Shown: positions 1 through 64,000 of the stretch, piece by piece
Position numbering within the stretch: position 1 is the first letter of the stretch
Layout: each line of letters starts with the position of its first letter
NCBI GenBank assembly: GCA_029261715.1
Contig: JAJDAT010000014.1
Location: 372,001 to 436,000, forward strand
DNA length: 64,000 bases
DNA from: Nitrospinia bacterium
GTDB lineage: Bacteria > Nitrospinota > Nitrospinia > Nitrospinales > JAJDAT01
Reading direction: 5' to 3'
Translations under genes and position numbers: made by a program
The notes under the pieces: model-generated
Databases searched by the model: none
What the model was told of the DNA's origin: nothing
What the model saw: the letters and a program-made list of their open reading frames with translations, nothing else

Positions 1-312
1 CAAGTCAACCGACAACCCGGGACGAATCCAGTTGACCAAAAATAATCCGATCAAAATTGCTAAAAAACTAGTCGATAAATAGTAGCCAACAGTCTTAATG
101 CCAAGCCACCCTAATTTTCCAGTAGCTCCTATGTTTGAAACTCCTGTAATCATCGACAAAATGACTAATGGCACCGTTACCATTTTCAACAAACGAATAA
201 ACAAATCCCCCAAAGGTTCAGCAAACGAAGAATACGAACCCAAGGCTTTAGAAAAAATGATGCCTAGGAATAAAGAAATGATTATTTGCCAATGCAGTTT
301 TAATTTATTCAT
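1..312 (-). CDS. Dicarboxylate/amino acid:cation symporter, N-terminal fragment (runs off window)
   Basis: Only the first 104 codons are present; the gene continues past base 1. The translation begins MNKLKLHWQIIISLFLGI and contains LLKMVTVPLVILSMITGV, then GWLGIKTVGYYLSTSFLA. The K-M-x3-P-L-V-x2-S motif after the first helix is typical of the DAACS (GltP/DctA) family, inner-membrane carriers that take up glutamate, aspartate or C4-dicarboxylates with Na+ or H+. The ATG at 312 is the first in-frame start and has no clear ribosome-binding site. It lies downstream of gdhA on the same strand, but a strong hairpin sits between them, so it is probably transcribed separately. The substrate cannot be told from this fragment. 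Confidence 0.8.
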   Translation of the reverse strand, partial: MNKLKLHWQIIISLFLGIIFSKALGSYSSFAEPLGDLFIRLLKMVTVPLVILSMITGVSNIGATGKLGWLGIKTVGYYLSTSFLAILIGLFLVNWIRPGLSVDL

Positions 313-362
313 TGGGAATCAAAAGCATTGGAGGGAAAATGAGGAAGGTAAAAAAGCAGATA

Positions 363-398
363 AGCCAAGCCAACGTTTTTGAAGACGTTGGCTTGGCT
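363..398 (-). terminator. Rho-independent terminator of gdhA
   Basis: Perfect 14-bp inverted repeat, AGCCAAGCCAACGT at 363-376 and ACGTTGGCTTGGCT at 385-398, with an 8-nt loop. Read on the minus strand it lies 37 nt after the gdhA stop, and a T-rich stretch (six Ts, complement of 350-355) follows about 7 nt later. On the plus strand it is followed by A-rich sequence, so minus-strand use is favoured. Confidence 0.7.
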
Positions 399-434
399 AA
401 AACAAACAATTTAACATCGGTAAGCAAAAATCGC

Positions 435-2107
<1,673 letters not shown>

Positions 2108-5100
2108 ATGACAGAGTTAAAAAACTTAGATATGATTTTGTTTGAAGAAAACCCCGATGAAAAAGAAACGGAATCTTTTTTATCTAAATTCGGATTTGAA
2201 GAAAACGAAAGAGCAAAAAAAGTCTTACAAAACCTTGCAAAACAAGCAAACTTCCAACGTCTTTTTCCTAATTTTTTTCCCGAATTTCTTAAACTCATCC
2301 GCCAATCCTACAATCCAGACGCTGCCCTCTTAAACTTTGATCGTTTTTCTCAAGAAATTCACGATAAAGACCATTTGTATTCACTATTATGCGTAGACAA
2401 CTTTTTATTAGAAGCTCTAATTGTTCTTTTCTCAGGCAGCCAAGTCTTAACCGACACTTTGTTAAAAAACCCTGGGCATTTTGATTGGCTAAAGCTACCT
2501 GAAACATTAAAAAAGCCAAAATCTAAAGATGCGCTGTTTCGAGACTTTTATTCCATGGCTGAAACAGACGACTTTGACGACCGTCTACCCTCGCTTTTAA
2601 GAAAATTTAAGCAAAGAGAATACATTCGAATCGGGCTGAGGGATTTAATGGAACTCGCAGAGTTAAAAGAAAATGTCGAAGATATTTCAAACTTAGCAAA
2701 CGTATGCTTACAGTTAGCTTATGAATATGCCGATCGTTCATTAAAGAAAAAACATGGCATCCCAATGCATCAGGACGAACATGGAGAATGGAAAGAAACC
2801 GAGTTCACAGTTTTCGGCATGGGAAAACTTGGCGGTCTAGAACTCAATTATAGTTCAGACATCGACTTAATTTATCTTTACGAATCAAGTCATGGAGAAA
2901 CCAAACCTGAAAACGGCAAAGATCTAAACGCTAACTTAACAAATCATGAGTATTTTACGAAACTAGGTCAATTACTGACTAAAACAATTAACGAAATCAC
3001 CGAAGAAGGCGCTGTTTTCCGAGTCGACCTTAATTTAAGACCAGAAGGTAGAAGTGGAGAAATTGCAAACTCTCTTGCCAGTTCTGAGACTTACTATCAG
3101 TCTTGGGGAAGAACTTGGGAACGCCAGGCTCTTATTAAGGCAGGAATTAGCGCTGGTAGCGAATCGCTTGGAAAAACTTTCTTTAAAATGATTGAACCTT
3201 TTGTTTTTCGAAAACACCTTGATTTTGCAGCTATCGACGAAATCAAATCGATGAAAAAAAAGATCGATCAAAATTTAAAACAAAAGCGTGGAGATGAGCA
3301 AAACATCAAATTAGGTTTTGGAGGTATTCGCGAAGTAGAATTTATAGTTCAGGCATACCAATTACTTTTTGGGGGAAGGTTTAAAGACCTACGTATCACA
3401 AATACGCTAGAAGCTCTTGAAAAATTATTACAGAAACAATTCTTAAATTCCGACGAATACAACCATCTAAAAAATGCTTATATTTTCCTTAGGAGACTAG
3501 AAAACCGGGTTCAAATGACTTTTGGTTTGCAAACACATTCGTTGCCGAAAAAAGAAAAGGATATCGCTATTTTAGCGAGAAAAATGGGATTCAAATCCAG
3601 CGACCCTAAAGAATCCATTTCTCAATTCAATTCAGATATGGAAAAACATACTCAATTTGTCGGGAATTGTTTTGCCAATCTCCTTGCTGACCCCGCTGAA
3701 AGAGAGTCCTCTCAATCGTATTCTCCAGATAAAGGAACTATTACTTTAGACGAAAAAAATTTTAATGAAGAACTAATGAGATCTTATTCATTTCCAGATC
3801 CTCAAAGAGCTTTTCAATTTTTAAAATCTTTGCGGGACGGACCTGATTTTTTCCATCCAACAGAAAAGAGCCTTCGGAATTTTTATATTTTACTTCCTAA
3901 ATTGTTAGACGCTGCTATAAAAACTCCTATGCCTAATTCAGCTGTTGAGAACTTCGTCAAATTTGTCGAAACCAGCCAAGCGAGAGAAATTTTTATAGGT
4001 ATCCTATTAGATAATCAACGTTTTTTAGAAATTCTTTTAATTCTTTTCGGATCCAGCGATGGGCTATCCAATACTATTATCCGTCGCCCGGAATATATGG
4101 ACGTCCTGATCTCAAATGAATCCATTCACAGATTCAAACACCCCGAGACAATATATGCCAATTTAGCTCAAGACCTTGAAAGAGCGGCTAACCTAAAAGA
4201 GAAAAAAACCATTCTTCGCCAGTTTAAAAAAGGAGAAGAGTTGCGTATTGGAGTTCGATACCTAATACGAGAAACAGACTTGATTGGAACTTTGACGGAC
4301 CTATCCACTATTGCCGATATATTTCTTCGCGCTGCTCTTGAAACGGCCAAAGAAGAAGTCGGAATAGAACAACCTAAAGAGGGTGTCACAGAAGTCGAGA
4401 GTTTTGCGATTTTTGGATTGGGGAAACTTGGCGGAAACGAGTTAAATTTTGGCTCCGATCTTGACATTATTTTCGTTTATGACGAAAACGAAGATACTTC
4501 CAACTCCGAAGTTCAACAAACAGCTTCCACAAAATATATGCGTCTTGCCCAAACAATCTATGCTTTGTCCACAGAAATGACGTTTGAAGGCTTTGCATAC
4601 AAAATAGATACTAATCTCAGGCCAGAAGGCAATCAAGGATGGATAGCCCATTCTATAAAAGGATATGAAAGTTATTTTAGAACAAGGGGAAGAATTTGGG
4701 AGCAACAGGCAATGACCCGCGCTAGATTCATTGCAGGAAACGAAGATTTAGGAAAAAACTTTATTAAAATATCTCAAGAATTCACTTATAAGCCTAAATT
4801 AGAATATAGCTCTCTAATTGAAATTGCTCGACTACGAGAAAGAATGGAAAAAGAAATTGCAAAAGAAATTAAAAAAGGGAAAAACGTTAAACTCGGATAT
4901 GGAGGGCTAGCGGACATCGAATTTACTGTCCAAATTCTGCAATTAATGCACGGTTATAAAAGCGCACAATTTAGACAAACTAATACTCTAGAAGCTCTTA
5001 AGGCTTTTGCCGCGTTGGGAGTTTTAGATCATTCCACCGCAGAAAATCTTAAAAAACATTACATTTTTTTGAGAAATTTGGAATGCGCTCTTCGTATCCG

Positions 5101-5293
5101 CAATCAAAACGAATCAAGTTATTTACCAAAAAAAATAGAGAGTCAATCTAGTCTTGCTAAATTGCTTGGCTATGAAGAAACTGAAGGAAAAAGTCTCTCT
5201 AACCAATTGCTTGAAGATTATCGAGAAACAACATCCAAGATTCGCGATTTTTACAATAAGAATCTGGACGCACTACTTCGAACCTCACTTTAG
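2108..5293 (+). CDS. glnE: Glutamine synthetase adenylyltransferase/adenylyl-removase
   Basis: Bifunctional enzyme that adenylylates (inactivates) and deadenylylates glutamine synthetase in response to nitrogen status. The 1061-aa protein carries two nucleotidyltransferase halves, each with the family motif: FGMGKLGGLELNYSSDIDL near residue 240 and FGLGKLGGNELNFGSDLDI near residue 770, with matching N/LRPEG and GYGGLADIEF/GFGGIREVEF segments. The N-terminal half is the removase and the C-terminal half the transferase by homology with the E. coli enzyme (946 aa), so this one is somewhat longer, mostly at the N-terminus. The ATG at 2108 has only a weak upstream purine stretch, so the exact start is uncertain. 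No PII or glnA gene is in view. Confidence 0.95.
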   Translation: MTELKNLDMILFEENPDEKETESFLSKFGFEENERAKKVLQNLAKQANFQRLFPNFFPEFLKLIRQSYNPDAALLNFDRFSQEIHDKDHLYSLLCVDNFLLEALIVLFSGSQVLTDTLLKNPGHFDWLKLPETLKKPKSKDALFRDFYSMAETDDFDDRLPSLLRKFKQREYIRIGLRDLMELAELKENVEDISNLANVCLQLAYEYADRSLKKKHGIPMHQDEHGEWKETEFTVFGMGKLGGLELNYSSDIDLIYLYESSHGETKPENGKDLNANLTNHEYFTKLGQLLTKTINEITEEGAVFRVDLNLRPEGRSGEIANSLASSETYYQSWGRTWERQALIKAGISAGSESLGKTFFKMIEPFVFRKHLDFAAIDEIKSMKKKIDQNLKQKRGDEQNIKLGFGGIREVEFIVQAYQLLFGGRFKDLRITNTLEALEKLLQKQFLNSDEYNHLKNAYIFLRRLENRVQMTFGLQTHSLPKKEKDIAILARKMGFKSSDPKESISQFNSDMEKHTQFVGNCFANLLADPAERESSQSYSPDKGTITLDEKNFNEELMRSYSFPDPQRAFQFLKSLRDGPDFFHPTEKSLRNFYILLPKLLDAAIKTPMPNSAVENFVKFVETSQAREIFIGILLDNQRFLEILLILFGSSDGLSNTIIRRPEYMDVLISNESIHRFKHPETIYANLAQDLERAANLKEKKTILRQFKKGEELRIGVRYLIRETDLIGTLTDLSTIADIFLRAALETAKEEVGIEQPKEGVTEVESFAIFGLGKLGGNELNFGSDLDIIFVYDENEDTSNSEVQQTASTKYMRLAQTIYALSTEMTFEGFAYKIDTNLRPEGNQGWIAHSIKGYESYFRTRGRIWEQQAMTRARFIAGNEDLGKNFIKISQEFTYKPKLEYSSLIEIARLRERMEKEIAKEIKKGKNVKLGYGGLADIEFTVQILQLMHGYKSAQFRQTNTLEALKAFAALGVLDHSTAENLKKHYIFLRNLECALRIRNQNESSYLPKKIESQSSLAKLLGYEETEGKSLSNQLLEDYRETTSKIRDFYNKNLDALLRTSL

Positions 5294-5315
5294 CTAATTT
5301 GCAAAGCAGGTAAAA

Positions 5316-5336
5316 CCCGCAAATAAGATTTGCGGG
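5316..5336 (-). terminator. Hairpin terminator between glnE and the small-gene pair
   Basis: CCCGCAAAT (5316-5324) and ATTTGCGGG (5328-5336) form a perfect 9-bp stem with a 3-nt loop. On the minus strand it is followed by TTTTACC and lies 28 nt after the stop of the 89-aa gene. On the plus strand it lies 23 nt after glnE but lacks a T-tract. Probably a minus-strand terminator that may also stop glnE. Confidence 0.55.
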
Positions 5337-5364
5337 CAACCTATATAATTTCGAATTTATTGTT

Positions 5365-5634
5365 TTACGGGACCATCCGCAAAATTTGCGCAAATTCCGC
5401 ATAACCATCATCTTCTGCCTTAAAAGCAATCTCTTTCATAGGTTTTTGACCGTCAATAGCTTCTGCCGTTGCTGTGTCATCTTCAAGGGTTTCTCGGAAT
5501 GCGGCCAACAATTTTGCAATAGAATGACGAAAAGTAACTTCATCTAATAAACAATCAGCATTTTTCCAAAATTCGGCGATAGGGTCCTTAACCATATAAT
5601 TCCTCTTTCTTCTTGATTCTAAGGCTCTAATCAT
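5365..5634 (-). CDS. Small protein of unknown function, 89 aa (second gene of a two-gene unit)
   Basis: I do not recognise this protein. It is cytoplasmic-looking, has a basic N-terminus (ESRRKRN), then EFWKNADCLLDEVTFRHSIA and an acidic middle (TLEDDTATAEA). The ATG at 5634 is preceded by GGAGG with a 6-nt spacer and overlaps the end of the upstream 52-codon gene by 8 nt, which indicates translational coupling. A second in-frame ATG at 5595 (MVKDPIAEF) also has an AGAGGA box, so a 76-aa form is possible. Both small proteins share a short E/K-F-W motif but no clear homology. A hairpin terminator follows. The good initiation signals argue it is real. Confidence 0.6.
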   Translation of the reverse strand: MIRALESRRKRNYMVKDPIAEFWKNADCLLDEVTFRHSIAKLLAAFRETLEDDTATAEAIDGQKPMKEIAFKAEDDGYAEFAQILRMVP

Positions 5635-5785
5635 TTTGAGCCTCCGTTAGTGAATAACTCAGGCCAACTTCTTCACTCATTAGCCAAAATTTTTCAAAAT
5701 CTTGTAACCATCCTGGAACTGAGCCGCTTTTCAATTCCAAATAGTTTGAATTATCCTTTTCGGCAACTTGCTCAAAAAACTCCAT
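5627..5785 (-). CDS. Small protein of unknown function, 52 aa (first gene of a two-gene unit)
   Basis: A short reading frame starting MEFFEQVAEKDNSNYLELKS and ending SYSLTEAQND. The ATG at 5785 has a near-perfect ribosome-binding site, GGAGG with a 5-nt spacer. Its stop codon TAG at 5627-5629 lies inside the start region of the 89-aa gene, so the two form a coupled unit. The protein is acidic and tryptophan-containing (VPGWLQDFEKFWLM), with no signal peptide, membrane segment or known domain that I can see. It is too short for a function call. Confidence 0.6.
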   Translation of the reverse strand: MEFFEQVAEKDNSNYLELKSGSVPGWLQDFEKFWLMSEEVGLSYSLTEAQND

Positions 5786-6180
5786 ACTTACCTCCAAAAA
5801 AAGTTAAAAGCTAATTAATCAATAACTAAGCAATCCTTGTTCCATTTAGTGATCAGAAATAATGTGAACTCCCTAAACTAAAAAATAAAAGGATTTAGAG
5901 AGAAAAAAAAAATTTAAGAGGAAAAAAATTCTATAGAGATATAGAAGGGAAGGGAAAAAACGTCAAAAATTTAACGGTATAAACTAACCATTAAATATAA
6001 ATTAACTCTAGGTACAGAAGAAAAAATATTTCTTTAGAAAAAACCATTATTTTCCGATAAACACATTAAAATCAAAAGGTTTAGACGTCAAAAAACCAAT
6101 TAGTTTTGTTTTATACGGATTATTTGGAGTTTCGAGTTTGGAGAGGGAAGAAAACTTAGCTTAAACTTGAGAAAAGCTTT
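5786..6180. other. 395-bp AT-rich spacer
   Basis: Region between the small-gene pair and the methyltransferase gene. It is very A-rich with runs such as gagagaaaaaaaaaa near 5899. I see no gene, no long inverted repeat and no RNA signature. It must hold the promoter of the leftward small-gene pair, near 5800-5880. Confidence 0.4.
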
Positions 6181-7083
6181 TTATGATTTTGTCCATCGCG
6201 AAAAAAAACCACTTGGAAGACTAGTTTTAAAGGTATTCTCAAAAATAAACATTTCTCCAGACTCAATTACCCCTTGTCCTGGAGGTATGAGATAACTTAA
6301 AAGCAAATTTTCTAAGGTTAAGGAGGAAAAACCGGGGCTATGCGTCGTTATCAATACAAAGGAAGGATTGGGCGTTAAAATTTGACAACATAATTCAAGT
6401 AATTCAGGTAGATTTTTCTCAATTTTCCAGACTTCGTTTTTGGTTCCGCGGCCAAAAGTTGGAGGATCCATGATAATTCCATCGTAGCGATTGCCTCTTC
6501 TAATTTCACGTTTTAGAAATTTAATGGCATCGTCAACAATCCATCGAATGGGACAATCGCTCAATCCAGACAGCTCTTGGTTTTGCCGCGCCCAGCCAAT
6601 GGATGGCTTGGAAGCGTCAATATGAGTAACTCGGGCGCCTCCTGCCGCTGCAGATAAGGTACTTGCGCCTGTATAACCGAATAAATTAAGGATATTGGGG
6701 TTCTCTATTTTAGAAACCTGTTCGCGAATCCATAACCAATTAGGAGCTTGCTCGGCAAACAAACCGATGTGGCCAAAACCTGTAGGATTGACTTTTAACG
6801 TTAAATCTTGAAATTGAAGAGTCCATCCATCTTCGGGAAAAGACGAAAAAAATCGCCATTTGCCCCCTGTTTCTTTGCCTTTAAAATATTCATACTCGGC
6901 TTCGGATTTTTCCCAGTCTTTAGGGGAAAGTTTACGGGGCCAAATAGCTTGCGGGGCCGGACGAACAACATAATGCGAACCAAGTAATTCAAGTTTTTTG
7001 AAATCGCCTGTATCGACTAATTTGTAATCAAAATCATCACATGGGTAAATAAGACGCGACGAACGGCATAAAACGGATTCCAT
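6181..7083 (-). CDS. SAM-dependent methyltransferase of the RlmI/RlmK type (COG1092-like)
   Basis: Predicted class I Rossmann methyltransferase, probably acting on ribosomal RNA. The 300-aa protein has an N-terminal beta-rich segment and then the SAM-binding motif I, ILNLFGYTGASTLSAAAGGA, near residue 130, an acidic strand-2 residue in VTHIDASKPSIGWARQN, and the catalytic motif DPPTFGRG near residue 205. The DPPTFG form and the GLFAEQAPNWLWI segment are typical of the RlmI/RlmK/YccW group, but the N-terminal PUA domain of RlmI is absent. It starts at the ATG at 7083 with no strong Shine-Dalgarno. It stands alone on the minus strand. The substrate base is inference. Confidence 0.8.
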   Translation of the reverse strand: MESVLCRSSRLIYPCDDFDYKLVDTGDFKKLELLGSHYVVRPAPQAIWPRKLSPKDWEKSEAEYEYFKGKETGGKWRFFSSFPEDGWTLQFQDLTLKVNPTGFGHIGLFAEQAPNWLWIREQVSKIENPNILNLFGYTGASTLSAAAGGARVTHIDASKPSIGWARQNQELSGLSDCPIRWIVDDAIKFLKREIRRGNRYDGIIMDPPTFGRGTKNEVWKIEKNLPELLELCCQILTPNPSFVLITTHSPGFSSLTLENLLLSYLIPPGQGVIESGEMFIFENTFKTSLPSGFFSRWTKS

Positions 7084-7268
7084 AGTAATTAGACCGTGAG
7101 AATTGTTTAGTTTAGAATTAAAAAAACCGTATCAAACGTTTTTATATCTCTGTAATAATTACAAACTACTTCATCGAGTAGTCTAAGTATTTGGTATTAT
7201 TGAATTTTAGGACCCTTTAATCTTCAGATTTCTGGATTATAACAAATTAAAGAAAGACACGGTAACTC

Positions 7269-8591
7269 TTGAAACGTTTATTTTTTATATATTTAGCGTT
7301 ATTTTTCTGCGCTTGCGGCAATCCAGAAGCAAAAAGTGAGCAACCCAACAAAAAACGCGAGTTAGTTCTACCTGTTCAAGCTGGCAAAGCGACTTTCCGC
7401 AATGTAGTCGAAGAAGTTAGAGGTGTTGGCAATATTCAAGCAGAACAAAGAGTAATCGTAACTTCTGAAGTTAACGGAAAACTTGTAGGTATTCACTTTC
7501 AAGAAGGCAGAAAAGTTCAAGCAGGACAAAAGCTTGTTTCTATTGACCCTAGAGACTATCAATTAGAAATCAAAAAGCTGGAAGCCGACCTTGCCGCATC
7601 CAAACAGGAGTACGATAAGGCCACTAGCGGACTTCGCCCTGAAGAAAAAGAGAAACTCCGCTCTCAAACACGCGCCTCTCAAAGCGCGCTAGATTTATCT
7701 ATCAAAGAACGCGCTAGAACTCAGCAATTAGTCAAAGATAAAGTCGTCTCTCAATCGGATCTAGATATAGCAAACGATCGCGTTCAGCAAGCCAAAGAAA
7801 TCCTGTCTTCAAACCAAGCAGCCTTAAATGCCGCCCTAAAATCTAGAGAAGAAGATATATCGCAAAAAGATTCAGATAGAGAAGCAGTCGCAAGACAACT
7901 TGAAAGAGCAAAATTGGCTCTTTCAAAAACTACATTACGCGCCCCTTTCGACGGAATTATTTTGTCTAAAAAAATTGAAGAGGGTGCATATGCGAGTTCC
8001 GGAACTCCAATTTTAGAAATGATAGGATCTTCCAAACTAAAAGCTGTCATTGAAATTCCGCAAAGCTTTCGAGAAAAACTGTCAAAACTTACAAATATTG
8101 AATTCTCCGTTAAAGATTTTGGAATTAAATTTATCTTAGAAGGAGAAGCTTTAAAAGGAGTTCGAGTTATCCCAGACTCTAATATTTTTTCGGGAAACAT
8201 TCCTGTTCAGATAAATTTACCAGAACCCGACCCTTCTCTATTCCCTGGCGTAACGCTTGAAGCCATATTTAGATTTGAAGCGCGAAAAAATGTTTTGCAT
8301 GTTCCATCGATCGCCTTAGTTATTACCGAAAGAGGATCGGTCGTTTATTCCATAAAAGATCAAAAAGCAAACTTAATCCCTGTAAAGGCGTTAAAAGAAA
8401 AAAATGACTTTACAGAAATTCAAGATTTTACTGGCCAAATATCGGAAGATACTCCCATAATTCTTAGAGGGGCTAGCGCTGTTTTTCCGGGAGTACAAGT
8501 TATGCAGGTTAACGTAGAACCAAAAAACAAAGCTCCTAAAACAGATCAAAAGCCTGACCAAAATAACACCGAAGAAAAGCCAAAAACATAA
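7269..8591 (+). CDS. RND efflux periplasmic adaptor (HlyD/AcrA family) lipoprotein
   Basis: Membrane-fusion subunit that links an inner-membrane RND pump to an outer-membrane channel. The N-terminus MKRLFFIYLALFFCACGN is a lipoprotein signal with a lipobox ending at Cys16 (FCAC). Order of domains: barrel-sandwich half with GKLVGIHFQEGRKVQAGQKL, a long alpha-hairpin rich in K/E/Q (residues about 100-205), the second lipoyl half LRAPFDGIILSKKIEEGAYA, beta-barrel, and a low-complexity K/P/Q tail. The start is TTG at 7269, the only start near the signal peptide. Its stop TAA overlaps the ATG of the pump by one base, so the two are coupled. No TolC-type gene is near. Confidence 0.9.
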   Translation: MKRLFFIYLALFFCACGNPEAKSEQPNKKRELVLPVQAGKATFRNVVEEVRGVGNIQAEQRVIVTSEVNGKLVGIHFQEGRKVQAGQKLVSIDPRDYQLEIKKLEADLAASKQEYDKATSGLRPEEKEKLRSQTRASQSALDLSIKERARTQQLVKDKVVSQSDLDIANDRVQQAKEILSSNQAALNAALKSREEDISQKDSDREAVARQLERAKLALSKTTLRAPFDGIILSKKIEEGAYASSGTPILEMIGSSKLKAVIEIPQSFREKLSKLTNIEFSVKDFGIKFILEGEALKGVRVIPDSNIFSGNIPVQINLPEPDPSLFPGVTLEAIFRFEARKNVLHVPSIALVITERGSVVYSIKDQKANLIPVKALKEKNDFTEIQDFTGQISEDTPIILRGASAVFPGVQVMQVNVEPKNKAPKTDQKPDQNNTEEKPKT

Positions 8592-11500
8592 TGAATCTGA
8601 TCGACTATTCCATACGAAATCCTCATCCCATAACCGTAGTTATATTACTAGCGGGAGTGTTAGGAATTTTGAGTTTTAATTCGTTGCCTCGCCAGTTAAC
8701 TCCAACTGTTGAAAAACCCATCATTGAGGTTACAACCGAGTATTTGGGACTATCGCCAAACGAAGTCGAAAGATACATTACAAATAGATTAGAAGAACAA
8801 TTAAGCTCAGTCGAAGGCCTAAAAAAGATGACTTCGCGGAGCCAACACGGAATGAGCACCGTTACTCTAGAATTCGAATGGGGAACCGACAAGAAGATTG
8901 CAATGATCGACGTTAATAATAAATTGCAACAGGTAAAAGATTTACCGCAACAAGCTGATCGTCCTTCTTTAAAATCTGTCTCGAGCGATAATTCCAATCC
9001 AATAATGTGGATGATTTTCGAAAAACCACATCCAGACATGCCAAATATCGACCAGAACTACATGTTCAAAATTGGAGAAGATGTCATACTCCCCGTTTTA
9101 AGAAGGGTGATTGGCGTTGGAAATGTTTGGCATTTTGGAGGAGAAGAGCGAGAGATGAGGATAGAGTTTGATCCATACAGCCTCGCAAGATTGCACCTTA
9201 CCTATAGCGAAGTTACAGACAAATTATCTGAAGAAAACGTAAACACACGCGCTGGTTTTCATGAAGAAACACAGCGCGAATATACCGTCCGAAGTATGGG
9301 TGAGTTTTTGAATCCTGAAGACATTTTAAACACCGTAATCAAAAGGGACGGCGAAAAAACAATTACAGTTCGAGATTTTGCGGTTGTCAAAGACTTCTAT
9401 AAAAGAACCGATTCTCTAGTTCGAATTAACGGCAATCTTTCCAACGCATTCGGAATCATACGAAAGGCTGGAGCTAATGTCGTCGAGACCTGCCGGGAAG
9501 CCGAAAAAGCCGTTAAACAATTAAACGAAGAACTGACCAACCGCGGGTTGCCGTTGAGACTTAAAATTGTTTATCAAGATGTCGATTACATTGACGAAGC
9601 AATCCGACTTGTAAAATCAAATCTGGCGGTCGGTTCTTTTCTAGCGGTACTTGTTTTATTAGTTTTCTTAGGCTCTTTTCGGTCGTTAATCATTATTAGC
9701 GTCAGCATCCCTATAAGCTTAATATCAGTTTTCATAATATTAAAACTTATGGGAAGAACCGTTAACATTATATCACTAGCAGGTATGGCCTTTGCCGTTG
9801 GAATGGTGGTGGATAACTCTATTGTGGTTTTGGAGAATATCTATCGACATCTCGCGATGAAAAAAGGAGCTCTAAAAGCCGCTTATGACGGCACAATGGA
9901 AGTATGGGGAGCGGTGTTTGCGTCTACATTAACCACCTTAGCGGTTTTCATTCCTATTGCTTTTATTCAAGAAGAAGCGGGTCAACTCTTCCGCGATATC
10001 TCCATAACAATTAGCGCAAGTATTGCCATATCTTTATTAGTTTCCATAACAGCTATTCCCACTTTGTCCGCGATTTTACTACGTTCTAAAGAAGACGAGT
10101 CATTTTCAGACGGGTTTATTCATAAAACTTTATTAAAACCAGCAGTAACTTTAGGTCATAGATTAGCCGGAAGTTACTACAAATTAATGGCGGTTTTATT
10201 AGAAAAAAGCCCTTTAAAAGTAGCAGGAAAGCTTTTGGTCGTAGCCGGGGTTGGAGGGTTGCTAGCGCTTAGTTTTAAAGTCCTGCCAGAACAAGACTAC
10301 CTCCCGTATGGCAACAGCAACATGGTTTTTATGTTTATTGAACCCGTAGCTGGATCGCGAGTGGAACAAAATATGCGCTATATAAGCGACTACGAAAAAG
10401 AGATGGTCGCTATGGATGATGTTGAAAATAATTTCTTAGTGTTTTCCAACCGATTTAACGGAGGGGGAGCAATGATTCACCGCGATCTAGCTACCGGCCA
10501 ACGCGGCGAAGTAAAAATGGCCGTTAAATCCAAAGAAATGGGAGGCAAAATATTCACTATCCCAGGCTATAGTTTTGCTTTTGCCGCCCAAAGACCTATT
10601 TTTAGATCTGCCGACAAAACTTTTCAAGTTGAAATAATGGGCCCAGATATTTTGAAGCTCAAAAACTCAGCTTTACAGCTTATTGGGAAAATAATGGGAT
10701 TACCTGGAATTCATTCCGTGCGGCCTGAATTTAAATTTGGAAACCCAGAATTGCGTTTTACTCCAAAACGCGCAAATGCCGCGCGACTAGACATCGGAAT
10801 GCCTGAACTAGGAAAAATTGTAGAATCGCTTAATGCGGGAACCTATCTGGGAGAATTTAACGACCAGGGAGATTTAATCGACTTTACTTTTGTCAGGAAA
10901 AAAGAACTACCTTTAAATTTAGACGAATACAGAAATTTACCAGTTTGGACTAAAAAGGGGTTTACAACTCATCTAGGTCATCTCGCTGACATTTCCGTCA
11001 ATGTTGGCCCTTCTGTTATCGACCATATTGAAAAAGACCGAGCCATTGTTCTAAAAGTCCAAGTTCGAAAGGACTATCCAATGAAAACTGCCATAGCTAA
11101 TATCGAAAAAGACGTTCTAGCTAAAGAACGAGCTTCCCTGGACGAAGACTATAATATTCGCATTGGCGGTTCGGCAGACGACTTAGGTTCTACTATTCAA
11201 TCTCTATCAAATACTTTTTTGTATGCTGTCGGTTTTATTTATCTACTTTTAGTCGCTTTATTTAAATCATTTGGAAGACCAATTGTCGTAATGCTGACTG
11301 TTATTTTGGCCGTGTCTGGTTCTTTTTTTGGAATTGCGGGAAATAATTGGCTACAACAACAAAAAATTCTCTCCATCTTAAATGAATGGAACGTTCCCAA
11401 CGCAGAAAGTATGGCCAGTGGATGGAGTTGGATCACATACGATATTCTGACTCAATTGGGTGTTATTATCTTGGCTGGGATTGTAGTCAATAACGCGATT

Positions 11501-11833
11501 CTCATTGTCCATCAAACTTTAAATAATATTATTGATGGAATGGAAGAGCGTGAAGCTCTGCTTGAATCCTGCAAAACGCGGTTAAGACCAATCATGATGA
11601 CAGTTATATCCAGCGTGTTTGGGATGATTCCATTGGCATTTGGAGAAGGATCTGGAACAGAACTTTATCGTGGACTCGGAACCGCCTTAATTGGAGGACT
11701 AACCTTCTCGGCTGTCTTTACTTTATTTTTAGTTCCAGTGCTGATGTCACTTATGATGGATCTTGGATTTGGAGCAAAGAAAGAGGACCTCGTAAAGCAA
11801 TCTTTAGCGATAGACAAACCTTTAAAGGCATAA
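8591..11833 (+). CDS. RND efflux transporter permease (AcrB/HAE1-like)
   Basis: Proton-driven inner-membrane export pump, 1080 aa, about the family's usual length. It shows the N-terminal first helix (TVVILLAGVLGILSFNSLP), the porter-domain segment, and the transmembrane helix 4 motif GMAFAVGMVVDNSIVVLEN, whose aspartate carries protons, with a symmetrical C-terminal repeat GVIILAGIVVNNAILIVHQT and RLRPIMMT. Twelve transmembrane helices are expected by family. Substrates cannot be inferred; the sequence lacks the histidine/aspartate features of metal pumps and looks like the multidrug/hydrophobe clade. It forms an operon with the adaptor upstream. Confidence 0.93.
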   Translation: MNLIDYSIRNPHPITVVILLAGVLGILSFNSLPRQLTPTVEKPIIEVTTEYLGLSPNEVERYITNRLEEQLSSVEGLKKMTSRSQHGMSTVTLEFEWGTDKKIAMIDVNNKLQQVKDLPQQADRPSLKSVSSDNSNPIMWMIFEKPHPDMPNIDQNYMFKIGEDVILPVLRRVIGVGNVWHFGGEEREMRIEFDPYSLARLHLTYSEVTDKLSEENVNTRAGFHEETQREYTVRSMGEFLNPEDILNTVIKRDGEKTITVRDFAVVKDFYKRTDSLVRINGNLSNAFGIIRKAGANVVETCREAEKAVKQLNEELTNRGLPLRLKIVYQDVDYIDEAIRLVKSNLAVGSFLAVLVLLVFLGSFRSLIIISVSIPISLISVFIILKLMGRTVNIISLAGMAFAVGMVVDNSIVVLENIYRHLAMKKGALKAAYDGTMEVWGAVFASTLTTLAVFIPIAFIQEEAGQLFRDISITISASIAISLLVSITAIPTLSAILLRSKEDESFSDGFIHKTLLKPAVTLGHRLAGSYYKLMAVLLEKSPLKVAGKLLVVAGVGGLLALSFKVLPEQDYLPYGNSNMVFMFIEPVAGSRVEQNMRYISDYEKEMVAMDDVENNFLVFSNRFNGGGAMIHRDLATGQRGEVKMAVKSKEMGGKIFTIPGYSFAFAAQRPIFRSADKTFQVEIMGPDILKLKNSALQLIGKIMGLPGIHSVRPEFKFGNPELRFTPKRANAARLDIGMPELGKIVESLNAGTYLGEFNDQGDLIDFTFVRKKELPLNLDEYRNLPVWTKKGFTTHLGHLADISVNVGPSVIDHIEKDRAIVLKVQVRKDYPMKTAIANIEKDVLAKERASLDEDYNIRIGGSADDLGSTIQSLSNTFLYAVGFIYLLLVALFKSFGRPIVVMLTVILAVSGSFFGIAGNNWLQQQKILSILNEWNVPNAESMASGWSWITYDILTQLGVIILAGIVVNNAILIVHQTLNNIIDGMEEREALLESCKTRLRPIMMTVISSVFGMIPLAFGEGSGTELYRGLGTALIGGLTFSAVFTLFLVPVLMSLMMDLGFGAKKEDLVKQSLAIDKPLKA

Positions 11834-11849
11834 GACAGTCTGTGTTTAA

Positions 11850-12122
11850 TTATTGCGGCAGGTCAGAAGAGTTGATAAGAGCCAGTTTTTGTGGACGACT
11901 CATTCGTTTAATTTCAGCTTCTCGGATGGAGGCTTCGCTTCTATTGGAGTGATTCTCTTGAAATAATATTTGTTTCGGAGCTGAAATAGAAAAAAACTTT
12001 GCTCCTCGTTTTTTTTCTAAATGCTCTTTGAAACGCCTATCTAAATCCGTCGTTATCCCCGTATATAACTTACCCGATTCCGTCTCAACAATATAAACAG
12101 TCCAAGATTCACTTACAGACAT
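11850..12122 (-). CDS. GIY-YIG domain protein (UPF0213/YhbQ-like)
   Basis: A 90-aa single-domain GIY-YIG nuclease-fold protein. It shows the split motif VYIVETESGKLYTGITTDLDRR near the N-terminus, in which V-Y-I and Y-T-G correspond to GIY and YIG, then the catalytic-type arginine in RRFKEH and the downstream glutamate in REAEIKRMSR. This arrangement matches YhbQ/UPF0213 proteins, proposed to act in DNA metabolism or repair, though the physiological role is not established. It is convergent with the RND operon, 17 bp from its stop, and upstream neighbours are unrelated. Confidence 0.85.
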   Translation of the reverse strand: MSVSESWTVYIVETESGKLYTGITTDLDRRFKEHLEKKRGAKFFSISAPKQILFQENHSNRSEASIREAEIKRMSRPQKLALINSSDLPQ

Positions 12123-12160
12123 AAAACTTAACTAGAAAATAGAAATATCAGGCGCTTTGA

Positions 12161-12180
12161 AAATCTCAAATAAGAGATTT
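12161..12180 (-). terminator. Weak hairpin at the end of the chemoreceptor gene
   Basis: AAATCTC (12161-12167) and GAGATTT (12174-12180) form a 7-bp stem overlapping the chemoreceptor stop codon; on the minus strand it runs into TTTTC. A weak terminator at best. Confidence 0.3.
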
Positions 12181-14665
12181 ACGCGGCATTTATACTACTG
12201 ACCAAACGTTGAAGCTCGTCAGCCATTGTAGCTAGTTCTCCAGCGGCTAATTGCGTATCGGTGGCTCCTTTGTTTGTAGTTTGAGCCGCTTGAGCAACAC
12301 CGTCAATATTAGTGTTAATTTCTTCAGTGCCTCTAGCAGCTTCGGAAACCGTACGCCCCATCTCTGCCGTTGTCGCCGTTTGTTCTTCAACAGCTGTGGC
12401 AATGGTGCTGGAAATATCATTTATTTTATTAATAACATTAGTAACCTCGGTTATCGCTTCAACCGCTTTCTCAGTGTCCGATTGGATTGCATCTATACGT
12501 TGGCCAATATCTCCCGTAGCTTTAGAAGTTTCTTTAGCTAATTCCTTAACTTCATTGGCAACGACAGCAAAACCTTTCCCAGCTTCTCCTGCTCTTGCCG
12601 CTTCGATGGTAGCATTCAACGCCAATAAATTGGTTTGTTCCGCAATAGAATTGATAACTTTAACCACTTGTCCAATTTCGTTGCTACTTTCTCCTAGCTT
12701 GCCGATTGTAGTATTAGTGGATTCAACAATAGCTACAGCGTCATTTGCTACCGTAGCGGCTTCGTTTGCATTTTGAGCAATTTCTCTAATGCTGGAATTC
12801 ATTTCTTCAACCGATAAAGATACTAACTCAACGTTTTTACTAACTTCCTTAGAGGCGTCTGAAACAACGGACGATTGAGCCGAAGTTTCTTCAGCATTCA
12901 CGCTCATCAGAGAGCTCACTTCGGATAACTTTCCAGAAGAACCCGATAAAGCCTTTGCATTACTTTCAATGGCAGCAAGACTTTTGCGTAGCTTTTCAGC
13001 ATGATTCTTTTCTTGCTCATGCATTTTTGCGGTTTCTTCAGCCGCTATCTCGGCAGCTTCGTTAGCTTTTTGCTTTTCAACCGCTTGAGCCATCATGTTA
13101 TCAACTGATTTTGCAAAGTCGCCTTGCAGTTTTGGCGACCGGCCATGACTTTGACCGCTCATTATCTCTTCAGAATTTTGAATAAAAGTCTGAAGCCCTT
13201 CAGACATTGTATTAAAGTTCTGGGCAAGTTCACCCAATTCATCATCAGACTCAATATTAAGTTTCTCTGATTTTAATTCGCCTCTTGCAATTTTCTGAGT
13301 CGCTTTTACCATTTTTAATATAGGCGCCGCCGCCTTCTTAGCGATAATAAAACCAGCCAAAAAAATTGCGAATGCTATAAATGCTCCGGTAATCAAATTC
13401 CAATTACGAATGCTAGTTTGTACTGCAAAAGCTTCTTCTTCATCAATCTCCGCTAAAATAGCCCAGCGCAACCCTAAAATATCAAGTGGAGAATAAGCGC
13501 TCAGAACTGGAATACCACGGTAATCTTTAAAAATTTGAAATCCAGAAGTCCCGTTAAGAGCTTCTTGGACGCCTTTAGAATCAACCCGCATGAGACCTAT
13601 ACTAGTGCCAAAAGTTCTTTGATCTTCAATTAATTTCTTTTCGACTCCAAACCCTTCAAGATCCTTATAATATGTTTTGTCATCTTCAATAAGAAATCGC
13701 GAATTATTTCTCATCATTTTATCCTGACCAATTAAATATGCCTCGCCGCTGTCTCCCAATCCAACTTTCTTCCAGGAATGATTGCTCGACATAACTTCAT
13801 CAATTTTGTCGATAGGCATTTGAAAAATCAAGATGCCTACTTTTTTAGGACCGTCAAAAATAGGAGAGGCAATAAATGAAGCGGGGGCATTGTAAGAAGG
13901 CTCATATGAAGCAAAGTCATCCATAATAAAAGAAGAAGGGTCATCCAATTTTAAGGCTTTTTTAAAGACGCGACCAATTCCAGTATCTGCGTATGGACCG
14001 GTCAATAAACTTGTCGTGTAATCCACTTCCTTAAATACTGAATAAATTATATGACCTGTCTTAGGCTCAACTAGAAAAATATCGTAATAGCCAAATTTCT
14101 CTAAAAAACTTTTTATTGCAGGATGGTATTTCTCATGAACTTTACTGTATTGGCTTCCATCATTCGAAACCATCAAGTTATGTTTTTCGCCAATCGGTTC
14201 GGAGTTTTCAGAAATATAGAGAGCTTGTAAAGTTTGAGAAACCCCTTCGTTCGGGAACCATCTAGAATCTGAACCACCAGGAGCGCCAGGGGTATTATCC
14301 ATTTGATACGTATATCTAGCTTTTAATTTGGAGGTCTTATTTGAATCTATATACGCGGGAAGCTCGTTCTCAATAGAAAAGAAAGCAGGGTTAAACTCTT
14401 CGATAGCTTCGATGATCATTCTACTCTCAGATAAAGTAAGAACCTGATCTCTTATCTGCTGAAAGTAACGTTCGATCTGATATTTTTTATCTTCCTTTAA
14501 AGCCGTCAATCTATTTTCATTTAGTTTCAAAATCTCTCTTTTCATTGTTGTCATCGACAAAACAAAGAAAATCAAAAAAGGAATCAAACCAGTTAAAGCC
14601 ATTAATAGGATAACTTTTTTCTTAATATTCCATTTTCCCAAAGTATTTGAACTATTTTGAGTCAT
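12179..14665 (-). CDS. Methyl-accepting chemotaxis protein with large Cache-type sensor
   Basis: Transmembrane chemoreceptor, 828 aa. Order: cytoplasmic N-terminus, TM1 ([20 protein letters not shown], residues about 19-38), a periplasmic sensor of about 390 residues containing [20 protein letters not shown] and [16 protein letters not shown]2 ([19 protein letters not shown]), HAMP domain, coiled coil and the signalling tip [35 protein letters not shown]. The sensor resembles the dCache proteins shared by chemoreceptors and histidine kinases; the ligand is unknown. There is no C-terminal CheR pentapeptide. Start ATG 14665 has AAGGGTGG 5-12 nt upstream. No che genes are nearby, so it must signal to a chemosensory array encoded elsewhere. 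Confidence 0.93.
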
Positions 14666-14938
14666 TTTAAACCACCCTTAAAATCGAATTGTTTGGTCAT
14701 TAAAATAGGTTATAGTTTAAAAACATTTAACTCGATTGGCACTTTATAAGGAAAAATTATTCAGGGGGAATTTCCATTTATCCAAGCATCTATTCGAATT
14801 GACCTAAGGAGTATCCTTAAGTACGAAATAAAAAATATCGCAGTAGCATTTGACCTTATCACACTACTTTTCCATCGATTGTTACATCATTGTAAACTTT
14901 TTTCGATTTACCGTAATAAAATTAAGACAAGAAGACCT

Positions 14939-15340
14939 TTAAGAAAACTTCTCTTTTACTTCAAAATCATCTCTTTCAAGAAGCCAATTTCCACCTGATT
15001 GCTTGATCCATTTCTCCATAGTAATAATTCCACGTCCAACATTCATTGACCAATCTGCAGAAAGCAACGCCGTTTTATTGTCGACAATTTCTAGTTTAAT
15101 ATTTTGATAAACAAGATCTCCCGCGCCAGATTCAATAAAAGGTCGCCAGAACCCTTCTATTTCTTTTAACCCTGTAAAAACCCCCATTGGTTTCGCATTC
15201 ATCACTGCGGATTTTGTGTACCCCGCAACACAGGCATCTACATCTCCTGAATTAAAACTAGCGATCCATTTTTCACTTCGCCTTAAAACTTCATCTTCAA
15301 CTACTTTTTCTTCTTCATTTTTTTCGTGATTGATAGACAT
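14939..15340 (-). CDS. SnoaL/DUF4440-like (NTF2-fold) protein
   Basis: A 133-aa cytoplasmic protein with the cone-shaped NTF2 fold signature: WIASFNSGDVDACVAGYTKS followed by a strand containing AVMNAKPMGVFTG, then IEGFWRPFIESGAGDLVYQN, and paired strands ALLSADWSMNVGRG and NWLLERDDFEV. This matches SgcJ/DUF4440/SnoaL-like proteins, which range from enzymes to small-ligand binders, so no reaction can be named. It is monocistronic, and an AGG..GGAG stretch lies directly before the ATG at 15340. Confidence 0.75.
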   Translation of the reverse strand: MSINHEKNEEEKVVEDEVLRRSEKWIASFNSGDVDACVAGYTKSAVMNAKPMGVFTGLKEIEGFWRPFIESGAGDLVYQNIKLEIVDNKTALLSADWSMNVGRGIITMEKWIKQSGGNWLLERDDFEVKEKFS

Positions 15341-15550
15341 TCTCCAACCTTATTTAAATTATCTATTTTAGTTACCCAGCTACATTGGATAGTTGTAAAA
15401 CTGTATTAATTCGACTTACTATTGAATCAATGTAACCATTAAGTTTGCTAATATAAAGTATACGCAATTTACTAATTTAACGGTTTGAAAAACCAGAGTT
15501 TTTGATACATCCAAAAAATTTTCTTTAGCAACAAATACTTTAATAAAATC

Positions 15551-16705
15551 GTGAATAAAAATAAAACTCCCCTATCTCCTAGCAACCTTCGAAGTAATTC
15601 AAAACTTCTTTTAGCTTTATTTGTATTTGCGCTCTTATTTTCTTATGGATGGAAAATTACAGAAATTGATTTGAAGGAGATGGTTCATGACGCTCACCTC
15701 GTTAAACCGCTTGTTTCAGCTCTCCTTCAGCCCGATATAATTAGTTCAAATAAGAAATCTCAAGAAGTTAAAACCATTTTTTATCTCGACGAGATTCCAA
15801 TAACACCTCCCCATACGCCACTTGAAAACACGCCTCAAATAATTCTATCTTCGATTAGTGGGAGTCGTGACGATCCTATAACTGTTGACGGCAAAAATCT
15901 AAAACCCAATGTTCATGGACAGCTTTTTTGGATAAATTCCATAGAACAAGAGTTTCCAATGGAAGAAATAATTCTTGATGCAAAAGGTTCTTTCCATTCA
16001 ACAATCCGAGTTCCGGAAATGGCGCGCGGCGACATACAATATGTTAAAGCCCAATTAACTTGGAAAACGGGAGGTTGGCATTTCAGTAAAACGTTTTATC
16101 TTGTTCGGGACAAAATGGTTGAAACAATTTTTTTAGCGTTCATGGCTACAGTTTTTGGAGTTGTCTTTGCGCTTCCATTAGGTTTTCTTGGAGCGCGTAA
16201 TGTAACCGGAAATAGCGCCACGGGCTGGAGCATTTACATATTCGTCCGGGGATTTTTTAATATATTACGTTCGATAGAACCTTTGGTGCTAGCTATTTTA
16301 TTTGCAGTCTGGGTAGGCATCGGGCCTTTTGCAGGCGTTCTAGCTTTGGGTTTTCATTCTATTGCAGCGCTGGGGAAATTATTTTCGGAACAAATTGAAT
16401 CTGTCGATAAAGGGCCAATAGAAGCAATTACCTCGGTCGGAGCAACACCACTGCAAGTCATCATTTATGCAATCATTCCTCAAGCCATTCCTCAAATATT
16501 AGCTTACACTTTTTATCGCTGGGACATCAACATTCGGATGTCCACAATTATTGGATTCGTCGGCGGAGGCGGAATTGGTTTTTTGCTTCAACAATGGATT
16601 AATTTACTTCAATACCGACAAGCGGGAACAGCCTTACTCGCCATTGCCATCGCAGTCGTTACACTAGATGCCCTTAGCGCACGAATTCGAGCCAAGGTTC
16701 TTTAA
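15551..16705 (+). CDS. phnE: Phosphonate-type ABC transporter permease PhnE with extra periplasmic domain
   Basis: Inner-membrane channel subunit of a phosphonate/phosphite-type importer. The C-terminal 190 residues are a standard PhnE: the ABC permease core FLAFMATVFGVVFALPLGFL, RSIEPLVLAILFAVWVG, and the EAA loop EAITSVGATPLQVIIYAIIPQ that docks the ATPase, ending with the GGGGIGFLLQQWI segment. The protein is 384 aa against about 270 for usual PhnE; the excess is a roughly 150-residue stretch between TM1 (residues about 18-38) and TM2 (about 192) that should be periplasmic. The start is GTG at 15551. No phnC (ATPase) or phnD (binding protein) flanks it, which is unusual. Confidence 0.85.
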   Translation: MNKNKTPLSPSNLRSNSKLLLALFVFALLFSYGWKITEIDLKEMVHDAHLVKPLVSALLQPDIISSNKKSQEVKTIFYLDEIPITPPHTPLENTPQIILSSISGSRDDPITVDGKNLKPNVHGQLFWINSIEQEFPMEEIILDAKGSFHSTIRVPEMARGDIQYVKAQLTWKTGGWHFSKTFYLVRDKMVETIFLAFMATVFGVVFALPLGFLGARNVTGNSATGWSIYIFVRGFFNILRSIEPLVLAILFAVWVGIGPFAGVLALGFHSIAALGKLFSEQIESVDKGPIEAITSVGATPLQVIIYAIIPQAIPQILAYTFYRWDINIRMSTIIGFVGGGGIGFLLQQWINLLQYRQAGTALLAIAIAVVTLDALSARIRAKVL

Positions 16706-16901
16706 ACTTATCAATTTGCACTTTGTATAAACCGAAAAAATAAATCTTAATAATAGAATTATGCTATCGTGGTTAAGTTTTACCGCTAAATCCTTCCAGC
16801 AAGGTTTAAGATTACCTTTCCATTAAAAAAATCTTTATCATTGGACAAGGGCGAAGCCAGAAAAACCAATACAAAATTTTTTTGTTAAATTTTAAAACTC
16901 C

Positions 16902-18935
16902 ATGTCAGTTATAAAAGAATATTTTGGCAAAGAAGGTCGCGCCGTTGACTTGATGGATTCATTCGAATTCCGTCCTCAACAAATTGATATGGGAGAGGCC
17001 GTTGAACGCGCTTTCAACGATGGCAGTCACTTGATGGTAGAAGCGGGCACCGGAACAGGAAAAAGTCTTGCCTACTTAGTTCCTGCCGCAATATGGGCCG
17101 CAAAATATAATAAAAAAGTAGTTATCTCTACTTATACTAAAACGCTACAACAACAAATCCTCAATAAAGATATTCCTTTTATGCGCGAAGCTCTTGGTAT
17201 CCCTTTCCGATACGCTCTTTGCGTAGGATATGGAAACTATTTGTCTCTAAGACGAATGGGACGCGCCGCTCAAACTGAAATGTTCAAGGAATCTAAGGAA
17301 AGTCGACAACGCCAGGAGATTTTTGATTGGTCCGAGACCACCCGAACTGGAGATCGAATGGAATTGCCATTCGAAGTTATGGCAAACGTTTGGGAAGATA
17401 TGGGACGTCAAAAAGAGCTCTGCATGGGAAAGAAATGTCCAACATACCGGGATTGTTTCTATTTTAAAGCTCGTAAAAAGTGGTTTGGTTCTCATTTACT
17501 CATCGTCAACCACCATTTGTTTTTTGCCAACATCGCTAGCGGAGGCGGAGTATTGCCACAGTATGACGCCGTAATTTTCGACGAAGCTCAAAACATTGAG
17601 GAAGCGGCTTCGCAATTTCTTGGCATGGATTTATCTAACTCCGGCATCGGCTTTTTTTTAGACCGACTCTACAACCCTAGAACCCAAAAGGGAATTCTTA
17701 CCAGGTTGGAATCAGGTTCTAGCGGAGATACTTTACCGCGACGCGTAGTCCGGGTCCAAGAAGCCGCTCATACTTTTTTTAGCGAAATATTTGAAACTTA
17801 CGGTTTCCGAAACAGGTCTATAAGATTTTACGAACCTCCTCCGATAGAAAACCATCTTTTTATACCTCTAAAAGAGTTAGAAGATTCGCTCAAAAGTTAT
17901 GGAGAAACATTACAATCGGAAGAGGACCGATTGGAAATTTCCTCTGCCGCTACCCGGTGTTCAGAATTTAGTCAAGCGTTGCAATTTTTTCTTCACCAGA
18001 GTCTAGAGGAATTTGTTTATTGGTTGGAAATTTCACAAATGCGGCGTGGCAGTAAAGCCGTATTACGTGGCGTACCCATTGATATTAGCGCAGAGTTGAA
18101 ACGACAGGTTTTTAATAAAACCGATACAGTTATCATGACATCCGCAACTCTTTCAGCCAATGGCAAGTTCGATTACTCAAAAAGTCGTTTAGGTTGCGAC
18201 CCCCAAGAAGAATTAATTTTAGATTCTCCATTTGATTACCCAAATCAATCGCTTTTATATATTCCAAAAGATTTGCCCGAACCCTCTGAAGAAACTGAAA
18301 AATATATTCCCGCTATTTCGCGAAGAATTTGGGATCTTATTTTTGCTTCTGGCGGTCGCACGTTTGTTTTGTTTACAAGTTATGACGCACTGAACCGTGT
18401 TTATAAAGAAATTGAAGAAATTTCCGCAAAATTTCCACTGATAAAACAAGGAGAGATGCCTGCCGCAAAAATGATCGAAGAATTTAAAAAAAAGCCATCG
18501 GTTATTTTGGCGACGAACTCGTTTTGGCAAGGCGTTGATGTTCCCGGAGAAGCCTTACAAAGCGTTATCATCACGAAACTACCTTTTGACGTACCAACAG
18601 ATCCTATAACCGAAGCAAGGATGGAGAGCTTCCGCAAACAAAATAAAAACCCATTCAAACACTACCAATTACCAAGAGCAATTATTCAGCTAAAGCAAGG
18701 GTTCGGACGGCTTATCAGGAAACAGACAGATATTGGCGTCGCTTCTATTTTGGACGCTCGCCTAGTCAACCGGAGCTATGGAAAGCAATTCATAGAATCT
18801 CTTCCAGATAGCAAACGGACAAACGATTTGGAATCAGTTAAAGAGTTTTTCCGAAATAATGGATCCACACAAGAAGAGTTCCCTCCTTCCTTGGGTTCAA
18901 AAGCTCAAATCGTCGACTTAGATTCGCGAAGATAA
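16902..18935 (+). CDS. dinG: DinG-family superfamily 2 DNA helicase with Fe-S domain
   Basis: ATP-dependent 5'-3' helicase of the XPD/DinG/YoaA group, acting on damage-associated or structured DNA. The 677-aa protein shows Walker A VEAGTGTGKSLAYLVPAA (residues about 46-63), STYTKTLQQQI, the Walker B box VIFDEAQN (DEAQ instead of the usual DEAH), TSATLS, NSFWQGVDVPG and the motif VI QGFGRLIRKQTD. Three Fe-S ligands, C174, C179 and C185, keep the E. coli spacing; the fourth, normally in NYLC, is Ser115 here, with a Cys at 107 nearby. It stands alone on the plus strand, converging on the SUMF1 gene 19 bp away. The start at ATG 16902 lacks a strong ribosome-binding site. Confidence 0.9.
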   Translation: MSVIKEYFGKEGRAVDLMDSFEFRPQQIDMGEAVERAFNDGSHLMVEAGTGTGKSLAYLVPAAIWAAKYNKKVVISTYTKTLQQQILNKDIPFMREALGIPFRYALCVGYGNYLSLRRMGRAAQTEMFKESKESRQRQEIFDWSETTRTGDRMELPFEVMANVWEDMGRQKELCMGKKCPTYRDCFYFKARKKWFGSHLLIVNHHLFFANIASGGGVLPQYDAVIFDEAQNIEEAASQFLGMDLSNSGIGFFLDRLYNPRTQKGILTRLESGSSGDTLPRRVVRVQEAAHTFFSEIFETYGFRNRSIRFYEPPPIENHLFIPLKELEDSLKSYGETLQSEEDRLEISSAATRCSEFSQALQFFLHQSLEEFVYWLEISQMRRGSKAVLRGVPIDISAELKRQVFNKTDTVIMTSATLSANGKFDYSKSRLGCDPQEELILDSPFDYPNQSLLYIPKDLPEPSEETEKYIPAISRRIWDLIFASGGRTFVLFTSYDALNRVYKEIEEISAKFPLIKQGEMPAAKMIEEFKKKPSVILATNSFWQGVDVPGEALQSVIITKLPFDVPTDPITEARMESFRKQNKNPFKHYQLPRAIIQLKQGFGRLIRKQTDIGVASILDARLVNRSYGKQFIESLPDSKRTNDLESVKEFFRNNGSTQEEFPPSLGSKAQIVDLDSRR

Positions 18936-18954
18936 TTCCCTTTAAAGCTAAAAA

Positions 18955-19821
18955 TCATCCAACTAACGAATCATAAATTCTTTTTGTTAGTGGAGGTTTA
19001 TCCATTGCGCAACGAAACCCAACATCAATCTTGTAAGAACGTGGATTCATTTTTTCACGGTAAGAAGCTCGAGCCTTTAGCGAAACTATTTTCATATAGT
19101 CTCTTTTTGGAAAATGTCCAACGCCAAAATAAGACAAACCTCTAACAATTGTATATTTTTCTCCATAATCTTTAGATTTGAACTTGTTATCTGGATAAGG
19201 GATATAATAATCCCAAACCCATTCCCATGCATTGCCAATCATGTCGTGAACGCCAAAAGGACTCTTTCCATTCTCATAGCTTCCACGGGGTTTTAATCCT
19301 TGTCCCCTCTTTTTTCTGTTAGATTGGCTTACATTAGCGAAAGAAGCGTCAAAACGATCTCCCCAGGGATAAATTAAGCCATTTGGACCACGAGCGGCTT
19401 TTTCCCATTCTTTTTCTGTAGGAAGTCGTTTGTCAGCCCATTGGGCAAAAGCTGCCGCTTGAAAAAAAGAAATTCCAGTTACAGGGTAATTATCTTTTCC
19501 TTCAGGGTATTTCTCTCCTTTCCAAAACTTTGGCGGCTTACAACCTGTCGCTTGGCAAAAAATATAGTAATCTTTATTGGAAACTTCGTATTTGTCGATG
19601 TAAAACCCTGGTAAGCTAACTTGCCTTTGAGGAGATTCATCTGCAAACCATGGTTTTTCCAACCCCACAGCTAATGCATGCCCTTCTTTATCTATACGAT
19701 CATCTCCCATCACAAAATAACCGCCTGGAATTAAAACCATGCCTTGTGGAGCTGCATCAAATAAACACCCGCCTAACCCAACAGCAACAAAAAGTAAAGC
19801 TAGCGACCTGAGACAATTCAT
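18955..19821 (-). CDS. SUMF1/FGE-fold lipoprotein (non-catalytic type)
   Basis: Exported 288-aa protein made of a lipoprotein signal (MNCLRSLALLFVAVGLGGC, lipobox LGGC) and one formylglycine-generating-enzyme-like domain: VLIPGGYFVMGDD, FYIDKYEVSNKDY, PVTGISFFQAAAFAQWADKR, LPTEKEWEKAARGPNG, YPWGDRFDASFANV and VGFRCAMD. The catalytic C-x4-C pair of true FGE is missing (the segment reads SLKARASYREK), so it is unlikely to activate sulfatases and may be structural or ligand-binding. The ATG at 19821 is chosen; an alternative ATG at 19839 would overlap the divergent ParB-like start. It closely resembles the SUMF1 half of the 28.9-kb fusion protein. Confidence 0.85.
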   Translation of the reverse strand: MNCLRSLALLFVAVGLGGCLFDAAPQGMVLIPGGYFVMGDDRIDKEGHALAVGLEKPWFADESPQRQVSLPGFYIDKYEVSNKDYYIFCQATGCKPPKFWKGEKYPEGKDNYPVTGISFFQAAAFAQWADKRLPTEKEWEKAARGPNGLIYPWGDRFDASFANVSQSNRKKRGQGLKPRGSYENGKSPFGVHDMIGNAWEWVWDYYIPYPDNKFKSKDYGEKYTIVRGLSYFGVGHFPKRDYMKIVSLKARASYREKMNPRSYKIDVGFRCAMDKPPLTKRIYDSLVG

Positions 19822-19837
19822 AATATATTGCCTGACC

Positions 19838-20821
19838 ATGATTAGATTTCTTCCAAAAAATATACAGTGGGTTCCGATTGCTCAAATCTCAAATGACAAT
19901 CTTACTCTTTTCACTCAAACCTATGATTCTTCGGCTTTAACTCAGTCGATCAAAGAACTTGGAATAGCCAATCCACTAATCCTTAAAACTTTAGGCGAAG
20001 ATAAGTTCCAGATTGTTTGCGGTCATCGACGAGCTTATGCCGCAAAAGAACTGAGTTTAGAAACCATTCCTGCCTGGTTTATTTCTGAGAATTCATCAGA
20101 GACCGAACTTATACGCCTAAATTTAATAGAAAACAACCGAACCTACGGCGATATTGAACGCGGGGGTATCATTGCAAAGCTAGTCGATTGTGAAACGCCT
20201 GAAAGCTCTATTATTAAAGAGTATATGCCAATGATAGGCTTGGAAAGAAGTAAAAACTTATTTGATCAATACTTACGTTCTTCGCAATTGGAAGAAGATT
20301 TACAAGAAGTTTTTCATCAGTTAAATGTTCCTATTCGAACATATAACATTTGTTTTTCCTGGACCCCTAATGGCCAAAGAGCTATTAGAGATGTTTTGGC
20401 TAAACTTAAACCAGGAGTGAATAAAGTCCGGTTTTTATTGGAAACAATCGATGAAATAGCGCACAAGGAAGCCATAACGCCTGAAAACGTTTTGTCCAGT
20501 GAAGAAATCTCTAAATTTTTGGAATTTGGGGAAACCGCAGGAATAATTTTCGATAAAACTCAGGAATACCTTTTTAAAAGACGCTTTCCGGAACTAGGCC
20601 AACTAAAAACAAACGTGATTTTGGCAAAAGATAAGTTAAAGCTTAGCGATCAAATAAAAATTAAAACTTCAGATAGCTTTGAAAACGGTGAAATTCGTTT
20701 AGAAATCAAGTTTTCTAAATTAGAAGAGATTCTTAATTATTCAAATAATCTTGCAGAAGTTGCGAAGTCTGAAGAGATGGAAGCATTGATTCATTTGTTT
20801 AAATTAATGGAACGAACCTAA
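19838..20821 (+). CDS. ParB/Srx-fold nuclease-like regulator, orphan
   Basis: A 327-aa protein with an N-terminal ParB-like domain: QWVPIAQI, the SIKELGIANPLILK segment, the core motif CGHRRAYAAKEL (ParB G-x-R-R-x2-A) and LIENNRTYGDIERG. In chromosomal ParB these residues form the CTP-binding fold. The rest has HTH-like helices (LERSKNLFDQYLRSS) and a charged C-terminus with no recognisable dimerisation domain. No parA is adjacent, so a chromosome-segregation role is not supported; it may be a DNA-binding or CTPase regulator. The reading frame is open further left, but ATG 19838 (MIRFLPKN) is the likely start because the upstream part is antisense to the SUMF1 gene. Confidence 0.75.
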   Translation: MIRFLPKNIQWVPIAQISNDNLTLFTQTYDSSALTQSIKELGIANPLILKTLGEDKFQIVCGHRRAYAAKELSLETIPAWFISENSSETELIRLNLIENNRTYGDIERGGIIAKLVDCETPESSIIKEYMPMIGLERSKNLFDQYLRSSQLEEDLQEVFHQLNVPIRTYNICFSWTPNGQRAIRDVLAKLKPGVNKVRFLLETIDEIAHKEAITPENVLSSEEISKFLEFGETAGIIFDKTQEYLFKRRFPELGQLKTNVILAKDKLKLSDQIKIKTSDSFENGEIRLEIKFSKLEEILNYSNNLAEVAKSEEMEALIHLFKLMERT

Positions 20822-20907
20822 AATCCTTTCGATTTAAGGCTTCCAATTAACGTAGAAATTGATTTAGCGTAATCAAATAGCTAAGGGAATCAAGGAGTTA
20901 GAAGGAG

Positions 20908-21140
20908 CCGCCAGGAAGAGAACAACCTGGCGGGTCATGAAAAATACGCTCATCAATAACGCCGATTGGAATGACTTAAACCGAAAGGAAAAAACGGAGA
21001 TTTCGGTCGACGCTTTAAACTTTTGGAGATAATGAAAGGTATTTAAGAGTGGATCGCTTCTGGGAAAAGGTTTCCGTTTTACCCGCGGTTCCCCGAAGCT
21101 GGGACTAACACTTAAGAGGTATTTTTCGTGGCAACCCGCC
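20908..21140. repeat. Inverted-repeat element, candidate structured RNA or MITE-like remnant
   Basis: Positions 20929-20951 and 21116-21140 are imperfect inverted repeats of 23-25 bp (GGCGGGT..GAAAAATAC.CTC against GAGGTATTTTTC..ACCCGCC), enclosing about 165 bp. Inside are ACCGAAA (20980-20986)/TTTCGGT (21001-21007) and GGAAAA..CCGTTTT complements. Just outside the left arm, CCGCCAGG (20908-20915) pairs perfectly with CCTGGCGG (20926-20933); because 20929-20933 can pair either with this or with 21136-21140, two alternative folds compete. That is compatible with a structured or switching RNA, or with the ends of a small non-autonomous mobile element. No family is recognised. Confidence 0.45.
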
Positions 21141-21387
21141 AAGCCATATTCGTTCCCTTAACAATACCTTTTTAAGCACTCTAAAAAAACTAGGTACTTA
21201 AATTTCCTGCACCAAGACACCTTCTCCAAACAGTATCTTGTATATTGAGAGAAAAATACCACTATATGTTGTACCTTGTCAACAGTATTTTCAAAGAACG
21301 GCGATTATCGGAATAACTCGCGATAAATCAAATATTTAAAATAAAAATAAAATGATTTTTTTTGAAAATTATTCTTATATATACAAT

Positions 21388-21419
21388 ATATTGATAATAA
21401 TTTTAATTATTATCAATAT
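21388..21419. promoter_or_regulatory. Long AT-rich palindrome, possible operator
   Basis: ATATTGATAATAATT (21388-21402) and AATTATTATCAATAT (21405-21419) are perfect inverted repeats separated by two bases. TGATAAT/ATTATCA half-sites resemble Fur-box halves, but their spacing is wider than the classical 7-1-7 arrangement, so Fur control is only a suggestion. It lies two nucleotides before the AAGGAGG ribosome-binding site of a 14-codon ORF. Confidence 0.45.
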
Positions 21420-21430
21420 CAAGGAGGGCT

Positions 21431-21475
21431 ATGAATAAAATTGAAAGGAAACTCAAAAAAAGAAAAGCGAGTTAA
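21431..21475 (+). CDS. Possible 14-aa basic leader peptide
   Basis: ATG at 21431 follows a perfect AAGGAGG (21421-21427), 3 nt away, which is a short spacing. The frame encodes MNKIERKLKKRKAS and ends at TAA 21473-21475. It is strongly basic. No longer plus-strand gene follows, so it does not lead into an obvious downstream gene; the next gene is on the opposite strand. It could be a tiny protein, part of an unseen small RNA, or chance. Confidence 0.3.
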   Translation: MNKIERKLKKRKAS

Positions 21476-21523
21476 AATTTAATCAAATTGCAGGGAGTCG
21501 TAGTACCAGGAAAGAGCGAAAAA

Positions 21524-22585
21524 TTAATCTGACAACTTTGCGGTGACAGTTAGTTTTTCATTACATTCAATATATTGAAATCGATTTCTACCTTGGTCTT
21601 TTGCTTTATATAAAGCGCCGTCTGCGGCGGCAAGGAAGTGCTCGTAGGAGATTTTTGGAAAAGGCTTTCCACAAGCTACTCCTAGGCTAGCTGTAACATA
21701 ATTACTCGCTGAATTCCCAGAATGGTCTATTCTTAGGTCCTCAATACATTGGTTAATCTGTTCAGCAATGATTTTAACGCCAGAAGGCGGAGTCGAAGGC
21801 AAAATAACAACAAATTCTTCTCCTCCATAACGAGCAACTAAGTCTGCCGGTCGACGCAAGCACCCAACCATACTTGCAGCAATTTGTTTTAAACAAACAT
21901 CCCCTGCTTGATGTCCATAAGTATCGTTATATTTCTTGAAATAATCGACATCGAGCAAAATCAAACCTAAATAATCATCTTCTCTAGTAGCTCGGTTCCA
22001 TTCTGTCTTCAAAGCCTCAGCAAACCCTCTTCTATTGGTAATATTAGTCAGAGGATCAATAATACAAAGTTTTTCTAAATGCTCAGTTCGGGCGACCAAT
22101 TGATCTTGGTAGAGTCTTAACTCGCTTTCAATCGTATCTCGCTCGGACAAGTCATCTTGTAGTTTCTTGTTAATAGTTATCAAATCATGGGTTCTTTTAA
22201 CAACTTTTCGCCTTAATTCTAGCTTCTCAAAACAGCTACGAACCCTAGAAACTAAATCATTTAAGTCAATGGGGCGAAAAATATAGTCAGAAGCGCCAAA
22301 TTGTAGGGCTCGAACAATTGTCTCCATAGACGAAGTTGAAGCCAACAAAAGGACCATGGATTCGTGATTTAGTAATTTGATTTCTTTCAAATTACCTAAT
22401 TCTTCTTCTTCTCCATTTTCTAAATCCAGTATCGCTAATTGGGCTTCCCCTCTAGCCAAACAACCAAACAATTCCTCTTGCCTCTGAACAAATGTAATTG
22501 AAATATTTTCCTTTTTAAATAAAGGCTTAAATTTTTCAATTATTTCTTGGTCGGCTTTGTAAACTACAACGGAATAAAAACCCAT
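21524..22585 (-). CDS. Diguanylate cyclase: receiver-coiled coil-GGDEF
   Basis: Makes the second messenger c-di-GMP in the cytoplasm. The 353-aa protein has a receiver-like N-terminus (residues 1-120; phospho-acceptor-position Asp54 in AILDLENGE, but the conserved Lys is Arg104 in FRPIDL and the usual acidic pair is missing), a coiled-coil linker (130-172) and a GGDEF domain (175-345). The active-site motif is GGEEF at 254-258 and the product-inhibition site RxxD is RPAD at 245-248, so catalysis with feedback control is expected. The degenerate receiver may not be phosphorylated normally. Monocistronic, with a PilZ effector gene 0.7 kb away on the other strand. Confidence 0.93.
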   Translation of the reverse strand: MGFYSVVVYKADQEIIEKFKPLFKKENISITFVQRQEELFGCLARGEAQLAILDLENGEEEELGNLKEIKLLNHESMVLLLASTSSMETIVRALQFGASDYIFRPIDLNDLVSRVRSCFEKLELRRKVVKRTHDLITINKKLQDDLSERDTIESELRLYQDQLVARTEHLEKLCIIDPLTNITNRRGFAEALKTEWNRATREDDYLGLILLDVDYFKKYNDTYGHQAGDVCLKQIAASMVGCLRRPADLVARYGGEEFVVILPSTPPSGVKIIAEQINQCIEDLRIDHSGNSASNYVTASLGVACGKPFPKISYEHFLAAADGALYKAKDQGRNRFQYIECNEKLTVTAKLSD

Positions 22586-22748
22586 AACTTATTCCTCACA
22601 AGGATGTTTTCGGAAAATTTGGCTCAATAGCAAAAAATAAATGAAAAATTAGAGCTATTTTAGGGATTCTAGCAAAAAGGAAGGTGGCTTTAAAGGCAAG
22701 GAGAGTTTTTTTACCTTATTGTAACAAAAGGGATAAAGCCGTAAATAA

Positions 22749-22825
22749 TGGCGGGGCCGACGAGACTCGAACTCGCGACCTCTGGCGTGACAGGCCAGCG
22801 TTCTAACCAACTGAACTACGACCCC
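22749..22825 (-). tRNA. tRNA-Asp (GTC)
   Basis: 77-nt cloverleaf on the minus strand: acceptor GGGGTCG paired with CGGCCCC (one T-G wobble), D-loop TAGTTCAGTTGGTTAGAA, anticodon loop CTGTCAC with anticodon GTC, T-loop GAGTTCGAGTCTC, discriminator G and an encoded CCA. It is 22 bp downstream of tRNA-Val and shares its promoter. Confidence 0.96.
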
Positions 22826-22847
22826 GCATAAATTTAGACACAGTCCC

Positions 22848-22923
22848 TGGTAGGCGGAACAGGGATCGAACCTGTGACCCCCGGCTTGTAAGGCCGGTGC
22901 TCTCCCAGCTGAGCTATCCGCCC
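22848..22923 (-). tRNA. tRNA-Val (TAC)
   Basis: 76-nt cloverleaf on the minus strand: acceptor GGGCGGA with TCCGCCT (terminal G-T), D-arm AGCTCAGCTGGGAGAGC, anticodon stem CCGGC/GCCGG with loop CTTACAA (anticodon TAC), T-loop CAGGTTCGATCCCTG, discriminator A and encoded CCA. First gene of a two-tRNA transcript. Confidence 0.96.
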
Positions 22924-22965
22924 ACAATCAAGTTATTCATTAATTGCGGTAGCAATAAGGTGAGG

Positions 22966-22995
22966 AGTATATAAACCGGCTCACTGCCTTGTCAA
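22966..22995 (-). promoter_or_regulatory. Sigma-70-type promoter of the tRNA-Val/tRNA-Asp operon
   Basis: On the minus strand, a perfect -35 TTGACA (complement of 22990-22995) and a -10 TATACT (complement of 22966-22971) are separated by 18 bp. Transcription would start near 22959, about 36 nt before the tRNA-Val 5' end, as expected for a tRNA operon. Confidence 0.65.
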
Positions 22996-23203
22996 GTTAT
23001 TTTATGCAAAACACTTTAAGAGCGTATTGATAAATGTTCAATTCGTAAGCAAGCCTCTAATTGAAACTTTTACTTGTTTGCCATCGCCTAGCTCTTGATC
23101 TTAAAAAATCGACTCGTACCAAAGTCTCAACTTTAAAGATTCCCTTAAAAAACAAAAATATCAGTCCCATCACTTAAAGTAATTTCTTCTCCGACATAAT
23201 TTA

Positions 23204-23230
23204 TTGACAGGTTACGCCACTATCTATAAT
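23204..23230 (+). promoter_or_regulatory. Candidate promoter of the PilZ gene
   Basis: TTGACA at 23204-23209 and TATAAT at 23225-23230 both match the consensus exactly, but the spacer is 15 bp, shorter than the ideal 17. The start would be near 23237, leaving an untranslated leader of about 78 nt. Confidence 0.4.
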
Positions 23231-23314
23231 ATTAGAACTAAGTTCGGCAGTAGCCTAACTAACTGATTTTTACGCATTTTCCAGGAAAAAACTTTTTTTG
23301 ATTTTACAGTAATT

Positions 23315-23764
23315 ATGAAATCTAAAATCCTGGAAGATTTAAAAAAGTTGGATAAAAATCAATTGCTTCAATTGAGAAACGATTTAGACCAACTTATTAA
23401 AGAAAAGCAAGAAGGAAATCTTGAAGAAAAACGAAATAATAAAAGAGTCTCTTTAAATATAGCGGCAACTTGCGAAGTTGAGAGAGAAAAACAATTTTTT
23501 GAGTTGCAACATAAAATAAGGATTTTAGATCTCTCCTCTAAAGGGTTGCGCTTTAAATCTGACGACCCATTACTAGAAGACGATTTGCTATCTGTTTTTT
23601 TTCGTTCCCCCTCTAATGGCATTGAAAAAAAAATTGATTGCAAGATTATTAGAGTTACCGAGGTTGACGAAGGTGAAACTAAAAAATACCAAATTGCCGC
23701 AAGAGGAGTTAATAAAGAGGAGGTCCGTAGATATAAAGAATGGTTAAGTAAACGGGGCAAGTAG
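23315..23764 (+). CDS. PilZ-domain c-di-GMP-binding protein
   Basis: A 149-aa cytoplasmic protein: an N-terminal charged helix (residues 1-38) and a PilZ domain. Both halves of the c-di-GMP binding motif are visible, R40-x3-R44 in EKRNNKRVSL and D72-x-S74-x2-G77 in LDLSSKGLRF, so ligand binding is likely. Such proteins relay c-di-GMP levels to motility, polysaccharide or type IV pilus machinery; the partner here is unknown. The start ATG 23315 lacks a strong Shine-Dalgarno. It sits between a diguanylate cyclase and a degenerate GGDEF protein. Confidence 0.88.
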   Translation: MKSKILEDLKKLDKNQLLQLRNDLDQLIKEKQEGNLEEKRNNKRVSLNIAATCEVEREKQFFELQHKIRILDLSSKGLRFKSDDPLLEDDLLSVFFRSPSNGIEKKIDCKIIRVTEVDEGETKKYQIAARGVNKEEVRRYKEWLSKRGK

Positions 23765-23868
23765 AGAAAAAATTTTAGATTTTTTCAGCCTAAACTCAAA
23801 CCCCAAAACGTAAATCAACTTAGTTATCTATCCGTAACCCAGTTTCTTCCCAAAACTCCACACCTCCT

Positions 23869-25305
23869 ATGTTTTCACCCCATGTATTAGCCCAATTAGT
23901 CGAATTAACCGCAAACGTTACTAATGCTTTCACTGTGGCATTATTCGTTACCGACCTTGAGCAAAAAAAGCTTACTCTTAAAGAATCTCTTTCTTTGAGC
24001 ATAAATTTGCAAAAAAATACTGAATTGAACTTTGGACAAGGCTTAATTGGCCAAGTCGCCTTAACAGGCAAGCCTCTCTTAGAAGAATTTTTCCAGGGAA
24101 ATAGTTTAGATTTAGGCATTTATAGTAAAAAGGAAGACTTAAAAGGTTTTATCGCGGTTCCAATTTTCTACGACAAACTAGTTGGAGTCTTGGCTGTAGA
24201 TAGTAAAGAAAGTTATCATTTCTCGACACGCTCACAAAAGCTCGTGACCGGCTTTGCCGATCAAATGGCTTGGCACCTTCATCAGGAAAAGCTTTTTACC
24301 GAAAACTCTGAAGACAATCTTTTCCCATATAAAGAGGTTATTACATATAGCCAATCTATTGCCGACTCTTTACACCCAGCGGCAATGGCTGAACAGATGG
24401 TTCAAATTCCTTCCTCAATATTAGAGTATGATTCCATGGCAGTTGTATGGCTCGACGACGAACAAACCATGGGGAAAGTCGTTCATAGCGTTGGTTGGGG
24501 AGAAGATCTTAATAATTGTGAGGTATTTCCCGGCAGAGGCGTCGCTGGATCCGCTATCAAAAATGGTATTCCACTTTTAATCCGAGACTTGGAAAAAAAT
24601 AAATCGGTATTATTCCGAGAAAAAGAAAAGTTAAACAAATTTCAGTGCGCTATTGCCGCTCCTATTATGTTTAAAAATCATTTGTTGGCGGTTTTGGTTT
24701 GCGCATCAAAAAACCCTGAAGGACTTACAAAAATTCATCTCGATAGGCTTAATATGGTAGGTTCTTTTATCGCTCCCGCTCTTTTTTATGCACGAGAAAA
24801 ACGGCAATGGGATTACGATAAAAACTTAGATCAAGTCACCGGAATTCCGAACCACCGTTGCCTTGTAGCCTATCGCGAAAACATCGAGAAAGAAGTAATT
24901 CGCGGCCATAAACGAATTTTCTTTTTATCGGTCTTTCTAAGAAACCTATTGACTCTTTATGAAACTCATGGCGTTGTTATTGGAGACCAATTGCTAAAAC
25001 AAGTTGTCTCTTTGCTTTCTAAAACAACTCCCTCCCCCAAGTTTTTATTTAAATATTCTGATACTTCGTTTTTGATAATGGTAATGAAGATGGATCAAAA
25101 CGAAATAGAAAGCTTGGAAACTCGTTTAAAACAAGTGTTTGAAAAAAACCCTTTTTTCGTCAATGGCGTATCTTTAAAGCTTGAAGCGGATTTGGGCCTT
25201 TCCATTTTTCCCGATGATGGGAATAACCTATGCGAATTGGCTGGTCTTTCCTGGGCACGGTCTTCGCAAAACTCAACCGAATCTCATGCTCAAAAAATTA
25301 TTTAG
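23869..25305 (+). CDS. GAF-GAF protein with degenerate GGDEF domain
   Basis: A 478-aa cytoplasmic sensor-like protein. GAF 1 (residues about 15-145: FGQGLIGQVALTGKPLL, FIAVPIFYDKLVGVLAVDS), GAF 2 (about 165-310: GRGVAGSAIKNGIPLLIRDL, CAIAAPIMFKNHLLAVLV) and a GGDEF-like domain (about 320-465: DQVTGIPNHRCL ... SIFPDDG). The catalytic GGDEF motif is replaced by YSDTSF, so it should not make c-di-GMP and may be a scaffold or nucleotide sensor. Its 3' end overlaps the mreB start by 20 nt, which suggests translational coupling and a link to cell-shape control. Start ATG 23869. Confidence 0.85.
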   Translation: MFSPHVLAQLVELTANVTNAFTVALFVTDLEQKKLTLKESLSLSINLQKNTELNFGQGLIGQVALTGKPLLEEFFQGNSLDLGIYSKKEDLKGFIAVPIFYDKLVGVLAVDSKESYHFSTRSQKLVTGFADQMAWHLHQEKLFTENSEDNLFPYKEVITYSQSIADSLHPAAMAEQMVQIPSSILEYDSMAVVWLDDEQTMGKVVHSVGWGEDLNNCEVFPGRGVAGSAIKNGIPLLIRDLEKNKSVLFREKEKLNKFQCAIAAPIMFKNHLLAVLVCASKNPEGLTKIHLDRLNMVGSFIAPALFYAREKRQWDYDKNLDQVTGIPNHRCLVAYRENIEKEVIRGHKRIFFLSVFLRNLLTLYETHGVVIGDQLLKQVVSLLSKTTPSPKFLFKYSDTSFLIMVMKMDQNEIESLETRLKQVFEKNPFFVNGVSLKLEADLGLSIFPDDGNNLCELAGLSWARSSQNSTESHAQKII

Positions 25306-26320
25306 ATTGTTAGTCGGAAATTTTTCTTCCGGACTCGCCATGGACCTTGGAACTGCAAATACTCTTGTCCACACAAAGGAAAAGGGGGTCATTTTAGACG
25401 AACCCTCTGTTGTAGCCGTTAACGTGAAGGAAGGTATTGTTGAAGCCGTAGGCACCGAAGCGAAAAAAATGTACGGAAGAACTCCTAGTCAAGTAAACGC
25501 AATTCGCCCTATGAAAGATGGCGTTATTGCAGACTTTGAAGTAACTAGCCAAATGATCGCTTATTTCACAAGTAAAGCTCTAAAAAATACTTGGTTTATT
25601 AAACCACGCATGGTTATTGGAATTCCAACATGCATTACCCAAGTAGAAAAGAAAGCTGTTATTGACGCCGCTTTATCTGCAAGAGCGGGAGAAGTTTATC
25701 TTGTCCAAGAACCCATGTCTGCGGCAATTGGAGTTGGGATACCCGTCCATAAGCCTGAAGGTAATATGGTTATTGATATTGGAGGAGGAACTACCGATGT
25801 TGCGGTTATTTCTCTTTCGGCTATCGCCTACGGAGAGTCGATTCGAGTCGCTGGCGATGAACTAGATGAAGCTATTGTCCGTTACATGAGAATCCGACAT
25901 CAATTAAATATCGGCGTATTTGAAGGAGAACGCACAAAAATTGCCGTTGGCAGCGCTTATCCTTTAGTTGACAACCTAAAAACCGAAGTTAAAGGTTTGA
26001 GCGTTAAAAGCGGAGTTCCTGAGTCAATAATTGTTAACGACGAAGAAATTCGCGAAGCGATAAAAGAGCCCATTGCCGCAATTGTTAGCGTTGTTTTGAG
26101 AGCATTAGAAAAAACGCCTCCTGAGCTTTCAGCAGATATCCATTCCAATGGAATTTATTTGACCGGCGGAGGAGCACTTATTCGAGGTTTAGACAAACTC
26201 ATTGAAGAAAAAACCTGCCTTAAAGTTTACATCCCAAACTCTCCTTTAACCAGTATTGTGAGAGGCGCTGGCGCGATATTGGACGATTTTCAAGAAATGA
26301 AGAAAGTTTGCATAAATTAA
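25286..26320 (+). CDS. mreB: MreB rod shape-determining actin homologue
   Basis: Bacterial actin that forms membrane-associated filaments guiding lateral cell-wall synthesis. With the ATG at 25286 (MLKKLFRLLVGNFSSGLAMD) it is 344 aa, the normal length for MreB. The actin-fold ATP motifs are clear: MDLGTANTLVHTKEKGVILDE (phosphate 1), MVIDIGGGTTDVAVISL (phosphate 2) and GIYLTGGGALIRGLDK (adenosine motif). The frame is open further left but there it reads antithetically through the GAF protein's coding sequence, so the long form is rejected. mreC, mreD and rodA are not adjacent, so this may be a second, specialised MreB or a split cluster. Confidence 0.92.
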   Translation: MLKKLFRLLVGNFSSGLAMDLGTANTLVHTKEKGVILDEPSVVAVNVKEGIVEAVGTEAKKMYGRTPSQVNAIRPMKDGVIADFEVTSQMIAYFTSKALKNTWFIKPRMVIGIPTCITQVEKKAVIDAALSARAGEVYLVQEPMSAAIGVGIPVHKPEGNMVIDIGGGTTDVAVISLSAIAYGESIRVAGDELDEAIVRYMRIRHQLNIGVFEGERTKIAVGSAYPLVDNLKTEVKGLSVKSGVPESIIVNDEEIREAIKEPIAAIVSVVLRALEKTPPELSADIHSNGIYLTGGGALIRGLDKLIEEKTCLKVYIPNSPLTSIVRGAGAILDDFQEMKKVCIN

Positions 26321-26398
26321 TCGCAAATGTAATACAATACTTGCTTCAAATTAACAATTTTAGATTCGGACGTTTAAAAGAATTTTTGCTCAGTTTGT

Positions 26399-26734
26399 AT
26401 GAAAAGCGAACAAGTATCATTCAAATGCTCTGAATGTGGCGGTCCTTCAGGTGAACGCCCAACAACGATTGAATATTACGAGCAGGAAATTTTCCTTTTC
26501 GATCCCATTATTTGCGCTAATTGCCTTTTAAAGTTGTGCGAAGAATATGCCGTTCCATGCGCCAATTGCGGGGGCGCCATTCCGCCCTTTTCCCAAGTTG
26601 GAGTGCTTAAAGGAGATTGCGGTGAAAGATTATTTGTTCATATGACAACGGCTTGTAACAGCGTGGGTAGCGCTTTTCATGGTTACTTTGGAAAAGGTGA
26701 GATTCGAAATTTTGTCCAAATTGAAGCGTGTTGA
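26399..26734 (+). CDS. Small zinc-ribbon protein of unknown function
   Basis: 111-aa protein with three CxxC knuckles, FKCSECGG at the N-terminus, IICANCLLKLC and VPCANCGGAI, plus further cysteines (GDCG, TTACNS, IEAC at the very end). Spacing suggests one or two treble-clef/zinc-ribbon metal sites. There is no signal peptide. I do not recognise the family. It leads a same-strand run of Fe-S and redox genes (26.4-30.7 kb), so a role in metal or Fe-S handling is an inference from context. Confidence 0.65.
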   Translation: MKSEQVSFKCSECGGPSGERPTTIEYYEQEIFLFDPIICANCLLKLCEEYAVPCANCGGAIPPFSQVGVLKGDCGERLFVHMTTACNSVGSAFHGYFGKGEIRNFVQIEAC

Positions 26735-26776
26735 TTTCAACAGTTTGGACTATATTATTTGTGGAGGTTTAAATTC

Positions 26777-27076
26777 GTGCCAGAAGTTTCTTTTACTAAT
26801 CAAAATATGAAAATAAACGTTGAACCCGGAACGAATTTACGGGAAGCGGCAATCAAAGAATACATAAGCATTTACCCTCATGTGTTTAAGATTTTGAATT
26901 GTAGGGGTCGAGGTTTGTGCGTTTCTTGCGTTGTGGAAGTTGTTTCTGGAGAGGTAGATCCTCCCAATGAAATTGAATTAGAAAAGCTGAAAAAAAAGCG
27001 CGACAAAAACCCAAATCTACGTTTAGGTTGCCAAATTACCGTGAACTCTGATTTAGAAATAAAAACTCACGTTTAA
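26777..27076 (+). CDS. 2Fe-2S (plant-type) ferredoxin
   Basis: A 99-aa soluble electron carrier. The cluster motif is C-x5-C-x2-C in LNCRGRGLCVSCVV with the fourth ligand in RLGCQI, and the N-terminal NQNMKINVEPGTNLREAA strand-helix is typical of beta-grasp ferredoxins. The GTG at 26777 is preferred as start because GGAGG (26763-26767) lies 9 nt upstream; an in-frame TTG at 26759 has none. It lies between a zinc-ribbon protein and a JAMM protease. Confidence 0.85.
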   Translation: MPEVSFTNQNMKINVEPGTNLREAAIKEYISIYPHVFKILNCRGRGLCVSCVVEVVSGEVDPPNEIELEKLKKKRDKNPNLRLGCQITVNSDLEIKTHV

Positions 27077-27188
27077 ACCGCTAAGAGTAAAAGGTTTTAC
27101 CTGGTATAATTTAAATAAACATTGAAAAAACAAAATAGTTTCTTGTTAGAAACCAATTGACAATCCATGATTGAAATCCCAGAATATT

Positions 27189-27665
27189 ATGAGTCCCTTA
27201 ACTGATGAAAATTTAAAAACCATTAGGGAACACGCCGTTAAGGAATATCCATACGAGTGTTGCGGGATTGTTTTGGGGAAAGTAGATACTGCTGACGAAA
27301 ATATACTGTACCGTTGCGAGAATATTCAAAACCGTTTGCATGAAAAAGATCCTGAGACATTCACTAGAGACGCTCGAACGGCATTTTATATAGATCCTAA
27401 AGAACTAATGGGCATCTTAAAAGACGCTCAAGACAAGAAGCTTGAAATCAAGGTCTTTTATCATTCTCATCCGGAGCATGACGCTTATTTTTCGGAAGAA
27501 GATAAACGAATGGCCTTGTTTGACGGAGACCCTTTGTATCCCAACGCGGATTACCTGGTTGTTTCGGTATGCGACCAAAAGGTAAAAAGGGAAGTTTTGT
27601 TTTCATGGAATACCGACGCAAAAGAATTTACCGAAAAACAGGAAAGTATGTTAATTCAATCCTGA
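27189..27665 (+). CDS. JAMM/MPN+ metalloprotease (Mec-like)
   Basis: 158-aa zinc metallopeptidase of the JAB1/MPN family. All ligand/catalytic residues are visible when starting at ATG 27189: Glu23 in YECCGIVLG and H92-x-H94-x10-D105 in YHSHPEHDAYFSEED. Bacterial relatives remove residues from the C-terminus of ubiquitin-like sulfur carriers (ThiS/MoaD/CysO-like) in cysteine, cofactor or tRNA thiolation pathways. No sulfur carrier or ThiF-type E1 is next to it here; the neighbours are ferredoxins and an NFU scaffold. The TTG at 27171 is an alternative start with no better ribosome-binding site. Confidence 0.85.
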   Translation: MSPLTDENLKTIREHAVKEYPYECCGIVLGKVDTADENILYRCENIQNRLHEKDPETFTRDARTAFYIDPKELMGILKDAQDKKLEIKVFYHSHPEHDAYFSEEDKRMALFDGDPLYPNADYLVVSVCDQKVKREVLFSWNTDAKEFTEKQESMLIQS

Positions 27666-27676
27666 TTTTTTGTTGA

Positions 27677-27961
<285 letters not shown>

Positions 27962-27981
27962 ACTCGAAAAAAGGAAATTTC

Positions 27982-28203
27982 ATGAGAGAGGATGTCGAAG
28001 AAGTATTGGAAACACTACGCCCGTCTTTGCTAGCTGACGGAGGTAACGTTGAACTTGTTGATATTGACGATGGCGTAGTTAAGTTGCGCCTTATTGGCGC
28101 TTGCGCTTCTTGTTCAAGTTCAATGATGACTTTAAAAATGGGAATCGAAAAATCACTTAAAAAAGCGGTTCCTATGGTTAGGTGTGTGGAACAAGTCGAA
28201 TAA
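27982..28203 (+). CDS. NFU-type Fe-S scaffold (NifU C-terminal domain)
   Basis: 73-aa protein equal to the NifU C-terminal/NFU domain: [27 protein letters not shown] and the cluster-binding C-x2-C in [18 protein letters not shown]. It assembles or delivers 4Fe-4S clusters. AAGGAAATTTC precedes the ATG at 27982 and it is 20 bp after the YfhL ferredoxin stop, so the two are probably co-transcribed and this scaffold may load the ferredoxin. Confidence 0.93.
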
Positions 28204-28248
28204 TTTCCACAAAAATTCGGTTCCTCAGTTTTTAAATTAAATATTCTA

Positions 28249-28857
28249 TTGAAATTGAAACTCAAGAAATTTTCAAAACTCTTTTCTTTACTCGTCCTTT
28301 TTACCCTTTTGTCATTTGTTAATATTGGGGAGGTCTGTGCATCTCAAAAGGGTGACATAGCTCCAGATTTTGTCTTGAAATCCCTGAATGGGTCCAAAGT
28401 AAGCCTCAGCGACTTTAAAGGCCGCTATGTTTTGGTTAATTTTTGGGCCACCTGGTGTATTCCTTGCAAAATGGAAATGCCCTCCCTAGAGGAACTGCAC
28501 AAACGCTTCCCAAATGAAAAGCTAGCTGTTCTGCCCATTTCAAACGATATGTTTGGAGAAAAGGTTGTTCGCCCCTATGTAGAAGCGAACGATTTTTCTT
28601 TTACTATATTATTCGATCCTACTTTAAAAGTAAGCAACCGTTACGGAGTAGTCACCCTACCCACAACGTTCTTGATCGATCAAGACGGAATGATCATTGG
28701 AGTTTTAGAGGGCGCCGAAGACTGGGCAAAACCAGAAACGTTCCTTTATTTCGAAGAATTATTAAAGAAGTTAGAAACTCCCTCAACCGACTCCAAACCT
28801 CAAAGAAAACCGATAAAAAGAGAATCGGAAATACTCGATTTCCCTCTGGACGGTTAG
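28249..28857 (+). CDS. TlpA/ResA-like periplasmic thioredoxin
   Basis: 202-aa exported thiol-disulfide reductase. The signal peptide KFSKLFSLLVLFTLLSFVNIGEVCA is followed by a TlpA domain with redox motif C70-I-P-C73 in NFWATWCIPCKMEMPSLEE, and the cis-proline segment VTLPTTFLIDQDG. A basic, disordered tail follows residue 178. The start is TTG (28249, or 28255 two codons on). It lies 40 bp upstream of a protein with a CcdA-type membrane domain, the usual source of electrons for such thioredoxins, so they probably form a periplasmic reducing pathway. Confidence 0.9.
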   Translation: MKLKLKKFSKLFSLLVLFTLLSFVNIGEVCASQKGDIAPDFVLKSLNGSKVSLSDFKGRYVLVNFWATWCIPCKMEMPSLEELHKRFPNEKLAVLPISNDMFGEKVVRPYVEANDFSFTILFDPTLKVSNRYGVVTLPTTFLIDQDGMIIGVLEGAEDWAKPETFLYFEELLKKLETPSTDSKPQRKPIKRESEILDFPLDG

Positions 28858-28897
28858 TCAACTAGATTCCAAAAATTACCAAAATTTTTCTTGGGGT

Positions 28898-30715
28898 ATG
28901 AATATTTTAATTTCTCGCGGTTATAGAACACATACGCGAATCAATTCGCTATTTATCATTGCCTTAGTTTTTTGCGCTTTACTTCTAAATCCTTTTCATT
29001 CTTTTGGGCAAAGTGACTCCCCAACTACGGCTGACAATCAATGGGAAGCCGACATGGTTTGGGTTCCACCTGGAAGTTTCCAATTCGGTACTAATCGAAT
29101 AGATGAGGAAGGCGAAGCTCTTTCCATTGGAATTCCAAAACCCTGGTTCGCAGACGAAACTCCAGAGAGAGCTGTATTTCTGAAAGGGTTTTATATCGAC
29201 CGTTATGAAGTGACAAACCGTAGATATAAAATCTTTATAGATAATACCGGAGCTCCCGCTCCAGGCTATTGGGAAAATGGACAAATTCCACAGGACAAAG
29301 AAGACTACCCCGTAACCTGGGTTAATTGGTTTGACGCAGTTAACTTTTGTGAATGGGCTGGAAAAACGCTGCCAACAGAAAAAGAGTGGGAACGAACCGC
29401 TAAAGGTACAAAAGGAACCGACTACCCTTGGGGCAAAGAATTTAAAGCTGAAAACGCAAACTTAACGGTAAAGGCTGGTGGAAAAAATGGAGTCTTAGCG
29501 GTTGGTTCTTTTCCAATGGGCGCAAGCTCTGAAGGCGTTCAAGACTTAATCGGTAATGTATGGGAATGGACTGCCGCCGATTATGCTCCTTATCCTGGAA
29601 ATACTTATAAAAGCTCTCAATTCGAAACAGGGTCTAAAACGCTTCGTGGAGCGTCCGTGGCCTATATTGGTCATTTTCCCGGAAGCTTATATTTAGCGGC
29701 CCTAAAAAAAATGGCCCGAAATGGTTTTCGACAACCTGCATCTCCAGACGACGGCGCGGAGGATGTTGGGTTTCGTTGTTCCTCCAAAACTAAACCAGCT
29801 TTATTTGGTTCTCTTTCAAAGAGCGCTCAATCTCAGGCTCTAAAACAACCTACAGGATTATTTACGGATTCTTCAACTGGAACAACATCCAGTTCTACTA
29901 AAAGTTCTGGGGTGAGTTTAGGACAAAATCCTTTTGAAGCTCAGCCAACCCTTCCTCAATCTGGAACTTTAATTTTAATCGTTTTATCCTTCATTGCCGG
30001 GTTAATGAGTTTCCTATCTCCTTGCACTCTTCCGATTTTACCTGCTTATTTTGCGGTTACGGCTCAAGCTGAACGCACTCGGGTCAGCTTTATGGCTATT
30101 GCGTTTTTCTGCGGATTGGCGTCAGTTTTTGTCCTGATGGGCGCTTCCGCTAGCTTTTTCGGCCAATTTCTACGAGATTATATTTTCTCGTTAACTACGG
30201 TAGGCGGTATTTTTGTGGCTGTTTTTGGCGTTATGACCATTTTTGGACAAGGGTTTTCTGGAGCTAATTTTCAGACTCAACCTGCAAGAACTTTTGTTGG
30301 CTCCTTTTTATTTGGGGCCGCCTTTGCTTTAGGTTGGACCCCATGTGTTGGTCCTGTTCTATCTGGAATTTTAATTTTAGCCGCATCAGATAAAACTATT
30401 TTTCAAGGTATGAGCCTTTTGTTTTTCTATGCTGCAGGTTTGGGATTACCTTTAATTCTAATTGCGGCTTTTTTTGGAAACCTCAGAAAGGACAGTTTAT
30501 TTTGGAGAATATTAAGAGGCCGGGGTTGGGATATAAATATTGCGGGAAAAACCATTATTCTACATTCTACTAACGTTTTTAGCGGACTCCTGTTAGCGGC
30601 TTTAGGTACCGCTTTAGCTATGGGATATCTTACCTATCTTAACAGTCTTATCCCCATAGAACTGCAAGTGTGGTTTAGCGAGTTAGAAGAAAGTTTATTA
30701 AAATCCTTTATGTAA
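28898..30715 (+). CDS. SUMF1-CcdA fusion: periplasmic FGE-like domain joined to a DsbD-type membrane domain
   Basis: 605-aa fusion. Residues 1-38 are a signal or anchor (LFIIALVFCALLLNPFHSFG). Residues about 50-300 form a SUMF1 domain (MVWVPPGSFQFGTNRID, FYIDRYEVTNRRY, LPTEKEWERTAKG, EDVGFRC). A Ser/Thr-rich linker (about 305-350) leads to a CcdA/DsbD six-helix domain (about 352-600) with the two redox cysteines in FLSPCTLPILPAYFA and GWTPCVGPVLSGIL. CcdA carries electrons across the inner membrane to periplasmic thioredoxins such as the TlpA encoded just upstream. The SUMF1 part lacks the FGE C-x4-C pair. I know of no characterised protein with this order. Confidence 0.88.
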   Translation: MNILISRGYRTHTRINSLFIIALVFCALLLNPFHSFGQSDSPTTADNQWEADMVWVPPGSFQFGTNRIDEEGEALSIGIPKPWFADETPERAVFLKGFYIDRYEVTNRRYKIFIDNTGAPAPGYWENGQIPQDKEDYPVTWVNWFDAVNFCEWAGKTLPTEKEWERTAKGTKGTDYPWGKEFKAENANLTVKAGGKNGVLAVGSFPMGASSEGVQDLIGNVWEWTAADYAPYPGNTYKSSQFETGSKTLRGASVAYIGHFPGSLYLAALKKMARNGFRQPASPDDGAEDVGFRCSSKTKPALFGSLSKSAQSQALKQPTGLFTDSSTGTTSSSTKSSGVSLGQNPFEAQPTLPQSGTLILIVLSFIAGLMSFLSPCTLPILPAYFAVTAQAERTRVSFMAIAFFCGLASVFVLMGASASFFGQFLRDYIFSLTTVGGIFVAVFGVMTIFGQGFSGANFQTQPARTFVGSFLFGAAFALGWTPCVGPVLSGILILAASDKTIFQGMSLLFFYAAGLGLPLILIAAFFGNLRKDSLFWRILRGRGWDINIAGKTIILHSTNVFSGLLLAALGTALAMGYLTYLNSLIPIELQVWFSELEESLLKSFM

Positions 30716-30799
30716 ACCTAACCTGTCTTTCGTTTTCATCTTTCTTTCCCTTCGTTTATGGAAAATTTGGGAAATTTTTTGTAAAATAACTTAAATTTT

Positions 30800-30827
30800 T
30801 TAACGGAAACAGTGTAAGTTCCGTTAA
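30800..30827. promoter_or_regulatory. Perfect hairpin upstream of the DUF4410 gene
   Basis: TTAACGGAA (30800-30808) and TTCCGTTAA (30819-30827) flank a 10-nt loop. There is no T-tract, so it is a poor terminator for the fusion gene 85 bp upstream; it may be a regulatory stem in the leader of the next gene or an operator. An alternative GTTCC/GGAAC pairing overlaps its right arm. Confidence 0.35.
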
Positions 30828-30882
30828 GGAACTTTTAGATAAAATTAAAAATAAAAAACCCGCGATTTAAGGAACGGCTACT

Positions 30883-31368
30883 ATGAAAAAATTGACTGCC
30901 TTTTGTCTAGTATTCATATTCTTCACCGCATCCTGTTCAGGTGTAAATTCCGTTGTCAAGAAACGCTGGAAAAACTCGGAAAACACTATAGCAATAATGG
31001 ATATGACTTCGAACGGAGATGAATTAATGAATGCCGGAGCGCAATTACATAGAGCTCTTGAAGAATCGTTATTAAAAACGAACTTTGTTGTCGGCTCTTC
31101 TGACGAATCCACGCATTACAAATTAAAATACAAAGTAATCGAATTTGATCATGGTAGTAGAGTAAAAAGGTTTGCAGCTTTAGGAGTTTTATCGAAATCT
31201 GGCCAAGCTAATGTGAAGGTTAAAGCAGCTCTGTTCACCAAAGATAAACTGGTAGGGCGCTGGGATGTCGAAAGCTGGTTAAACGATGGTTTTTTAGGAG
31301 GTAGCTCGAACGCTATTTTCAATAAAGCCGCTGAAGAAATTGTCGACCACCTTAAGGGAGACTACTAA
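30883..31368 (+). CDS. DUF4410-like lipoprotein
   Basis: 161-aa exported protein: lipoprotein signal MKKLTAFCLVFIFFTASC (lipobox TASC, Cys18) followed by a mixed alpha/beta domain with TIAIMDMTSNGDELMNAGAQ, YKLKYKVIEFDHGSRVKRFA and GGSSNAIFNKAAEEIVDHL. The EFD.GSR segment and the GG(S) late motif resemble DUF4410 proteins, whose function is unknown. It is monocistronic with a strong terminator downstream. Family assignment is by eye. Confidence 0.65.
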   Translation: MKKLTAFCLVFIFFTASCSGVNSVVKKRWKNSENTIAIMDMTSNGDELMNAGAQLHRALEESLLKTNFVVGSSDESTHYKLKYKVIEFDHGSRVKRFAALGVLSKSGQANVKVKAALFTKDKLVGRWDVESWLNDGFLGGSSNAIFNKAAEEIVDHLKGDY

Positions 31369-31388
31369 CTCAATATTAAGTAAAAAAA

Positions 31389-31422
31389 GCCTTCCAGAGA
31401 ATGCTCTGGAAGGCTTTTTTTA
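31389..31422. terminator. Strong bidirectional Rho-independent terminator
   Basis: GCCTTCCAGAG (31389-31399) and CTCTGGAAGGC (31404-31414) form a perfect 11-bp stem with a 4-nt loop, followed by eight Ts and preceded by seven As, so it works for both the DUF4410 gene and the convergent spermidine synthase operon. Confidence 0.93.
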
Positions 31423-31467
31423 TTTGAATACTTGTCCAGCTTTTCCTTTTAAAAGTTAGAACGAGAA

Positions 31468-33027
31468 TCAATAAATATCCCAATCACCCTTCCGATAGTA
31501 TTCTAATATTTTGTGATCAAATTCAGTGTTAGGCGCTACCTCGTTTTCACGACTAAAAAAATCTTTTCCAAAATGGCTCAAAGCCATCATAGCCCCTGAA
31601 TTTAGAAATCGGGTTTTTACCGTTTTAAAATCAAATCGAGACACAACATTCTTTAAACGCTCTTCAGTCATAAACTGCTCTGAGACCGCTAAATTCCATC
31701 CCCACTGTCCCATTGTAGGTATTGAGTTTTGATAGGGTAAAACAGAGAACCCTGCGGTTTCCAAGCTTTTTTTAACGCATAAAAATGCAAGAGGAGAATA
31801 AAGAGGACTGGAGCTCTGAGTTGTCAAAGCTCCATGCGGCTTTAAATGTTTTTTGGCTAAACGGTAGAAACCGACAGAATATAGCATGGATAGCGACGCT
31901 GTTTTTGGATCAGGTAAATCCACTAAAATAACGTCGTAATATTCATTTTGGCTCCTTAAATATTTTAAGGCATCTTCATTTATAACTTGAACGCGCGGTT
32001 GATTTAAAGATCCTTTGTTAGCCTTTAGAAATACTTCATGAGTTTGTCCTAATTGAGTCATGGCAGGGTCTAAATCAACTAAAGTCACCTTTTCCACACC
32101 CGGATACTTTAAAACTTCTCTGACAGCCAATCCATCTCCACCTCCTAATATAAGAATATTTTTTCGCTCTTTAACTAGACTCATAGCTGGGTGAACTAGA
32201 GGCTCATGATATCGTTCTTCGTCGAAAGTGCTGAATTGAATACTACCGTTTAGAAATAACCAATAATCATTTTTCCACTGAGTAACAACGATCTTTTGGT
32301 ACCTAGTCTGTTCTTCATAAACGATCTTGTCTTTATACTTATGCTGTTCTCCAAATAAGACAATCGGTTTGGCAAAAATACCGGCTAATAAAATTATCGC
32401 CAATACAAGTCCACACGCTAATCGTAGCCTTCCAACAAATTTAAACTCTTCCGAATAAAACCAAATTAAGATCGCAGCAACCGATAAGTTAACAGCCCCC
32501 AATAATATTGGGGTATAGGTCAACCCCAAGTAAGGCAATAGAAGAAAAGCAAATAACCCTCCGCCAACTAATGCTCCGTAATAATCGTATTCAAGGACAG
32601 AGGATATATTAACTTTTAAAGATTCAAAGCGATCATTGACCCTCGCAATGAGAGGAATTTCCATTCCGGTCAAAAAACCTATCAATATGGATATTCCATA
32701 AATCGTAGTTCCAATTTGCGAGGTAAAAGCGGCAACCGCATAACAAGCTAAAGCGGAAAGAGCGCAAGAAAGAGAAAGAGCGCATTCAACGACGACATAT
32801 CGATCTAGCAGGTTGCTTTCTACATTTCTGGTAAACCGACTCCCTAACCCCATCGCAAACAACATGAGAGAGACAACAAGAGTCCATTGAATAATCGCAT
32901 TTCCAAGTAAATAACTGGCAAGAGTTGCAAGGGTATACTCGGCAACAATCGCGGCGCAACCGGTAGCGAAGAGGCAAGCTTTTAGGACAAGACTTAACTT
33001 TTTTCCCGATAATGTTCGGGGTTCCAT
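31468..33027 (-). CDS. speE: Membrane-anchored spermidine/spermine synthase
   Basis: 519-aa polyamine aminopropyltransferase-like protein. The N-terminal half (residues about 10-215) has six to seven transmembrane helices (FATGCAAIVAEYTLATLASY, ILIGFLTGMEIPLIARV). The C-terminal half is the SAM-type catalytic domain: ERYHEPLVHPAMSLVKE, motif I ILILGGGDGLAVREVLKYP, VTLVDLDPAM and DVILVDLPDP. The normal reaction transfers an aminopropyl group from decarboxylated SAM to putrescine or another acceptor; the membrane-fused forms may use unusual acceptors. Last gene of a lipoprotein-DUF350-synthase operon, an association seen in many bacteria. Confidence 0.9.
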   Translation of the reverse strand: MEPRTLSGKKLSLVLKACLFATGCAAIVAEYTLATLASYLLGNAIIQWTLVVSLMLFAMGLGSRFTRNVESNLLDRYVVVECALSLSCALSALACYAVAAFTSQIGTTIYGISILIGFLTGMEIPLIARVNDRFESLKVNISSVLEYDYYGALVGGGLFAFLLLPYLGLTYTPILLGAVNLSVAAILIWFYSEEFKFVGRLRLACGLVLAIILLAGIFAKPIVLFGEQHKYKDKIVYEEQTRYQKIVVTQWKNDYWLFLNGSIQFSTFDEERYHEPLVHPAMSLVKERKNILILGGGDGLAVREVLKYPGVEKVTLVDLDPAMTQLGQTHEVFLKANKGSLNQPRVQVINEDALKYLRSQNEYYDVILVDLPDPKTASLSMLYSVGFYRLAKKHLKPHGALTTQSSSPLYSPLAFLCVKKSLETAGFSVLPYQNSIPTMGQWGWNLAVSEQFMTEERLKNVVSRFDFKTVKTRFLNSGAMMALSHFGKDFFSRENEVAPNTEFDHKILEYYRKGDWDIY

Positions 33028-33073
33028 TATCGTTTTCTTCGTAATTCGGTTTTGAGTTTAAACCGGCGGCTTA

Positions 33074-33919
33074 TTAAACGCACCATGAAATAAGGAAGGA
33101 TGAACCAATATAAGAACATGCTTCTAAATAGGCAGCTCCGATATTAGGCTTTTCTTGATCCACTAATTCAGCGGCAAGACTTCTACCTGGCAATAAAACT
33201 TTATCAGTGAGATTACGAGCAACCGGCAATATAATTATTCCTACTACTAAAAAAGCCGCAAATTCCCCTAAGTTCACACCCCAGGAAACAAAATCGTCCG
33301 CAGAAGCTACTCGTAACAAATTTCCCATAGCCAGTATCGCCCCGGCAAAGCCAACACCCACAGCGACGTTGTCTTTTTCAATATGTTCATGGACGTCATA
33401 TTGAACTATGAAGTTATAGTATTTTCCAATTGCGATCAAAACTAATTGTCCAACAGCCCAAAAAACTATCGCCGTTAAAACACTACCGCCATGCCCATAA
33501 ACCGCTCCAAAGATATTTAAGCCAGACGCGGTAAATACGGCAAATTCTACAACTCCTGTTCCACAATTCTGGTCTTCAAGAATTTCTTTTTTTATCTTAA
33601 ATTTAGAAAGAATGAATCGGTCGTTAATAAAAGCGGAGATATTTAATAAGATAATGGAAAGAACACCATAAACAAGTATGTCCGTTAAATCTTGCGATAA
33701 CCCAGCAGAAGGCCCATCAATAACTCCGCCAATAGAAAATATAAGACCTAAATAATAACCAGCCATAGTCAAAGCTAAAGCGGCATTATCTTTTTCGATT
33801 AACTCTTCCTGCAAATTATAATCTTTGCGGCAAAACCCAAACGCAAAATGACCTAAAACAAAAATTCCAAAGCAGGAAAACAGATAAATAATAGAAGTGA
33901 TAATTTGATCCAACAACAT
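33074..33919 (-). CDS. DUF350 membrane protein, two tandem repeats
   Basis: 281-aa integral membrane protein built of two similar four-helix halves (residues about 1-135 and 145-281). Both carry the repeat signature KDNAALALTMAGYYLGLIFS and KDNVAVGVGFAGAILAMGN (E-K-D-N-x-A) followed by a helix with GV or WGVNL. This is the YjfL/DUF350 family, of unknown function and often encoded with fused spermidine synthases, suggesting a shared pathway, possibly polyamine-related modification or transport. It sits 46 bp upstream of the synthase in the same operon. Confidence 0.88.
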   Translation of the reverse strand: MLLDQIITSIIYLFSCFGIFVLGHFAFGFCRKDYNLQEELIEKDNAALALTMAGYYLGLIFSIGGVIDGPSAGLSQDLTDILVYGVLSIILLNISAFINDRFILSKFKIKKEILEDQNCGTGVVEFAVFTASGLNIFGAVYGHGGSVLTAIVFWAVGQLVLIAIGKYYNFIVQYDVHEHIEKDNVAVGVGFAGAILAMGNLLRVASADDFVSWGVNLGEFAAFLVVGIIILPVARNLTDKVLLPGRSLAAELVDQEKPNIGAAYLEACSYIGSSFLISWCV

Positions 33920-33963
33920 AATTTTATGCGGACCTCTTTAAGTTAATTTCTTTCATCTTTTCC

Positions 33964-34677
33964 TTATTTCCCAAAAGAAAAACCACGGCTTCTGAACGAA
34001 TTTTTACTGCGCCCAATTCTTCGTTTTTCAACTTTTTTATCGAAAGCGCCTGTAGATTTTGCTTTTCGGGCTTTCCTTCTTGAATAAAAATTGGGTTTTT
34101 GCTTTTGCGTTATTGCTCCATTTGTACCATAGGAGTTTTTGGGACCATAATAAGGTTTATTATTTTGCCTGTAATTACTGTAAGTATTATAATCTCGTCT
34201 ATATAAACCGCCGCCGGCCCAACCCATTAAATTAGACATTAAAGCGTATTTCCCGTAAAACTCCCAAAAACTACCGCCACTCGAATCTTGGCGCCAGCGA
34301 CCATAATCTGAATTTCCAACATGTTGATATCCATTTGGAAACGGCGTATTCGATAATTTTCCATCGGGAGTTTTTGACGCTAAAACCATTCCCAAGTATG
34401 GTTCATAGCGTTTATAATAATCTTCGGTAACCATTTGGTATGTACGGATGTCGGAGTTTTCACCGATATCAACTCGGTACTGGTGAAAATAACTTGGGAA
34501 AAAATTTCCCTCTTCACGCATATCATTGAGTAAAATTGCGTATTCAGGTTCATTTATCATTTCTTTTTGTAGACCTTGTACAGGCCCAACTCCAGAATTT
34601 CCACTTCCACAGCTAGAAATGGTTAAAAAACCCGTAACCCAAACTAAATAACCAAATTTTTTTAATATGCTGACCAT
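33964..34677 (-). CDS. Lipoprotein of unknown function, first gene of the DUF350-synthase operon
   Basis: 237-aa exported protein with a lipoprotein signal (MVSILKKFGYLVWVTGFLTISSC, lipobox ISSC). A domain with MINEPEYAILLNDMREEGNFFPSYFHQY and GRWRQDSSGGSFWEFYGKYA is followed by a Tyr/Asn-rich stretch and a strongly basic tail (RRKARKAKS, KKVEKRRIGRSKNSFRSRG). I do not recognise the family. Position 44 bp before the DUF350 gene, same strand, points to a functional link with it. Confidence 0.75.
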   Translation of the reverse strand: MVSILKKFGYLVWVTGFLTISSCGSGNSGVGPVQGLQKEMINEPEYAILLNDMREEGNFFPSYFHQYRVDIGENSDIRTYQMVTEDYYKRYEPYLGMVLASKTPDGKLSNTPFPNGYQHVGNSDYGRWRQDSSGGSFWEFYGKYALMSNLMGWAGGGLYRRDYNTYSNYRQNNKPYYGPKNSYGTNGAITQKQKPNFYSRRKARKAKSTGAFDKKVEKRRIGRSKNSFRSRGFSFGK

Positions 34678-34889
34678 TATTTATTCGCAAGTTTTGAGAA
34701 GATTTTTGCCTTCTCAAAGAATTCATATTAGTAAAAGTATTACCCTATCCCAGTTAGAACCCGCTGTCAATTGGCAACTAGTGATGCAAAACTAATGAAA
34801 ACAAAGTCTTTAAATATTCCAAATCTATTTTACCGCGAAACCCTAATAACTGTGAAGCGCCAACAATGTTTTATAAAAAAGTTTTTTAA

Positions 34890-36866
34890 ATGACAAAAAC
34901 CGCTTCTCATCCCAAAAATAATTGGTTAGCTCCTGGAATAGTTTTCTTCATTGCGCTTATAGCGCGATTTTTTTATCTGATAGAACTACCAGCCAACCCT
35001 CTCTTTGATTATTTTCCCAGTTCTTTAGACCATTTTAACTTCGATCAATCTGCTCAAAGTTTCGCTTCAGGCGACATTCTAGCGCAAGCGACTAATAATA
35101 GTTTCGCTCCTTTGTACAAATATTTTTTAGGCACACTTTATTTTCTCTTTGGTAGAGACTTACAAGCGATTTATGCCGTTCAATTTGTAATGGGTTCTGT
35201 TGCGTGCGTTTTAGTCTATTTCATTGGAAAAGAAGCCTTCGGAATCAGAGCTGGAATAATTTCCGGATTAATCCTAGCATTATACTCTCCTCATATTGTT
35301 TACGAAGGCATCATTCTTAGAGCCGCTTTTATTTCATTTTGGGGAGTCGCATCCCTGTTTTTTCTTTTTCGTTTGCGTCGGTTTTTAAATACAACAAACC
35401 TCATAGTAACAACATTAGTCGTTTCTTTATTTTTTCAAGGAAGACCAAATACCCTGATTTGCCTCCCCCCAATTTGTTTCTACTTACACAAATACATATT
35501 TATTCAGCTACCAAATAGTCTAAGAAAAAAAAGTTGGCTGATTTTTTGGGGAGTACTTTTAGGGTCGTTTATCCCTTTATTAGTTCAATGTTATCTAGTG
35601 CATGGGAAATTTGTTTTTTTTGACGCTAGCGGACCTCATACATTTATATCAGGAAATCTAATTGAATACTCTGGAGTGGGTTTCCAACATGAAATTGTAG
35701 ATGATTATCAGAAAAAACAAGCATTAGGCTACTCATCAAACATCCAGTTTTTATTTGGCCACATATTAGATTCTCCTCTGGGTTTTATTCTACTCTATGT
35801 CAGAAAATTATTTTTCTTTTTGAACAATTTCGAACCTCCCACCAATATTTCATTCTATTTATACCAAGATTTTTCAAAGTTATTACCATTATTGATTAAC
35901 CATTTTGGAATAATTTCTTCATTGGGTTTAGCGGGATTAGTAATCGCTTGGAAAAATAAAAATTTAAATTTTTTACTATTTTCCTATTTTTTTGCTCTAA
36001 CGATCGCCATCTTAATATTTCTAAACGAAGCTCGTTATCGCATACCAATAGTTCCTGTCTTTATTCTGTTCTCTGGGTATACGCTTGACCGTATATTTTC
36101 TAGCATCTCACGAAAGAATTTTTACAATTCAACGCTAATTATTTCTTGTGTTGCCATTCTTTTGTTTGTGTTTAAAGAACCGCCTCAAATGATACGCGCT
36201 CGCTCAAACGATTATGGAAATATGGGAGAAGCCTTTTTGCACAAAGGAAATCTAGAAGCAGCTCAAAACGCTTTTGAAGTGGCGGTGAAAGAAAGACCCA
36301 ATAATGTTTACGCTAGAATTAACTTGGGAAGAATTTTTGCTTTGAAGGGAAACAGGAAATTAGCTGCGGAACAATTAATATTTGCCATCAATATCAATCA
36401 AGACTTTTGGCAACCATACGCAAACCTAGGAACTATTTACGCAGAATCGGGACGCTATTCTGAAGCCGAAAAATTTTTGTTAAAAGCTAACGAGCTTCAA
36501 CCTCATTCGGAAGATATTTTATTTAGAATCGGAGATATGTACTCACGGATGTACCAGCACCAAAACGCTATTAAATTTTTAGAACAGTCCATAGAAAAAT
36601 CTCCAAATAATACTCAAGCCTTAAACTTAATAGGCATCGAATATGAACTATTAGGCTTCAGAGAAAAGGCAATTCAGTTTTTAGAACAATCCACCTCTGT
36701 TGACTCGGGCAATTATAATGCATTTAACAATTTGGGCGTTTTGTATCAAAAATCAGGATGGTTAAAAAAAGCTATTCAAGCTTTCAAAAATTCTTTAAAA
36801 GCCAATCCACAATTTAAGGAGGCTCTCAATAATTTGGCTACCGTTCAAAAATCATCAACCCCCTAG
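34890..36866 (+). CDS. GT39/ArnT-like membrane glycosyltransferase fused to TPR repeats
   Basis: 658 aa. The N-terminal ~430 residues are a polytopic membrane domain of the PMT/GT39 superfamily (PGIVFFIALIARFFYLIELP, acidic loop with DYFPSSLDHFNFD as the expected catalytic loop, EGIILRAAFISFWGVASLFF), which transfers sugar from a lipid-linked donor outside the membrane. Residues about 445-655 are about six tetratricopeptide repeats (LHKGNLEAAQNAFEVAVKER, LGTIYAESGRYSEAEKFLLK), a protein-interaction scaffold. The donor and acceptor are unknown. Monocistronic; it converges with a response regulator gene 14 bp away. Confidence 0.85.
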   Translation: MTKTASHPKNNWLAPGIVFFIALIARFFYLIELPANPLFDYFPSSLDHFNFDQSAQSFASGDILAQATNNSFAPLYKYFLGTLYFLFGRDLQAIYAVQFVMGSVACVLVYFIGKEAFGIRAGIISGLILALYSPHIVYEGIILRAAFISFWGVASLFFLFRLRRFLNTTNLIVTTLVVSLFFQGRPNTLICLPPICFYLHKYIFIQLPNSLRKKSWLIFWGVLLGSFIPLLVQCYLVHGKFVFFDASGPHTFISGNLIEYSGVGFQHEIVDDYQKKQALGYSSNIQFLFGHILDSPLGFILLYVRKLFFFLNNFEPPTNISFYLYQDFSKLLPLLINHFGIISSLGLAGLVIAWKNKNLNFLLFSYFFALTIAILIFLNEARYRIPIVPVFILFSGYTLDRIFSSISRKNFYNSTLIISCVAILLFVFKEPPQMIRARSNDYGNMGEAFLHKGNLEAAQNAFEVAVKERPNNVYARINLGRIFALKGNRKLAAEQLIFAININQDFWQPYANLGTIYAESGRYSEAEKFLLKANELQPHSEDILFRIGDMYSRMYQHQNAIKFLEQSIEKSPNNTQALNLIGIEYELLGFREKAIQFLEQSTSVDSGNYNAFNNLGVLYQKSGWLKKAIQAFKNSLKANPQFKEALNNLATVQKSSTP

Positions 36867-36880
36867 TCCATTAAAGTGAA

Positions 36881-37744
36881 TCAGGATATTTTCTCTCCAA
36901 TACATAAAGTTCCTAAAAAATCATTTTCCTTATCTTTCGTCACATTTTCAGGAGAAACATTCCAAATTCCAAAAGACTGAACGCTTAAAGTAAAAGAGGT
37001 TATTTCATCCTCAGAGGATAAGTTTGGACCAGCTTTGAAAGCTATCTGTAACGGATCTTTGCCTTTCGAGCTTTCGTCTTTTGAGGCTAACTTTGGCAAA
37101 AGAGAGTTTAGGTTGTCACTAATTAAATAGTCTTTAATAGGGTTTCCAAGCAAACTTTTTGGATCATAGCCAAGCAACTTAAAGGCATCATTTGCAAACA
37201 ATATTTTCTTATTGAGATCAAGCTCGAAAACCATATTGGAAACGGTTTCTAAAACATTTCTATAAAGTATTTCACGCGCTTTTATTTGGTCGTTTGAAAC
37301 CCTTATAGCCTGAATTAAGTTTTCTTTCCCAAGGAAATTTTTTCTTAATAAAAGTTGGTTTCTAACCCTCATCAATACCTCTTTTGAACTAAAAGGCTTA
37401 TAAATATAATCCGAACATCCTACGTCAAACCCTTTTTGCAAAGTATTAGAATCGCTTTTAGCAGTAATAAAAATAATGGGGGTATCTTCCATACCTTCCA
37501 TCTCTTTTAGCTTTTTACACGTTTCAATACCATCCATTTCCGGCATAATGATATCCAGCAAAATCAGATCAGGTCTATTCTTTTCCGCAACTTCTAACGC
37601 CAATTTACCGTTAGCGGCAAAAGACAATTTATAACCTTGGGGAGAAAGCATCTTTTTTAGTACATCCAAATTAGCTGACGAGTCGTCAACAAGCATAACT
37701 TTCATTCCCATTAAAATGGGATCGTATTCAAAAAAAGTGGCCAT
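36881..37744 (-). CDS. Response regulator with REC and PAS domains
   Basis: 287-aa signalling protein. REC domain (residues about 14-135): the acidic pair in VMLVDDSSANL, phospho-acceptor Asp in LILLDIIMPEMDG, the Thr/Ser in IIFITAKSDS and Lys in YIYKPFSSKEV, so phosphorylation is expected. After a coiled linker comes one PAS domain (about 165-280: NMVFELDLNKKILFANDAF, LLGYDPKSLLGNPIKDYL). There is no catalytic or DNA-binding output, so it works through protein interactions. The first ATG gives a 12-13 residue extension before the REC fold; a start at M12 or M14 is possible. Confidence 0.9.
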   Translation of the reverse strand: MATFFEYDPILMGMKVMLVDDSSANLDVLKKMLSPQGYKLSFAANGKLALEVAEKNRPDLILLDIIMPEMDGIETCKKLKEMEGMEDTPIIFITAKSDSNTLQKGFDVGCSDYIYKPFSSKEVLMRVRNQLLLRKNFLGKENLIQAIRVSNDQIKAREILYRNVLETVSNMVFELDLNKKILFANDAFKLLGYDPKSLLGNPIKDYLISDNLNSLLPKLASKDESSKGKDPLQIAFKAGPNLSSEDEITSFTLSVQSFGIWNVSPENVTKDKENDFLGTLCIGEKIS

Positions 37745-38082
37745 AGTTATTTCAAAAATTAAATTTAAGGTTCTAAGCCTAATAAACTCTTAACAAATAT
37801 ATATTTGAGATCGGCTCAATCAAGAATTTATCTATTTTTTATACGCTTCATTAAACACTATCGCTATTAAAAGCGCTAAATAATTTTAATAACCTTTAAC
37901 AAATTTACGAACAATCTTAATTTAACCAAAAACTTCAAGAAATAAATTTTTTCATATAGTTTTAAAGCTTATAGATTTAATATTATAAAACAATTAGCCT
38001 CCGCGATTTAATCGTTATATTTTCTCCAAAGATTAATATTGTTAAATATAAACTAAGCCCAGTAATTTGATTTGAAACCTCT
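37745..38082. other. 338-bp AT-rich divergent spacer
   Basis: Between the REC-PAS gene and the YhaO-like gene. Very AT-rich with poly-A/T runs and several TATAAT-like hexamers, none paired with a good -35. No open frame, repeat or RNA signature seen. Confidence 0.4.
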
Positions 38083-39339
38083 ATGAGTCGTTTTAGGTTT
38101 GTTCATTGTTCAGATTTACATTTAGACGCTCCTTTTGTCGGAATCTCCTCTTTACACCCAAATCTCGCCGAACGACTAAGGCAAGCTACCGAAAAGGCAT
38201 TTAGTAATATTGTAGAGTTATCGATTGAAAAACAGGTCGATGCAGTCTTAATAGCCGGAGACGTTTATAATGACCTGGATAAAAGTCTTCAAGCTCAATT
38301 AAAATTTCGTGATTATTTAAAAAAATTGTTTGAGGCTGGAATTCCTTCTTTTATTGTTCACGGAAACCACGACCCTCTGGATAGCTGGTCGGCTTCTCTC
38401 GATTGGCCTTCAGGAGTTAAAATTTTTTCCGGAGACCAAGTCGAACAAATTCCAATTTTAAGAGGCGGAAAAATCATCGCCCAAATTTATGGGATTAGCT
38501 ATCCTCAAAAAGAAGTAAAAGAAAACTTGGCTTTACTATTTAACCGGGAACAGAGTTCTGGATTTGCTATAGGCCTTTTGCATGCAAATGTTGGCAACAA
38601 TCCTAATCACGGCGCATACTCTCCTTGCAAAGTTGAGGATCTAGTGGCCTCAAAAATGGATTATTGGGCCTTGGGTCATATCCATAAACGCCAAATCCTT
38701 AGGAACATGGAACCTGGTATTGTTTATTGCGGTAATTCGCAAGCTCGTAGCTTCAAAGAACAGGGTGAAAAAGGCTGCTACCTAGTTACTTTAGACGAAG
38801 GTCTCCCTCCTAATTTTGAATTTTTTCCTTCAGATAGCGTCCGCTTTTATACTGAGGAAATTAATATTTCAAAATGCGTGCATCTAGACGACCTCCTAAC
38901 GCTTATACAAGGTCAATGTGATGAAAGGCATTCTCAAATTGGAGAACGCGACCTTTTTATGCGTTTTAATTTAGAGGGAACTACTGGGCTAAACTCTGAA
39001 TTAAGGAAAGGTGGAACGCTTCAAGACTTAACCGAAAAAATCATCGATCACTATAAAAATATAAAACCTGGAATTTGGGTAGAGTTAAATCTAAATACCA
39101 GAGGAATATACAATTTAGACCTTCTACGGCAAAGAAACGATTTTATTGCTGACGTAGTTTCTTTATATGATGAAATAGAATCAGAAAAAGATTTTTCCCA
39201 GTTAAGAAAGACACTTGAACCGCTATTCTACAGTTGGAAGGGTCAAAAGAATCTAGAGACATTAACTGATTCAGATTTATTAGAATTATTGAGAACTGCA
39301 AGAGATATAACGCTAGAACAGCTATTAGACGAAGAATAA
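38083..39339 (+). CDS. yhaO: YhaO-type metallophosphoesterase (SbcD-like nuclease)
   Basis: 418-aa predicted DNA repair exonuclease subunit. The calcineurin-like metal motifs are all visible: FVHCSDLHLDAPF (DxH), LIAGDVYNDLD (GDxxD), IVHGNHDPLDSW (GNHD), IGLLHANVG (H) and YWALGHIHKRQI (GHxH). The YhaO clade is an SbcD/Mre11 relative. It is directly followed (48 bp) by a YhaN-type SMC-like ATPase, its expected partner. Start ATG 38083; no other start fits the N-terminal strand. Confidence 0.92.
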   Translation: MSRFRFVHCSDLHLDAPFVGISSLHPNLAERLRQATEKAFSNIVELSIEKQVDAVLIAGDVYNDLDKSLQAQLKFRDYLKKLFEAGIPSFIVHGNHDPLDSWSASLDWPSGVKIFSGDQVEQIPILRGGKIIAQIYGISYPQKEVKENLALLFNREQSSGFAIGLLHANVGNNPNHGAYSPCKVEDLVASKMDYWALGHIHKRQILRNMEPGIVYCGNSQARSFKEQGEKGCYLVTLDEGLPPNFEFFPSDSVRFYTEEINISKCVHLDDLLTLIQGQCDERHSQIGERDLFMRFNLEGTTGLNSELRKGGTLQDLTEKIIDHYKNIKPGIWVELNLNTRGIYNLDLLRQRNDFIADVVSLYDEIESEKDFSQLRKTLEPLFYSWKGQKNLETLTDSDLLELLRTARDITLEQLLDEE

Positions 39340-39387
39340 TAGATTTTATAATTTTAGAGAAACTACTTTCCCCCAAAGATATTCACC

Positions 39388-42087
39388 ATGCAAATTCGAG
39401 AACTACATATAGACGGTTTTGGAATTTTCCATAACACCCTAATTAAGGAATTTCGCCCTGGGGTAAATGTTATTTTTGGTCCTAATGAATATGGCAAAAC
39501 AACTTTACTAGAATTTATTCGTAAAATTTTATTTGGCTTTAAGAAAAGAAATGGTGATTTAAACGATTATTCGCCAGTTCATGGCGGTAACCTAGGCGGT
39601 AAAATCGTTTGTGAATTAGCGAATCAATCAAACGTTACTATTTCACGATTTGGTACAAATCGAGGAGGAAAAGTCAATGTTACTGTTAATTCAGAATTTT
39701 TTAGTACCGAAGAAAAATTAGAATCTATTTTAGGCTACGCATCCTCAGATTTATATCGCAATATTTTCGCCTTTACCTTAGACGAACTTCAAGAGTTTGG
39801 ATCTCTAAAAGTCAATGATGTAAAAGACCGTATTTATGGAGCGGGTTTAGGCCTAGGATCGAAATCAATTTCTCAAATCGAAAAACAATTTAAAGAAGCT
39901 AAAGAAAGTTTATTCAAACCAAAGGGTAAAGTTCAACCTATTACGGCATTGGGAAATGAAATTGTTGATTTGAATCTTGCAACTTCCAAAGTTCAAGAGA
40001 ACTTAGTGTATTACGATAAGTTGAAATTTAACGTTAAACGCCTAGGAAACGATAAACAAAAAGTATTAGAGCAAACAAATCGATTAGAAAACAATAAGAA
40101 ACATCTCGAAAACCTTCTGGAACTTTACCCCGTTTATATCGATTGGAAATCCGCAAAAGAAAAACTTAAAAAGCTTGTTGATCTACCCAAATTACCGCAA
40201 AACTCTATGGAAACTCTTGAACGCCTCAAGGCCGAGTCTAACGCAATTCAAAAAACAATCGAAGAAGAGCGTGGAGAGTTTGATCATAAAGAAATTGAAC
40301 GGCAAGCATTATCTGGTCAGGAAAAAGTCCTGGAAAATTGCGATACTTTTATTACTTTGCAAAATATGACCGAACAAGTTCGCTCGGCAATCCAAGATTC
40401 TACTACAGTTGGAGCTGCAAAAGACCAATTGGACGACCAAATCCAGATAGAAATAAAAAAACTTGGAAGTGGTTGGGACGAGGGTATGGTTGATCATTTT
40501 GAAATTACAGACACTTTAAGCGAACAAATTCATGCTCATCGAGGATTATTGGATGAAGCTCATAATAAAGTCATCCGCACAAAAGAAAAACTCGAAGACT
40601 TTCGCGAAAGTAAAGCAAAAGAGCTTTCTCAGGGCATTCAAGTCCCTGAATGGCTTAAAGTAATATCTTATAGTCTTTTGGCGCTAGGACTACTTGGCCT
40701 TTCATGGGGAATTTATAATCAAGATTTTGGTTTTCTATTTTTTTCTCTAATCGTTCTTTCAATTGGCGTTGTTAGCATTCGAATGATCGTAAAAGCAAAA
40801 ACCACATTTGTTAAAGAAGATCTTCAAGGTCCTGAACTTACAGAACAACTTAGTGAAAGCAAAGAAGAGTCCGACAAAAAATATGCAAACTGGAGAACAT
40901 GGCTGAAGGACAGAAATTTTGATGCAAATTTATCTCCTATCGCGGCGGAAAAAATGCTTTCCACTCTTAAAGAAATAAAAAGTATGTTTGACCAACGGCA
41001 GGATATGAGCCAACGGTTAAATAAAATGGAGCAAACAAAGAAAAAAGCAATCAAACTAATTGAACAAATTAAACCTTACTTTACTGGAAACTCATCTGTA
41101 GAAGATATAATTAGTAGTATTGACAGTTTGCATCGAGTTTACGAAGAGGCACTTAAAAACCATGAAAAACAAAACGCAATTTCCCTCCAACTAGAGGGAA
41201 TTCAAAGAAAGATAGCTCGATTAGAAGAACAACTCTCCGACAAAAGAAAAAATATAAACGATTTTATTGGACGAACGGACGCAAAAACAGAGATAGAATT
41301 CGAAGAGATATTTCGATCTGTCGAAGAGCAAATTAGACTTGAAAAATTAGCAGGCGAAAAAATCGACCTAATGAGAAGTCGTGTAGGATTAGGAGAAAGT
41401 TTTCAAAACTTTCTAGAGACTATAGAAAACTCTATCCCAGAAGAACTACGGCAACAACTTGAATCTATATTAGCTAGATTGGATGAACTTCATACAGAAC
41501 GCGACCAAATACACAAAGAATTAGGCGAAACTGAGAATCAAATTAATCTTTTAGCTTCTAATAAAGAACTTTCGAATCTTCTGTATCAAAAAGAAGTTAA
41601 ACGTGAGCAATTAAATAAACTTTCTAGGGATTGGACAATCAACCAAATCGCATTGTTTATGTTAGAACAAGCCAAAGTTAATTATGAAAAAGAAAGGCAA
41701 CCTTCAGTCATTCAATCCGCTCAAAAAATCTTTTCTCAGATCACAAACGGAAAATATCAAAGAATTTTTAAACCTTTAGATTCTGACGAAGTTTTAGCCG
41801 ACGAAAGCTCTGGATTACGTAAAACTGTATATGAAATGAGTCGAGGTTCCCGTGAACAATTATATCTTGCAATGCGTTTAGGTCTGATAGAAGAATATGA
41901 AACGAGATCGGAACCTCTACCAATAATTATGGATGATGTATTAGTTAATTTTGACGATTCCAGAGGGAAAAAAGTGTTAGAAATTCTGAGTACTTTTGCC
42001 GAAAATAGACAAGTCATAGTTCTCACCTGTCATCAACATACAGCTGAAATTTATCGCGAATTTGGGTCTCACTTTGTTACTTTTTAA
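39388..42087 (+). CDS. yhaN: YhaN-type SbcC/Rad50-like ATPase with membrane hairpin
   Basis: 899-aa SMC-like AAA ATPase paired with the YhaO nuclease. Walker A is in NVIFGPNEYGKTTLLEFI near the N-terminus; the long middle is coiled coil (residues about 170-760). The C-terminus has the signature SRGSREQLYLAMRLGLIEEY and Walker B PLPIIMDDVLVNFDD. In the middle of the coil, at residues about 424-465, two hydrophobic helices (WLKVISYSLLALGLLGLSWG, FGFLFFSLIVLSIGVVSIRM) form a membrane hairpin where SbcC carries a zinc hook. This arrangement is characteristic of the YhaN clade and implies a membrane-tethered nuclease complex. Confidence 0.9.
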   Translation: MQIRELHIDGFGIFHNTLIKEFRPGVNVIFGPNEYGKTTLLEFIRKILFGFKKRNGDLNDYSPVHGGNLGGKIVCELANQSNVTISRFGTNRGGKVNVTVNSEFFSTEEKLESILGYASSDLYRNIFAFTLDELQEFGSLKVNDVKDRIYGAGLGLGSKSISQIEKQFKEAKESLFKPKGKVQPITALGNEIVDLNLATSKVQENLVYYDKLKFNVKRLGNDKQKVLEQTNRLENNKKHLENLLELYPVYIDWKSAKEKLKKLVDLPKLPQNSMETLERLKAESNAIQKTIEEERGEFDHKEIERQALSGQEKVLENCDTFITLQNMTEQVRSAIQDSTTVGAAKDQLDDQIQIEIKKLGSGWDEGMVDHFEITDTLSEQIHAHRGLLDEAHNKVIRTKEKLEDFRESKAKELSQGIQVPEWLKVISYSLLALGLLGLSWGIYNQDFGFLFFSLIVLSIGVVSIRMIVKAKTTFVKEDLQGPELTEQLSESKEESDKKYANWRTWLKDRNFDANLSPIAAEKMLSTLKEIKSMFDQRQDMSQRLNKMEQTKKKAIKLIEQIKPYFTGNSSVEDIISSIDSLHRVYEEALKNHEKQNAISLQLEGIQRKIARLEEQLSDKRKNINDFIGRTDAKTEIEFEEIFRSVEEQIRLEKLAGEKIDLMRSRVGLGESFQNFLETIENSIPEELRQQLESILARLDELHTERDQIHKELGETENQINLLASNKELSNLLYQKEVKREQLNKLSRDWTINQIALFMLEQAKVNYEKERQPSVIQSAQKIFSQITNGKYQRIFKPLDSDEVLADESSGLRKTVYEMSRGSREQLYLAMRLGLIEEYETRSEPLPIIMDDVLVNFDDSRGKKVLEILSTFAENRQVIVLTCHQHTAEIYREFGSHFVTF

Positions 42088-42238
42088 ATTTCACAAAATT
42101 TTCAGTACAATTTTAAACACATCTAACAAATTTAATTTCAAGTTTGAGAATTGTCTCAAACAAAATATTGACAAAACTCAAAACCTGGATTAAAAATCTT
42201 TTTATTTTAATTAAACCAAACTTATAATTTAAATTACC

Positions 42239-42751
42239 ATGGGTATCTTCAGCTTCTTTGGCTCTTTATTTGGCGGTTCAAAAAGAAAAATCGCCCCTAT
42301 CGTTCAATCTCCAAAAGATCGTGTCCTAAATCAAGAATACCGGAATCCCGGCGATCCTCCAGAAATCCTAAGACTTGATCAACCCGCTCCAAAAGGCCTT
42401 CCAAAAAAAGTTAAAAGTAACGTTGAATTAATTGGAGTGTCTGGAGCAAAGAGCCGCGAAAGCGTCATAGGCTTTATCACTGGATCAAAAAGACAACTTA
42501 AATTAATGTTGGATAAAAGCAACAAAGAGGAAAAGAATTTAATCAAAATTCTAGGTAAGTGGGAATACAAAAAAGGCAAGACAGCATCAGGACAGCTAGG
42601 TTGGTTACCTAAAAATATGTTTTTGGATATTGAGCCTTATCTGAAAAAACCTTTGGGAGCTACAATAAAATATATGGAATTACCTAAAGGGAAGAAACCT
42701 CCAGTCATAAAAATCGAAATATGGCGCGGAATGAATAAGAAAAAAGATTAG
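42239..42751 (+). CDS. HIRAN-like domain protein
   Basis: 170-aa cytoplasmic protein with a basic, glycine-rich N-terminus (MGIFSFFGSLFGGSKRK). Residues about 60-145 resemble a HIRAN domain: VELIGVSGAKSRESVIGFIT, a LMLDKSNKEEKNLIKIL strand, then SGQLGWLPKNMFLDIEPYL, where the GWLPK step is like the GYLPR of HIRAN. HIRAN domains bind DNA ends or stalled forks. It follows the SbcDC-like pair by 151 bp, which fits DNA repair. The call is by pattern only and could be wrong. Confidence 0.45.
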   Translation: MGIFSFFGSLFGGSKRKIAPIVQSPKDRVLNQEYRNPGDPPEILRLDQPAPKGLPKKVKSNVELIGVSGAKSRESVIGFITGSKRQLKLMLDKSNKEEKNLIKILGKWEYKKGKTASGQLGWLPKNMFLDIEPYLKKPLGATIKYMELPKGKKPPVIKIEIWRGMNKKKD

Positions 42752-42776
42752 GATATTACCTAAACCCAAAATAAAA

Positions 42777-42803
42777 GCGGGATCCGGATGTCCCGGATCC
42801 CGC
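42777..42803. terminator. GC-rich hairpin between convergent genes
   Basis: GCGGGATCCGG (42777-42787) pairs with CCGGATCCCGC (42793-42803), an 11-bp stem with a 5-nt loop. On the minus strand it runs into TTTTATTTT, so it terminates the DUF4399 gene 46 bp upstream; on the plus strand the tract is only TTCC. Confidence 0.75.
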
Positions 42804-42848
42804 TTCCAACTGCTCAGTTTTCAAAAAAACGTCTTAAGTAAACTTAAT

Positions 42849-43310
42849 TTAGTTCATACCGCCAACGGTTACAAAAATGGTGTCCGTAACTGGAGGGTTA
42901 TATGGAACATGGTTTCCTTTTGCAAAAACTGCCGTAATAGAATGAACGCCAGGGCTCAAGTCTAATGTTTTGCAAGTAGAACCATCTCCCATATGAACAT
43001 GTTGAGCGTCTTTCGCTAAAGGCTTATTCAAATCTGTTGGAATCGCGGTATCAATCAATAAATGGTGATGACCTCTGCCCGCATTTACTCCATTTTTAGC
43101 CGGTTCTACAGTGTAACCGCTAAGCCCCATACAAACTTCAACAGGACCGCGATGATGAGAAGCAGTTGCAGGTTTTGTAATAGTCACCCCATTACCCATA
43201 ACTTTTTTAACTGAATAGTCTCCTTCAGAAACGGTTGCGTGATGCCCACTAGCACATCCTGTGATGGCAAACGCTAACGCCAGTAAAACAATTCCTTTTT
43301 TAAACAACAT
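42849..43310 (-). CDS. DUF4399 lipoprotein
   Basis: 153-aa exported protein: signal MLFKKGIVLLALAFAITGC (lipobox ITGC), then a DUF4399-type beta domain with GRGHHHLLIDTAIP, QHVHMGDGSTCKTLDLSPG and HSITAVFAKGNHVPYNPP. The many histidines suggest metal binding, but the family's role is unknown. The ATG at 43310 is chosen because GGAGGAGG lies 5 nt upstream; a longer frame starting at 43388 would destroy the signal peptide. Monocistronic, with a terminator. Confidence 0.85.
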   Translation of the reverse strand: MLFKKGIVLLALAFAITGCASGHHATVSEGDYSVKKVMGNGVTITKPATASHHRGPVEVCMGLSGYTVEPAKNGVNAGRGHHHLLIDTAIPTDLNKPLAKDAQHVHMGDGSTCKTLDLSPGVHSITAVFAKGNHVPYNPPVTDTIFVTVGGMN

Positions 43311-43484
43311 AATATCCTCCTCCAATAGATAAAAAACTTCAGGAACCAAGACTCTTTCAACCCTTGAATCCAAAACTCGCAATAACAATATGTTAACAAC
43401 TTTGAATTTATTTGAGATATTATAAAATAAAAATAATTAAAATCAAATGTGGTTTAAATAAAAATCCTTTAATCCATCATTGGC

Positions 43485-43862
43485 ATGCAGAACAAAAAAC
43501 CCACTTCATTTAATTTAAAAACCCGAATTCGCATTATTTTAGACGAAGAAATTGCCCTTGGACCTGGAAAAACAGACCTATTAGAAGCTATTGAAAAAAA
43601 AGGATCCATTTCTTCAGCCGCCAAAAGCTTAGGGCTGAGCTATCGCCGAGCCTGGGATATGGTTGATACTATGAACCGATCTTTTAAAGAACCATTAGTA
43701 TTGGGAGCTAAAGGCGGGAAAAAAGGAGGAGGATCAACCCTAACACCAATGGGAAAACAATTAGCGCTAGTTTATCGAAAAATGGAAAAAAAAGCTTTTG
43801 GAGCGGTTCAAAAAGAATGGACTTTAGTAGAAAGCTTATTAAACACTAAAAACCGTCCATAA
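43485..43862 (+). CDS. ModE-type winged-helix regulator (no molybdate-binding domain)
   Basis: 125-aa DNA-binding protein matching the ModE N-terminal domain: RIRIILDEEIALGPGKTDLL, the helix-turn-helix EKKGSISSAAKSLGLSYRRA and WDMVDTMNRSFKEPLV, then the wing GAKGGKKGGGSTLTPMG. ModE proteins regulate molybdate transport and Mo-enzyme genes; this one lacks the C-terminal TOBE molybdate-binding domains, so its effector is unknown. No molybdate genes are adjacent. Start ATG 43485 has no clear Shine-Dalgarno. Confidence 0.87.
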   Translation: MQNKKPTSFNLKTRIRIILDEEIALGPGKTDLLEAIEKKGSISSAAKSLGLSYRRAWDMVDTMNRSFKEPLVLGAKGGKKGGGSTLTPMGKQLALVYRKMEKKAFGAVQKEWTLVESLLNTKNRP

Positions 43863-43881
43863 CCCATTTAAAATCAATTAA

Positions 43882-45003
43882 CTAACCCTCCTTACAGCCC
43901 TCAATTTCGAATCCAACAAATTTTAATTTGATGTGCTCCTCAGGAACAAGACTATAAGCATCTGTCTCGTCTAAGTATTCATGCGAATCAAAGCTCTTGA
44001 TCTCAAAATTGGCGTTTTTAACGTCATCAAGCAAATTATCCGTAAATTCATTCTCTATTTCGACTAACGTTTCTAAATATCCTGGTATAAGCTTTCCAAT
44101 GAATTCTGGATTTTTCGATTCTTTTAAGATCTGCCTCTCTAAATCTGTATCTATAACGCTTATAATCCCCATTGGAGCTAAGACTTTGCGAGCCCAATTT
44201 AATAACTTTTGTCTATCATTACGAGAAAGGTGATGTAGAAATTTATTAACCCAAATCGCTCCTAAAGGTTCATCCAAAACCGCTTCGTTTGGAAAGTCGA
44301 TTTTCAAAATTTTAATATTTTTTTTCCCAGCAAGATCTTTAAAGTGAGAAAGCCCTTCCAAAATAAATGGAATACGGTCCGTTAAATACAAATTAGGAAA
44401 TGATTCCGGCCACTCATGAATCAAACTAAACCCCACCAATCCTGTCGCTACATCTAAAACGGGTTTATCCCCTATTGTTTTAGAATCTTCTATGGGTTCT
44501 TCCCATGGAAAGTTTTTAGTCTCATACAAGTAATAACTATAACTTTCCGCTAGAAACCTAACAATCTCAGAATCCTCAAAAAAGCTACGATCACTTTTTA
44601 AAAACTCCGCTAGTTCCCGAAATAAAAACTCCATCTTCTCAAATAGAGTCGAAAGAGGCTCGGTTAAAGAAGAACTTTCTGAGTCGCTTCTTAACGCCCC
44701 TTGAATATGATCAAAACTTAAATAAACCATTGGACGCTCATGCTGCACATAGATTAAATCCGCTAAGTCGATCATTATTTCTGGGTACGCATACCTAATC
44801 AAACTATTAAAACACTCTCTTAATTCTTCTCCTTGCGGCCCTGGGGAAAAGCCTATTCGCCCATCCAAATACTCAAACAATCCGCGAACGCGCTCATTCA
44901 ATTCATGCGACGATGAATAACCTAATCCTAAAAAAGAGCGACCTCTATCCGTAAGTAGAGATAATTTATTTTCTGAGCAATCAAAAATGGGAGAATCGAT
45001 CAT
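43882..45003 (-). CDS. Class I SAM-dependent methyltransferase, substrate unknown
   Basis: 373 aa. The first ~180 residues are helical and acidic, with no recognised domain. A Rossmann methyltransferase follows: PVLDVATGLVGFSLIHEWPE (motif I), LYLTDRIPFILEGLSHFKDL, IKILKIDFPNEAVLDEPLGA and AIWVNKFLHHLSRNDRQKLL, the last with the F-LHH-L pattern of O-methyltransferase-like enzymes. No neighbour points to a substrate. Start ATG 45003. Confidence 0.75.
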   Translation of the reverse strand: MIDSPIFDCSENKLSLLTDRGRSFLGLGYSSSHELNERVRGLFEYLDGRIGFSPGPQGEELRECFNSLIRYAYPEIMIDLADLIYVQHERPMVYLSFDHIQGALRSDSESSSLTEPLSTLFEKMEFLFRELAEFLKSDRSFFEDSEIVRFLAESYSYYLYETKNFPWEEPIEDSKTIGDKPVLDVATGLVGFSLIHEWPESFPNLYLTDRIPFILEGLSHFKDLAGKKNIKILKIDFPNEAVLDEPLGAIWVNKFLHHLSRNDRQKLLNWARKVLAPMGIISVIDTDLERQILKESKNPEFIGKLIPGYLETLVEIENEFTDNLLDDVKNANFEIKSFDSHEYLDETDAYSLVPEEHIKLKFVGFEIEGCKEG

Positions 45004-45153
45004 ATAATTGACTTAATAATAATTAGGCTATCCGAGAGGAGAAACTCGTAGAATAATCGAAGATATTAAAATTGAAATAGATTCTATATTATCATGTTCT
45101 TATGAATTTTCCGAAATGGGATTCATTGGCTCTCAAATCAAACGTAAGACCAG

Positions 45154-45531
45154 CTACCTCCAACCCCATATCGCCCTTCCCAACAAGTAAAATGTCATTA
45201 TAATGCACGGCAACACATAGGGAACAGCCATAAAGGCTTCTTCCGTATATAATCTAAAACAAGAATGTAAAACTCGCACTCCATAAAGAACCGCCATAAT
45301 TAAAGCGAGCTTTCTTCCTCCTTTATAAATAAAATAAGCGCCAGTTCCGTTCAATAATAATAAAAAAACGACTGTCGCAAACGCCAACCATCCCAGGTTA
45401 AATGGCGGTAATAACCAAAAAAATATACAAAAATAAATAATATTTAAGGCAAAAAAACCAATTCCCGCATGTTGAAATTTTTTATTATTTACAGTATCAG
45501 CTACGTCGGTCTTCTCTTCCATCATTTCCAT
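45154..45531 (-). CDS. Small integral membrane protein of unknown function
   Basis: 125 aa with a short acidic N-terminus and four predicted helices: FFALNIIYFCIFFWLLPPF, GWLAFATVVFLLLLNGTGAY, LALIMAVLYGVRVLHSC and VPYVLPCIIMTFYLLGRAIW. The family is not recognised. Alternative starts at the third or fourth codon (MMEEK, MEEK) are equally possible. Confidence 0.7.
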   Translation of the reverse strand: MEMMEEKTDVADTVNNKKFQHAGIGFFALNIIYFCIFFWLLPPFNLGWLAFATVVFLLLLNGTGAYFIYKGGRKLALIMAVLYGVRVLHSCFRLYTEEAFMAVPYVLPCIIMTFYLLGRAIWGWR

Positions 45532-45883
45532 AAAAACAGCAATCTCTTTCTAAGTAATTCTTTTGTAATATTTGGTGATTTTTTTTAAGTAAAAAACCCA
45601 AATTTTTCCTATTCCGTCATATTTATTAATTTTTAAGAAAGTAGCAACAGTTGTTTGTTCAATGGACTGCCAATTGGGACTATCCATCTTTTTGACATTT
45701 TTGACCGAGCACCTACTTTTCTAGCTCTATAACATATTAAATTTATAAGGTTATCAAATAAACCTACCTAATTTTCTCACTATATATAGGGGGTTATAAC
45801 TCCCGAAATCACAAATTATTGCAGGTATTTTTTTTTATTGCCCCAATTCCGCATATTTTTAATTTTTACAAAAGGAAAAACAG
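45532..45883. other. 352-bp spacer before the tail-fibre-like gene
   Basis: AT-rich, no open frame. It contains a 16-bp palindrome (45789-45804, listed separately), two TTGAC hexamers at about 45688 and 45699 without a well-spaced -10, and an AAAGGA ribosome-binding site close to 45884. Confidence 0.4.
45789..45804. promoter_or_regulatory. Palindrome upstream of the tail-fibre-like gene
   Basis: GGGGGTTATAACTCCC is a loopless palindrome with one G-T mismatch, 80 bp before the start codon. Its position suits an operator; no regulator is known. Confidence 0.3.
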
Positions 45884-48190
45884 ATGCTTGACGAAAAAAC
45901 TATCAATAGGAATTATCCGTTACCTCATCCTGACAATATGTTGGAGGAAGATGTTGCTAGAATTAAAGATTCTTTTGAGCAAATTGACTTAGACGTAAAT
46001 GATTTACTAGGAACGACAACCCAATTAATTGAAGACGTTCAATCAGGTTCGTATTGGTACGGCATATCCACTGGAACCAGTTCGTCATATGAGGTTATTT
46101 TAAACCCAGTTCCAACCGTTTTGAACGCAGGGATTTTTATTCGCATTAAAGCCCATGTTCAAAACACAGGTATAGCGACCATAAACGTAAATTCTTTAGG
46201 GGTAAAAAATATAAAAAGAATTGATGGGAGCGACTTAAAACAGGGAGATATTCCTCAAGATGCCCTCGTTACTTTGATTTACGATGGAATAAATTTTCAA
46301 TTGACCAATGCGATAGCCGATCCAGAAACAGAGGAAATTAATGCCAGCAACATCATGAGAGCTTTTGATGAAATCCAAGAAAATCATGGAGGAGCTTTAT
46401 TGATGGAAGCGGGTTGGTCCGACTCCTTTGGCAATCCCAATGAACAAGGAGCGGATGAGGTAAATTCAACCGGACAGATACACGATGCCGTAAATACGTT
46501 TTATAAAGGGACCGATCCAGGAGTCGGACTAAATTCAGATAAAAATTACGACATGGAATCTGAATACTTACAACAGGAATGGACAAATTCAAACCAAGTA
46601 ACTTCGCAAGCGAGCGCTACAAATAGTTCGACTTCTGTAACCTTATCTAGCGGTATTTGGCCCACTAATTGCGCTAAAGGTCGTATTTCATTTGATGGAG
46701 GTTCGACTTTTTATATCATCGGTAGTAGAAATAGCGATACGCAGATTACTTTAGAGAGCAATTATACAGGTTCTACCAGTTCCACTTTGGATTATAAAAT
46801 TAGATTGACAGAGTTTGATAGCGGAGAGGTAGGATTATGTATGGCTGTTGGTAGCGAAACGATTGACCAATCTCAATATTTGAGCATACATGATGACCAG
46901 GCAATGGGAAATAGTTCTGCCAATCATTATCGTGGGCAAACCTTTCAATCTGGGGTGAGCGCCGAGCTTTCTAAAGTTAGACTTCAACTAAAAAGGTTTG
47001 GCAATCCTATTGGGAATGTAATAGTAGAATTACGTACAACAGATGGGAGTGCCCCTACAGCTACAGTTTTAGCAAGCGCAGCCTTAGACGCCTCCGAGGT
47101 TTTATCACCTGGGCAAAGCTCGGTGGGTGGTTGGAAAGATTTTACATTTGATCCAAGACCAACTTTGGTTTCCGGAACGAAATATGCCATCGTTGCTCAT
47201 GGTTCTTATCCTGATGACGCTTCTAATTATGTTACCTGGAGGTATGAAGGATCAGGCTTTGAAAAGTATGCTGATGGCAAAGCATATTATAGTTCTAACG
47301 GTTCTTCATGGACCAATACCTATCAATGGGGCGATCATACATTTGAAACTCAGTATGTCAACCCCACGGGAGTTGCCTCAGAATATGTATCTGTATGCGA
47401 CATTGAATCTCAAAAAGTGGACACATCTTCTTGGGCAAATATTAATAATTCATCCATTACTGAAACTCTGAACTCGCAAAATGTTTATTACTGGTTAGCG
47501 TTCGATCCGGTAGAAAATTTTGGTGATGGAACTGAGATTAAGATTTTTAATCTAACAGGCGCTGTATGGCGAAAAATAGCGCAAAATAACGCTGGAACTT
47601 GGGAATATAATAACGACGCTACAAATACAGCTACGGAAGATTGGGTTGCATCGACAATAGACGATATGTTGCACGCGGTATCCCAAGCGATCTCAACTCA
47701 AACTGCCAACCGCATGACAGGAGCCAGTCTTATGGCTATCACCAATACGCAGTGGGGAGAAACGAACGGTTGGTCAACATCCGTTAATTCCATATTGCGT
47801 GGCGTTACCTTTTATTCCAACGATACGAGTCAAACCCCAAATGCTTCGCAATATCGTTTGAAATACGATTCAGAACGTGGGGCTATGGATCTTCGGAGTA
47901 AAACATACGATCCAGGATTCGTGCCTTCCGAAAGTTATATTTGGTCTCGGATTGAACATTCAGATTCCGACGGACCAGGATCATTCTATATTACCCGAAA
48001 CGGCGGAACAGAATGGACTCTTATTTCTTTGACGCAACAAGGTTTGCCGCTTGCTGGAGATATTCGGGTTTACCGTGGAATTGTTGACGTTAGCGGTCAA
48101 ACTTCTGGACAGGATTTGCGATGCCGCTACCAAACTGAGCAAAATAAAGATCAGTTTATACATTCGTGGGGATTGCAGCTAAAAAGCTAA
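45884..48190 (+). CDS. Phage tail-fibre-like protein, orphan
   Basis: 768-aa protein with no signal peptide. Residues about 1-150 resemble phage tail-fibre/baseplate N-termini (short helical start, then SSSYEVILNPVPTVLNAGIF, NTGIATINVNSLGVKNIKRI, QDALVTLIYDGINFQLTN). A middle stretch (about 320-460) is a lectin-like beta-sandwich (TFQSGVSAELSKVRLQLKR, TVLASAALDASEV, WKDFTFDPRPTLVSGTKYAI). The C-terminus is beta-rich with no Cys. AAAGGA precedes the ATG at 45884. No capsid, terminase or tail genes are nearby, so it is an isolated module, possibly domesticated or an adhesin. Function unknown. Confidence 0.65.
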   Translation: MLDEKTINRNYPLPHPDNMLEEDVARIKDSFEQIDLDVNDLLGTTTQLIEDVQSGSYWYGISTGTSSSYEVILNPVPTVLNAGIFIRIKAHVQNTGIATINVNSLGVKNIKRIDGSDLKQGDIPQDALVTLIYDGINFQLTNAIADPETEEINASNIMRAFDEIQENHGGALLMEAGWSDSFGNPNEQGADEVNSTGQIHDAVNTFYKGTDPGVGLNSDKNYDMESEYLQQEWTNSNQVTSQASATNSSTSVTLSSGIWPTNCAKGRISFDGGSTFYIIGSRNSDTQITLESNYTGSTSSTLDYKIRLTEFDSGEVGLCMAVGSETIDQSQYLSIHDDQAMGNSSANHYRGQTFQSGVSAELSKVRLQLKRFGNPIGNVIVELRTTDGSAPTATVLASAALDASEVLSPGQSSVGGWKDFTFDPRPTLVSGTKYAIVAHGSYPDDASNYVTWRYEGSGFEKYADGKAYYSSNGSSWTNTYQWGDHTFETQYVNPTGVASEYVSVCDIESQKVDTSSWANINNSSITETLNSQNVYYWLAFDPVENFGDGTEIKIFNLTGAVWRKIAQNNAGTWEYNNDATNTATEDWVASTIDDMLHAVSQAISTQTANRMTGASLMAITNTQWGETNGWSTSVNSILRGVTFYSNDTSQTPNASQYRLKYDSERGAMDLRSKTYDPGFVPSESYIWSRIEHSDSDGPGSFYITRNGGTEWTLISLTQQGLPLAGDIRVYRGIVDVSGQTSGQDLRCRYQTEQNKDQFIHSWGLQLKS

Positions 48191-48457
48191 AACAACGCAT
48201 TACCAGGGAATGTTCAATGATGAAGGTATAAAAATTATAACTCGTTTGAGCTATATGTTTTTAAAACTTAGAATTGGCTTTCCTGGTTTCTGCGAACAAA
48301 GCTATCAGCTACGCAAAATAAAAAGTTATATCAGGTTTTATATCTGTCCAAAGTTGCGATATTAGCCTCGGTATGATACGGTTCGTCATTCTCAATTTTT
48401 ATCGCAAGAGTTTACCACTTAACCTGCAACTTTAGAACGTTCGTCTCCTATACGACC

Positions 48458-49666
48458 ATGCTTTCTGCATCCGAACAGCTTGAAATTATCCAACGCGGAA
48501 CCGCTGAAATTATCGAAAAAAAAGAGCTCGGTCAACGCATCGATAATGCCATCAAAAAGAATGTTCCGCTTCGCATTAAGGCTGGATTTGACCCTACAGC
48601 GCCCGATTTGCATTTAGGACATACTGTTCTTTTGCAAAAAATGAAACAATTTCAGGATTTAGGACACCAAGCTGTTTTTCTAATCGGCGATTTCACAGGA
48701 ATGATTGGCGATCCTACAGGAAAGTCTGAAACAAGGAAAAGCTTAACAGAAGATCAAGTCAAGGAAAACGCCGCAACTTACCTAGAACAAGTTTTTAAAA
48801 TCTTAGATCCAGAAAAAACCGAAATTGTTTACAACAGCGAGTGGATGAATAAATTCACCTCTTCGGATATGATCCGGTTAGCGGCTAAATATACGGTCGC
48901 TAGAATGCTAGAACGAGATGACTTTCAAAAACGCCTATCGAAAAATCTTCCAATTTCCATGCATGAGATGTTCTATCCTTTAATTCAAGGATATGATTCA
49001 GTCGCTATTAAATCGGATATTGAATTGGGCGGAACAGATCAAAAGTTTAATCTTCTAGTTGGGAGAGAGTTACAAAGAGATTATAAACAAATTCCTCAAC
49101 TCATTTTGACAATGCCTCTTTTGGAAGGAACCGACGGCGAACAAAAAATGAGCAAAAGTCTGGGGAACGCTATTGGCATTGCTGAGCCTCCTCGCGAAAT
49201 GTTTGGAAAGGTAATGTCTATCTCAGATTCTTTGATGTGGCGATACTTTGAGTTATTAAGCGATAAGCCTTCAAATGAAATAGCGGATCTTAAGCAAAAA
49301 GCAGAAATGGGTGAAATGAACCCAAAGAACGCAAAGGTTTTATTAGCTAAAGAAATTGTTTCACGGTTTCACAATTCAGAATCGGCAGAACAAGCTGCAG
49401 CAGAATTTGATAACGTTTTTAAGAAAAAACAATTGCCGGACGAAATCCCAACTATTCCTTCATGGGGTCCAGACGAAATGTGGGTTTGCAAGCTATTGGT
49501 TGATAATAAACTAACAAAAAGCTCTTCCGAAGCGCGGAGAATGGTTCAACAAGGCGCCGTTAGCGTAGATGGAGAAAAGATCGACGACCCCAATCTACAG
49601 TTAGAAGGAAACAAAGAATATTTAATTAAAGTAGGAAAAAAGAAGTTTCTTAAAATCCAACCTTAG
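48458..49666 (+). CDS. tyrS: Tyrosyl-tRNA synthetase (TyrZ-like, ~400-aa class)
   Basis: Charges tRNA-Tyr with tyrosine. The 402-aa protein has the class I signatures: HLGH in [19 protein letters not shown] (HIGH box), the tyrosine-binding [28 protein letters not shown], and KMSKS in [16 protein letters not shown]-terminal S4 RNA-binding domain (residues about 338-400) is visible in [19 protein letters not shown]. It starts at ATG 48458. It is followed by a small acidic gene and is otherwise a stand-alone housekeeping gene. Confidence 0.97.
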
Positions 49667-49702
49667 ATTCCTTACTAAAGAACCTTTAATAAAATAAACA
49701 TT

Positions 49703-50023
49703 ATGCCTGGAAAACCGAACTCATATCTAAAATCGATGATCGTCGATCTACCAGAACCTGCAAAAACTCGTCTTATGATCGAAGAGAACGAAGATTTGGA
49801 TAAAATCGTAAATCAAATTCGTTTGGAAAAACAATGTCTCCATAAACTCGAAGAAAAAATTCAAGATGGAGAAACTGGGAAAGCCCTTCTTTGTAAGTTT
49901 GGTTACTCTGAATGGCTAAAAGAAGCCGAGTTAGGAGATCGTCAGGAAATGTATGGTTTTATGATTCAAATTGAATCTGTAGCTGCAGACCTCGCCGAAG
50001 ATGAAGACGACGAGGAAGATTAG
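49703..50023 (+). CDS. Small acidic protein of unknown function
   Basis: 106-aa soluble helical protein with a poly-acidic tail (AEDEDDEED). Helical stretches with heptad-like spacing (DLDKIVNQIRLEKQCLHKLEE) suggest a coiled coil. The family is not recognised. It begins 37 bp after tyrS on the same strand, so it may be co-transcribed; nothing else connects it to tRNA charging. Confidence 0.65.
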   Translation: MPGKPNSYLKSMIVDLPEPAKTRLMIEENEDLDKIVNQIRLEKQCLHKLEEKIQDGETGKALLCKFGYSEWLKEAELGDRQEMYGFMIQIESVAADLAEDEDDEED

Positions 50024-50038
50024 CTAAACTATAATTTC

Positions 50039-50506
50039 TTAGGAACAACTTCTCATTCCTCGTTTTTCCAAATATTTTTGATGGTAATCTTCAGCTGGAT
50101 AGTAAACGGAAGCTTCTGTAATCTCCGTTACGATTGGACTACGGTAACTACCTGATGCATCAAGATTTGCCTTAGATTCTTCAGCCAACAGCTTTTGTTC
50201 GTCACTGTGATAATATATCCCAGATCGATATTGAGTGCCAATATCTGGTCCTTGGCGATTTAAAGTTGTAGGGTCGTGTTTTTTCCAGAAAACATTAAGT
50301 AACTCAGAGTAAGAAACTTTTTCCGGATCAAAAACAACCTCTACAGCCTCAGCATGCCCCGATCTACCGGTGCAAACCTGTTCATATGTGGGATCTTTTG
50401 TTTGGCCGCTTGTATAGCCTACCGACGTCTCAACCACACCTTCAACTTGTTGGAAAGCTAACTCCACTCCCCAAAAACATCCAGCAGCAAATGTTGCCTT
50501 TTGCAT
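50039..50506 (-). CDS. msrA: Peptide methionine sulfoxide reductase A
   Basis: Reduces methionine-S-sulfoxide in proteins. The 155-aa protein has the catalytic GCFWGVE near residue 9, [31 protein letters not shown] and the [18 protein letters not shown] segment, ending [11 protein letters not shown] with a possible resolving cysteine. ATG 50506 (MQKATF) has GGAG 6 nt upstream; an in-frame TTG at 50518 would overlap that site. Monocistronic and convergent with the small acidic gene. Confidence 0.95.
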
Positions 50507-50748
50507 TTCATACTCCAAAAATTTGGTTGAAAACCAAGTTTGAAAAATTAAAACCTTAAAATAAAACAGTTTTTCGTATTATATCATCCAAATTAAAAGG
50601 TTATTTAGCTAAAATTGAGCTTTTTCAAGATATGGTTAAATATCCTTTTTATAAGCCTTTTTCTTGACACAATAGTGTATAATTTGTTTAAATTAATAAA
50701 ACTTACTAAGAAAGTAATGCCATTTTTAAATTATTCTACTTACTACCC

Positions 50749-51264
50749 ATGAAAACCTTGAAAAAAATTGATAAGCCCTTTAGGAAAAAACTTAGTTATC
50801 AATTATCTCAAGCTTTAATACTGGTTGTTATTATTTTATTTATTGGGGCTTGCGGTATTGCCGCCAAAACGCGAGCGGCAATCAAAGGCGACCTCAATAT
50901 GTATGTTAGTATTGCGGCAAAAGTAAATTCGGATAACCCATTACCTGTAGATGTCGTTTGGGTTTATGACGAAGAACTATTAAAAGAACTTTTGAAACTT
51001 TCCGCAAAGACTTGGTTCGAGAAAAAAGAACAGTTTAAAAGAGACTTTCCCTCTGATGAAGCTTTTGAGGTATGGCCGTGGGAATGGACACCAGGGCAAA
51101 AGGTTACCGTGCAAAAAATTCCCATTAAAGCAAAATCAAAAGGGGGTATAATATTCGCTAACTATTTGATAGATGGAGATCATCGCGCTCGGATAGACCC
51201 TGCCGAAGACTTCCAAATCAATTTTTCTGAAGAATCTTTTTCTGTAACAGAACCAAAAGATTAA
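50749..51264 (+). CDS. TssJ-like type VI secretion lipoprotein (candidate)
   Basis: 171-aa exported protein: a long basic N-terminus, then the lipoprotein signal ALILVVIILFIGAC (lipobox IGAC), and a beta-rich domain with LNMYVSIAAKVNSDNPLPVD, VVWVYDEELLKELLKL and FANYLIDGDHRARI. TssJ (VasD) is the outer-membrane lipoprotein of T6SS, typically of this size, with an N-terminal strand of the form L-N-x8-N followed by a V-x-V-x-x-Y strand, as seen here. The call rests mainly on the tssK gene 78 bp downstream and on length and lipobox; sequence similarity alone is weak. A TTGACA lies at 50664 without a well-spaced -10. Confidence 0.5.
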   Translation: MKTLKKIDKPFRKKLSYQLSQALILVVIILFIGACGIAAKTRAAIKGDLNMYVSIAAKVNSDNPLPVDVVWVYDEELLKELLKLSAKTWFEKKEQFKRDFPSDEAFEVWPWEWTPGQKVTVQKIPIKAKSKGGIIFANYLIDGDHRARIDPAEDFQINFSEESFSVTEPKD

Positions 51265-51341
51265 AACATGGCTGAATCTATATTTTTTTGGAGTTTGAAA
51301 ATTCAAACGTTCCTAAATACCACGTTTGAGGAAAAATAAAA

Positions 51342-52730
51342 ATGGTTGATATACGAAAAATTCCCCCTGCTATAAATTGGCACGAAGGTATGTTGCTCGC
51401 TCCACAACACTTTCAACAAACCGATCAAAGGCATGAGTCTCTTACTACATACCATGTTTCCGCAGTATCCCCTTTTCATTGGGGGATAATGGACTTAAAA
51501 ATTGATCGACCACGTTTGGTAGACGGTAACTTGAAAATTATGTCTCTTGAAGCAGTTATGCCAGATGGATTAGCTGTCTCCTTTGGCGAAAGCGATGCAG
51601 ACAAAGTCTCTGTTAGTTACTACCAAAACAAAGAAGAAGAAAAGAAAAAAGAAGTTTTGGAATTAGATTTAGAGCCTTTAAAACCAGAAATGGAAAGAGG
51701 ACCGCTAACAATCCATTTAGCCGTCGCCTCTCAAAAAATGGGAGTTTCCTATTTCAAAGGCGATATTGATCGTCACGAATCGTTTGAAGGAATAGCCATA
51801 ATTGATGAAAACACAGGCGATAATGAACTTTCAATTCCAAGGCTAAAGCCAAAGTTAAAGTTATTAAGTGTAAATGAATCTTTAGTTAATTATGTAAGTT
51901 TTCCAATTGCAGAAATCACTTTTCAAAATCAAAAGTTTGAGTTAACAGACTTTATTTTTCCAGCTCTTTCCGTTCCATTACGCTTTGCTCTGGGCGAAAA
52001 ATGTACGGCTATAGCAAGAAAAATTAGAGAGAAAGCGGAATACTTGTCGGATCAAGTAAACGCGCCTTCCTCAAAAACTGGCATGCCTCTAGTTTTGGAA
52101 ACCAAAACAATGATTAATAATATGGTAACCTCTTTGCCTTATTATGAAGCAGTTCTAAACACTGGTAAGGCTCATCCATACAATGTTTATCTTGCTCTAT
52201 GTACGCTTGCTGGAAGCGTAGCTGGTCTTAGTAAAGGATTAGTGCCTCCTTCTTTTGATCCGTATGATCACGGCAATCTAAAACATACTTTTAACCAAGT
52301 CCTGACTTATATAGACGATTTAGTTTCTGAAGGCGTTCAAGAAAAATATTCAACAATTCCATTTAAGTATCAGGAAGAATTAAACAGCTTTGGTCTAAAT
52401 CTTAAATCTGAATGGGCGAATAAAGAATTATTTTTTAGCGTCAGAGGTTCTGGAGGAACATCCGAAAAAGATCTTTCGGAGTGGGTCGAAAAAAGTTGGA
52501 TCGGCTCGGAATCAAAAATTCCTACAATTAGAGAAAAAAGAGTGCGTGGCGCTAAGCGTGAGTCAATTGAACGAGATAAAGACATTGTACCTGCCAGAGG
52601 CGTCGTACTATTCAAGCTTACTGTAGACCCTGAATTTATAGAACCCGACCAAAATTTGTCTATTTTTCATCCAACTTCTATGGGATCTGCATCAACTCCA
52701 ACCGAAATTTTGTTACACGTAAAAAAATAG
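51342..52730 (+). CDS. tssK: TssK, type VI secretion baseplate subunit
   Basis: Cytoplasmic protein (ImpJ/VasE family) that links the T6SS baseplate to its membrane complex. The 462-aa chain has the family N-terminus INWHEGMLLAPQHFQQTDQR, then SPFHWGIMDLKIDRPRLVDG and SLEAVMPDGLAV, and a C-terminal domain with RGVVLFKLTVDPEFIEPD. The middle is charged and less conserved. Length matches the usual 440-450. GAGGA precedes the ATG at 51342. No tssB, C, E, F, G, H, L, M, hcp or vgrG gene is in the window. It is followed by a vWA/PP2C/kinase cluster, so regulation by phosphorylation is plausible. Confidence 0.87.
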   Translation: MVDIRKIPPAINWHEGMLLAPQHFQQTDQRHESLTTYHVSAVSPFHWGIMDLKIDRPRLVDGNLKIMSLEAVMPDGLAVSFGESDADKVSVSYYQNKEEEKKKEVLELDLEPLKPEMERGPLTIHLAVASQKMGVSYFKGDIDRHESFEGIAIIDENTGDNELSIPRLKPKLKLLSVNESLVNYVSFPIAEITFQNQKFELTDFIFPALSVPLRFALGEKCTAIARKIREKAEYLSDQVNAPSSKTGMPLVLETKTMINNMVTSLPYYEAVLNTGKAHPYNVYLALCTLAGSVAGLSKGLVPPSFDPYDHGNLKHTFNQVLTYIDDLVSEGVQEKYSTIPFKYQEELNSFGLNLKSEWANKELFFSVRGSGGTSEKDLSEWVEKSWIGSESKIPTIREKRVRGAKRESIERDKDIVPARGVVLFKLTVDPEFIEPDQNLSIFHPTSMGSASTPTEILLHVKK

Positions 52731-52845
52731 GTTCTTTAGTTCGTTTAGTCTTCCCAAAATAACTTTTCGCTACAAGATGAGCGCGTCATGCAAACCGACG
52801 TCGTATCAACATTTTTCAAACAAAAACCCCTAAAAGGGATTTAAG

Positions 52846-53547
52846 ATGCGAAAACGCCCCGGGGGAGCCCTAGCCGGTCGTCCTCTACATTTTATATGGA
52901 TCGCCGATAAATCTGGATCCATGGGAATCGACGGAAAGATACAGGCTTTAAACCACGCTATCCACGAAGCAATTCCTCATATGAAAGAGGCTGCCAACGA
53001 AAACCCCAACGCGGAGGTACTCGTTCGAGCTGTGGTATTTTCTGACGGAGCCCAATGGCATATTTCTAAGCCAACCCCCATTTCCGATTTCAAATGGAAA
53101 GACTTAACTGCCGGCGGAATAACGGATATGGGAAAAGCCATGAATCTAGTAGCGGATCAATTAAAAATTCCTCCGATGACAGATCGAGCCCTCCCACCCG
53201 TTTTAGTTTTAATTTCTGATGGTCAACCTACAGACGATTTTAACGCAAGCCTAAAAAACCTTTTATCTTTGCCCTGGGGCAAAAAATCAGTTCGAATCGC
53301 TATTGCTATAGGTGAAGACGCCGATTTAGATACTCTTCAAAAATTTATTGGCAATGTAGAAATTGGGCCATTTCAGGCCAATAACCCCGAAACCCTTAAG
53401 AATTATATTAAATGGACTTCAACGGCTGTCCTTAAAGCCACTTCTTCCCCAATGAGCCAAACTGATTCGTCTGATTCAGGAACTCCTCCAAGTTCATTCA
53501 TTCCAGAACCAACTATTTCAACCGATTCTTCTTCTGATATTTGGTGA
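52846..53547 (+). CDS. TerY-type von Willebrand factor A domain protein
   Basis: 233-aa cytoplasmic vWA protein. The metal-ion-dependent adhesion site is complete: D21-x-S23-x-S25 in IADKSGSMG, Thr93 in AGGITDMG and Asp125 in LISDGQPTD. Compact single-domain vWA proteins of this size are TerY-like and are known from TerY-P triads together with a PP2C phosphatase and a protein kinase, exactly the genes that follow. A Ser/Thr/Pro-rich tail (residues about 205-233) could be a phosphorylation target. AAGGG lies 7 nt before the ATG; the next gene begins 3 nt after its stop. Confidence 0.9.
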   Translation: MRKRPGGALAGRPLHFIWIADKSGSMGIDGKIQALNHAIHEAIPHMKEAANENPNAEVLVRAVVFSDGAQWHISKPTPISDFKWKDLTAGGITDMGKAMNLVADQLKIPPMTDRALPPVLVLISDGQPTDDFNASLKNLLSLPWGKKSVRIAIAIGEDADLDTLQKFIGNVEIGPFQANNPETLKNYIKWTSTAVLKATSSPMSQTDSSDSGTPPSSFIPEPTISTDSSSDIW

Positions 53548-53550
53548 TTT

Positions 53551-54429
53551 ATGCCTTCTGTTACCAAAAAAAATGACGGTACTTGGCATATTATAGGCGA
53601 AAGCGTTCGAGGAGTTACACACGATCGGAAAGGATTACCAAATCAAGACGCGATTCGATATGTAGTAGAAAAAGGAAATGAGCTTCCGTTGGCCGTTGCC
53701 GTTTCTGACGGACATGGCAATTCTAGAAACTTTAGAAGCGAATTTGGCGCTCAGTTAGCGGCAAATATAACAAGCGATATTTTAATTCGCTTTTTGTCGC
53801 AGCCTTGTAATAAAAAAAATTCAGATCAAACGCTAAATAACATACAAAAAATTTTGATCCCCGATATCATCGAGACTTGGAAAAAAGAAGTCTTAGACCA
53901 TTTTGAAAAAAATCCAATTTTAGAAACCGAACGAGAAAGATTAATCAGTAAGAACGGATTCTCTCCGGACATAAATAACAATTTATCCGATCCCATTTTA
54001 TTTTACGGAACTACTCTTTTAGCCGCAGGGGTTTCTGACTCATTAATAATATTACTCCAGTTGGGAGATGGCGATATTCTCACTGTAGATCCACTTGGCA
54101 AAGTCTCTCAACCTATGCCCCATGATGACAATCTATTTGCGGACGAAACTACTTCATTATGTTTACCAAACGCAGAACAATATATGCGGTACGTTGTTTT
54201 AGAACCTCAAACAAACCAAACAAAACTTTTGCTAATTTCAACCGATGGTTATTCAAAGTCTTTTATTAAAGATTCGGACTTTCTTGAAGTGGGTCCAGAT
54301 TTTTTAGAACTTCTCGAAAATGAAGGCATAGCTACCGTTGAAAATAATTTGAAAAAGTGGTTAGACGAAACTTCTCGATTAGGCAGCGGGGACGATATAA
54401 CTTTGGGAATTATTTATCATGAACGATAA
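53551..54429 (+). CDS. PP2C-type protein phosphatase (first triad)
   Basis: 292-aa Mn/Mg-dependent Ser/Thr phosphatase. Metal-binding motifs: GLPNQDAIRY (Asp33), AVSDGHGNSR (Asp53-Gly-His-Gly), LQLGDGDILTV, LISTDGYSKS and GSGDDITLGII (final Asp pair). No membrane segment. It is the second element of a TerY-P triad and starts 3 nt after the vWA gene; its end overlaps the next gene by 11 nt, indicating coupled translation. It presumably reverses phosphorylation made by the kinase encoded at 56.6 kb. Confidence 0.92.
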   Translation: MPSVTKKNDGTWHIIGESVRGVTHDRKGLPNQDAIRYVVEKGNELPLAVAVSDGHGNSRNFRSEFGAQLAANITSDILIRFLSQPCNKKNSDQTLNNIQKILIPDIIETWKKEVLDHFEKNPILETERERLISKNGFSPDINNNLSDPILFYGTTLLAAGVSDSLIILLQLGDGDILTVDPLGKVSQPMPHDDNLFADETTSLCLPNAEQYMRYVVLEPQTNQTKLLLISTDGYSKSFIKDSDFLEVGPDFLELLENEGIATVENNLKKWLDETSRLGSGDDITLGIIYHER

Positions 54430-56578
54430 AATGAGCGAGGTTCCTCGAGAAGAATTAGCAAAAATCCTGAAAAACTACGGCAAAGATCTTTGTCAAGACC
54501 CTCGAAGATGTGAAGCATTTTTGAAAGACCTATGCGGTCCTCACAAAAGAGAAATATTTATATTAGTAAGCGGTATTCGAGAAAGAATTCCTGAAGCTCT
54601 TCAGAAAAACTCCGAAAACTCAGTTAGTTTTAATCTTTTATTAGGCAATTTAACTAAACGATTGCGAGATAACTTAGGGCTTTCGCCTGAAGCGGCTTTA
54701 TGGTGTGTAGAAACATGGACATACGCATTAGAGCTAGCGCCAAAATCTCCTACAATCAAACCTACCCCAAAAAATAATATATCAAAGGAACCTAGTTCTA
54801 ATTCTACTGAACATAGACCCATTCCAACGTTTGCGGTTTCTTTATCTGAAAAGGGAAGTTTTAATTCTATTTCAGATGCTCTAGAGCATGCGCCTCCACA
54901 TTCTCGGATAATAATATACCCAGGTCGATATGAAGAAGCTATAACTATCAATAAACCCATTGAGATAATCGGTCAAGGCTCTCCTAGAGAAATTGTTATC
55001 GTCTCTAAAGATGGTCCTTGCATCCGTATGGAAACCCAAACCGCCTTAGTATCAGGTTTAACGCTTCGAGGAATCTCCCCAAAATCGTATACCGTCGAAA
55101 TATCTAAGGGAGAATTGAAGTTAAAAGATTGCGATATTTCTTCAGAATTTTTCTCTTGTATAGGAATTTTCGGGCCATCGGCTCGACCCATCATTTTTGG
55201 TTGCCGAATTAATAAAGCCAAAGAATATGGATTGCATGTCGCCCTTCAAGCTCAAGGAATGATTGAAGAGTGCGAAATTTATGCAAATAAGTTGTCAGGA
55301 ATTAAAATTCAACAGGATGCTAATCCAATATTTAGAAAATGTCGAATCCGAGGTGGAAAAGAAAATGGACTAACCGTTAACGACAGCGGAAGAGGAATAC
55401 TAGAAAATTGCGACTTTTCAGGGAATGGAGGCAACGCAATTGAGACTGAAACAAAAGGAGAACCAACCTTAAAAAATTGTAAAATTCATGATGGGAAAAA
55501 AGGTATCCAAGTCTTGGATTCAGGCAAAGGTAATTTTTATGGTTGCGATATTTTCAATAATACTCGACCTGGAATCGAGATAATAAAAAATGGGAACCCT
55601 GTTTTTGAGAAATGTCAATTTCACCACGGACGCGATTTAGGAATTTCCATATCCAAAAACGGGAAAGGAAAATTCAAAGATTGTGAAGTATTCGCAAATA
55701 TTAAAGGAGGTCTTTCAATATCGGACTTAGGAGACCCAGAGTTTGAAAACTGTCTTATTCATGACAACCGAGAGAATGGAGCCTATTTTTTTAGCAAAGG
55801 CAAAGGCAAATTTCAAAGTTGTAGCTTTAGCGGAAACTCTTTGGCCTCTGTTTTTATTCAATCTCTTGGAAATCCTATTTTTAGCCAATGTCGATTTAAT
55901 TCCGGACGCGGTAGCTTAATAATTCATGACCGAGGAAAGGGCATTTTTGAGAAATGCGAAATATTTCAAAATGAATTTGCTGGCGTTGAAATAAGAGAAA
56001 AGGGAAACCCAAGCTTGGAAGATTGCCGAATATACGATGGGCAAAGCGCTGGAGTCTTTATATACCGTAATGGATCTGGAACGTTTAAAAACTGTGAAAT
56101 TTTTGGAAATCAATCTGCGGGAGTAGCAATTAAGCAACAAGCCAATCCAAAAATTATTGGTTGCAAAGTTTATGGAAATCGAGAAAACGGAATCGAAATC
56201 TTTGACCAAGGAAAAGGGATATTTCAAAATTGCGATATTTATTCAAATAAAGGTTCCGGAATCAAAATTGCCCACCAAGGCGACCCTTCACTTAAAAATT
56301 GTAAAATAAGAGAAAGTGAATTCTCTGGCTTACTCGCTATCGACTTCGGCGTCGGATACTTAGAATCATGCCAAATAATATCTAACGGCAATTATGGCGT
56401 AGACATCCTGAAGGGCGGAAACCCAATTATCAGAAACTGTAAAATTAATCGAAATAAATCGAAAGGCGCTCGAATTGCGAACAAGGGAGTTGGCGATTTT
56501 GATAATTGCGACTTAACTGAAAATCGTGAAGGAGCATGGGCTATTGACCCAGAATGCCAGGTAAAAATGGCAGGTTAA
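54419..56578 (+). CDS. Right-handed beta-helix protein with a 21-cysteine ladder
   Basis: 719-aa cytoplasmic protein (no signal). Residues about 1-110 are an all-helical domain (NYGKDLCQDPRRCEAFLKDL, LSPEAALWCVETWTYALE) of the type found at N-termini of bacterial signalling proteins. After a linker with TFAVSLSEKGSFNSISDAL come about 23 parallel beta-helix coils. The coils alternate G-x-G-x-F-x2-C-[DE]-I and G-[ND]-P-x-F-x2-C-x-I, a 46-residue double unit, with 21 cysteines at equivalent turns (for example KGNFYGCDIF, NPVFEKCQFH). It resembles NosD/pectate-lyase-like folds but shows no obvious catalytic residues. Start is ATG 54419 or 54431. Confidence 0.85.
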   Translation: MNDKMSEVPREELAKILKNYGKDLCQDPRRCEAFLKDLCGPHKREIFILVSGIRERIPEALQKNSENSVSFNLLLGNLTKRLRDNLGLSPEAALWCVETWTYALELAPKSPTIKPTPKNNISKEPSSNSTEHRPIPTFAVSLSEKGSFNSISDALEHAPPHSRIIIYPGRYEEAITINKPIEIIGQGSPREIVIVSKDGPCIRMETQTALVSGLTLRGISPKSYTVEISKGELKLKDCDISSEFFSCIGIFGPSARPIIFGCRINKAKEYGLHVALQAQGMIEECEIYANKLSGIKIQQDANPIFRKCRIRGGKENGLTVNDSGRGILENCDFSGNGGNAIETETKGEPTLKNCKIHDGKKGIQVLDSGKGNFYGCDIFNNTRPGIEIIKNGNPVFEKCQFHHGRDLGISISKNGKGKFKDCEVFANIKGGLSISDLGDPEFENCLIHDNRENGAYFFSKGKGKFQSCSFSGNSLASVFIQSLGNPIFSQCRFNSGRGSLIIHDRGKGIFEKCEIFQNEFAGVEIREKGNPSLEDCRIYDGQSAGVFIYRNGSGTFKNCEIFGNQSAGVAIKQQANPKIIGCKVYGNRENGIEIFDQGKGIFQNCDIYSNKGSGIKIAHQGDPSLKNCKIRESEFSGLLAIDFGVGYLESCQIISNGNYGVDILKGGNPIIRNCKINRNKSKGARIANKGVGDFDNCDLTENREGAWAIDPECQVKMAG

Positions 56579-56591
56579 TCATTTAAAAGAT

Positions 56592-57911
56592 ATGAATCAA
56601 TTACTAAAAACTAATTGCAAACTTTCATTGACCAATCTACAAACTCATTGCGAGGTAGACTACATCATTGGAAGCGGCGCTCAGGGAGAAGTTTATAAAG
56701 TGGATTTAGATGGAAAATCCCTTGCTCTAAAATGGTATTTCTCAAGAGCCGCGACAGAAAAACAACGTAATATTTTAAAAACACTCATCGATAAAGGACC
56801 GCCTGCTTCAAGCTTCCTTTGGCCTATACTTTTTGCCGAATCTCCAGCCATTCCTGGATTCGGTTATTTTATGCCACTGCGGGATACAAGATTTAAAGGA
56901 CTGACAAATTTAATGAAGAGACGAATCGATCCAACGTTTCAAACATTATCGCTAACAGGCGCAAATTTAGCTCATAACTTCCTACAACTTCATTCCAAAG
57001 GATTGTGCTACAGAGATATATCTTTTGGAAATATTTTTCTAGATCCTAATACCGCTGAAATTCAAATTTGCGACAACGACAATGTGACCGAAGACGATCA
57101 AAGTCAGGGTGGGATATTAGGTACCCCTAGATTTATGGCTCCAGAATTAGTACGAAGAGAGGCTAGCCCAAGTTCTCAAACCGATTTATTTTCCCTTTCA
57201 GTTCTACTCTTCTACCTGCTTTTGCTTCATCACCCTCTTGAAGGCAAGAAAGAACTCTCTATTAAATGTTTAGACCTCCCTGCTATGAACCGATTGTATG
57301 GCAAAGAACCATTATTTATCTTTGATCCTATCGATTCATCGAACGAACCTGTTTCTGGCCATCATGATAACGCTTTAATATTTTGGCCTATCTATCCGAA
57401 GTTTTTACGTGACTTGTTTATACAAGCGTTTGGGGAAGGCCTTGTCGATCCTACGTCGAGAGTAAGAGAAAGTGAATGGAGAAACGCTTTAACCCTTCTT
57501 AGCGATTCTATTTTTTATTGTTCTAATTGTGAATCAGAAAATTTTTACGATTCTGATTTTATAAAAGCAAATCAAGGGTCAGCAGGAATATGCTGGTCTT
57601 GCCAAAACACGCTTTCTTTGCCGCCAAGAATAAAAATAGAAAATAAAATCATCATGCTTAATAAAGATTCAAAACTATTTCCATATCACATTGACGATTC
57701 AAGACCTTGCGATTTTTCAGCTCCAATCGGAGAAAGACTCTCTAAAAACTCAGACCTAGAACAGCCTACTATAAAAAATATCTCTAGAGAAAAATGGGTT
57801 TCTTCTCTACCTGGAGAAACTCCACACGATATTCTTCCTGGAGAAAAACTTAACTTAATTACCGGGACACAGGTTTATTTCGGAAAGAAAAAAGGTATTA
57901 TCCGCATTTAA
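56592..57911 (+). CDS. Protein kinase with C-terminal zinc ribbon (first triad)
   Basis: 439-aa Ser/Thr-type kinase. Glycine loop GSGAQGEVYKV (27-36), Lys47 in LALKWYF, catalytic loop YRDISFGN (Asp142, Asn147; YRD for HRD), metal-binding CDNDNV (Asp161 or Asp163 for DFG), and GTPRFMAPEL (APE). Residues about 305-340 carry a zinc ribbon, C310-x2-C313 ... C334-x2-C337, followed by a beta-rich C-terminal domain of unclear type. Kinases of this layout belong to TerY-P triads. It is 13 bp after the beta-helix gene. Nearly all catalytic residues are present, so it should be active. Confidence 0.9.
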   Translation: MNQLLKTNCKLSLTNLQTHCEVDYIIGSGAQGEVYKVDLDGKSLALKWYFSRAATEKQRNILKTLIDKGPPASSFLWPILFAESPAIPGFGYFMPLRDTRFKGLTNLMKRRIDPTFQTLSLTGANLAHNFLQLHSKGLCYRDISFGNIFLDPNTAEIQICDNDNVTEDDQSQGGILGTPRFMAPELVRREASPSSQTDLFSLSVLLFYLLLLHHPLEGKKELSIKCLDLPAMNRLYGKEPLFIFDPIDSSNEPVSGHHDNALIFWPIYPKFLRDLFIQAFGEGLVDPTSRVRESEWRNALTLLSDSIFYCSNCESENFYDSDFIKANQGSAGICWSCQNTLSLPPRIKIENKIIMLNKDSKLFPYHIDDSRPCDFSAPIGERLSKNSDLEQPTIKNISREKWVSSLPGETPHDILPGEKLNLITGTQVYFGKKKGIIRI

Positions 57912-58007
57912 ACAATCAAACTCGATTTATAGAATAAATTTATTATTGTTTATAAAGGCAGGCTATAATAAATAATATTAAACTCTTCATTTTTGGAACT
58001 CGGAATT

Positions 58008-58973
58008 ATGGCTAAATTCATTTGTCCCAATTGCAAGAAAGAGTACGAAAAAAAGACAGAAGACGGCTACTGCAATAATCAACCAGAATGTGAATATGGT
58101 TTGGGTTGGTTAACAGAACTTTCTTCCACAACTCCAATAGAAGAAACCGCCGAAGCCAATTCCCCATCCCCAATCTCTTTCGAAAGAGAAATTGGACTTT
58201 GCGTTTTGATGATGGACGGTTCTTATTCCATGGCCGATCCTGCTTTTCCAAGCTCGGATTATCCCGGAAATAAATACGATTTAATCGCTCGAAACTCTGC
58301 CGCAGGAATCTGGTCTCTCAAAAATCTAACTCATATTGATAGCGCTTACATCGCTTTTTGCGTTTTTGCGGGAAAACCTATTTGGATCTGGACTAAGAGT
58401 ATCAAAGAAATAATTGACGAATTTCAAAATCGTCAAAATTTCTCCGACTTTATTTATGAAACCTTAGAGAAAAAGACCCTTGAACCAAAAGCAACAAATA
58501 TTAACGCCGCTTTAAACCTCTCCTACGATATTTTTCAGCAATATCTAGAGGGAAACTTAAAAGATTTTGGCGGCTTAACGGATTTCAAACCATTGGAACA
58601 CCAAGTCGTGCGCCAAGACGACAAAGGGCAGGAAGATTTTATTACAATTCCAAACGCCCGCACTTTCATATACACGGATGGGGAACATAATGTAACTGCC
58701 CCAATCCGTAATCCCTTTGAGCAAGTCGAACAATCTATTTTAATGACGGCATTTATTGGAGAAGAAGAAGAATCCTCGGGGATAAAACAAATGAAAGAAC
58801 TTGCAGCCATTTGCCCAAAACATTCTCCATCAAAAGGTTTTTTCCTTTTTGACGACGCTGAAAGGTCCCAAATCCTTAAAGGTCTATTTAGAATGGCTTC
58901 CGGAGCTTCTGGGTTTTGCCCTTCTTGTCTCTTGCTCGACCAATCCCCCCCTAATGAAGAAGCTTCAGAATGA
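58008..58973 (+). CDS. Zinc-finger vWA protein (second triad)
   Basis: 321-aa cytoplasmic protein with an N-terminal zinc finger (C6, C9, C22, C28 in FICPNCKKEY ... GYCNNQPEC) and a vWA domain with a MIDAS-like D70-G-S72-Y-S74 in LMMDGSYSM, then TNINAALNLSYDIF and FIYTDGEHNV. A second CxxC sits near the end (FCPSCLL). The vWA domain contains inserted loops and is larger than the TerY one. ATG 58008 is chosen; an in-frame TTG at 57993 is weaker. Its stop overlaps the next gene (ATGA), so translation is coupled. Confidence 0.85.
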   Translation: MAKFICPNCKKEYEKKTEDGYCNNQPECEYGLGWLTELSSTTPIEETAEANSPSPISFEREIGLCVLMMDGSYSMADPAFPSSDYPGNKYDLIARNSAAGIWSLKNLTHIDSAYIAFCVFAGKPIWIWTKSIKEIIDEFQNRQNFSDFIYETLEKKTLEPKATNINAALNLSYDIFQQYLEGNLKDFGGLTDFKPLEHQVVRQDDKGQEDFITIPNARTFIYTDGEHNVTAPIRNPFEQVEQSILMTAFIGEEEESSGIKQMKELAAICPKHSPSKGFFLFDDAERSQILKGLFRMASGASGFCPSCLLLDQSPPNEEASE

Positions 58974-59842
58974 CCTCGGTTCCTCCCCTACCCAGTGACA
59001 ATGAAAACAAAAACAGCCGCGCCCTAATTTGCGAAATAACCACATCGTCCGGTCCACGCAAAGGGATGCCATCGGGAAAAAGTTCAAACTTAGAACTAGG
59101 CGAAGATTCTGGCGGCTTCTTATCACTTTCCGGTCAATTAGGAATTATTTGGATTGCTGATGGAACAAGCGATTCAACACGTATAGGTTCATTTTCCTCA
59201 AGAATTCTAGCGCAAGAGTTGGGGCAGGCATTTTCAAACGAAATATTAACTCATTGGACAAGTTTACGAAAAACCAAAAAACTTGACGTTAACCTATCCG
59301 AAATAGTTACAAAAACAGCTGATAAAATCAAAACAAAGTGGTCGTCTCGTTTAAAAGAAAATCCGGAAGAAGAAAAAGCTCTGGTTCGATCACTTTCGTC
59401 CTTAAAACAAAAAACTCCCGAACCTAATTCCATCTTTTATGAATTCTCTTCGACTTTTTCGGCTATCACTTTGGACAGCGAAGGAAATTTAAACTGTGTC
59501 TCCGCAGGCGATTCCTTGACAGCTATTTTTAAAAAAGATGAAAATCAATTTTTCGCGTTTAAAAAAGGAGGCATAACTTTTCGACTAAAGATAAAAGGCG
59601 GAAAAATCGCGTGTGAAAAGTTTCTATCGCCTTTAGAAAATTATCAAACAAACGAAACGAACTTCGTCATATTGTCTTCCGATGGAGCTAAAGAAACAAT
59701 TTTATCGTTAACAAAAGATAAAAAACTTCTTAAACCCAATTTAGAGCATTTTCTTTTATTGAAAGAAAAAAGTATAGGGACTTATCCAAAAACACAAGAC
59801 GATAAAACTTTAGGACTTATAGGACGAATTCATGCAAGTTAA
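58970..59842 (+). CDS. PP2C-like phosphatase (second triad)
   Basis: 290-aa PP2C-fold protein, divergent from the first copy. The equivalent motifs are ELGEDSGGF (N-terminal acidic pair), IIWIADGTSDST (Asp-Gly, no His), SAGDSLTAIF, ILSSDGAKET and KTQDDKTLGLI. The metal-binding aspartates thus seem to be kept while the DGHG histidine is not, so activity is probable but unproven. It starts at the overlapping ATGA of the zinc-finger vWA gene and overlaps the following kinase gene by 11 nt. Confidence 0.85.
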   Translation: MTSVPPLPSDNENKNSRALICEITTSSGPRKGMPSGKSSNLELGEDSGGFLSLSGQLGIIWIADGTSDSTRIGSFSSRILAQELGQAFSNEILTHWTSLRKTKKLDVNLSEIVTKTADKIKTKWSSRLKENPEEEKALVRSLSSLKQKTPEPNSIFYEFSSTFSAITLDSEGNLNCVSAGDSLTAIFKKDENQFFAFKKGGITFRLKIKGGKIACEKFLSPLENYQTNETNFVILSSDGAKETILSLTKDKKLLKPNLEHFLLLKEKSIGTYPKTQDDKTLGLIGRIHAS

Positions 59843-60755
59843 ATTGGGACTGTTCACAAAGTTCTTCGACCCTAATACCATGAATTGGAAAAACCAATCT
59901 TCTCTAAACGATCAATTTGGAGTTTGGAAAATAGGAAAACGAAATATTTTTGTTAAGAGATTTCAAAAACTTCCACCTGGATGGCGTTTGATGGAAGAGG
60001 CTATCGTTAAATCGTTTTTAAATACCCCACAAATTTATCGCCTCCAAGAAGATGATAATTTCTATTACGCTTTCATGGAATGTCTAGATGGAGATACCCT
60101 ATACAACATCATTCAAGGAAGAAAAACTTCCGATTTTTTTCAAACTTCCGGTTTGGGTAACGAAGATAAAATTAATATTGTGCTCTCAGTAACCGCTAGC
60201 ATTCGATCTCTAAATCTAAGAGGTTTTTGGTATCCCGATTTAGATTTAAAAAATATTTTTGTGGTAAAAACCCCTAAAAAAACTAAAATTTTTCTTATAG
60301 ATTTAGATAGTTGTCCCAGTAGCGACCAATCTTTTGATCCTGGAAATGTTTCTCAAGTCTGTTGGGAAGGTTTAGTAAAAACCTATCTTAAACACGGCAA
60401 GCCTTTTTTAAAACGAGAAGGTCCGAACATTGTTCGAATTGCTCCTAATGGAATCCATTTAAACCAATCAATGCTTATTTTATTCGCTCATTACATCAAA
60501 AGATTAGGAATTGTGCCAAAAGAACTACCGCTTTACGATCCTTTAATCAATTCTAAAAGCCCTTTTAGCGGCACACTTTCTTTAATACATTTAAAATTGT
60601 TAGACGGGGAGGATTCCTGGAGGGACACGGAAGCGTTTATTTGTAATTACTTTTCCATTTCTAAATCTAGACTCCAGAAAAAATACCAAGGAAAAAAACC
60701 AGGAAAAACTCACTGGGTTGAGCTGATAAGGAAATTAAAGAACGCGCGAACTTGA
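59832..60755 (+). CDS. Kinase-fold protein of the InaA/WaaP-like type (second triad)
   Basis: 307 aa, kinase fold with Lys42 in IFVKRF, catalytic-loop equivalent YPDLDLKN (Asp136 and Asn141) and metal-binding segment LIDLDSC (Asp157/159). It lacks a glycine-rich loop and an APE motif. The PDLDLKN..IDLD pattern resembles the lipopolysaccharide kinase InaA/WaaP group and differs from the triad-1 kinase. It is translationally coupled to the PP2C gene (11-nt overlap). The substrate could be protein or small molecule; I cannot tell. Last gene of the cluster. Confidence 0.75.
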   Translation: MQVKLGLFTKFFDPNTMNWKNQSSLNDQFGVWKIGKRNIFVKRFQKLPPGWRLMEEAIVKSFLNTPQIYRLQEDDNFYYAFMECLDGDTLYNIIQGRKTSDFFQTSGLGNEDKINIVLSVTASIRSLNLRGFWYPDLDLKNIFVVKTPKKTKIFLIDLDSCPSSDQSFDPGNVSQVCWEGLVKTYLKHGKPFLKREGPNIVRIAPNGIHLNQSMLILFAHYIKRLGIVPKELPLYDPLINSKSPFSGTLSLIHLKLLDGEDSWRDTEAFICNYFSISKSRLQKKYQGKKPGKTHWVELIRKLKNART

Positions 60756-60812
60756 TTATTCCACTGGGGATAGCGTTTTGCGAAGGATTGGGAAAAACCT
60801 AATTTTTTTCAA

Positions 60813-61220
60813 TTAAACAGGGATTTCACTCTTACTATCTGCCGTTTTATCCAAAGCTTTATTTATTACAGAAAATAATTTCTTCAAGTTAATTGGTTTG
60901 TCTACGCAAGCAAAAGCTCCATTTCTTAGACATTCTGCTTTTATTTCTTGGTCGCTTAAGGCCGTAGTCATGATCACTTTAATATTAGGTTTCCAAAGCC
61001 TTATCATTTTGACCAACTCGTCTCCAGTTAACTTTGGCATTAAAATATCCAAAAGAATCACATCTGGACCAAAACTATGAATTTTTTCTAAAGCTTTCTC
61101 GCCATCTTCAGCTTCTTCAAACAAGTAATTTTTCTTTTTTAGATAAACTAAAAGTAATCCTCGGGCGTCTGGATCATCATCAACCACCAAAATTTTAGCA
61201 GATTCGTTATTGGTTTTCAT
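60813..61220 (-). CDS. Single-domain response regulator (CheY-like)
   Basis: 135-aa receiver domain only: KILVVDDDPDARGLL (acidic triad), phospho-acceptor Asp in VILLDILMPKLTGDE, MTTALSDQ (Thr) and CVDKPINLKK (Lys). All phosphorylation residues are present. The ATG at 61220 is preferred (AAGGG 6 nt upstream) over an upstream in-frame start that would add 18 basic residues. It is adjacent to the vWA/PP2C/kinase cluster but on the opposite strand; a link is possible but not supported by overlap. Confidence 0.92.
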   Translation of the reverse strand: MKTNNESAKILVVDDDPDARGLLLVYLKKKNYLFEEAEDGEKALEKIHSFGPDVILLDILMPKLTGDELVKMIRLWKPNIKVIMTTALSDQEIKAECLRNGAFACVDKPINLKKLFSVINKALDKTADSKSEIPV

Positions 61221-61512
61221 TTTAGCCCTTATAACTCGGCATTTTTTGAGTATTAATACTTTTTCTAAAAACAATCTTAGTCAATTATATAATAAGATTC
61301 AAATTGTCTTTTTTATTTATGATAAGTCAAAAAAACGAATATTTATTTTTTTAAGAACGCCCAAAAGTTTTAATGGTAAAATTTAAAGATACGACAAGCG
61401 CGATAAAATCTTTTGGTTGGCATGTATAAATTCTTAATCGAACAAAGCCAATCATTCAGGATTATTGAACTTTTACAAATCCCCTTAATCTTAAACCCAA
61501 TAAAATAAATGT

Positions 61513-63996
61513 ATGAACTCTTTAGCTAGATTATTCACCTATTCAATTTTATTATGCTTTTTTTGTTTTATTGAAATTGCAGGAGGATTAAAAGCTTCAT
61601 TTGCCGAAGACGTTTCTCTATTTTTATCATCCATTCCAAATTTAAGCGAAGATAAAATAAACCTAAGTAAAACCTTATTAGCTGTTTCAAAAGATTGGAA
61701 TAAAAATGTCGACGAAGTTTTCTTTAAAACTTCTATTGAAGCCTTAGTAGAAGAAGTTAATAAGAACATTCAAAATAGTTCGAAACCTTCAGAAATTGTA
61801 ACCGCGTTAAGAGAAGTCATACACAAAAAATTCGGTTATCGATACACAGATCAACTAGACCCACAAGGGATTCCCCTCAATCCAAACGAACTGTTTTTAC
61901 ATGGACTACTTGAAACTCAAAAAGGTTATTGTATGACCTTGTCGCTCATTTATTTAATAGCGGCCGAATATTTAGAAAAACCCATTTTTGGCGTCGCGTT
62001 GCCTAATCATTTTTTTGCGCGCTACGATTCAAAAGATTCCCATATCAATATAGAAGCAACCGAAGGAGGAATACCCCTTCCAGATAGTTATTATTACGAT
62101 CGCTTTGGAGTTGAAAAAAATTCTTCTTTTTTTATGAAAAGTCTGAACAAAAAACAAACTCTAGGAGCTTATTTTTCGAATGTAGGAATGGCTTATTACA
62201 AACAAAATCTTCCTAAAAAAGCAGTATTTTATTTAGATCTTGCCACCCAAATAAATCCTCTTTCGGTCGAAGCTCGTAATAATTTAGGAAACATTTATTC
62301 TGAATTAAAAGAATTCAAAAATGCAATTAAACAATATGAAGCAGCCTCCAACGCGGATCCGAACAATCTAGCGACCCTTTTTAATTTAGGAATTGCCTAC
62401 TCCGATTCTGGAGAAAAAAAGGGAGCCGCCGAGGCCTTCATGCAAGTCATTCAGATTGATCCCAATTATGTTCCAGCCCATCGATATCTAGTTAAAATCT
62501 TTATTGATCAAAGCAATTTTATTGGAGCTCTTCTACATTTAAAACAAATTTCTAAGCGACAAAAAAATAATCCCGAAATTTCTCTAACGATAGCCGAAGT
62601 TTACTTTCAACTTAAAAATTATGAAATGGCTTTACAAACTTTAAAGAAAATAGAATCGTCCTTTCCAGATAATCCAAAATTTAAAGAAAAGTTGGCCGAA
62701 GCCTTTTACCGTCTGGAAAAATTTGACGAAGCGATATCTCAATATCGTTATTTAATTGAAATGAAACCGAATAATTTAAGATCCTACGTTCAATTAGGCT
62801 GGACTTATTATCGTAAGGGGGAAATCGATTTGGCTATTGGCTGGACTAAACGCGGCCTAAAAGATAGTCCCGAGCCTGATAAGTTAAAAACTCTAGGTCG
62901 CATGAATCTTGGTTTTTATAACGTTCTCGACGAACAATTTGAAGAAGCTCAAAATTGGTATAAAAAGACGTTGTCCGCAAAAAATTCAAACTTATTGGAA
63001 GGTATGGTGGGCGACCTAACTGAGGCCCAGGACAAATTCCCTAATTTAATGGAAATATACTTTTTTAAAGGTTGGCTATACAAAGAATCGCAAAAAGATG
63101 AGAAAGCCGCCGAATTTTTAAAAAAATATTTGGCTAAAGCTCCAAACGGAAAAATGGCAAAAGCCGCTAAAAACGCCCTTAAAGAGTTGGGTATAGCCGT
63201 AAATATCGACAACCTCAATGAAAAATCAGAAGCAGGAATGATTCTTATCCCCTCTGGGTTTTTCTTAATGGGTTCTGACGATAAAGGAAGTGACGAGAGC
63301 CCCAAGCACAAAGTATTTCTAGACTCATATTTTATTGATCAATTCGAAGCAAGCGCTGAGGAATTCGCCATATTTTTGAACCAATCTCCCGACCCAAGTA
63401 GATATTATAAAGATAATAAATATGGGACCTTAGATTTTGGCAAAAAATTTAAACCTAGAGAAGGATTTGAAAACTTTCCTATTAATAACGTAACTTGGTT
63501 TGGGGCCAAAGCTTTTTGCCAATTTAACGATAAGAGACTCCCTACGGAAGCCGAATGGGAAAAAGCCGCTAGAGGAGTTGACGGAAGAAGATACCCCTGG
63601 GGAGATACACAACCAACTCCCTCAATCGCCCGTTTTAATCAACAATGGGACGAAAAAAGACTGAACGCTATGGTCTCAGTAGATTCTATGTCTGGCGGTA
63701 AAAGCCCCTTTGGGCTAGAGCAAATGGCGGGGAATATTAAAGAATGGGTAGACGATTGGTACGATGGAGAGTATTATACGGATTACAAACACCAAATAAA
63801 TCCAAAAGGCCCTTTTGGGGGCGAGTTTAAAGTATTAAAAGGAGGATCCTGGCACGATTTAATGAGTTTTCTTTATTCTTCCTTTCGGAATAATAGTGCG
63901 CCTTCCATAGGGCTTGAAGACTATGGGTTTCGTTGCGCAAAGAGTAAAGAAAAAGGACCAGCTCCCAAGAAATTAATCAGGTGGCAAAATAATTAA
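61513..63996 (+). CDS. Transglutaminase-like/TPR/SUMF1 multidomain exported protein
   Basis: 827 aa. The signal peptide (residues about 8-31, FTYSILLCFFCFIEIAGGL) leads to a SirB1/transglutaminase-like domain (about 60-200) with Cys140 in QKGYCMTLSLIYLIA, His166 in LPNHFFARYD and Glu181 in NIEATEGG. About nine TPR repeats follow (residues about 215-560: YYKQNLPKKAVFYLDLATQI, LGNIYSELKEFKNAIKQYEA), then a SUMF1 domain (about 573-815: MILIPSGFFLMGSDDKGSDE, LPTEAEWEKAARGVDG, YGFRCAK) without the FGE C-x4-C. It probably serves as a periplasmic scaffold or peptidase-like protein. Start ATG 61513; the gene ends 4 bp before the window edge. Confidence 0.85.
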   Translation: MNSLARLFTYSILLCFFCFIEIAGGLKASFAEDVSLFLSSIPNLSEDKINLSKTLLAVSKDWNKNVDEVFFKTSIEALVEEVNKNIQNSSKPSEIVTALREVIHKKFGYRYTDQLDPQGIPLNPNELFLHGLLETQKGYCMTLSLIYLIAAEYLEKPIFGVALPNHFFARYDSKDSHINIEATEGGIPLPDSYYYDRFGVEKNSSFFMKSLNKKQTLGAYFSNVGMAYYKQNLPKKAVFYLDLATQINPLSVEARNNLGNIYSELKEFKNAIKQYEAASNADPNNLATLFNLGIAYSDSGEKKGAAEAFMQVIQIDPNYVPAHRYLVKIFIDQSNFIGALLHLKQISKRQKNNPEISLTIAEVYFQLKNYEMALQTLKKIESSFPDNPKFKEKLAEAFYRLEKFDEAISQYRYLIEMKPNNLRSYVQLGWTYYRKGEIDLAIGWTKRGLKDSPEPDKLKTLGRMNLGFYNVLDEQFEEAQNWYKKTLSAKNSNLLEGMVGDLTEAQDKFPNLMEIYFFKGWLYKESQKDEKAAEFLKKYLAKAPNGKMAKAAKNALKELGIAVNIDNLNEKSEAGMILIPSGFFLMGSDDKGSDESPKHKVFLDSYFIDQFEASAEEFAIFLNQSPDPSRYYKDNKYGTLDFGKKFKPREGFENFPINNVTWFGAKAFCQFNDKRLPTEAEWEKAARGVDGRRYPWGDTQPTPSIARFNQQWDEKRLNAMVSVDSMSGGKSPFGLEQMAGNIKEWVDDWYDGEYYTDYKHQINPKGPFGGEFKVLKGGSWHDLMSFLYSSFRNNSAPSIGLEDYGFRCAKSKEKGPAPKKLIRWQNN

Positions 63997-64000
63997 AAAA

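Follow-up and report, generated by a model that had tools for sequence, protein, structure and literature searches.

A SUMF1 domain fused to a CcdA-type electron conduit across the order of Nitrospina, with a possible docking role

The window analysed here, a 64,000-nucleotide stretch of a Nitrospinia bacterium genome (GCA_029261715.1, contig JAJDAT010000014.1, positions 372,001 to 436,000), carries two separate forward-strand genes between positions 28249 and 30715, as delineated by ORF calling: one for a TlpA-like thioredoxin and, 40 bp after its stop codon, one for a protein in which a SUMF1 domain precedes a CcdA domain (Table 1). An earlier note on this DNA had described such a fusion beside a TlpA thioredoxin, and Pfam recovered both of its domains, confirming that description. 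The upstream product combines an AhpC-TSA/Redoxin fold with a WCxxC motif and a leader; it reached no NCBIfam cut-off (ResA, 119 of 170 bits), and therefore we give it no equivalog name. Both genes belong to a same-strand run in which a cysteine-rich protein, a 2Fe-2S protein, a JAB protein, a YfhL ferredoxin and a NifU-like protein come before TlpA and the fusion, and a DUF4410-like lipoprotein comes after them. The NifU-like gene lies between the ferredoxin and TlpA in all 52 loci that hold the three genes. Order-wide, the part of the run at window positions 26399-30715 (+) follows MreB and brings iron-sulfur proteins (2Fe-2S, YfhL ferredoxin, NifU-like) and the JAB protein together with the TlpA-CcdA thiol pair; it may represent a single cofactor-maturation operon.

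Table 1 Genes of the locus and features of the fusion protein, in window coordinates.
Feature	Position	Strand	Basis
Free SUMF1 lipoprotein, closest relative of the fused head in its own genome	18955..19839	-	Sequence search, tree
Cysteine-rich protein	26399..26734	+	ORF; no family match in Pfam/NCBIfam
[2Fe-2S] ferredoxin-like protein	26759..27076	+	ORF, Pfam
JAB-domain protein	27171..27665	+	ORF, Pfam
YfhL-type 2x[4Fe-4S] ferredoxin	27683..27961	+	ORF; NF033683 above cut-off
Small NifU-C-terminal-like protein, 73 aa	27982..28203	+	Named by eye from sequence
TlpA/ResA-like exported thioredoxin, 202 aa, WCIPC	28249..28857	+	ORF, Pfam, hydropathy
SUMF1-CcdA fusion gene, 605 aa	28898..30715	+	ORF, Pfam, order-wide conservation
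Signal peptide / N-terminal membrane helix, residues 1-33, core 15-33	28898..28996	+	Hydropathy; 3 K/R before core, none after
SUMF1 (FGE-sulfatase) domain, residues 51-294	29048..29779	+	Pfam; pLDDT mostly 80-95; PDB fold matches 47-301
Cys151	29348..29350	+	Invariant in fusions; Ala in 11/12 free sister paralogues
Gly258-His259-Phe260, motif GHF[P], within an insert	29669..29677	+	Alignment
Cys294 (GFRC), invariant	29777..29779	+	Alignment
Low-complexity variable tether, residues 301-352, conserved NPF..LP end	29798..29953	+	Alignment; pLDDT under 50 at 307-344
CcdA (DsbD_TM) domain, residues 353-605, six membrane helices	29954..30712	+	Pfam, PDB 5vkv match, hydropathy, model
Cys376, redox cysteine of helix 1 (SPCTLP)	30023..30025	+	56/56
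Cys483, redox cysteine of helix 4 (TPCVGP)	30344..30346	+	56/56
Predicted beta hairpin, residues 543-556, between helices 5 and 6, inferred cytosolic	30524..30565	+	Model, loop charge
DUF4410-like lipoprotein	30883..31368	+	Below Pfam cut-off; kept downstream in 49/59 loci

Both domain assignments are well above threshold. The SUMF1 domain (FGE-sulfatase, PF03781) was matched over residues 51-294 with E = 6.2e-45 (154.3 bits against a gathering score of 23.3), and DsbD_TM (PF02683) over residues 359-536 with E = 1.5e-17 (64.0 bits against 27.1); the CcdA part also aligned with the solved CcdA of PDB 5vkv (E = 5.7e-23), a structure from which the region of the 543-556 hairpin is mostly absent. 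The stretch joining the domains (residues 298-354) varies from 47 to 66 aa across the family. Four cysteines are conserved, C151, C294, C376 and C483, each in all 56 full-length sequences, and the last two are the CcdA redox cysteines that the earlier note had seen retained. At residue 526 of helix 5 (window 30473-30475, +), 48 of the 56 proteins have a third membrane cysteine, where the window protein has Phe. Hydropathy, model helices and loop charges together predict six membrane helices with the N-end outside. Net loop charges were +2.1 for TM3-4, +3.4 for TM5-6 and -2.9 for the C-terminus, and a strongly hydrophobic 12-mer occurs in 54 of 55 fusion N-termini, which resemble signal peptides; a prediction that places both the N- and C-ends outside fits these loop charges and hydrophobic leaders. 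The orientation supposed earlier, with SUMF1 facing the periplasm, is thus also the predicted one, given the signal peptide and the positive cytosolic loops. The AlphaFold2 model of the fusion (mean pLDDT 75.6, under 50 in the tether) provides no trusted placement of the head relative to CcdA (pTM 0.49), and the fold comparisons reported below (Foldseek/VIA) span residues 47-301, the CcdA part having been compared by sequence.

Across the order, a marine one that includes the nitrite oxidiser Nitrospina, a CcdA part was found in 60 of 64 genomes, and all 60 are the fusion: 56 full-length copies, three cut by a contig end with both domains in frame (G019, G023 and G044) and one broken copy (G053), whose frame break falls inside SUMF1, away from the junction. 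The 56-row alignment omits these last four, and the four genomes without a CcdA match (G027, G035, G039 and G058) are 57-83% complete. SUMF1 and CcdA share a single open frame in 59 of the 60 CcdA-bearing genomes, so homologues within the order are not split; consistent splitting was what the earlier note had named as damaging to its reading. The search for the same domain order that it recommended returned SUMF1-CcdA across the order, with relatives 57-63% identical over nearly the full length, and a scan of named genomes gave one matching locus, in a Nitrospinae MAG. In 57 of 59 loci the fusion is preceded by TlpA on its own strand; in the remaining two it begins at a contig edge. At least 98% identity was reached by 112 of 253 CcdA columns and 63 of 252 SUMF1 columns in the order-wide alignment, and none of the 60 genomes has lost the head while keeping CcdA. 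A sequencing-induced fusion, through a missed stop codon near 29.8-29.95 kb, is ruled out: there is no such stop, and the same architecture recurs in frame order-wide. Order-wide synteny and conserved CcdA columns show that the fusion is real and more than a chance event, and it is both order-wide and ancient.

The modelled head adopts the FGE fold, with Z = 24.9 and an rmsd of 3.1 over 228 aligned residues to human FGE (8aru); Z is about 25 to human FGE, CalU17 and EgtB alike. The nearest solved folds include ToxD, CalU17, EgtB and PvdO, and GldK/PorK and variable lectin-like proteins are also among its structural neighbours. As the earlier note had observed, the catalytic, copper-binding cysteine pair of FGE is absent from the head, at what we take to be its positions in the alignment: the only cysteines of the domain are C151 and C294 (56/56), which align with two cysteines of human SUMF2 (ayCaw, GFRC), itself an FGE paralogue. 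FGE activity of the head was rejected, as it lacks the catalytic cysteines. The fusion also fell well short of the curated cut-offs of NCBIfam models (EgtB 97/360, PvdO 33/500, GldK 47/350, SenA 92/420, OvoA 45/400 bits). A role in binding metal for the thiol pathway, which had been put forward from the letters of the window, was not borne out: besides lacking the FGE-type pair, the head has H259 as its single invariant histidine, and it showed no metal site specific to the fusion. That the domain may position a substrate, the other possibility raised there, is still plausible.

A tree of 65 SUMF1 rows groups its 15 fused heads in a single clade (100/99); sister to them stands a clade of 12 free proteins (100/99; joint node 99/96), among them the lipoprotein at 18955-19839. 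The GHF insert, presumably close to the place of the FGE catalytic cysteines, is common to both clades. Every fusion has C151, 11 of the 12 free sisters have Ala there, and C294 is kept in the free clade. The genome is rich in SUMF1: the fusion query gave 34 matches in it, all limited to the SUMF1 part except the fusion itself.

Of 31 genomes of the order searched for PF02683, 30 encode one such protein each, and that protein is the fusion (the two hits in G023 are pieces on two contigs). CcmH was detected by Pfam in 19 of 21 genomes of the order and ResB in none of the 21, the control search having recovered it from 5 of 14 known genomes; System II cytochrome c maturation was rejected on that absence. 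System I is present in this genome, with CcmF and CcmH recognised by Pfam and CcmE, A, B and C by eye. The ccm operons of this genome and of a second one (G002) encode a CcmG-like thioredoxin, CcmF, CcmH and others, with no CcdA in either of these two loci, and the window TlpA shares 41% identity with the CcmG-like thioredoxin. The usual CcmH motif is of the LRCxxC form; CcmH of this genome (locus L152, 9016-9525, -) has CKCDDKC. Reviews (PMC3601427, PMC4460558) credit DsbD or CcdA with keeping CcmG in its reduced state and assign the two soluble domains of DsbD to the periplasm; PMC3884852 gives CcdA six helices.

Considering that 30 of the 31 genomes searched yielded the fusion as their sole DsbD/CcdA-family protein, that System I is present and that two ccm loci lack CcdA, the fusion very likely supplies all periplasmic thiol reductant, including what TlpA and cytochrome c maturation draw on. 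By homology, an electron path can safely be proposed. Judging from the family, a cytosolic thioredoxin would pass electrons to CcdA, and C376 and C483 would relay them to exported thioredoxins, namely the TlpA next door and the CcmG-like protein encoded with the ccm genes. With no other DsbD/CcdA-family protein found in these genomes, the fusion should serve System I cytochrome c maturation as well as any other periplasmic thiol repair. The electron path from CcdA to TlpA that had been expected at the outset is in keeping with the invariant redox cysteines, the adjoining WCxPC thioredoxin and the genome's sole CcdA.

Compared with known systems, the fusion resembles DsbD in build, a membrane electron conduit whose first helix follows a folded domain in the periplasm, and DsbD is described in the literature as reducing CcmG-type thioredoxins. 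Unlike DsbD, however, its head is SUMF1 rather than DsbD-alpha, it lacks the C-terminal thioredoxin (gamma) and it has six helices instead of eight: Pfam found neither alpha nor gamma domains in the fusion, which ends after helix 6 and scores 37.8 of 330 bits with NF001419. It resembles CcdA (5vkv; PF02683) in its above-cut-off DsbD_TM match, its cysteines in helices 1 and 4, its six helices and its TlpA/ResA-like neighbour, but differs from 5vkv by the SUMF1 head, the long tether and the predicted hairpin insert between helices 5 and 6. The head shares the FGE fold with SUMF2/pFGE, CalU17, ToxD and GldK/PorK, and with SUMF2 also the C151/C294-type positions and the lack of a catalytic pair, whereas it stands apart from these proteins in being tethered to a membrane electron conduit and in having the GHF insert. 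TsoB (NF045694, a rhodanese/DsbD fusion-like selenoprotein, named in a table of PMC13188914) likewise joins a DsbD-type conduit to a foreign domain, and fusion residues 316-531 match its model (E = 9.5e-15); the rhodanese domain and selenocysteines are nevertheless TsoB's own, and at 54 of 805 bits the fusion is not a member.

Outside the order, the same CcdA occurs at 60% identity in a family of another order of the same class (f7) as a free protein of 310 and 309 aa with its own leader, and in one of these genomes TlpA, a multihaem cytochrome and a methyltransferase are encoded alongside it on the same strand. Since that CcdA is free and has its own leader, we infer that the ancestor of the order acquired SUMF1 between the leader and the first membrane helix; the headless form also implies that the basic reaction can proceed without the head. 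Full-length matches to the fusion were absent outside the order among the 387 genomes searched, and in the other genomes reached at E <= 1e-60 (G067, G069, G135, G245 and G276) the matches were limited to the CcdA part. SUMF1 was found at none of 70 CcdA loci checked outside the order, out of 134 match rows from 457 genomes (297 + 80 + 80, of which 160 were already within the 387); the other rows were assessed from their frame length alone, and the G245 frame, within the 297-genome set, runs past the contig end so that its N-terminus is not covered. SUMF1 was also absent at 18 further loci, nearly all long frames, and at L121, L058 and L149, while the positive controls (L066, L070) were detected. 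Most long frames outside the order resemble DsbD or a CcdA-thioredoxin protein, with a CxxC that follows the membrane part. The fusion is therefore as unusual as had been supposed, with no SUMF1-CcdA elsewhere among the genomes examined.

Three genomes of another phylum (G604, 649-aa frame; G607 and G407, 582) have extended CcdA proteins of the same subfamily over the full length (46-48% identity), each with a helical N-terminal domain that gave no Pfam match above cut-off. In contrast to the fusion, their head is alpha/alpha-barrel-like and akin to the C-terminal half of the DUF255-type thioredoxin adjoining G604; the G604 head matches the C-terminal alpha/alpha domain of that exported neighbour with E = 1e-13. 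At locus L187 (3640-7299, -), an exported DUF255-type thioredoxin (WCYWC) neighbours a CcdA whose fused domain is a related alpha/alpha one. The hairpin-bearing CcdA subfamily (L058, L059, L151, L158-L160, L230) is present in Nitrospinota and at least two lineages outside it; F535, W536, G541, H556 and T558 are invariant in its 55-row alignment, and the predicted hairpin that it carries between helices 5 and 6 may offer the cytosolic donor a different place to dock.

What, then, might the head contribute? It would occupy the place of the DsbD alpha domain, exported, before helix 1 and on a flexible tether, and could act as a docking or client-binding module that holds partner thioredoxins or unfolded clients close to the conduit. 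We consider such a role the most likely one because of the DsbD-alpha-like place, the tether, the dead active site, how strictly the head is retained and the comparable head seen in another phylum, and we give about an even chance to the whole reading, in which a CcdA-type conduit carries a periplasmic head that is not catalytic but docks partners or clients. Distance matrices from 28 genomes gave partial correlations of 0.36 for SUMF1-CcdA, 0.51 for CcdA-DUF4410 and 0.43 for SUMF1-DUF4410; against the docking reading, TlpA-SUMF1 coupling beyond the other operon genes was not found in this test (-0.06). Also against it, the head evolves much faster than CcdA and at the pace of TlpA (mean distances 0.59, 0.34 and 0.58 for head, CcdA and TlpA), and the untrusted placement of the head in the model and the headless CcdA of the sister order count on the same side. 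The distances of the DUF4410-like lipoprotein (30883-31368, +) track CcdA over the other operon genes (0.51). This tracking, the lipoprotein nature of the nearest paralogue and the GldK/PorK and lectin-like neighbours would also suit a head that serves as an anchor or spacer outside thiol chemistry, binding cell wall, glycan, an outer-membrane protein or a structural complex in the manner of GldK/PorK. However, the GldK score is far from its cut-off, no binding site was identified in the head, and adjacency alone could yield the DUF4410 correlation, leaving this explanation unlikely.

Slightly less probable still is that the head keeps another enzyme activity, such as that of a PvdO-like oxidase/dehydrogenase or CalU17/ToxD-type chemistry, and draws on the CcdA thiol supply. 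The closest solved folds and the invariant GHF insert point in that direction, but every NCBIfam enzyme model scored far below its cut-off, the FGE-type pair is missing beside a lone invariant His, and GHF[P] is shared with a free sister clade that lacks CcdA. The chain position of the head and the invariance of C151 and C294, with C151 replaced by Ala in most free sisters that keep C294, could instead suggest a redox relay like DsbD-alpha, in which a switchable C151-C294 disulfide would take electrons from TlpA or CcdA and pass them to clients. Yet the same two positions are cysteines in human SUMF2 and many free SUMF1 proteins, such SUMF2-type positions form a buried structural disulfide, and the pair lies 143 residues apart with no CxxC; we regard the relay as improbable, a shade more so than the enzyme. 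The unfused CcdA of the sister order, with its own leader, would be compatible with neutral accretion, a duplicated SUMF1 gene having become stuck between leader and CcdA and been kept as harmless, but the many near-invariant SUMF1 columns and the absence of head loss make this very hard to credit.

Searches of open-licence literature returned no report linking a SUMF1 domain to DsbD/CcdA thiol transfer, nor any on SUMF1 in Nitrospinae or on an exported protein joining FGE with a thioredoxin; the one paper that came up on formylglycine generation and Nitrospina concerns death domains. The SUMF1-CcdA fusion is apparently undescribed. We show here a separate, order-wide conduit fusion involving a domain that the literature searched had not connected with thiol transfer. 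Nitrite oxidisers depend on cytochromes for their living, and with no other conduit of this kind found in the genomes of the order, the fusion should feed those cytochromes. DsbD is the known case of a CcdA-like core whose range widened through added periplasmic domains, as Katzen et al. are said to have reported in 2002. A broader proposal, to which we assign a low probability, is that the hairpin CcdA subfamily acts as a platform with exchangeable periplasmic heads (SUMF1 in the order of Nitrospina, an alpha/alpha domain in another phylum) that choose the thioredoxin or client receiving electrons, with the invariant C151/C294 pair as a relay in the SUMF1 form, which would make it a second and independent invention of the DsbD plan. 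The fusion makes testable both the capacities of a dead SUMF1 domain and whether heads steer periplasmic reductant. A further SUMF1 fusion lies in the same window (61513-63996, +), an 827-aa protein with a transglutaminase-like N-terminal part and TPR repeats, recognised by eye, and a C-terminal SUMF1 domain.

Follow-up and report, generated by a model that had tools for sequence, protein, structure and literature searches.

A solitary tail-fibre gene beside tyrS

The window, by which we mean the whole 64,000-nt stretch analysed (positions 372,001-436,000 of contig JAJDAT010000014.1, in a genome of 5.33 Mb and 52 contigs), holds an intact gene for a phage tail fibre between a 125-aa gene and tyrS. 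Feature positions are counted within the window. C-numbers denote contigs of the same genome, with copies of the fibre named as contig_position; G-numbers denote genomes, and L-numbers denote locus stretches, each with its own coordinates. The features of the locus are as follows.

45154..45531, minus strand: left neighbour, a 125-aa gene, the divergent partner of tyrS in relatives and a marker of the insertion site
45845..45883, plus strand: shared leader with a GGA ribosome-binding-like motif (by eye), common to C49, C40_58289 and C2
45884..48190, plus strand: orphan tail-fibre (receptor-binding protein) gene, 768 aa, intact, ATG start, no internal stop
45884..46027, plus strand: N-terminal anchor, residues 1-48, at 56-81% identity to the anchors of twelve further copies
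46049..46324, plus strand: beta domain, residues 56-147, common to Pbunavirus tail fibres and PDB 9b45
46331..46849, plus strand: left scaffold, residues 150-322
46850..47350, plus strand: main slot, residues 323-489, an exchangeable module, of the phrog_5986 class in the window copy
47351..48187, plus strand: right scaffold and C-terminal domain, residues 490-768, model pLDDT 88.7
48458..49666, plus strand: right neighbour tyrS, a marker of the insertion site

Pfam gives no match anywhere in the 768-aa protein. In PHROGs, families of unknown function match near the N-terminus, namely phrog_14493 (residues 3-48, 1.3e-10), phrog_20381 (N-terminal part, 3.5e-10) and phrog_28171 (residues 58-119, 1.4e-9), and another such family, phrog_5986, matches the slot (residues 351-488, 6.7e-6). 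A tblastn search of 50,697 phage records matched 302; among the 40 of these that were listed, Pseudomonas phages dominate, Pbunavirus included (residues 49-186, 27-28% identity, in features named tail fiber, tail protein or hypothetical), Rhizobium phages RR1-A and RR1-B match within residues 8-146 at 31-36% identity, and residues 605-755 match a gene of Rhizobium phages named 'concanavalin A-like lectin'. The family profile, moreover, matches tail fibre gp47 of phage Pa193 (PDB 9b45) over positions 56-188, with an E-value of 8.3e-9. By its likeness to annotated and solved fibres, the N-terminal and beta-domain part is that of a Caudoviricetes tail fibre, so that all three kinds of search bear out the earlier note, which had recognised tail-fibre modules at the N-terminus. 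The lectin-like middle that it also proposed is a reasonable description, in that some sister copies carry Laminin_G_3 or F5/8 type C there, but the window copy has no Pfam match in that position.

The fibre gene is not accompanied by recognisable phage genes. A PHROGs scan (E<=1e-10) of 47 of the 54 other window ORFs of at least 80 aa yielded no head, tail, packaging or integration name among 25 of 30 families listed, 19 of those 25 carrying no description, in agreement with the initial impression of a window free of phage genes; no prophage was recognised at the site among these ORFs. Nor does any convincing att-like pair of direct repeats bracket the gene within 45100-48900, a search that very short target repeats would escape.

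What the relatives show is an undisturbed version of the same site. tyrS was detected in 56 of 61 genomes; it and the 125-aa gene are divergent neighbours 92-321 bp apart (median 122) in 27 of the 29 relatives' loci, the remaining two stopping at a contig edge, and a fibre match is found in none of the 29. In the window, where tyrS follows the fibre gene as had been reported, the gap is 2926 bp and contains the fibre gene. With the pair adjacent in 27 of 29 loci and parted here by the fibre gene, this gene was inserted on its own, at a site that relatives conserve. None of the relatives examined belongs to the source organism's own family; G015, a relative of the same order, has an empty tyrS site (L046) although fibre genes are present elsewhere in its genome.

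Further downstream, tssK (PF05936, 7e-41) was located at 51342-52730, 3.15 kb from the fibre gene and thus close to the 3.2 kb first given. The intervening genes are tyrS, a 106-aa gene, an opposite-strand gene (msrA-like by eye) and a 171-aa gene. The stretch 51342-57911 is a T6SS-linked region with TssK, VWA, PP2C, beta-helix and protein-kinase genes.

The fibre family in this genome and elsewhere

The window gene is one member of a large set. A search of the genome itself gave 72 matches, from which 26 pieces were analysed: 20 complete ORFs, the window's included, and 6 truncated by contig ends. One of the 20, C51_148512, is 301 aa long and has a large internal deletion; left out of the set were shorter fragments on C12, C13, C15, C26, C40, C49 and C51 and a weak match on C14. 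These counts are per genome, not per prophage, and contig breaks fall within fibre genes, with exact overlaps of 141 bp. C46 and C6_24372, for example, overlap by an identical 141 bp and may be one gene, C51_155862 and C40_133877 may also be one, and copies on C2 and C6 have an exact 141-bp stretch in common at contig ends while otherwise differing.

Several copies sit among phage genes. Those at C51:148-156 kb lie behind portal and major head protein genes, the copy on C37 is adjoined by terminase and portal genes, a tape-measure-like gene precedes the copies at C51:83-97 kb, and a C6 copy adjoins a gene of the phrog_5107 family. In the podovirus-like prophage on C51 the large terminase gene occupies two different frames of the contig; this prophage may be dead, unless the split is an assembly error. 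Both C51 and C40 terminate in fibre arrays and may represent two ends of one prophage; the C40 side showed no head gene. Judged by eye, other copies stand among host-like genes: the window copy, C40:55.8-62.1 (two fibres and an endolysin-like peptidase), C49, C38, and C2 as far as its contig reaches. C40:93.6 kb and C51:122.6-126.3 kb resemble decayed remnants. The solitary copies do not form one supported clade, since in the trees the window copy groups with C40 copies at nodes that lack starred support. A role as target of a diversity-generating retroelement (DGR) was likewise set aside, the sole RVT_1 match lying on C20, where the fibre family has no match. Around the C40 orphan pair, a comparison with 29 relatives' loci matched the aminotransferase gene itself and nothing else.

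The family includes several variants that deserve mention in their own right. In three members (L025:7615-9702, L210:6681-8975 and L210:9460-11292) a hydrophobic, signal-peptide-like N-terminus replaces the tail anchor, which suggests that in phage-like regions the scaffold also comes in a secreted form. A 1308-aa copy at L032:7058-10984 has seven tandem beta domains and no anchor match. Two membrane proteins, 44% identical to each other and weakly matching PMT_2 (below cut-off), are encoded at L029:1078-3291 and L039:7780-9990, each adjoining a fibre gene or fibre remnant; they are reminiscent of the surface-glycan-modifying genes of converting phages. By eye, a short response-regulator-like gene lies 3' of the fibre in a remnant (L022:8661-10121), a prophage (L210:12169-13601) and a viral contig (L202:12783-13169), with a repressor-like gene adjoining it in the remnant and the prophage. 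The C51 prophage region L085:1150-13844 also appears, by eye, to hold duplicated tail genes, a pair for proteins of ~1020 aa and a pair for proteins of ~578 aa that begin similarly.

Outside this genome, the podovirus-like viral contig IMGVR_UViG_3300003894_000036 carries a relative that spans residues 64-767 (59% in the best segment). That gene sits downstream of matches to virion structural families (phrog_6121, 1.2e-53), the contig has the phrog_5107 family as well, and a 75-aa gene that follows the fibre has relatives adjoining the C40 array end (43%) and at C40:92.7 kb (37%). Viral relatives are retrieved in scans with alignments A2 and A4, whereas alignment A1, or the window protein alone, found none; in IMG/VR, A4 identified 147 relatives among 239 candidates, most of the 80 retained matching only within about residues 430-690. 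Among cellular genomes, the family was found at 1e-5 in 5 of 100 searched, this one included; G015 is the sole strong relative (40%), and the remaining three have weak fragments. In genome_contigs, A4 picked out three loci, of which one is G015 and the others are weak (29% and 24%), and A1 none. The G015 fibre genes sit behind a tail protein gene, and homologues adjoin virion genes in the viral contig and in the C51 and C37 regions as well. The earlier note would have accepted a plain remnant had homologues been confined to prophages; they are found both with phage genes and alone.

Scaffold, slot and leader

Copies of the fibre keep a common scaffold but can swap the main slot, probably the sugar-binding part. 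The window's anchor type is present in 13 of the 26 pieces and is 71-81% identical to that of the array copies C40_126851, C40_130664, C51_155862 and C51_152466. The slot may be filled by a phrog_5986-like module, Laminin_G_3, F5/8 type C or a module of ~380-400 aa that Pfam does not recognise; the window has the phrog_5986-like kind, with related modules in C40_55830, C49, C6_9565 and G015. Sugar binding is suggested by the families to which modules in sister copies belong; the module of the window copy itself carries no such assignment.

The exchange itself is clearest in copies whose slots differ on near-identical scaffolds. Over the last 182 residues of the right scaffold, C51_95223 is 89% identical to C51_92159 and 87% to C51_122638, and the latter two are 85% identical to each other, yet their three slots have no mutual similarity better than E 1.7. 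The window copy, over the same 182 residues, is 75% identical to C40_123262 (slots E 2.6) and 73% to C40_58289 (slots E 0.95). Not every close pair has made such an exchange: C51_88269 and C51_92159 (85% scaffold) retain the slot at 54%, C51_149511 and C51_152466 (84%) retain it at 66%, and C40_123262 and C40_58289 (83%) have diverged modules of one class (28.5%, E 1.5e-12). C51_92159 and C6_3315 are 72.5% identical over the slot's first part and 58.8% in the scaffold, and some copies have further insertions inside their scaffolds.

Structure prediction gave a beta-rich fold for the C-terminal 279 residues (monomer model, pLDDT 88.7). The full-length monomer model is poor (pLDDT 56.4), and its fold matches therefore carry little weight. 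Foldseek found no match to the C-terminal model at E<=0.001; the top match in VIA-align, to a baseplate chain of phi812 (Z 8.1, rmsd 2.7, 99 aligned), was not taken as a likeness, its score being of a level common for unrelated folds.

There has been purifying selection in the history of the C-terminal part. Over ~206 C-terminal codons the NG86 dN/dS of the window copy is 0.057 against C40_123262 and 0.053 against C40_58289; because dS to these nearest kin is near saturation (~3), the values are rough and mostly reflect history before the insertion. Against four other copies dS is saturated and gives no ratio, and five copy pairs that do not involve the window copy have values of 0.06-0.17. 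In the C-terminal tree the window's end branch (0.20) is about twice those of three near kin (0.09-0.11), equal to that of C40_126851 (0.20) and above that of C40_55830 (0.15); selection on the window copy may have relaxed.

The leader offers a further link among copies. We compared the 60 nt upstream of same-anchor copies and counted how many of 500 shuffles reached the observed score; the sequences are AT-rich and the counts are raw, uncorrected for many tests. For the window these were 0 with C49, 1 with C40_58289 and 5 with C2, as against 109-456 with nine other same-anchor copies. Among the partners, C49-C2 gave 0 and C40_58289-C49 gave 8, while C40_58289-C2 (29) was no better than C49-C40_123262 (28) or C40_58289-C46 (37). 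The copies sharing the leader (window, C49, C40_58289 and C2) stand alone or lead a pair. As a genome-wide regulon the motif was rejected, with 54 matches against 48 for a reversed control, and because it is not enriched in the genome the leader is best read as having travelled with these genes. No consensus promoter was found in the upstream gap.

A proposed spare fibre and its alternatives

Overall, this is a real, intact, displaced phage tail-fibre gene of an unusually large modular family, and it looks more like a phage component that is spare or has escaped than like part of the secretion system close by. The reading that we favour, at a probability of roughly 0.45, is a displaced phage receptor-binding fibre, probably a spare for the resident podovirus-like prophages. 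The source would be the fibre repertoire of this genome's podovirus-like phages, from which the gene would have arrived in the tyrS intergenic region alone, carrying its own leader. If expressed, its N-terminal anchor would plug into a phage tail, and would be followed by the beta domain, a conserved shaft-like scaffold, the exchangeable and probably sugar-binding module and the conserved C-terminal domain. Such a protein might be supplied in trans by the host to resident virions that have fibres with this anchor, or the gene might act as a donor of binding modules via recombination with other copies. The case for a displaced spare is built from the tail-fibre domains, the viral relative, the shared anchors, the single-gene insertion, the slot exchange, the exact 141-bp stretch common to otherwise differing C2 and C6 copies, the low dN/dS and the shared leader. 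Against it stand the close pairs that keep their slot module, the missing consensus promoter, the long window branch, the stray fragments with stops that are common in the genome, and the possible death of the resident prophage.

Nearly as likely is that the gene is inert, left by a decayed prophage or by stray recombination and intact only through recency. Such an origin would suit the decayed family fragments, several with stops, on C13, C15, C26, C40 and C49, as well as an upstream gap without a consensus promoter and a window in which no other phage gene is recognised. It sits less easily with 768 intact codons, a low dN/dS, a leader shared at four of five solitary sites, and complete copies that, judged by eye, have no recognised head or tail gene near them at the window, C40:55.8-62.1, C49 and C38 sites (the fifth, C2, is cut by a contig end). 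A lectin used by the host, whether as an adhesin or as a decoy or superinfection blocker aimed at surface glycans, is quite improbable. C51_83614, G015_a and G015_b do have a hydrophobic signal-like N-terminus in place of the anchor, in phage-like contexts, and GDSL-like, MBOAT or PMT-like membrane genes lie near some copies or fragments (several of these matches being below curated cut-offs); the window copy, however, still has its phage anchor, and its N-terminus lacks a hydrophobic stretch (best 13-residue mean -0.12), so that it is not expected to be exported by Sec.

The earlier note had pictured a domesticated receptor-binding protein, perhaps serving a contractile injection or secretion system. 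A phage fibre gene outside a prophage is indeed what is found, but the comparisons do not support a link to such a system, and we regard a fibre domesticated by the T6SS, or by a contractile tail cluster on the same contig, as very improbable. The proximity of tssK is offset by the opposite-strand gene that separates it from the fibre gene, so that the two do not share an operon; a second TssK of this genome is on C25, a contig without a fibre match; and G015 (79% complete), the only relative with clear fibre copies, has no TssK. TssK occurs in 8 of 61 genomes, this one included. Weak family fragments are present in three of the seven TssK-bearing relatives (G002, G021 and G052, at loci L082, L081 and L080), against any match in one of 53 others (G015), an excess that could track genome size or prophage load. 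These fragments are distant from TssK, on other contigs or 1.49 Mb away, those of G002 and G021 (but not G052) lying by eye in tail-module-like regions, and fibre matches are absent from all nine TssK loci examined (2.6-4.2 kb each). A contractile tail cluster with a sheath lies at C14:187-203 kb, on the window's own contig; a single weak match, to residues 1-62, falls within it (E 0.002, one stop), and its 1063-aa protein weakly resembles the window slot (24%, E 0.002, in a single comparison). Assigned by PHROGs for the sheath and mostly by eye for the other genes (L038:399-15869), and with no capsid gene recognised by eye upstream (stretch L083), this cluster is possibly a tailocin or a contractile injection system. 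Some extracellular contractile injection system (eCIS) operons hold several or duplicated fibres (PMC12923769).

A broader version of the spare-fibre reading, which we think rather unlikely, is that the solitary copies are maintained and dispersed as self-standing cassettes, each with a leader, an anchor, a fixed scaffold and a swappable lectin slot. From them the bacterium or its resident phages would then obtain new specificities for tails, either through supply in trans or by swapping modules, and the copies would amount to a chromosomal receptor-binding repertoire outside prophages.

Phages switch hosts by altering their fibres, and the present genome has more than 20 homologous ones, with a bounded exchangeable module and with some copies that belong to no recognised phage. 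Should these separate copies be in use, chromosomal genes outside the prophage would help to determine host range, and the slot would provide natural swap points; if they are inert, the set still records how fibre modules move. Among the papers searched, none came up on Nitrospinota phage tail fibres or on orphan or solitary fibre genes; the nearest comparisons are with fibres in phages. The 845-aa fibre of IMGVR_UViG_3300003894_000036 shares the beta domain and both left and right scaffolds (residues 64-767) but has another N-terminal anchor and Laminin_G_3 in its slot, and it is the single fibre gene on the stretch read. Pbunavirus tail fibres (Pa193 gp47, PDB 9b45; PA8P1 and others) share residues about 49-188, and the fibre gene of Rhizobium phages RR1-A and RR1-B, close behind a baseplate gene, shares the N-terminal region; in both the rest is unmatched. 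Unrelated Alteromonas phages share host-recognition modules, and tail-fibre modules cross phage families (PMC10579305); these are whole modules with a chaperone, and the abstract mentions no solitary chromosomal copies. Klebsiella phages such as PhiK64-1 carry many receptor-binding proteins in which conserved N-terminal units are re-used and specificity domains swapped, the genes all being in one phage (PMC6872550), whereas here copies also stand alone in the chromosome and what is exchanged is an internal slot, flanked on both sides by conserved scaffold.

What the first reader, a model, noticed from the sequence alone, without database searches (positions are those of the whole stretch)
50749..60755. 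Two TerY-P phospho-signalling triads coupled to isolated type VI secretion parts
Seen: nine same-strand genes in order TssJ-like lipoprotein, TssK, vWA, PP2C, beta-helix, kinase, zinc-finger vWA, PP2C, InaA-like kinase, with 3-13 nt gaps or overlaps inside most of the block. Known: vWA+PP2C+kinase sets are TerY-P triads, and T6SS in Pseudomonas is switched by a kinase/phosphatase pair, where the kinase PpkA carries a vWA domain. Inference: a doubled phospho-switch controlling a stripped or split secretion apparatus, or a different machine that has borrowed TssJ/TssK. I know of no described system with this composition.
Basis: partly seen in the sequence, partly recalled or inferred. Interest (0 to 1): 0.88.

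Follow-up and report, generated by a model that had tools for sequence, protein, structure and literature searches.

The report
Split type VI secretion cluster, double phospho-switch
A marine Nitrospina-type bacterium carries half of a toxin-injection machine's gene cluster here, with two complete kinase-phosphatase-sensor cassettes built into it; relatives keep the cluster in one piece or cut it elsewhere, so these cassettes look like the machine's own on/off switches, replacing the usual ones.

Summary
The nine genes are real, and TssK is secure. The TssJ-like lipoprotein matches no HMM, but its predicted fold matches solved TssJ structures. The T6SS parts are not isolated, stripped or borrowed. 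The rest of the cluster (tssL-M-A-B-C-hcp-E-F-G-H-vgrG, PAAR) lies on the same contig 360 kb away. In three Nitrospinota relatives everything is one cluster: tssJ-tssK-[vWA1-PP2C1-beta-helix-kinase1]-[vWA2-PP2C2-kinase2]-tssL-tssM and onward. In three others only triad 2 is present and the cluster is cut inside it, yet all three genes persist beside tssK or tssL. Of 77 Nitrospinota genomes, vWA2 occurs in exactly the seven with this T6SS plus one other; vWA1 and kinase1 occur in exactly four. Azospirillum and Cupriavidus T6SSs have tssK next to tssL with no triads. TagF and the T6SS Fha protein are absent (over cut-off) from all seven. Best reading: TerY-P-type phospho-switches inserted between baseplate and membrane-complex genes, replacing the PpkA/PppA/Fha/TagF pathway. 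The cassettes are portable: a triad-2 homologue sits inside a magnetosome gene cluster, a triad-1 homologue on a Methylomonas plasmid without T6SS. Biochemical function, substrates and signal are inferred. New variant of a known kind.

The parts
50749..51264 (+). tssJ: outer-membrane lipoprotein of the T6SS membrane complex (lipobox ...IGAC)
   Evidence: No HMM hit. AlphaFold model pLDDT 78.8; best PDB folds are Serratia Lip, P. aeruginosa TssJ1, E. coli SciN, E 3e-5 to 3.5e-4. Orthologues sit next to tssK in 6 relatives; 28% identity to the TssJ of the genome's second T6SS.
51342..52730 (+). tssK: T6SS baseplate subunit
   Evidence: TIGR03353 222.6 bits (cut-off 100), PF05936 140.8; PDB 5y0e TssK.
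52846..53547 (+). vWA1: TerY-like vWA protein, MIDAS D21/S23/S25...T93...D125 intact
   Evidence: PF00092; 70% identical to relatives; 68.7% identical to a Methylomonas plasmid protein; found only in the 4 double-triad genomes of 77.
53551..54429 (+). PP2C1: PP2C-type phosphatase, metal-binding Asp motifs intact
   Evidence: PF13672 122 bits; invariant D53-G54, D232-G233, D281-D282.
54419..56578 (+). Beta-helix protein: N-terminal ~100 aa domain without a Pfam model, plus long right-handed beta-helix; proposed scaffold or adaptor of triad 1
   Evidence: PF13229 271 bits. N-domain also in five proteins beside a stand-alone triad 1 on a Methylomonas plasmid; in Nitrospinota only in the four triad-1 loci plus one weak hit in G075.
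56592..57911 (+). kinase1: Ser/Thr kinase with C-terminal zinc ribbon (CxxC...CxxC) and an FHA-like beta-sandwich
   Evidence: PF00069; catalytic K47, D142, N147, D161 invariant. C-terminal model has low confidence (pLDDT 57), but most top PDB hits are FHA domains, best E 0.02, TM 0.50.
57993..58973 (+). vWA2: vWA protein with N-terminal zinc ribbon (start probably ATG 58008)
   Evidence: MIDAS residues invariant in 6 orthologues; in 77 genomes present in exactly the 7 T6SS-A genomes plus G062.
58970..59842 (+). PP2C2: divergent PP2C-type phosphatase, ATGA overlap with vWA2
   Evidence: PF13672 in 4 of 7 orthologues and in the G062 homologue at 31.8 bits; invariant E45-D46, D64-G65, G180-D181, D238-G239, D277-D278.
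59832..60755 (+). kinase2: InaA/Kdo-like divergent kinase; immediately upstream of tssL in all six relatives with this T6SS
   Evidence: Weak PF00069/PF06293; profile hits to solved kinases including WbdD; invariant K42, D136, N141, D157; position.

Best explanation
The block is the front half of a complete T6SS gene cluster whose back half (tssL to vgrG) has moved 360 kb away. Between tssK (baseplate) and tssL (inner-membrane complex) the cluster acquired two TerY-P-type phospho-switch cassettes. Proposed mechanism: kinase1 and kinase2 phosphorylate T6SS assembly proteins and/or their own vWA partners; candidates are TssL, TssK, the vWA proteins and the beta-helix protein. PP2C1 and PP2C2 reverse this. 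The metal-binding vWA proteins act as phospho-dependent adaptors. The beta-helix protein is a scaffold bringing triad 1 to its target. The zinc ribbon and FHA-like tail of kinase1 take the place of the separate Fha protein. Phosphorylation thus licenses assembly of baseplate on membrane complex, the role PpkA/PppA/Fha/TagF play in Pseudomonas, Serratia and Agrobacterium. Shown here: gene content, conservation, order, intact catalytic and metal motifs, absence of TagF and of the T6SS Fha, and reuse of the cassettes elsewhere. Inferred: enzymatic activity, direction of regulation, substrates, signal, and the scaffold role.
For: One contiguous cluster with the same order in G002, G005 and G021. 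Complementary halves in G000: the second T6SS half at C14:42143-62394 has all core genes except J and K. In G003 and G009 the cut falls inside triad 2 (and the G006 contigs agree), yet vWA2 stays by tssK and PP2C2-kinase2 by tssL. The T6SS-A tree (f4,(f1,f3)) with SH-aLRT 99-100 implies an ancestral intact cluster and two separate breaks. vWA2 in 7 of 7 T6SS-A genomes and 1 of 70 others; vWA1 and kinase1 in exactly 4 genomes. Backbone T6SSs of Azospirillum and Cupriavidus have tssK next to tssL without triads. TagF and T6SS Fha over their cut-offs only in G067/G069. Published precedent for kinase control of TssL and Fha (PMC3953482, PMC10482370) and for the TerY-P definition (PMC11090510).
Against: No biochemical evidence. 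No conserved phospho-site was identified in TssL. Most genomes are drafts or MAGs (G002 is a single contig), so the 360 kb split in G000 could in principle be an assembly error. Triad 1 and triad 2 both exist without T6SS (Methylomonas plasmid; G062), so their partner need not be the T6SS itself. FHA-domain proteins with weak TIGR03354 matches exist in G002, G006 and G009.
Confidence: 0.72

Rival explanations
1. The triads are a stress or anti-phage/defence module of TerY-P type that hitch-hikes in the T6SS locus as a defence-island passenger, with no regulatory role in secretion.
For: TerY-P triads are known from tellurite-resistance and restriction/defence loci. Stand-alone triads exist on plasmids. 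Kinase1 scores weakly against PADLOC kinases.
Against: Same position between tssK and tssL in all contiguous clusters; persistence after two independent cluster breaks, even when the triad itself was cut; vWA1 and kinase1 never found without this T6SS in 77 genomes; no recognisable defence genes among the cluster ORFs read.
Confidence: 0.15
2. The nine genes in the window form a separate machine that borrowed TssJ/TssK, unrelated to the tssL-vgrG cluster elsewhere.
For: They are 360 kb from the other tss genes; the genome has a second T6SS (T6SS-B).
Against: Exactly complementary gene content (the distant half lacks only J and K); the contiguous order in relatives reunites both halves; TssK and TssJ of T6SS-B are distinct and stay with T6SS-B.
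Confidence: 0.03
3. The triads sense envelope or metal stress and regulate transcription or translation of the T6SS genes rather than assembly after translation.
For: Zinc ribbons and MIDAS metal sites; sensor kinases or a chemosensory-looking operon lie beside tssJ in relatives.
Against: No DNA-binding domain or sigma-factor gene in the block; co-location with tssK and tssL structural genes; most studied T6SS kinase/phosphatase pairs act post-translationally through Fha/TssL, although V. alginolyticus PpkA2 also acts through a transcription factor.
Confidence: 0.1

Closest known systems
T6SS threonine-phosphorylation pathway (PpkA-PppA-Fha-TagF; P. aeruginosa H1, S. marcescens, A. tumefaciens)
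   Same: A Ser/Thr kinase and a PP2C phosphatase encoded in the T6SS locus; a vWA domain is involved (in PpkA, PMC3224232); an FHA-type fold is involved.
   Different: Here vWA is a separate protein; two full triads; no TagF or T6SS Fha found over cut-off; kinase1 carries a zinc ribbon and its own FHA-like domain; a beta-helix protein is added; kinase2 is InaA-like.
TerY-P triad (TerY-like vWA + PP2C + kinase with C-terminal zinc ribbon)
   Same: Triad 1 has all three parts, including the zinc ribbon on the kinase. Triad 2 has the three protein types in operon order.
   Different: Embedded in a T6SS cluster, not in tellurite, restriction or CoCoNuT loci; triad 2 has the zinc ribbon on the vWA protein and an InaA-like kinase.
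Actinobacterial GAP1-N2 systems with kinase-zinc ribbon-beta-rich domain + PP2C + vWA (PMC7159879)
   Same: Kinase architecture (zinc ribbon and beta-rich tail) with neighbouring PP2C and stand-alone vWA.
   Different: No GTPase; linked to T6SS; the beta-rich tail here is predicted FHA-like.
Azospirillum / Cupriavidus T6SS (closest triad-free backbone among plasmid records)
   Same: Order tssJ-tssK-tssL-tssM-tssA and tssB-C-hcp-E-F-G-H-vgrG; TssK up to 36% identical over full length.
   Different: No triads between tssK and tssL.

Membership tests
Type VI secretion system (canonical 13 core genes) | tssA-tssM core genes encoded in the genome | tested here: met
   J and K in window; A,B,C,D,E,F,G,H,I over cut-offs; TssL PF09850 83 bits over cut-off 27. 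TssM matches TIGR03348 at 253 bits, E 6e-75, below its cut-off of 388.
Type VI secretion system (canonical 13 core genes) | Core genes in one cluster (usual, not strictly required) | tested here: not met
   In G000 split into two parts 360 kb apart; contiguous in G002, G005 and G021.
Type VI secretion system (canonical 13 core genes) | Contractile secretion activity (Hcp export) | not testable with these tools
   Needs cells.
TerY-P triad (triad 1) | TerY-like vWA with intact MIDAS | tested here: met
   best plasmid homologues are vWA proteins in vWA-PP2C-kinase operons.
TerY-P triad (triad 1) | PP2C-like phosphatase | tested here: met
   PF13672 122 bits, motifs intact.
TerY-P triad (triad 1) | Ser/Thr kinase fused to a C-terminal zinc ribbon | tested here: met
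   PF00069 plus invariant CxxC...CxxC.
TerY-P triad (triad 2) | Kinase with C-terminal zinc ribbon | tested here: not met
   Kinase2 is InaA-like without a zinc ribbon; the zinc ribbon is on vWA2. Triad 2 is TerY-P-like, not a TerY-P member by this definition.
T6SS threonine-phosphorylation pathway (PpkA/PppA/Fha/TagF) | Fha (TIGR03354) and TagF (TIGR03373) present | tested here: not met
   None over cut-off in the seven T6SS-A genomes; both present in G067/G069 as positive control.
T6SS threonine-phosphorylation pathway (PpkA/PppA/Fha/TagF) | PpkA with vWA fused to the kinase | tested here: not met
   Kinases and vWA proteins are separate ORFs, and no vWA domain is seen in either kinase.
T6SS threonine-phosphorylation pathway (PpkA/PppA/Fha/TagF) | Kinase phosphorylates a T6SS protein and switches assembly | not testable with these tools
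   Needs biochemistry.

The most novel reading that the evidence does not exclude
TerY-P-type triads are general, portable phospho-switches that bacteria plug into quite different large envelope-bound machines to control their assembly: T6SS in Nitrospinota (between tssK and tssL), and magnetosomes in another Nitrospinota family, where a homologous vWA-PP2C-kinase triad lies between mamA and mamB.
Probability: 0.4. Interest if true: 0.85.

Novelty: new variant of a known kind. Interest (0 to 1): 0.7.

Why it matters
T6SS assembly is known to be gated by one kinase/phosphatase pathway (PpkA/PppA/Fha/TagF). Here a lineage appears to have swapped that for two modules of a family previously tied to tellurite resistance and DNA restriction. 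That gives TerY-P triads, whose biochemical role is unsettled, a concrete, testable target machine and a defined set of candidate substrates (TssK, TssL, the vWA proteins and the beta-helix protein). The magnetosome homologue suggests a general rule, and a natural comparison: what do both machines share that the switch acts on?

Tried and rejected
Isolated or borrowed TssJ/TssK: rejected by the complementary half and contiguous relatives. TssJ by sequence profile against the PDB: no hit; settled by fold instead. hhalign of PP2C2 against PP2C1, vWA2 against vWA1 and kinase2 against kinase1: too shallow to be decisive, so relatedness of the two triads by duplication is not shown; their contexts suggest separate origins. 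A sigma-70 promoter and terminator scan was at background level. No tRNA gene was found in window 48000-64000. Searches for relatives of vWA2 outside Nitrospinota (genome contigs; plasmids) found none; the genome scan used two short zinc-ribbon motifs, so distant relatives may be missed. Literature searches for TerY or vWA/PP2C with T6SS found no such system. The 2012 TerY-P paper (PMC4104200) was not held, so prior mention of a T6SS link there cannot be excluded.
Full report
OBSERVATION. Pfam and NCBIfam identify TssK, vWA1, PP2C1, the beta-helix protein and kinase1. The other four fall below cut-offs in the window protein itself but are supported otherwise. TssJ: fold match to Serratia Lip, TssJ1 and SciN. 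vWA2: invariant MIDAS residues. PP2C2: Pfam PP2C_2 in 4 of 7 orthologues and all motif aspartates invariant. Kinase2: profile hits to solved kinases and WbdD, catalytic residues invariant. Spacing is 3, -11 and 13 nt inside triad 1 and -4 and -11 nt inside triad 2; the joints between modules are 77, 115 and 81 nt.

THE REST OF THE MACHINE. The window is C14:372001-436000 of a 5.33 Mb, 52-contig genome. It has two TssC and two TssK genes. One T6SS (B) is at C25:283064-305365 with its own TssJ and TssK, a fused TssB-TssC and pentapeptide proteins. The other TssC lies at C14:42143-62394 in a reverse-strand cluster: PAAR, MORN protein, VgrG, TssH, TssG, TssF, TssE, Hcp, TssC, TssB, TssA, TssM, TssL, with no TssJ or TssK. 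The window holds exactly those two missing genes, 360 kb away on the same contig.

RELATIVES. The hosts are Nitrospinota; record titles of matching loci read Nitrospina sp. and Nitrospinaceae bacterium. In G002 (a single-contig genome), G005 and G021 the order is one run: tssJ-tssK-vWA1-PP2C1-betahelix-kinase1-vWA2-PP2C2-kinase2-tssL-tssM-tssA-tssB-tssC-hcp-tssE-tssF-tssG-tssH-vgrG (hcp was read at G005 and G021). In G003 and G009 there is no triad 1, and the cluster is cut between vWA2 and PP2C2: tssJ-tssK-vWA2 on one contig, PP2C2-kinase2-tssL-... on another, each cut end followed by unrelated genes. G006 agrees, with vWA2 at a contig start. A concatenated tree of eight Tss proteins gives (G003,(G006,G009)) as sister to (G000,(G021,(G002,G005))), SH-aLRT 99-100. 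The backbone outgroups Azospirillum and Cupriavidus have tssJ-tssK-tssL-tssM-tssA unbroken without triads. The simplest history: triad 2 inserted between tssK and tssL in the ancestor; triad 1 plus beta-helix gained in (or kept only by) the G000/G002 branch; two independent later breaks. The genes survived both breaks, including one that cut triad 2 itself. That argues for a functional tie to the T6SS.

CO-OCCURRENCE. Of 77 Nitrospinota genomes, 10 have TssK. The seven with T6SS-A all have vWA2; among the other 70 only G062 does. vWA1 and kinase1 are found in exactly G000, G002, G005 and G021. The T6SS-B type (G000, G052) and the G067/G069 type have no triad genes beside tssK in the regions read. 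G067/G069 carry TagH/Fha and TagF; the T6SS-A genomes have neither over cut-off. Genomes are related, so these counts are not independent trials.

PORTABILITY. A Methylomonas sp. AM2-LC plasmid (CP157007) carries kinase1-vWA1-PP2C1 homologues (456, 319 and 154 bits) next to five proteins that share the ~100 aa N-terminal domain of the beta-helix protein, joined to ClpX-type zinc finger, Clp_N, Tim44-like, Sel1 or unassigned parts; no T6SS genes were seen within 49 kb. So this N-domain is the constant partner of triad 1 and the rest is exchangeable, which is the basis for calling the beta-helix protein a scaffold or adaptor (inference). In G062 a homologous vWA-PP2C-kinase triad (209, 80 and 71 bits against profiles made without it) sits between mamA and mamB in a magnetosome gene cluster with mamP, mamO, mamM, mamE and mamK; of these only mamB is over its NCBIfam cut-off, the others are best-family matches below it.

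KINASE1 TAIL. Invariant CxxC...CxxC zinc-ribbon cysteines are followed by a beta-rich region. A low-confidence model (pLDDT 57) finds mainly FHA domains among its best PDB matches, best E 0.02. This is suggestive only; the usual phosphothreonine-binding residues were not identified.

MECHANISM. In studied T6SSs, PpkA phosphorylates Fha or TssL, and PppA and TagF oppose activation (PMC3953482, PMC10482370); PpkA of P. aeruginosa has an extracellular vWA domain (PMC3224232). TerY-P triads are thought to be metal-sensing phosphorylation switches (PMC11090510). The insertion point between baseplate gene tssK and membrane-complex gene tssL, the intact active sites and the missing Fha/TagF make a post-translational assembly switch the best reading. 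Which triad does what is unknown. Triad 2 is the constant one; triad 1 may add a second input.

NOVELTY. No paper in the held library was found that links TerY-P-type triads with a T6SS. The founding 2012 paper is not held and must be checked by hand. Parts are known; the combination, its conservation and its reuse in a magnetosome locus appear to be new. Hence 'new variant of a known kind'.

Noticed in passing
L065:10871-18122 and L066 (G062:C70): A triad-2 homologue (vWA 14897-15979, PP2C 13265-14218, InaA-like kinase 12318-13268, minus strand) lies inside a magnetosome gene cluster between mamA and mamB; mamP, mamO, mamM, mamE and mamK are nearby.
   Followed up: yes
L075 (CP157007.1:32317-39746): Methylomonas plasmid with a stand-alone kinase1-vWA1-PP2C1 cassette and five tandem proteins sharing one ~100 aa N-domain joined to ClpX zinc finger, Clp_N, Tim44-like and Sel1 parts; no T6SS in the 49 kb read.
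   Followed up: partly
L002:820-2775 (G000:C25:283064-285022); G052:C160:27009-29201: The second T6SS encodes a fused TssB-TssC sheath protein (652 and 730 aa), with pentapeptide-repeat/DUF2169 proteins; no ClpV/TssH gene was seen in that cluster.
   Followed up: partly
L021:3394-10008 (G005) and L022 (G002): Upstream of tssJ in the contiguous clusters lie a 1.4 kaa PAS/GAF histidine kinase and a ~740 aa dCache sensor protein, absent beside tssJ in the window.
   Followed up: no
L019:11368-22355 (G009:C122:18368-29355); G003:C23:184274-195686; G006:C200:5441-15795: In these relatives tssJ-tssK(-vWA2) is divergent from what looks by sequence like a chemosensory operon (receptor, CheW, response regulator, CheR/CheA-like genes); not scanned against a family library.
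   Followed up: no
L065:14350-14772: A four-helix-bundle (23S IVS-type) ORF on the opposite strand sits between vWA2 and PP2C2 homologues in the G062 magnetosome locus; identified by eye only.
   Followed up: no
window 61513-63996: 827 aa protein downstream, by eye TPR repeats followed by a formylglycine-enzyme-like (SUMF1-type) domain; not scanned.
   Followed up: no
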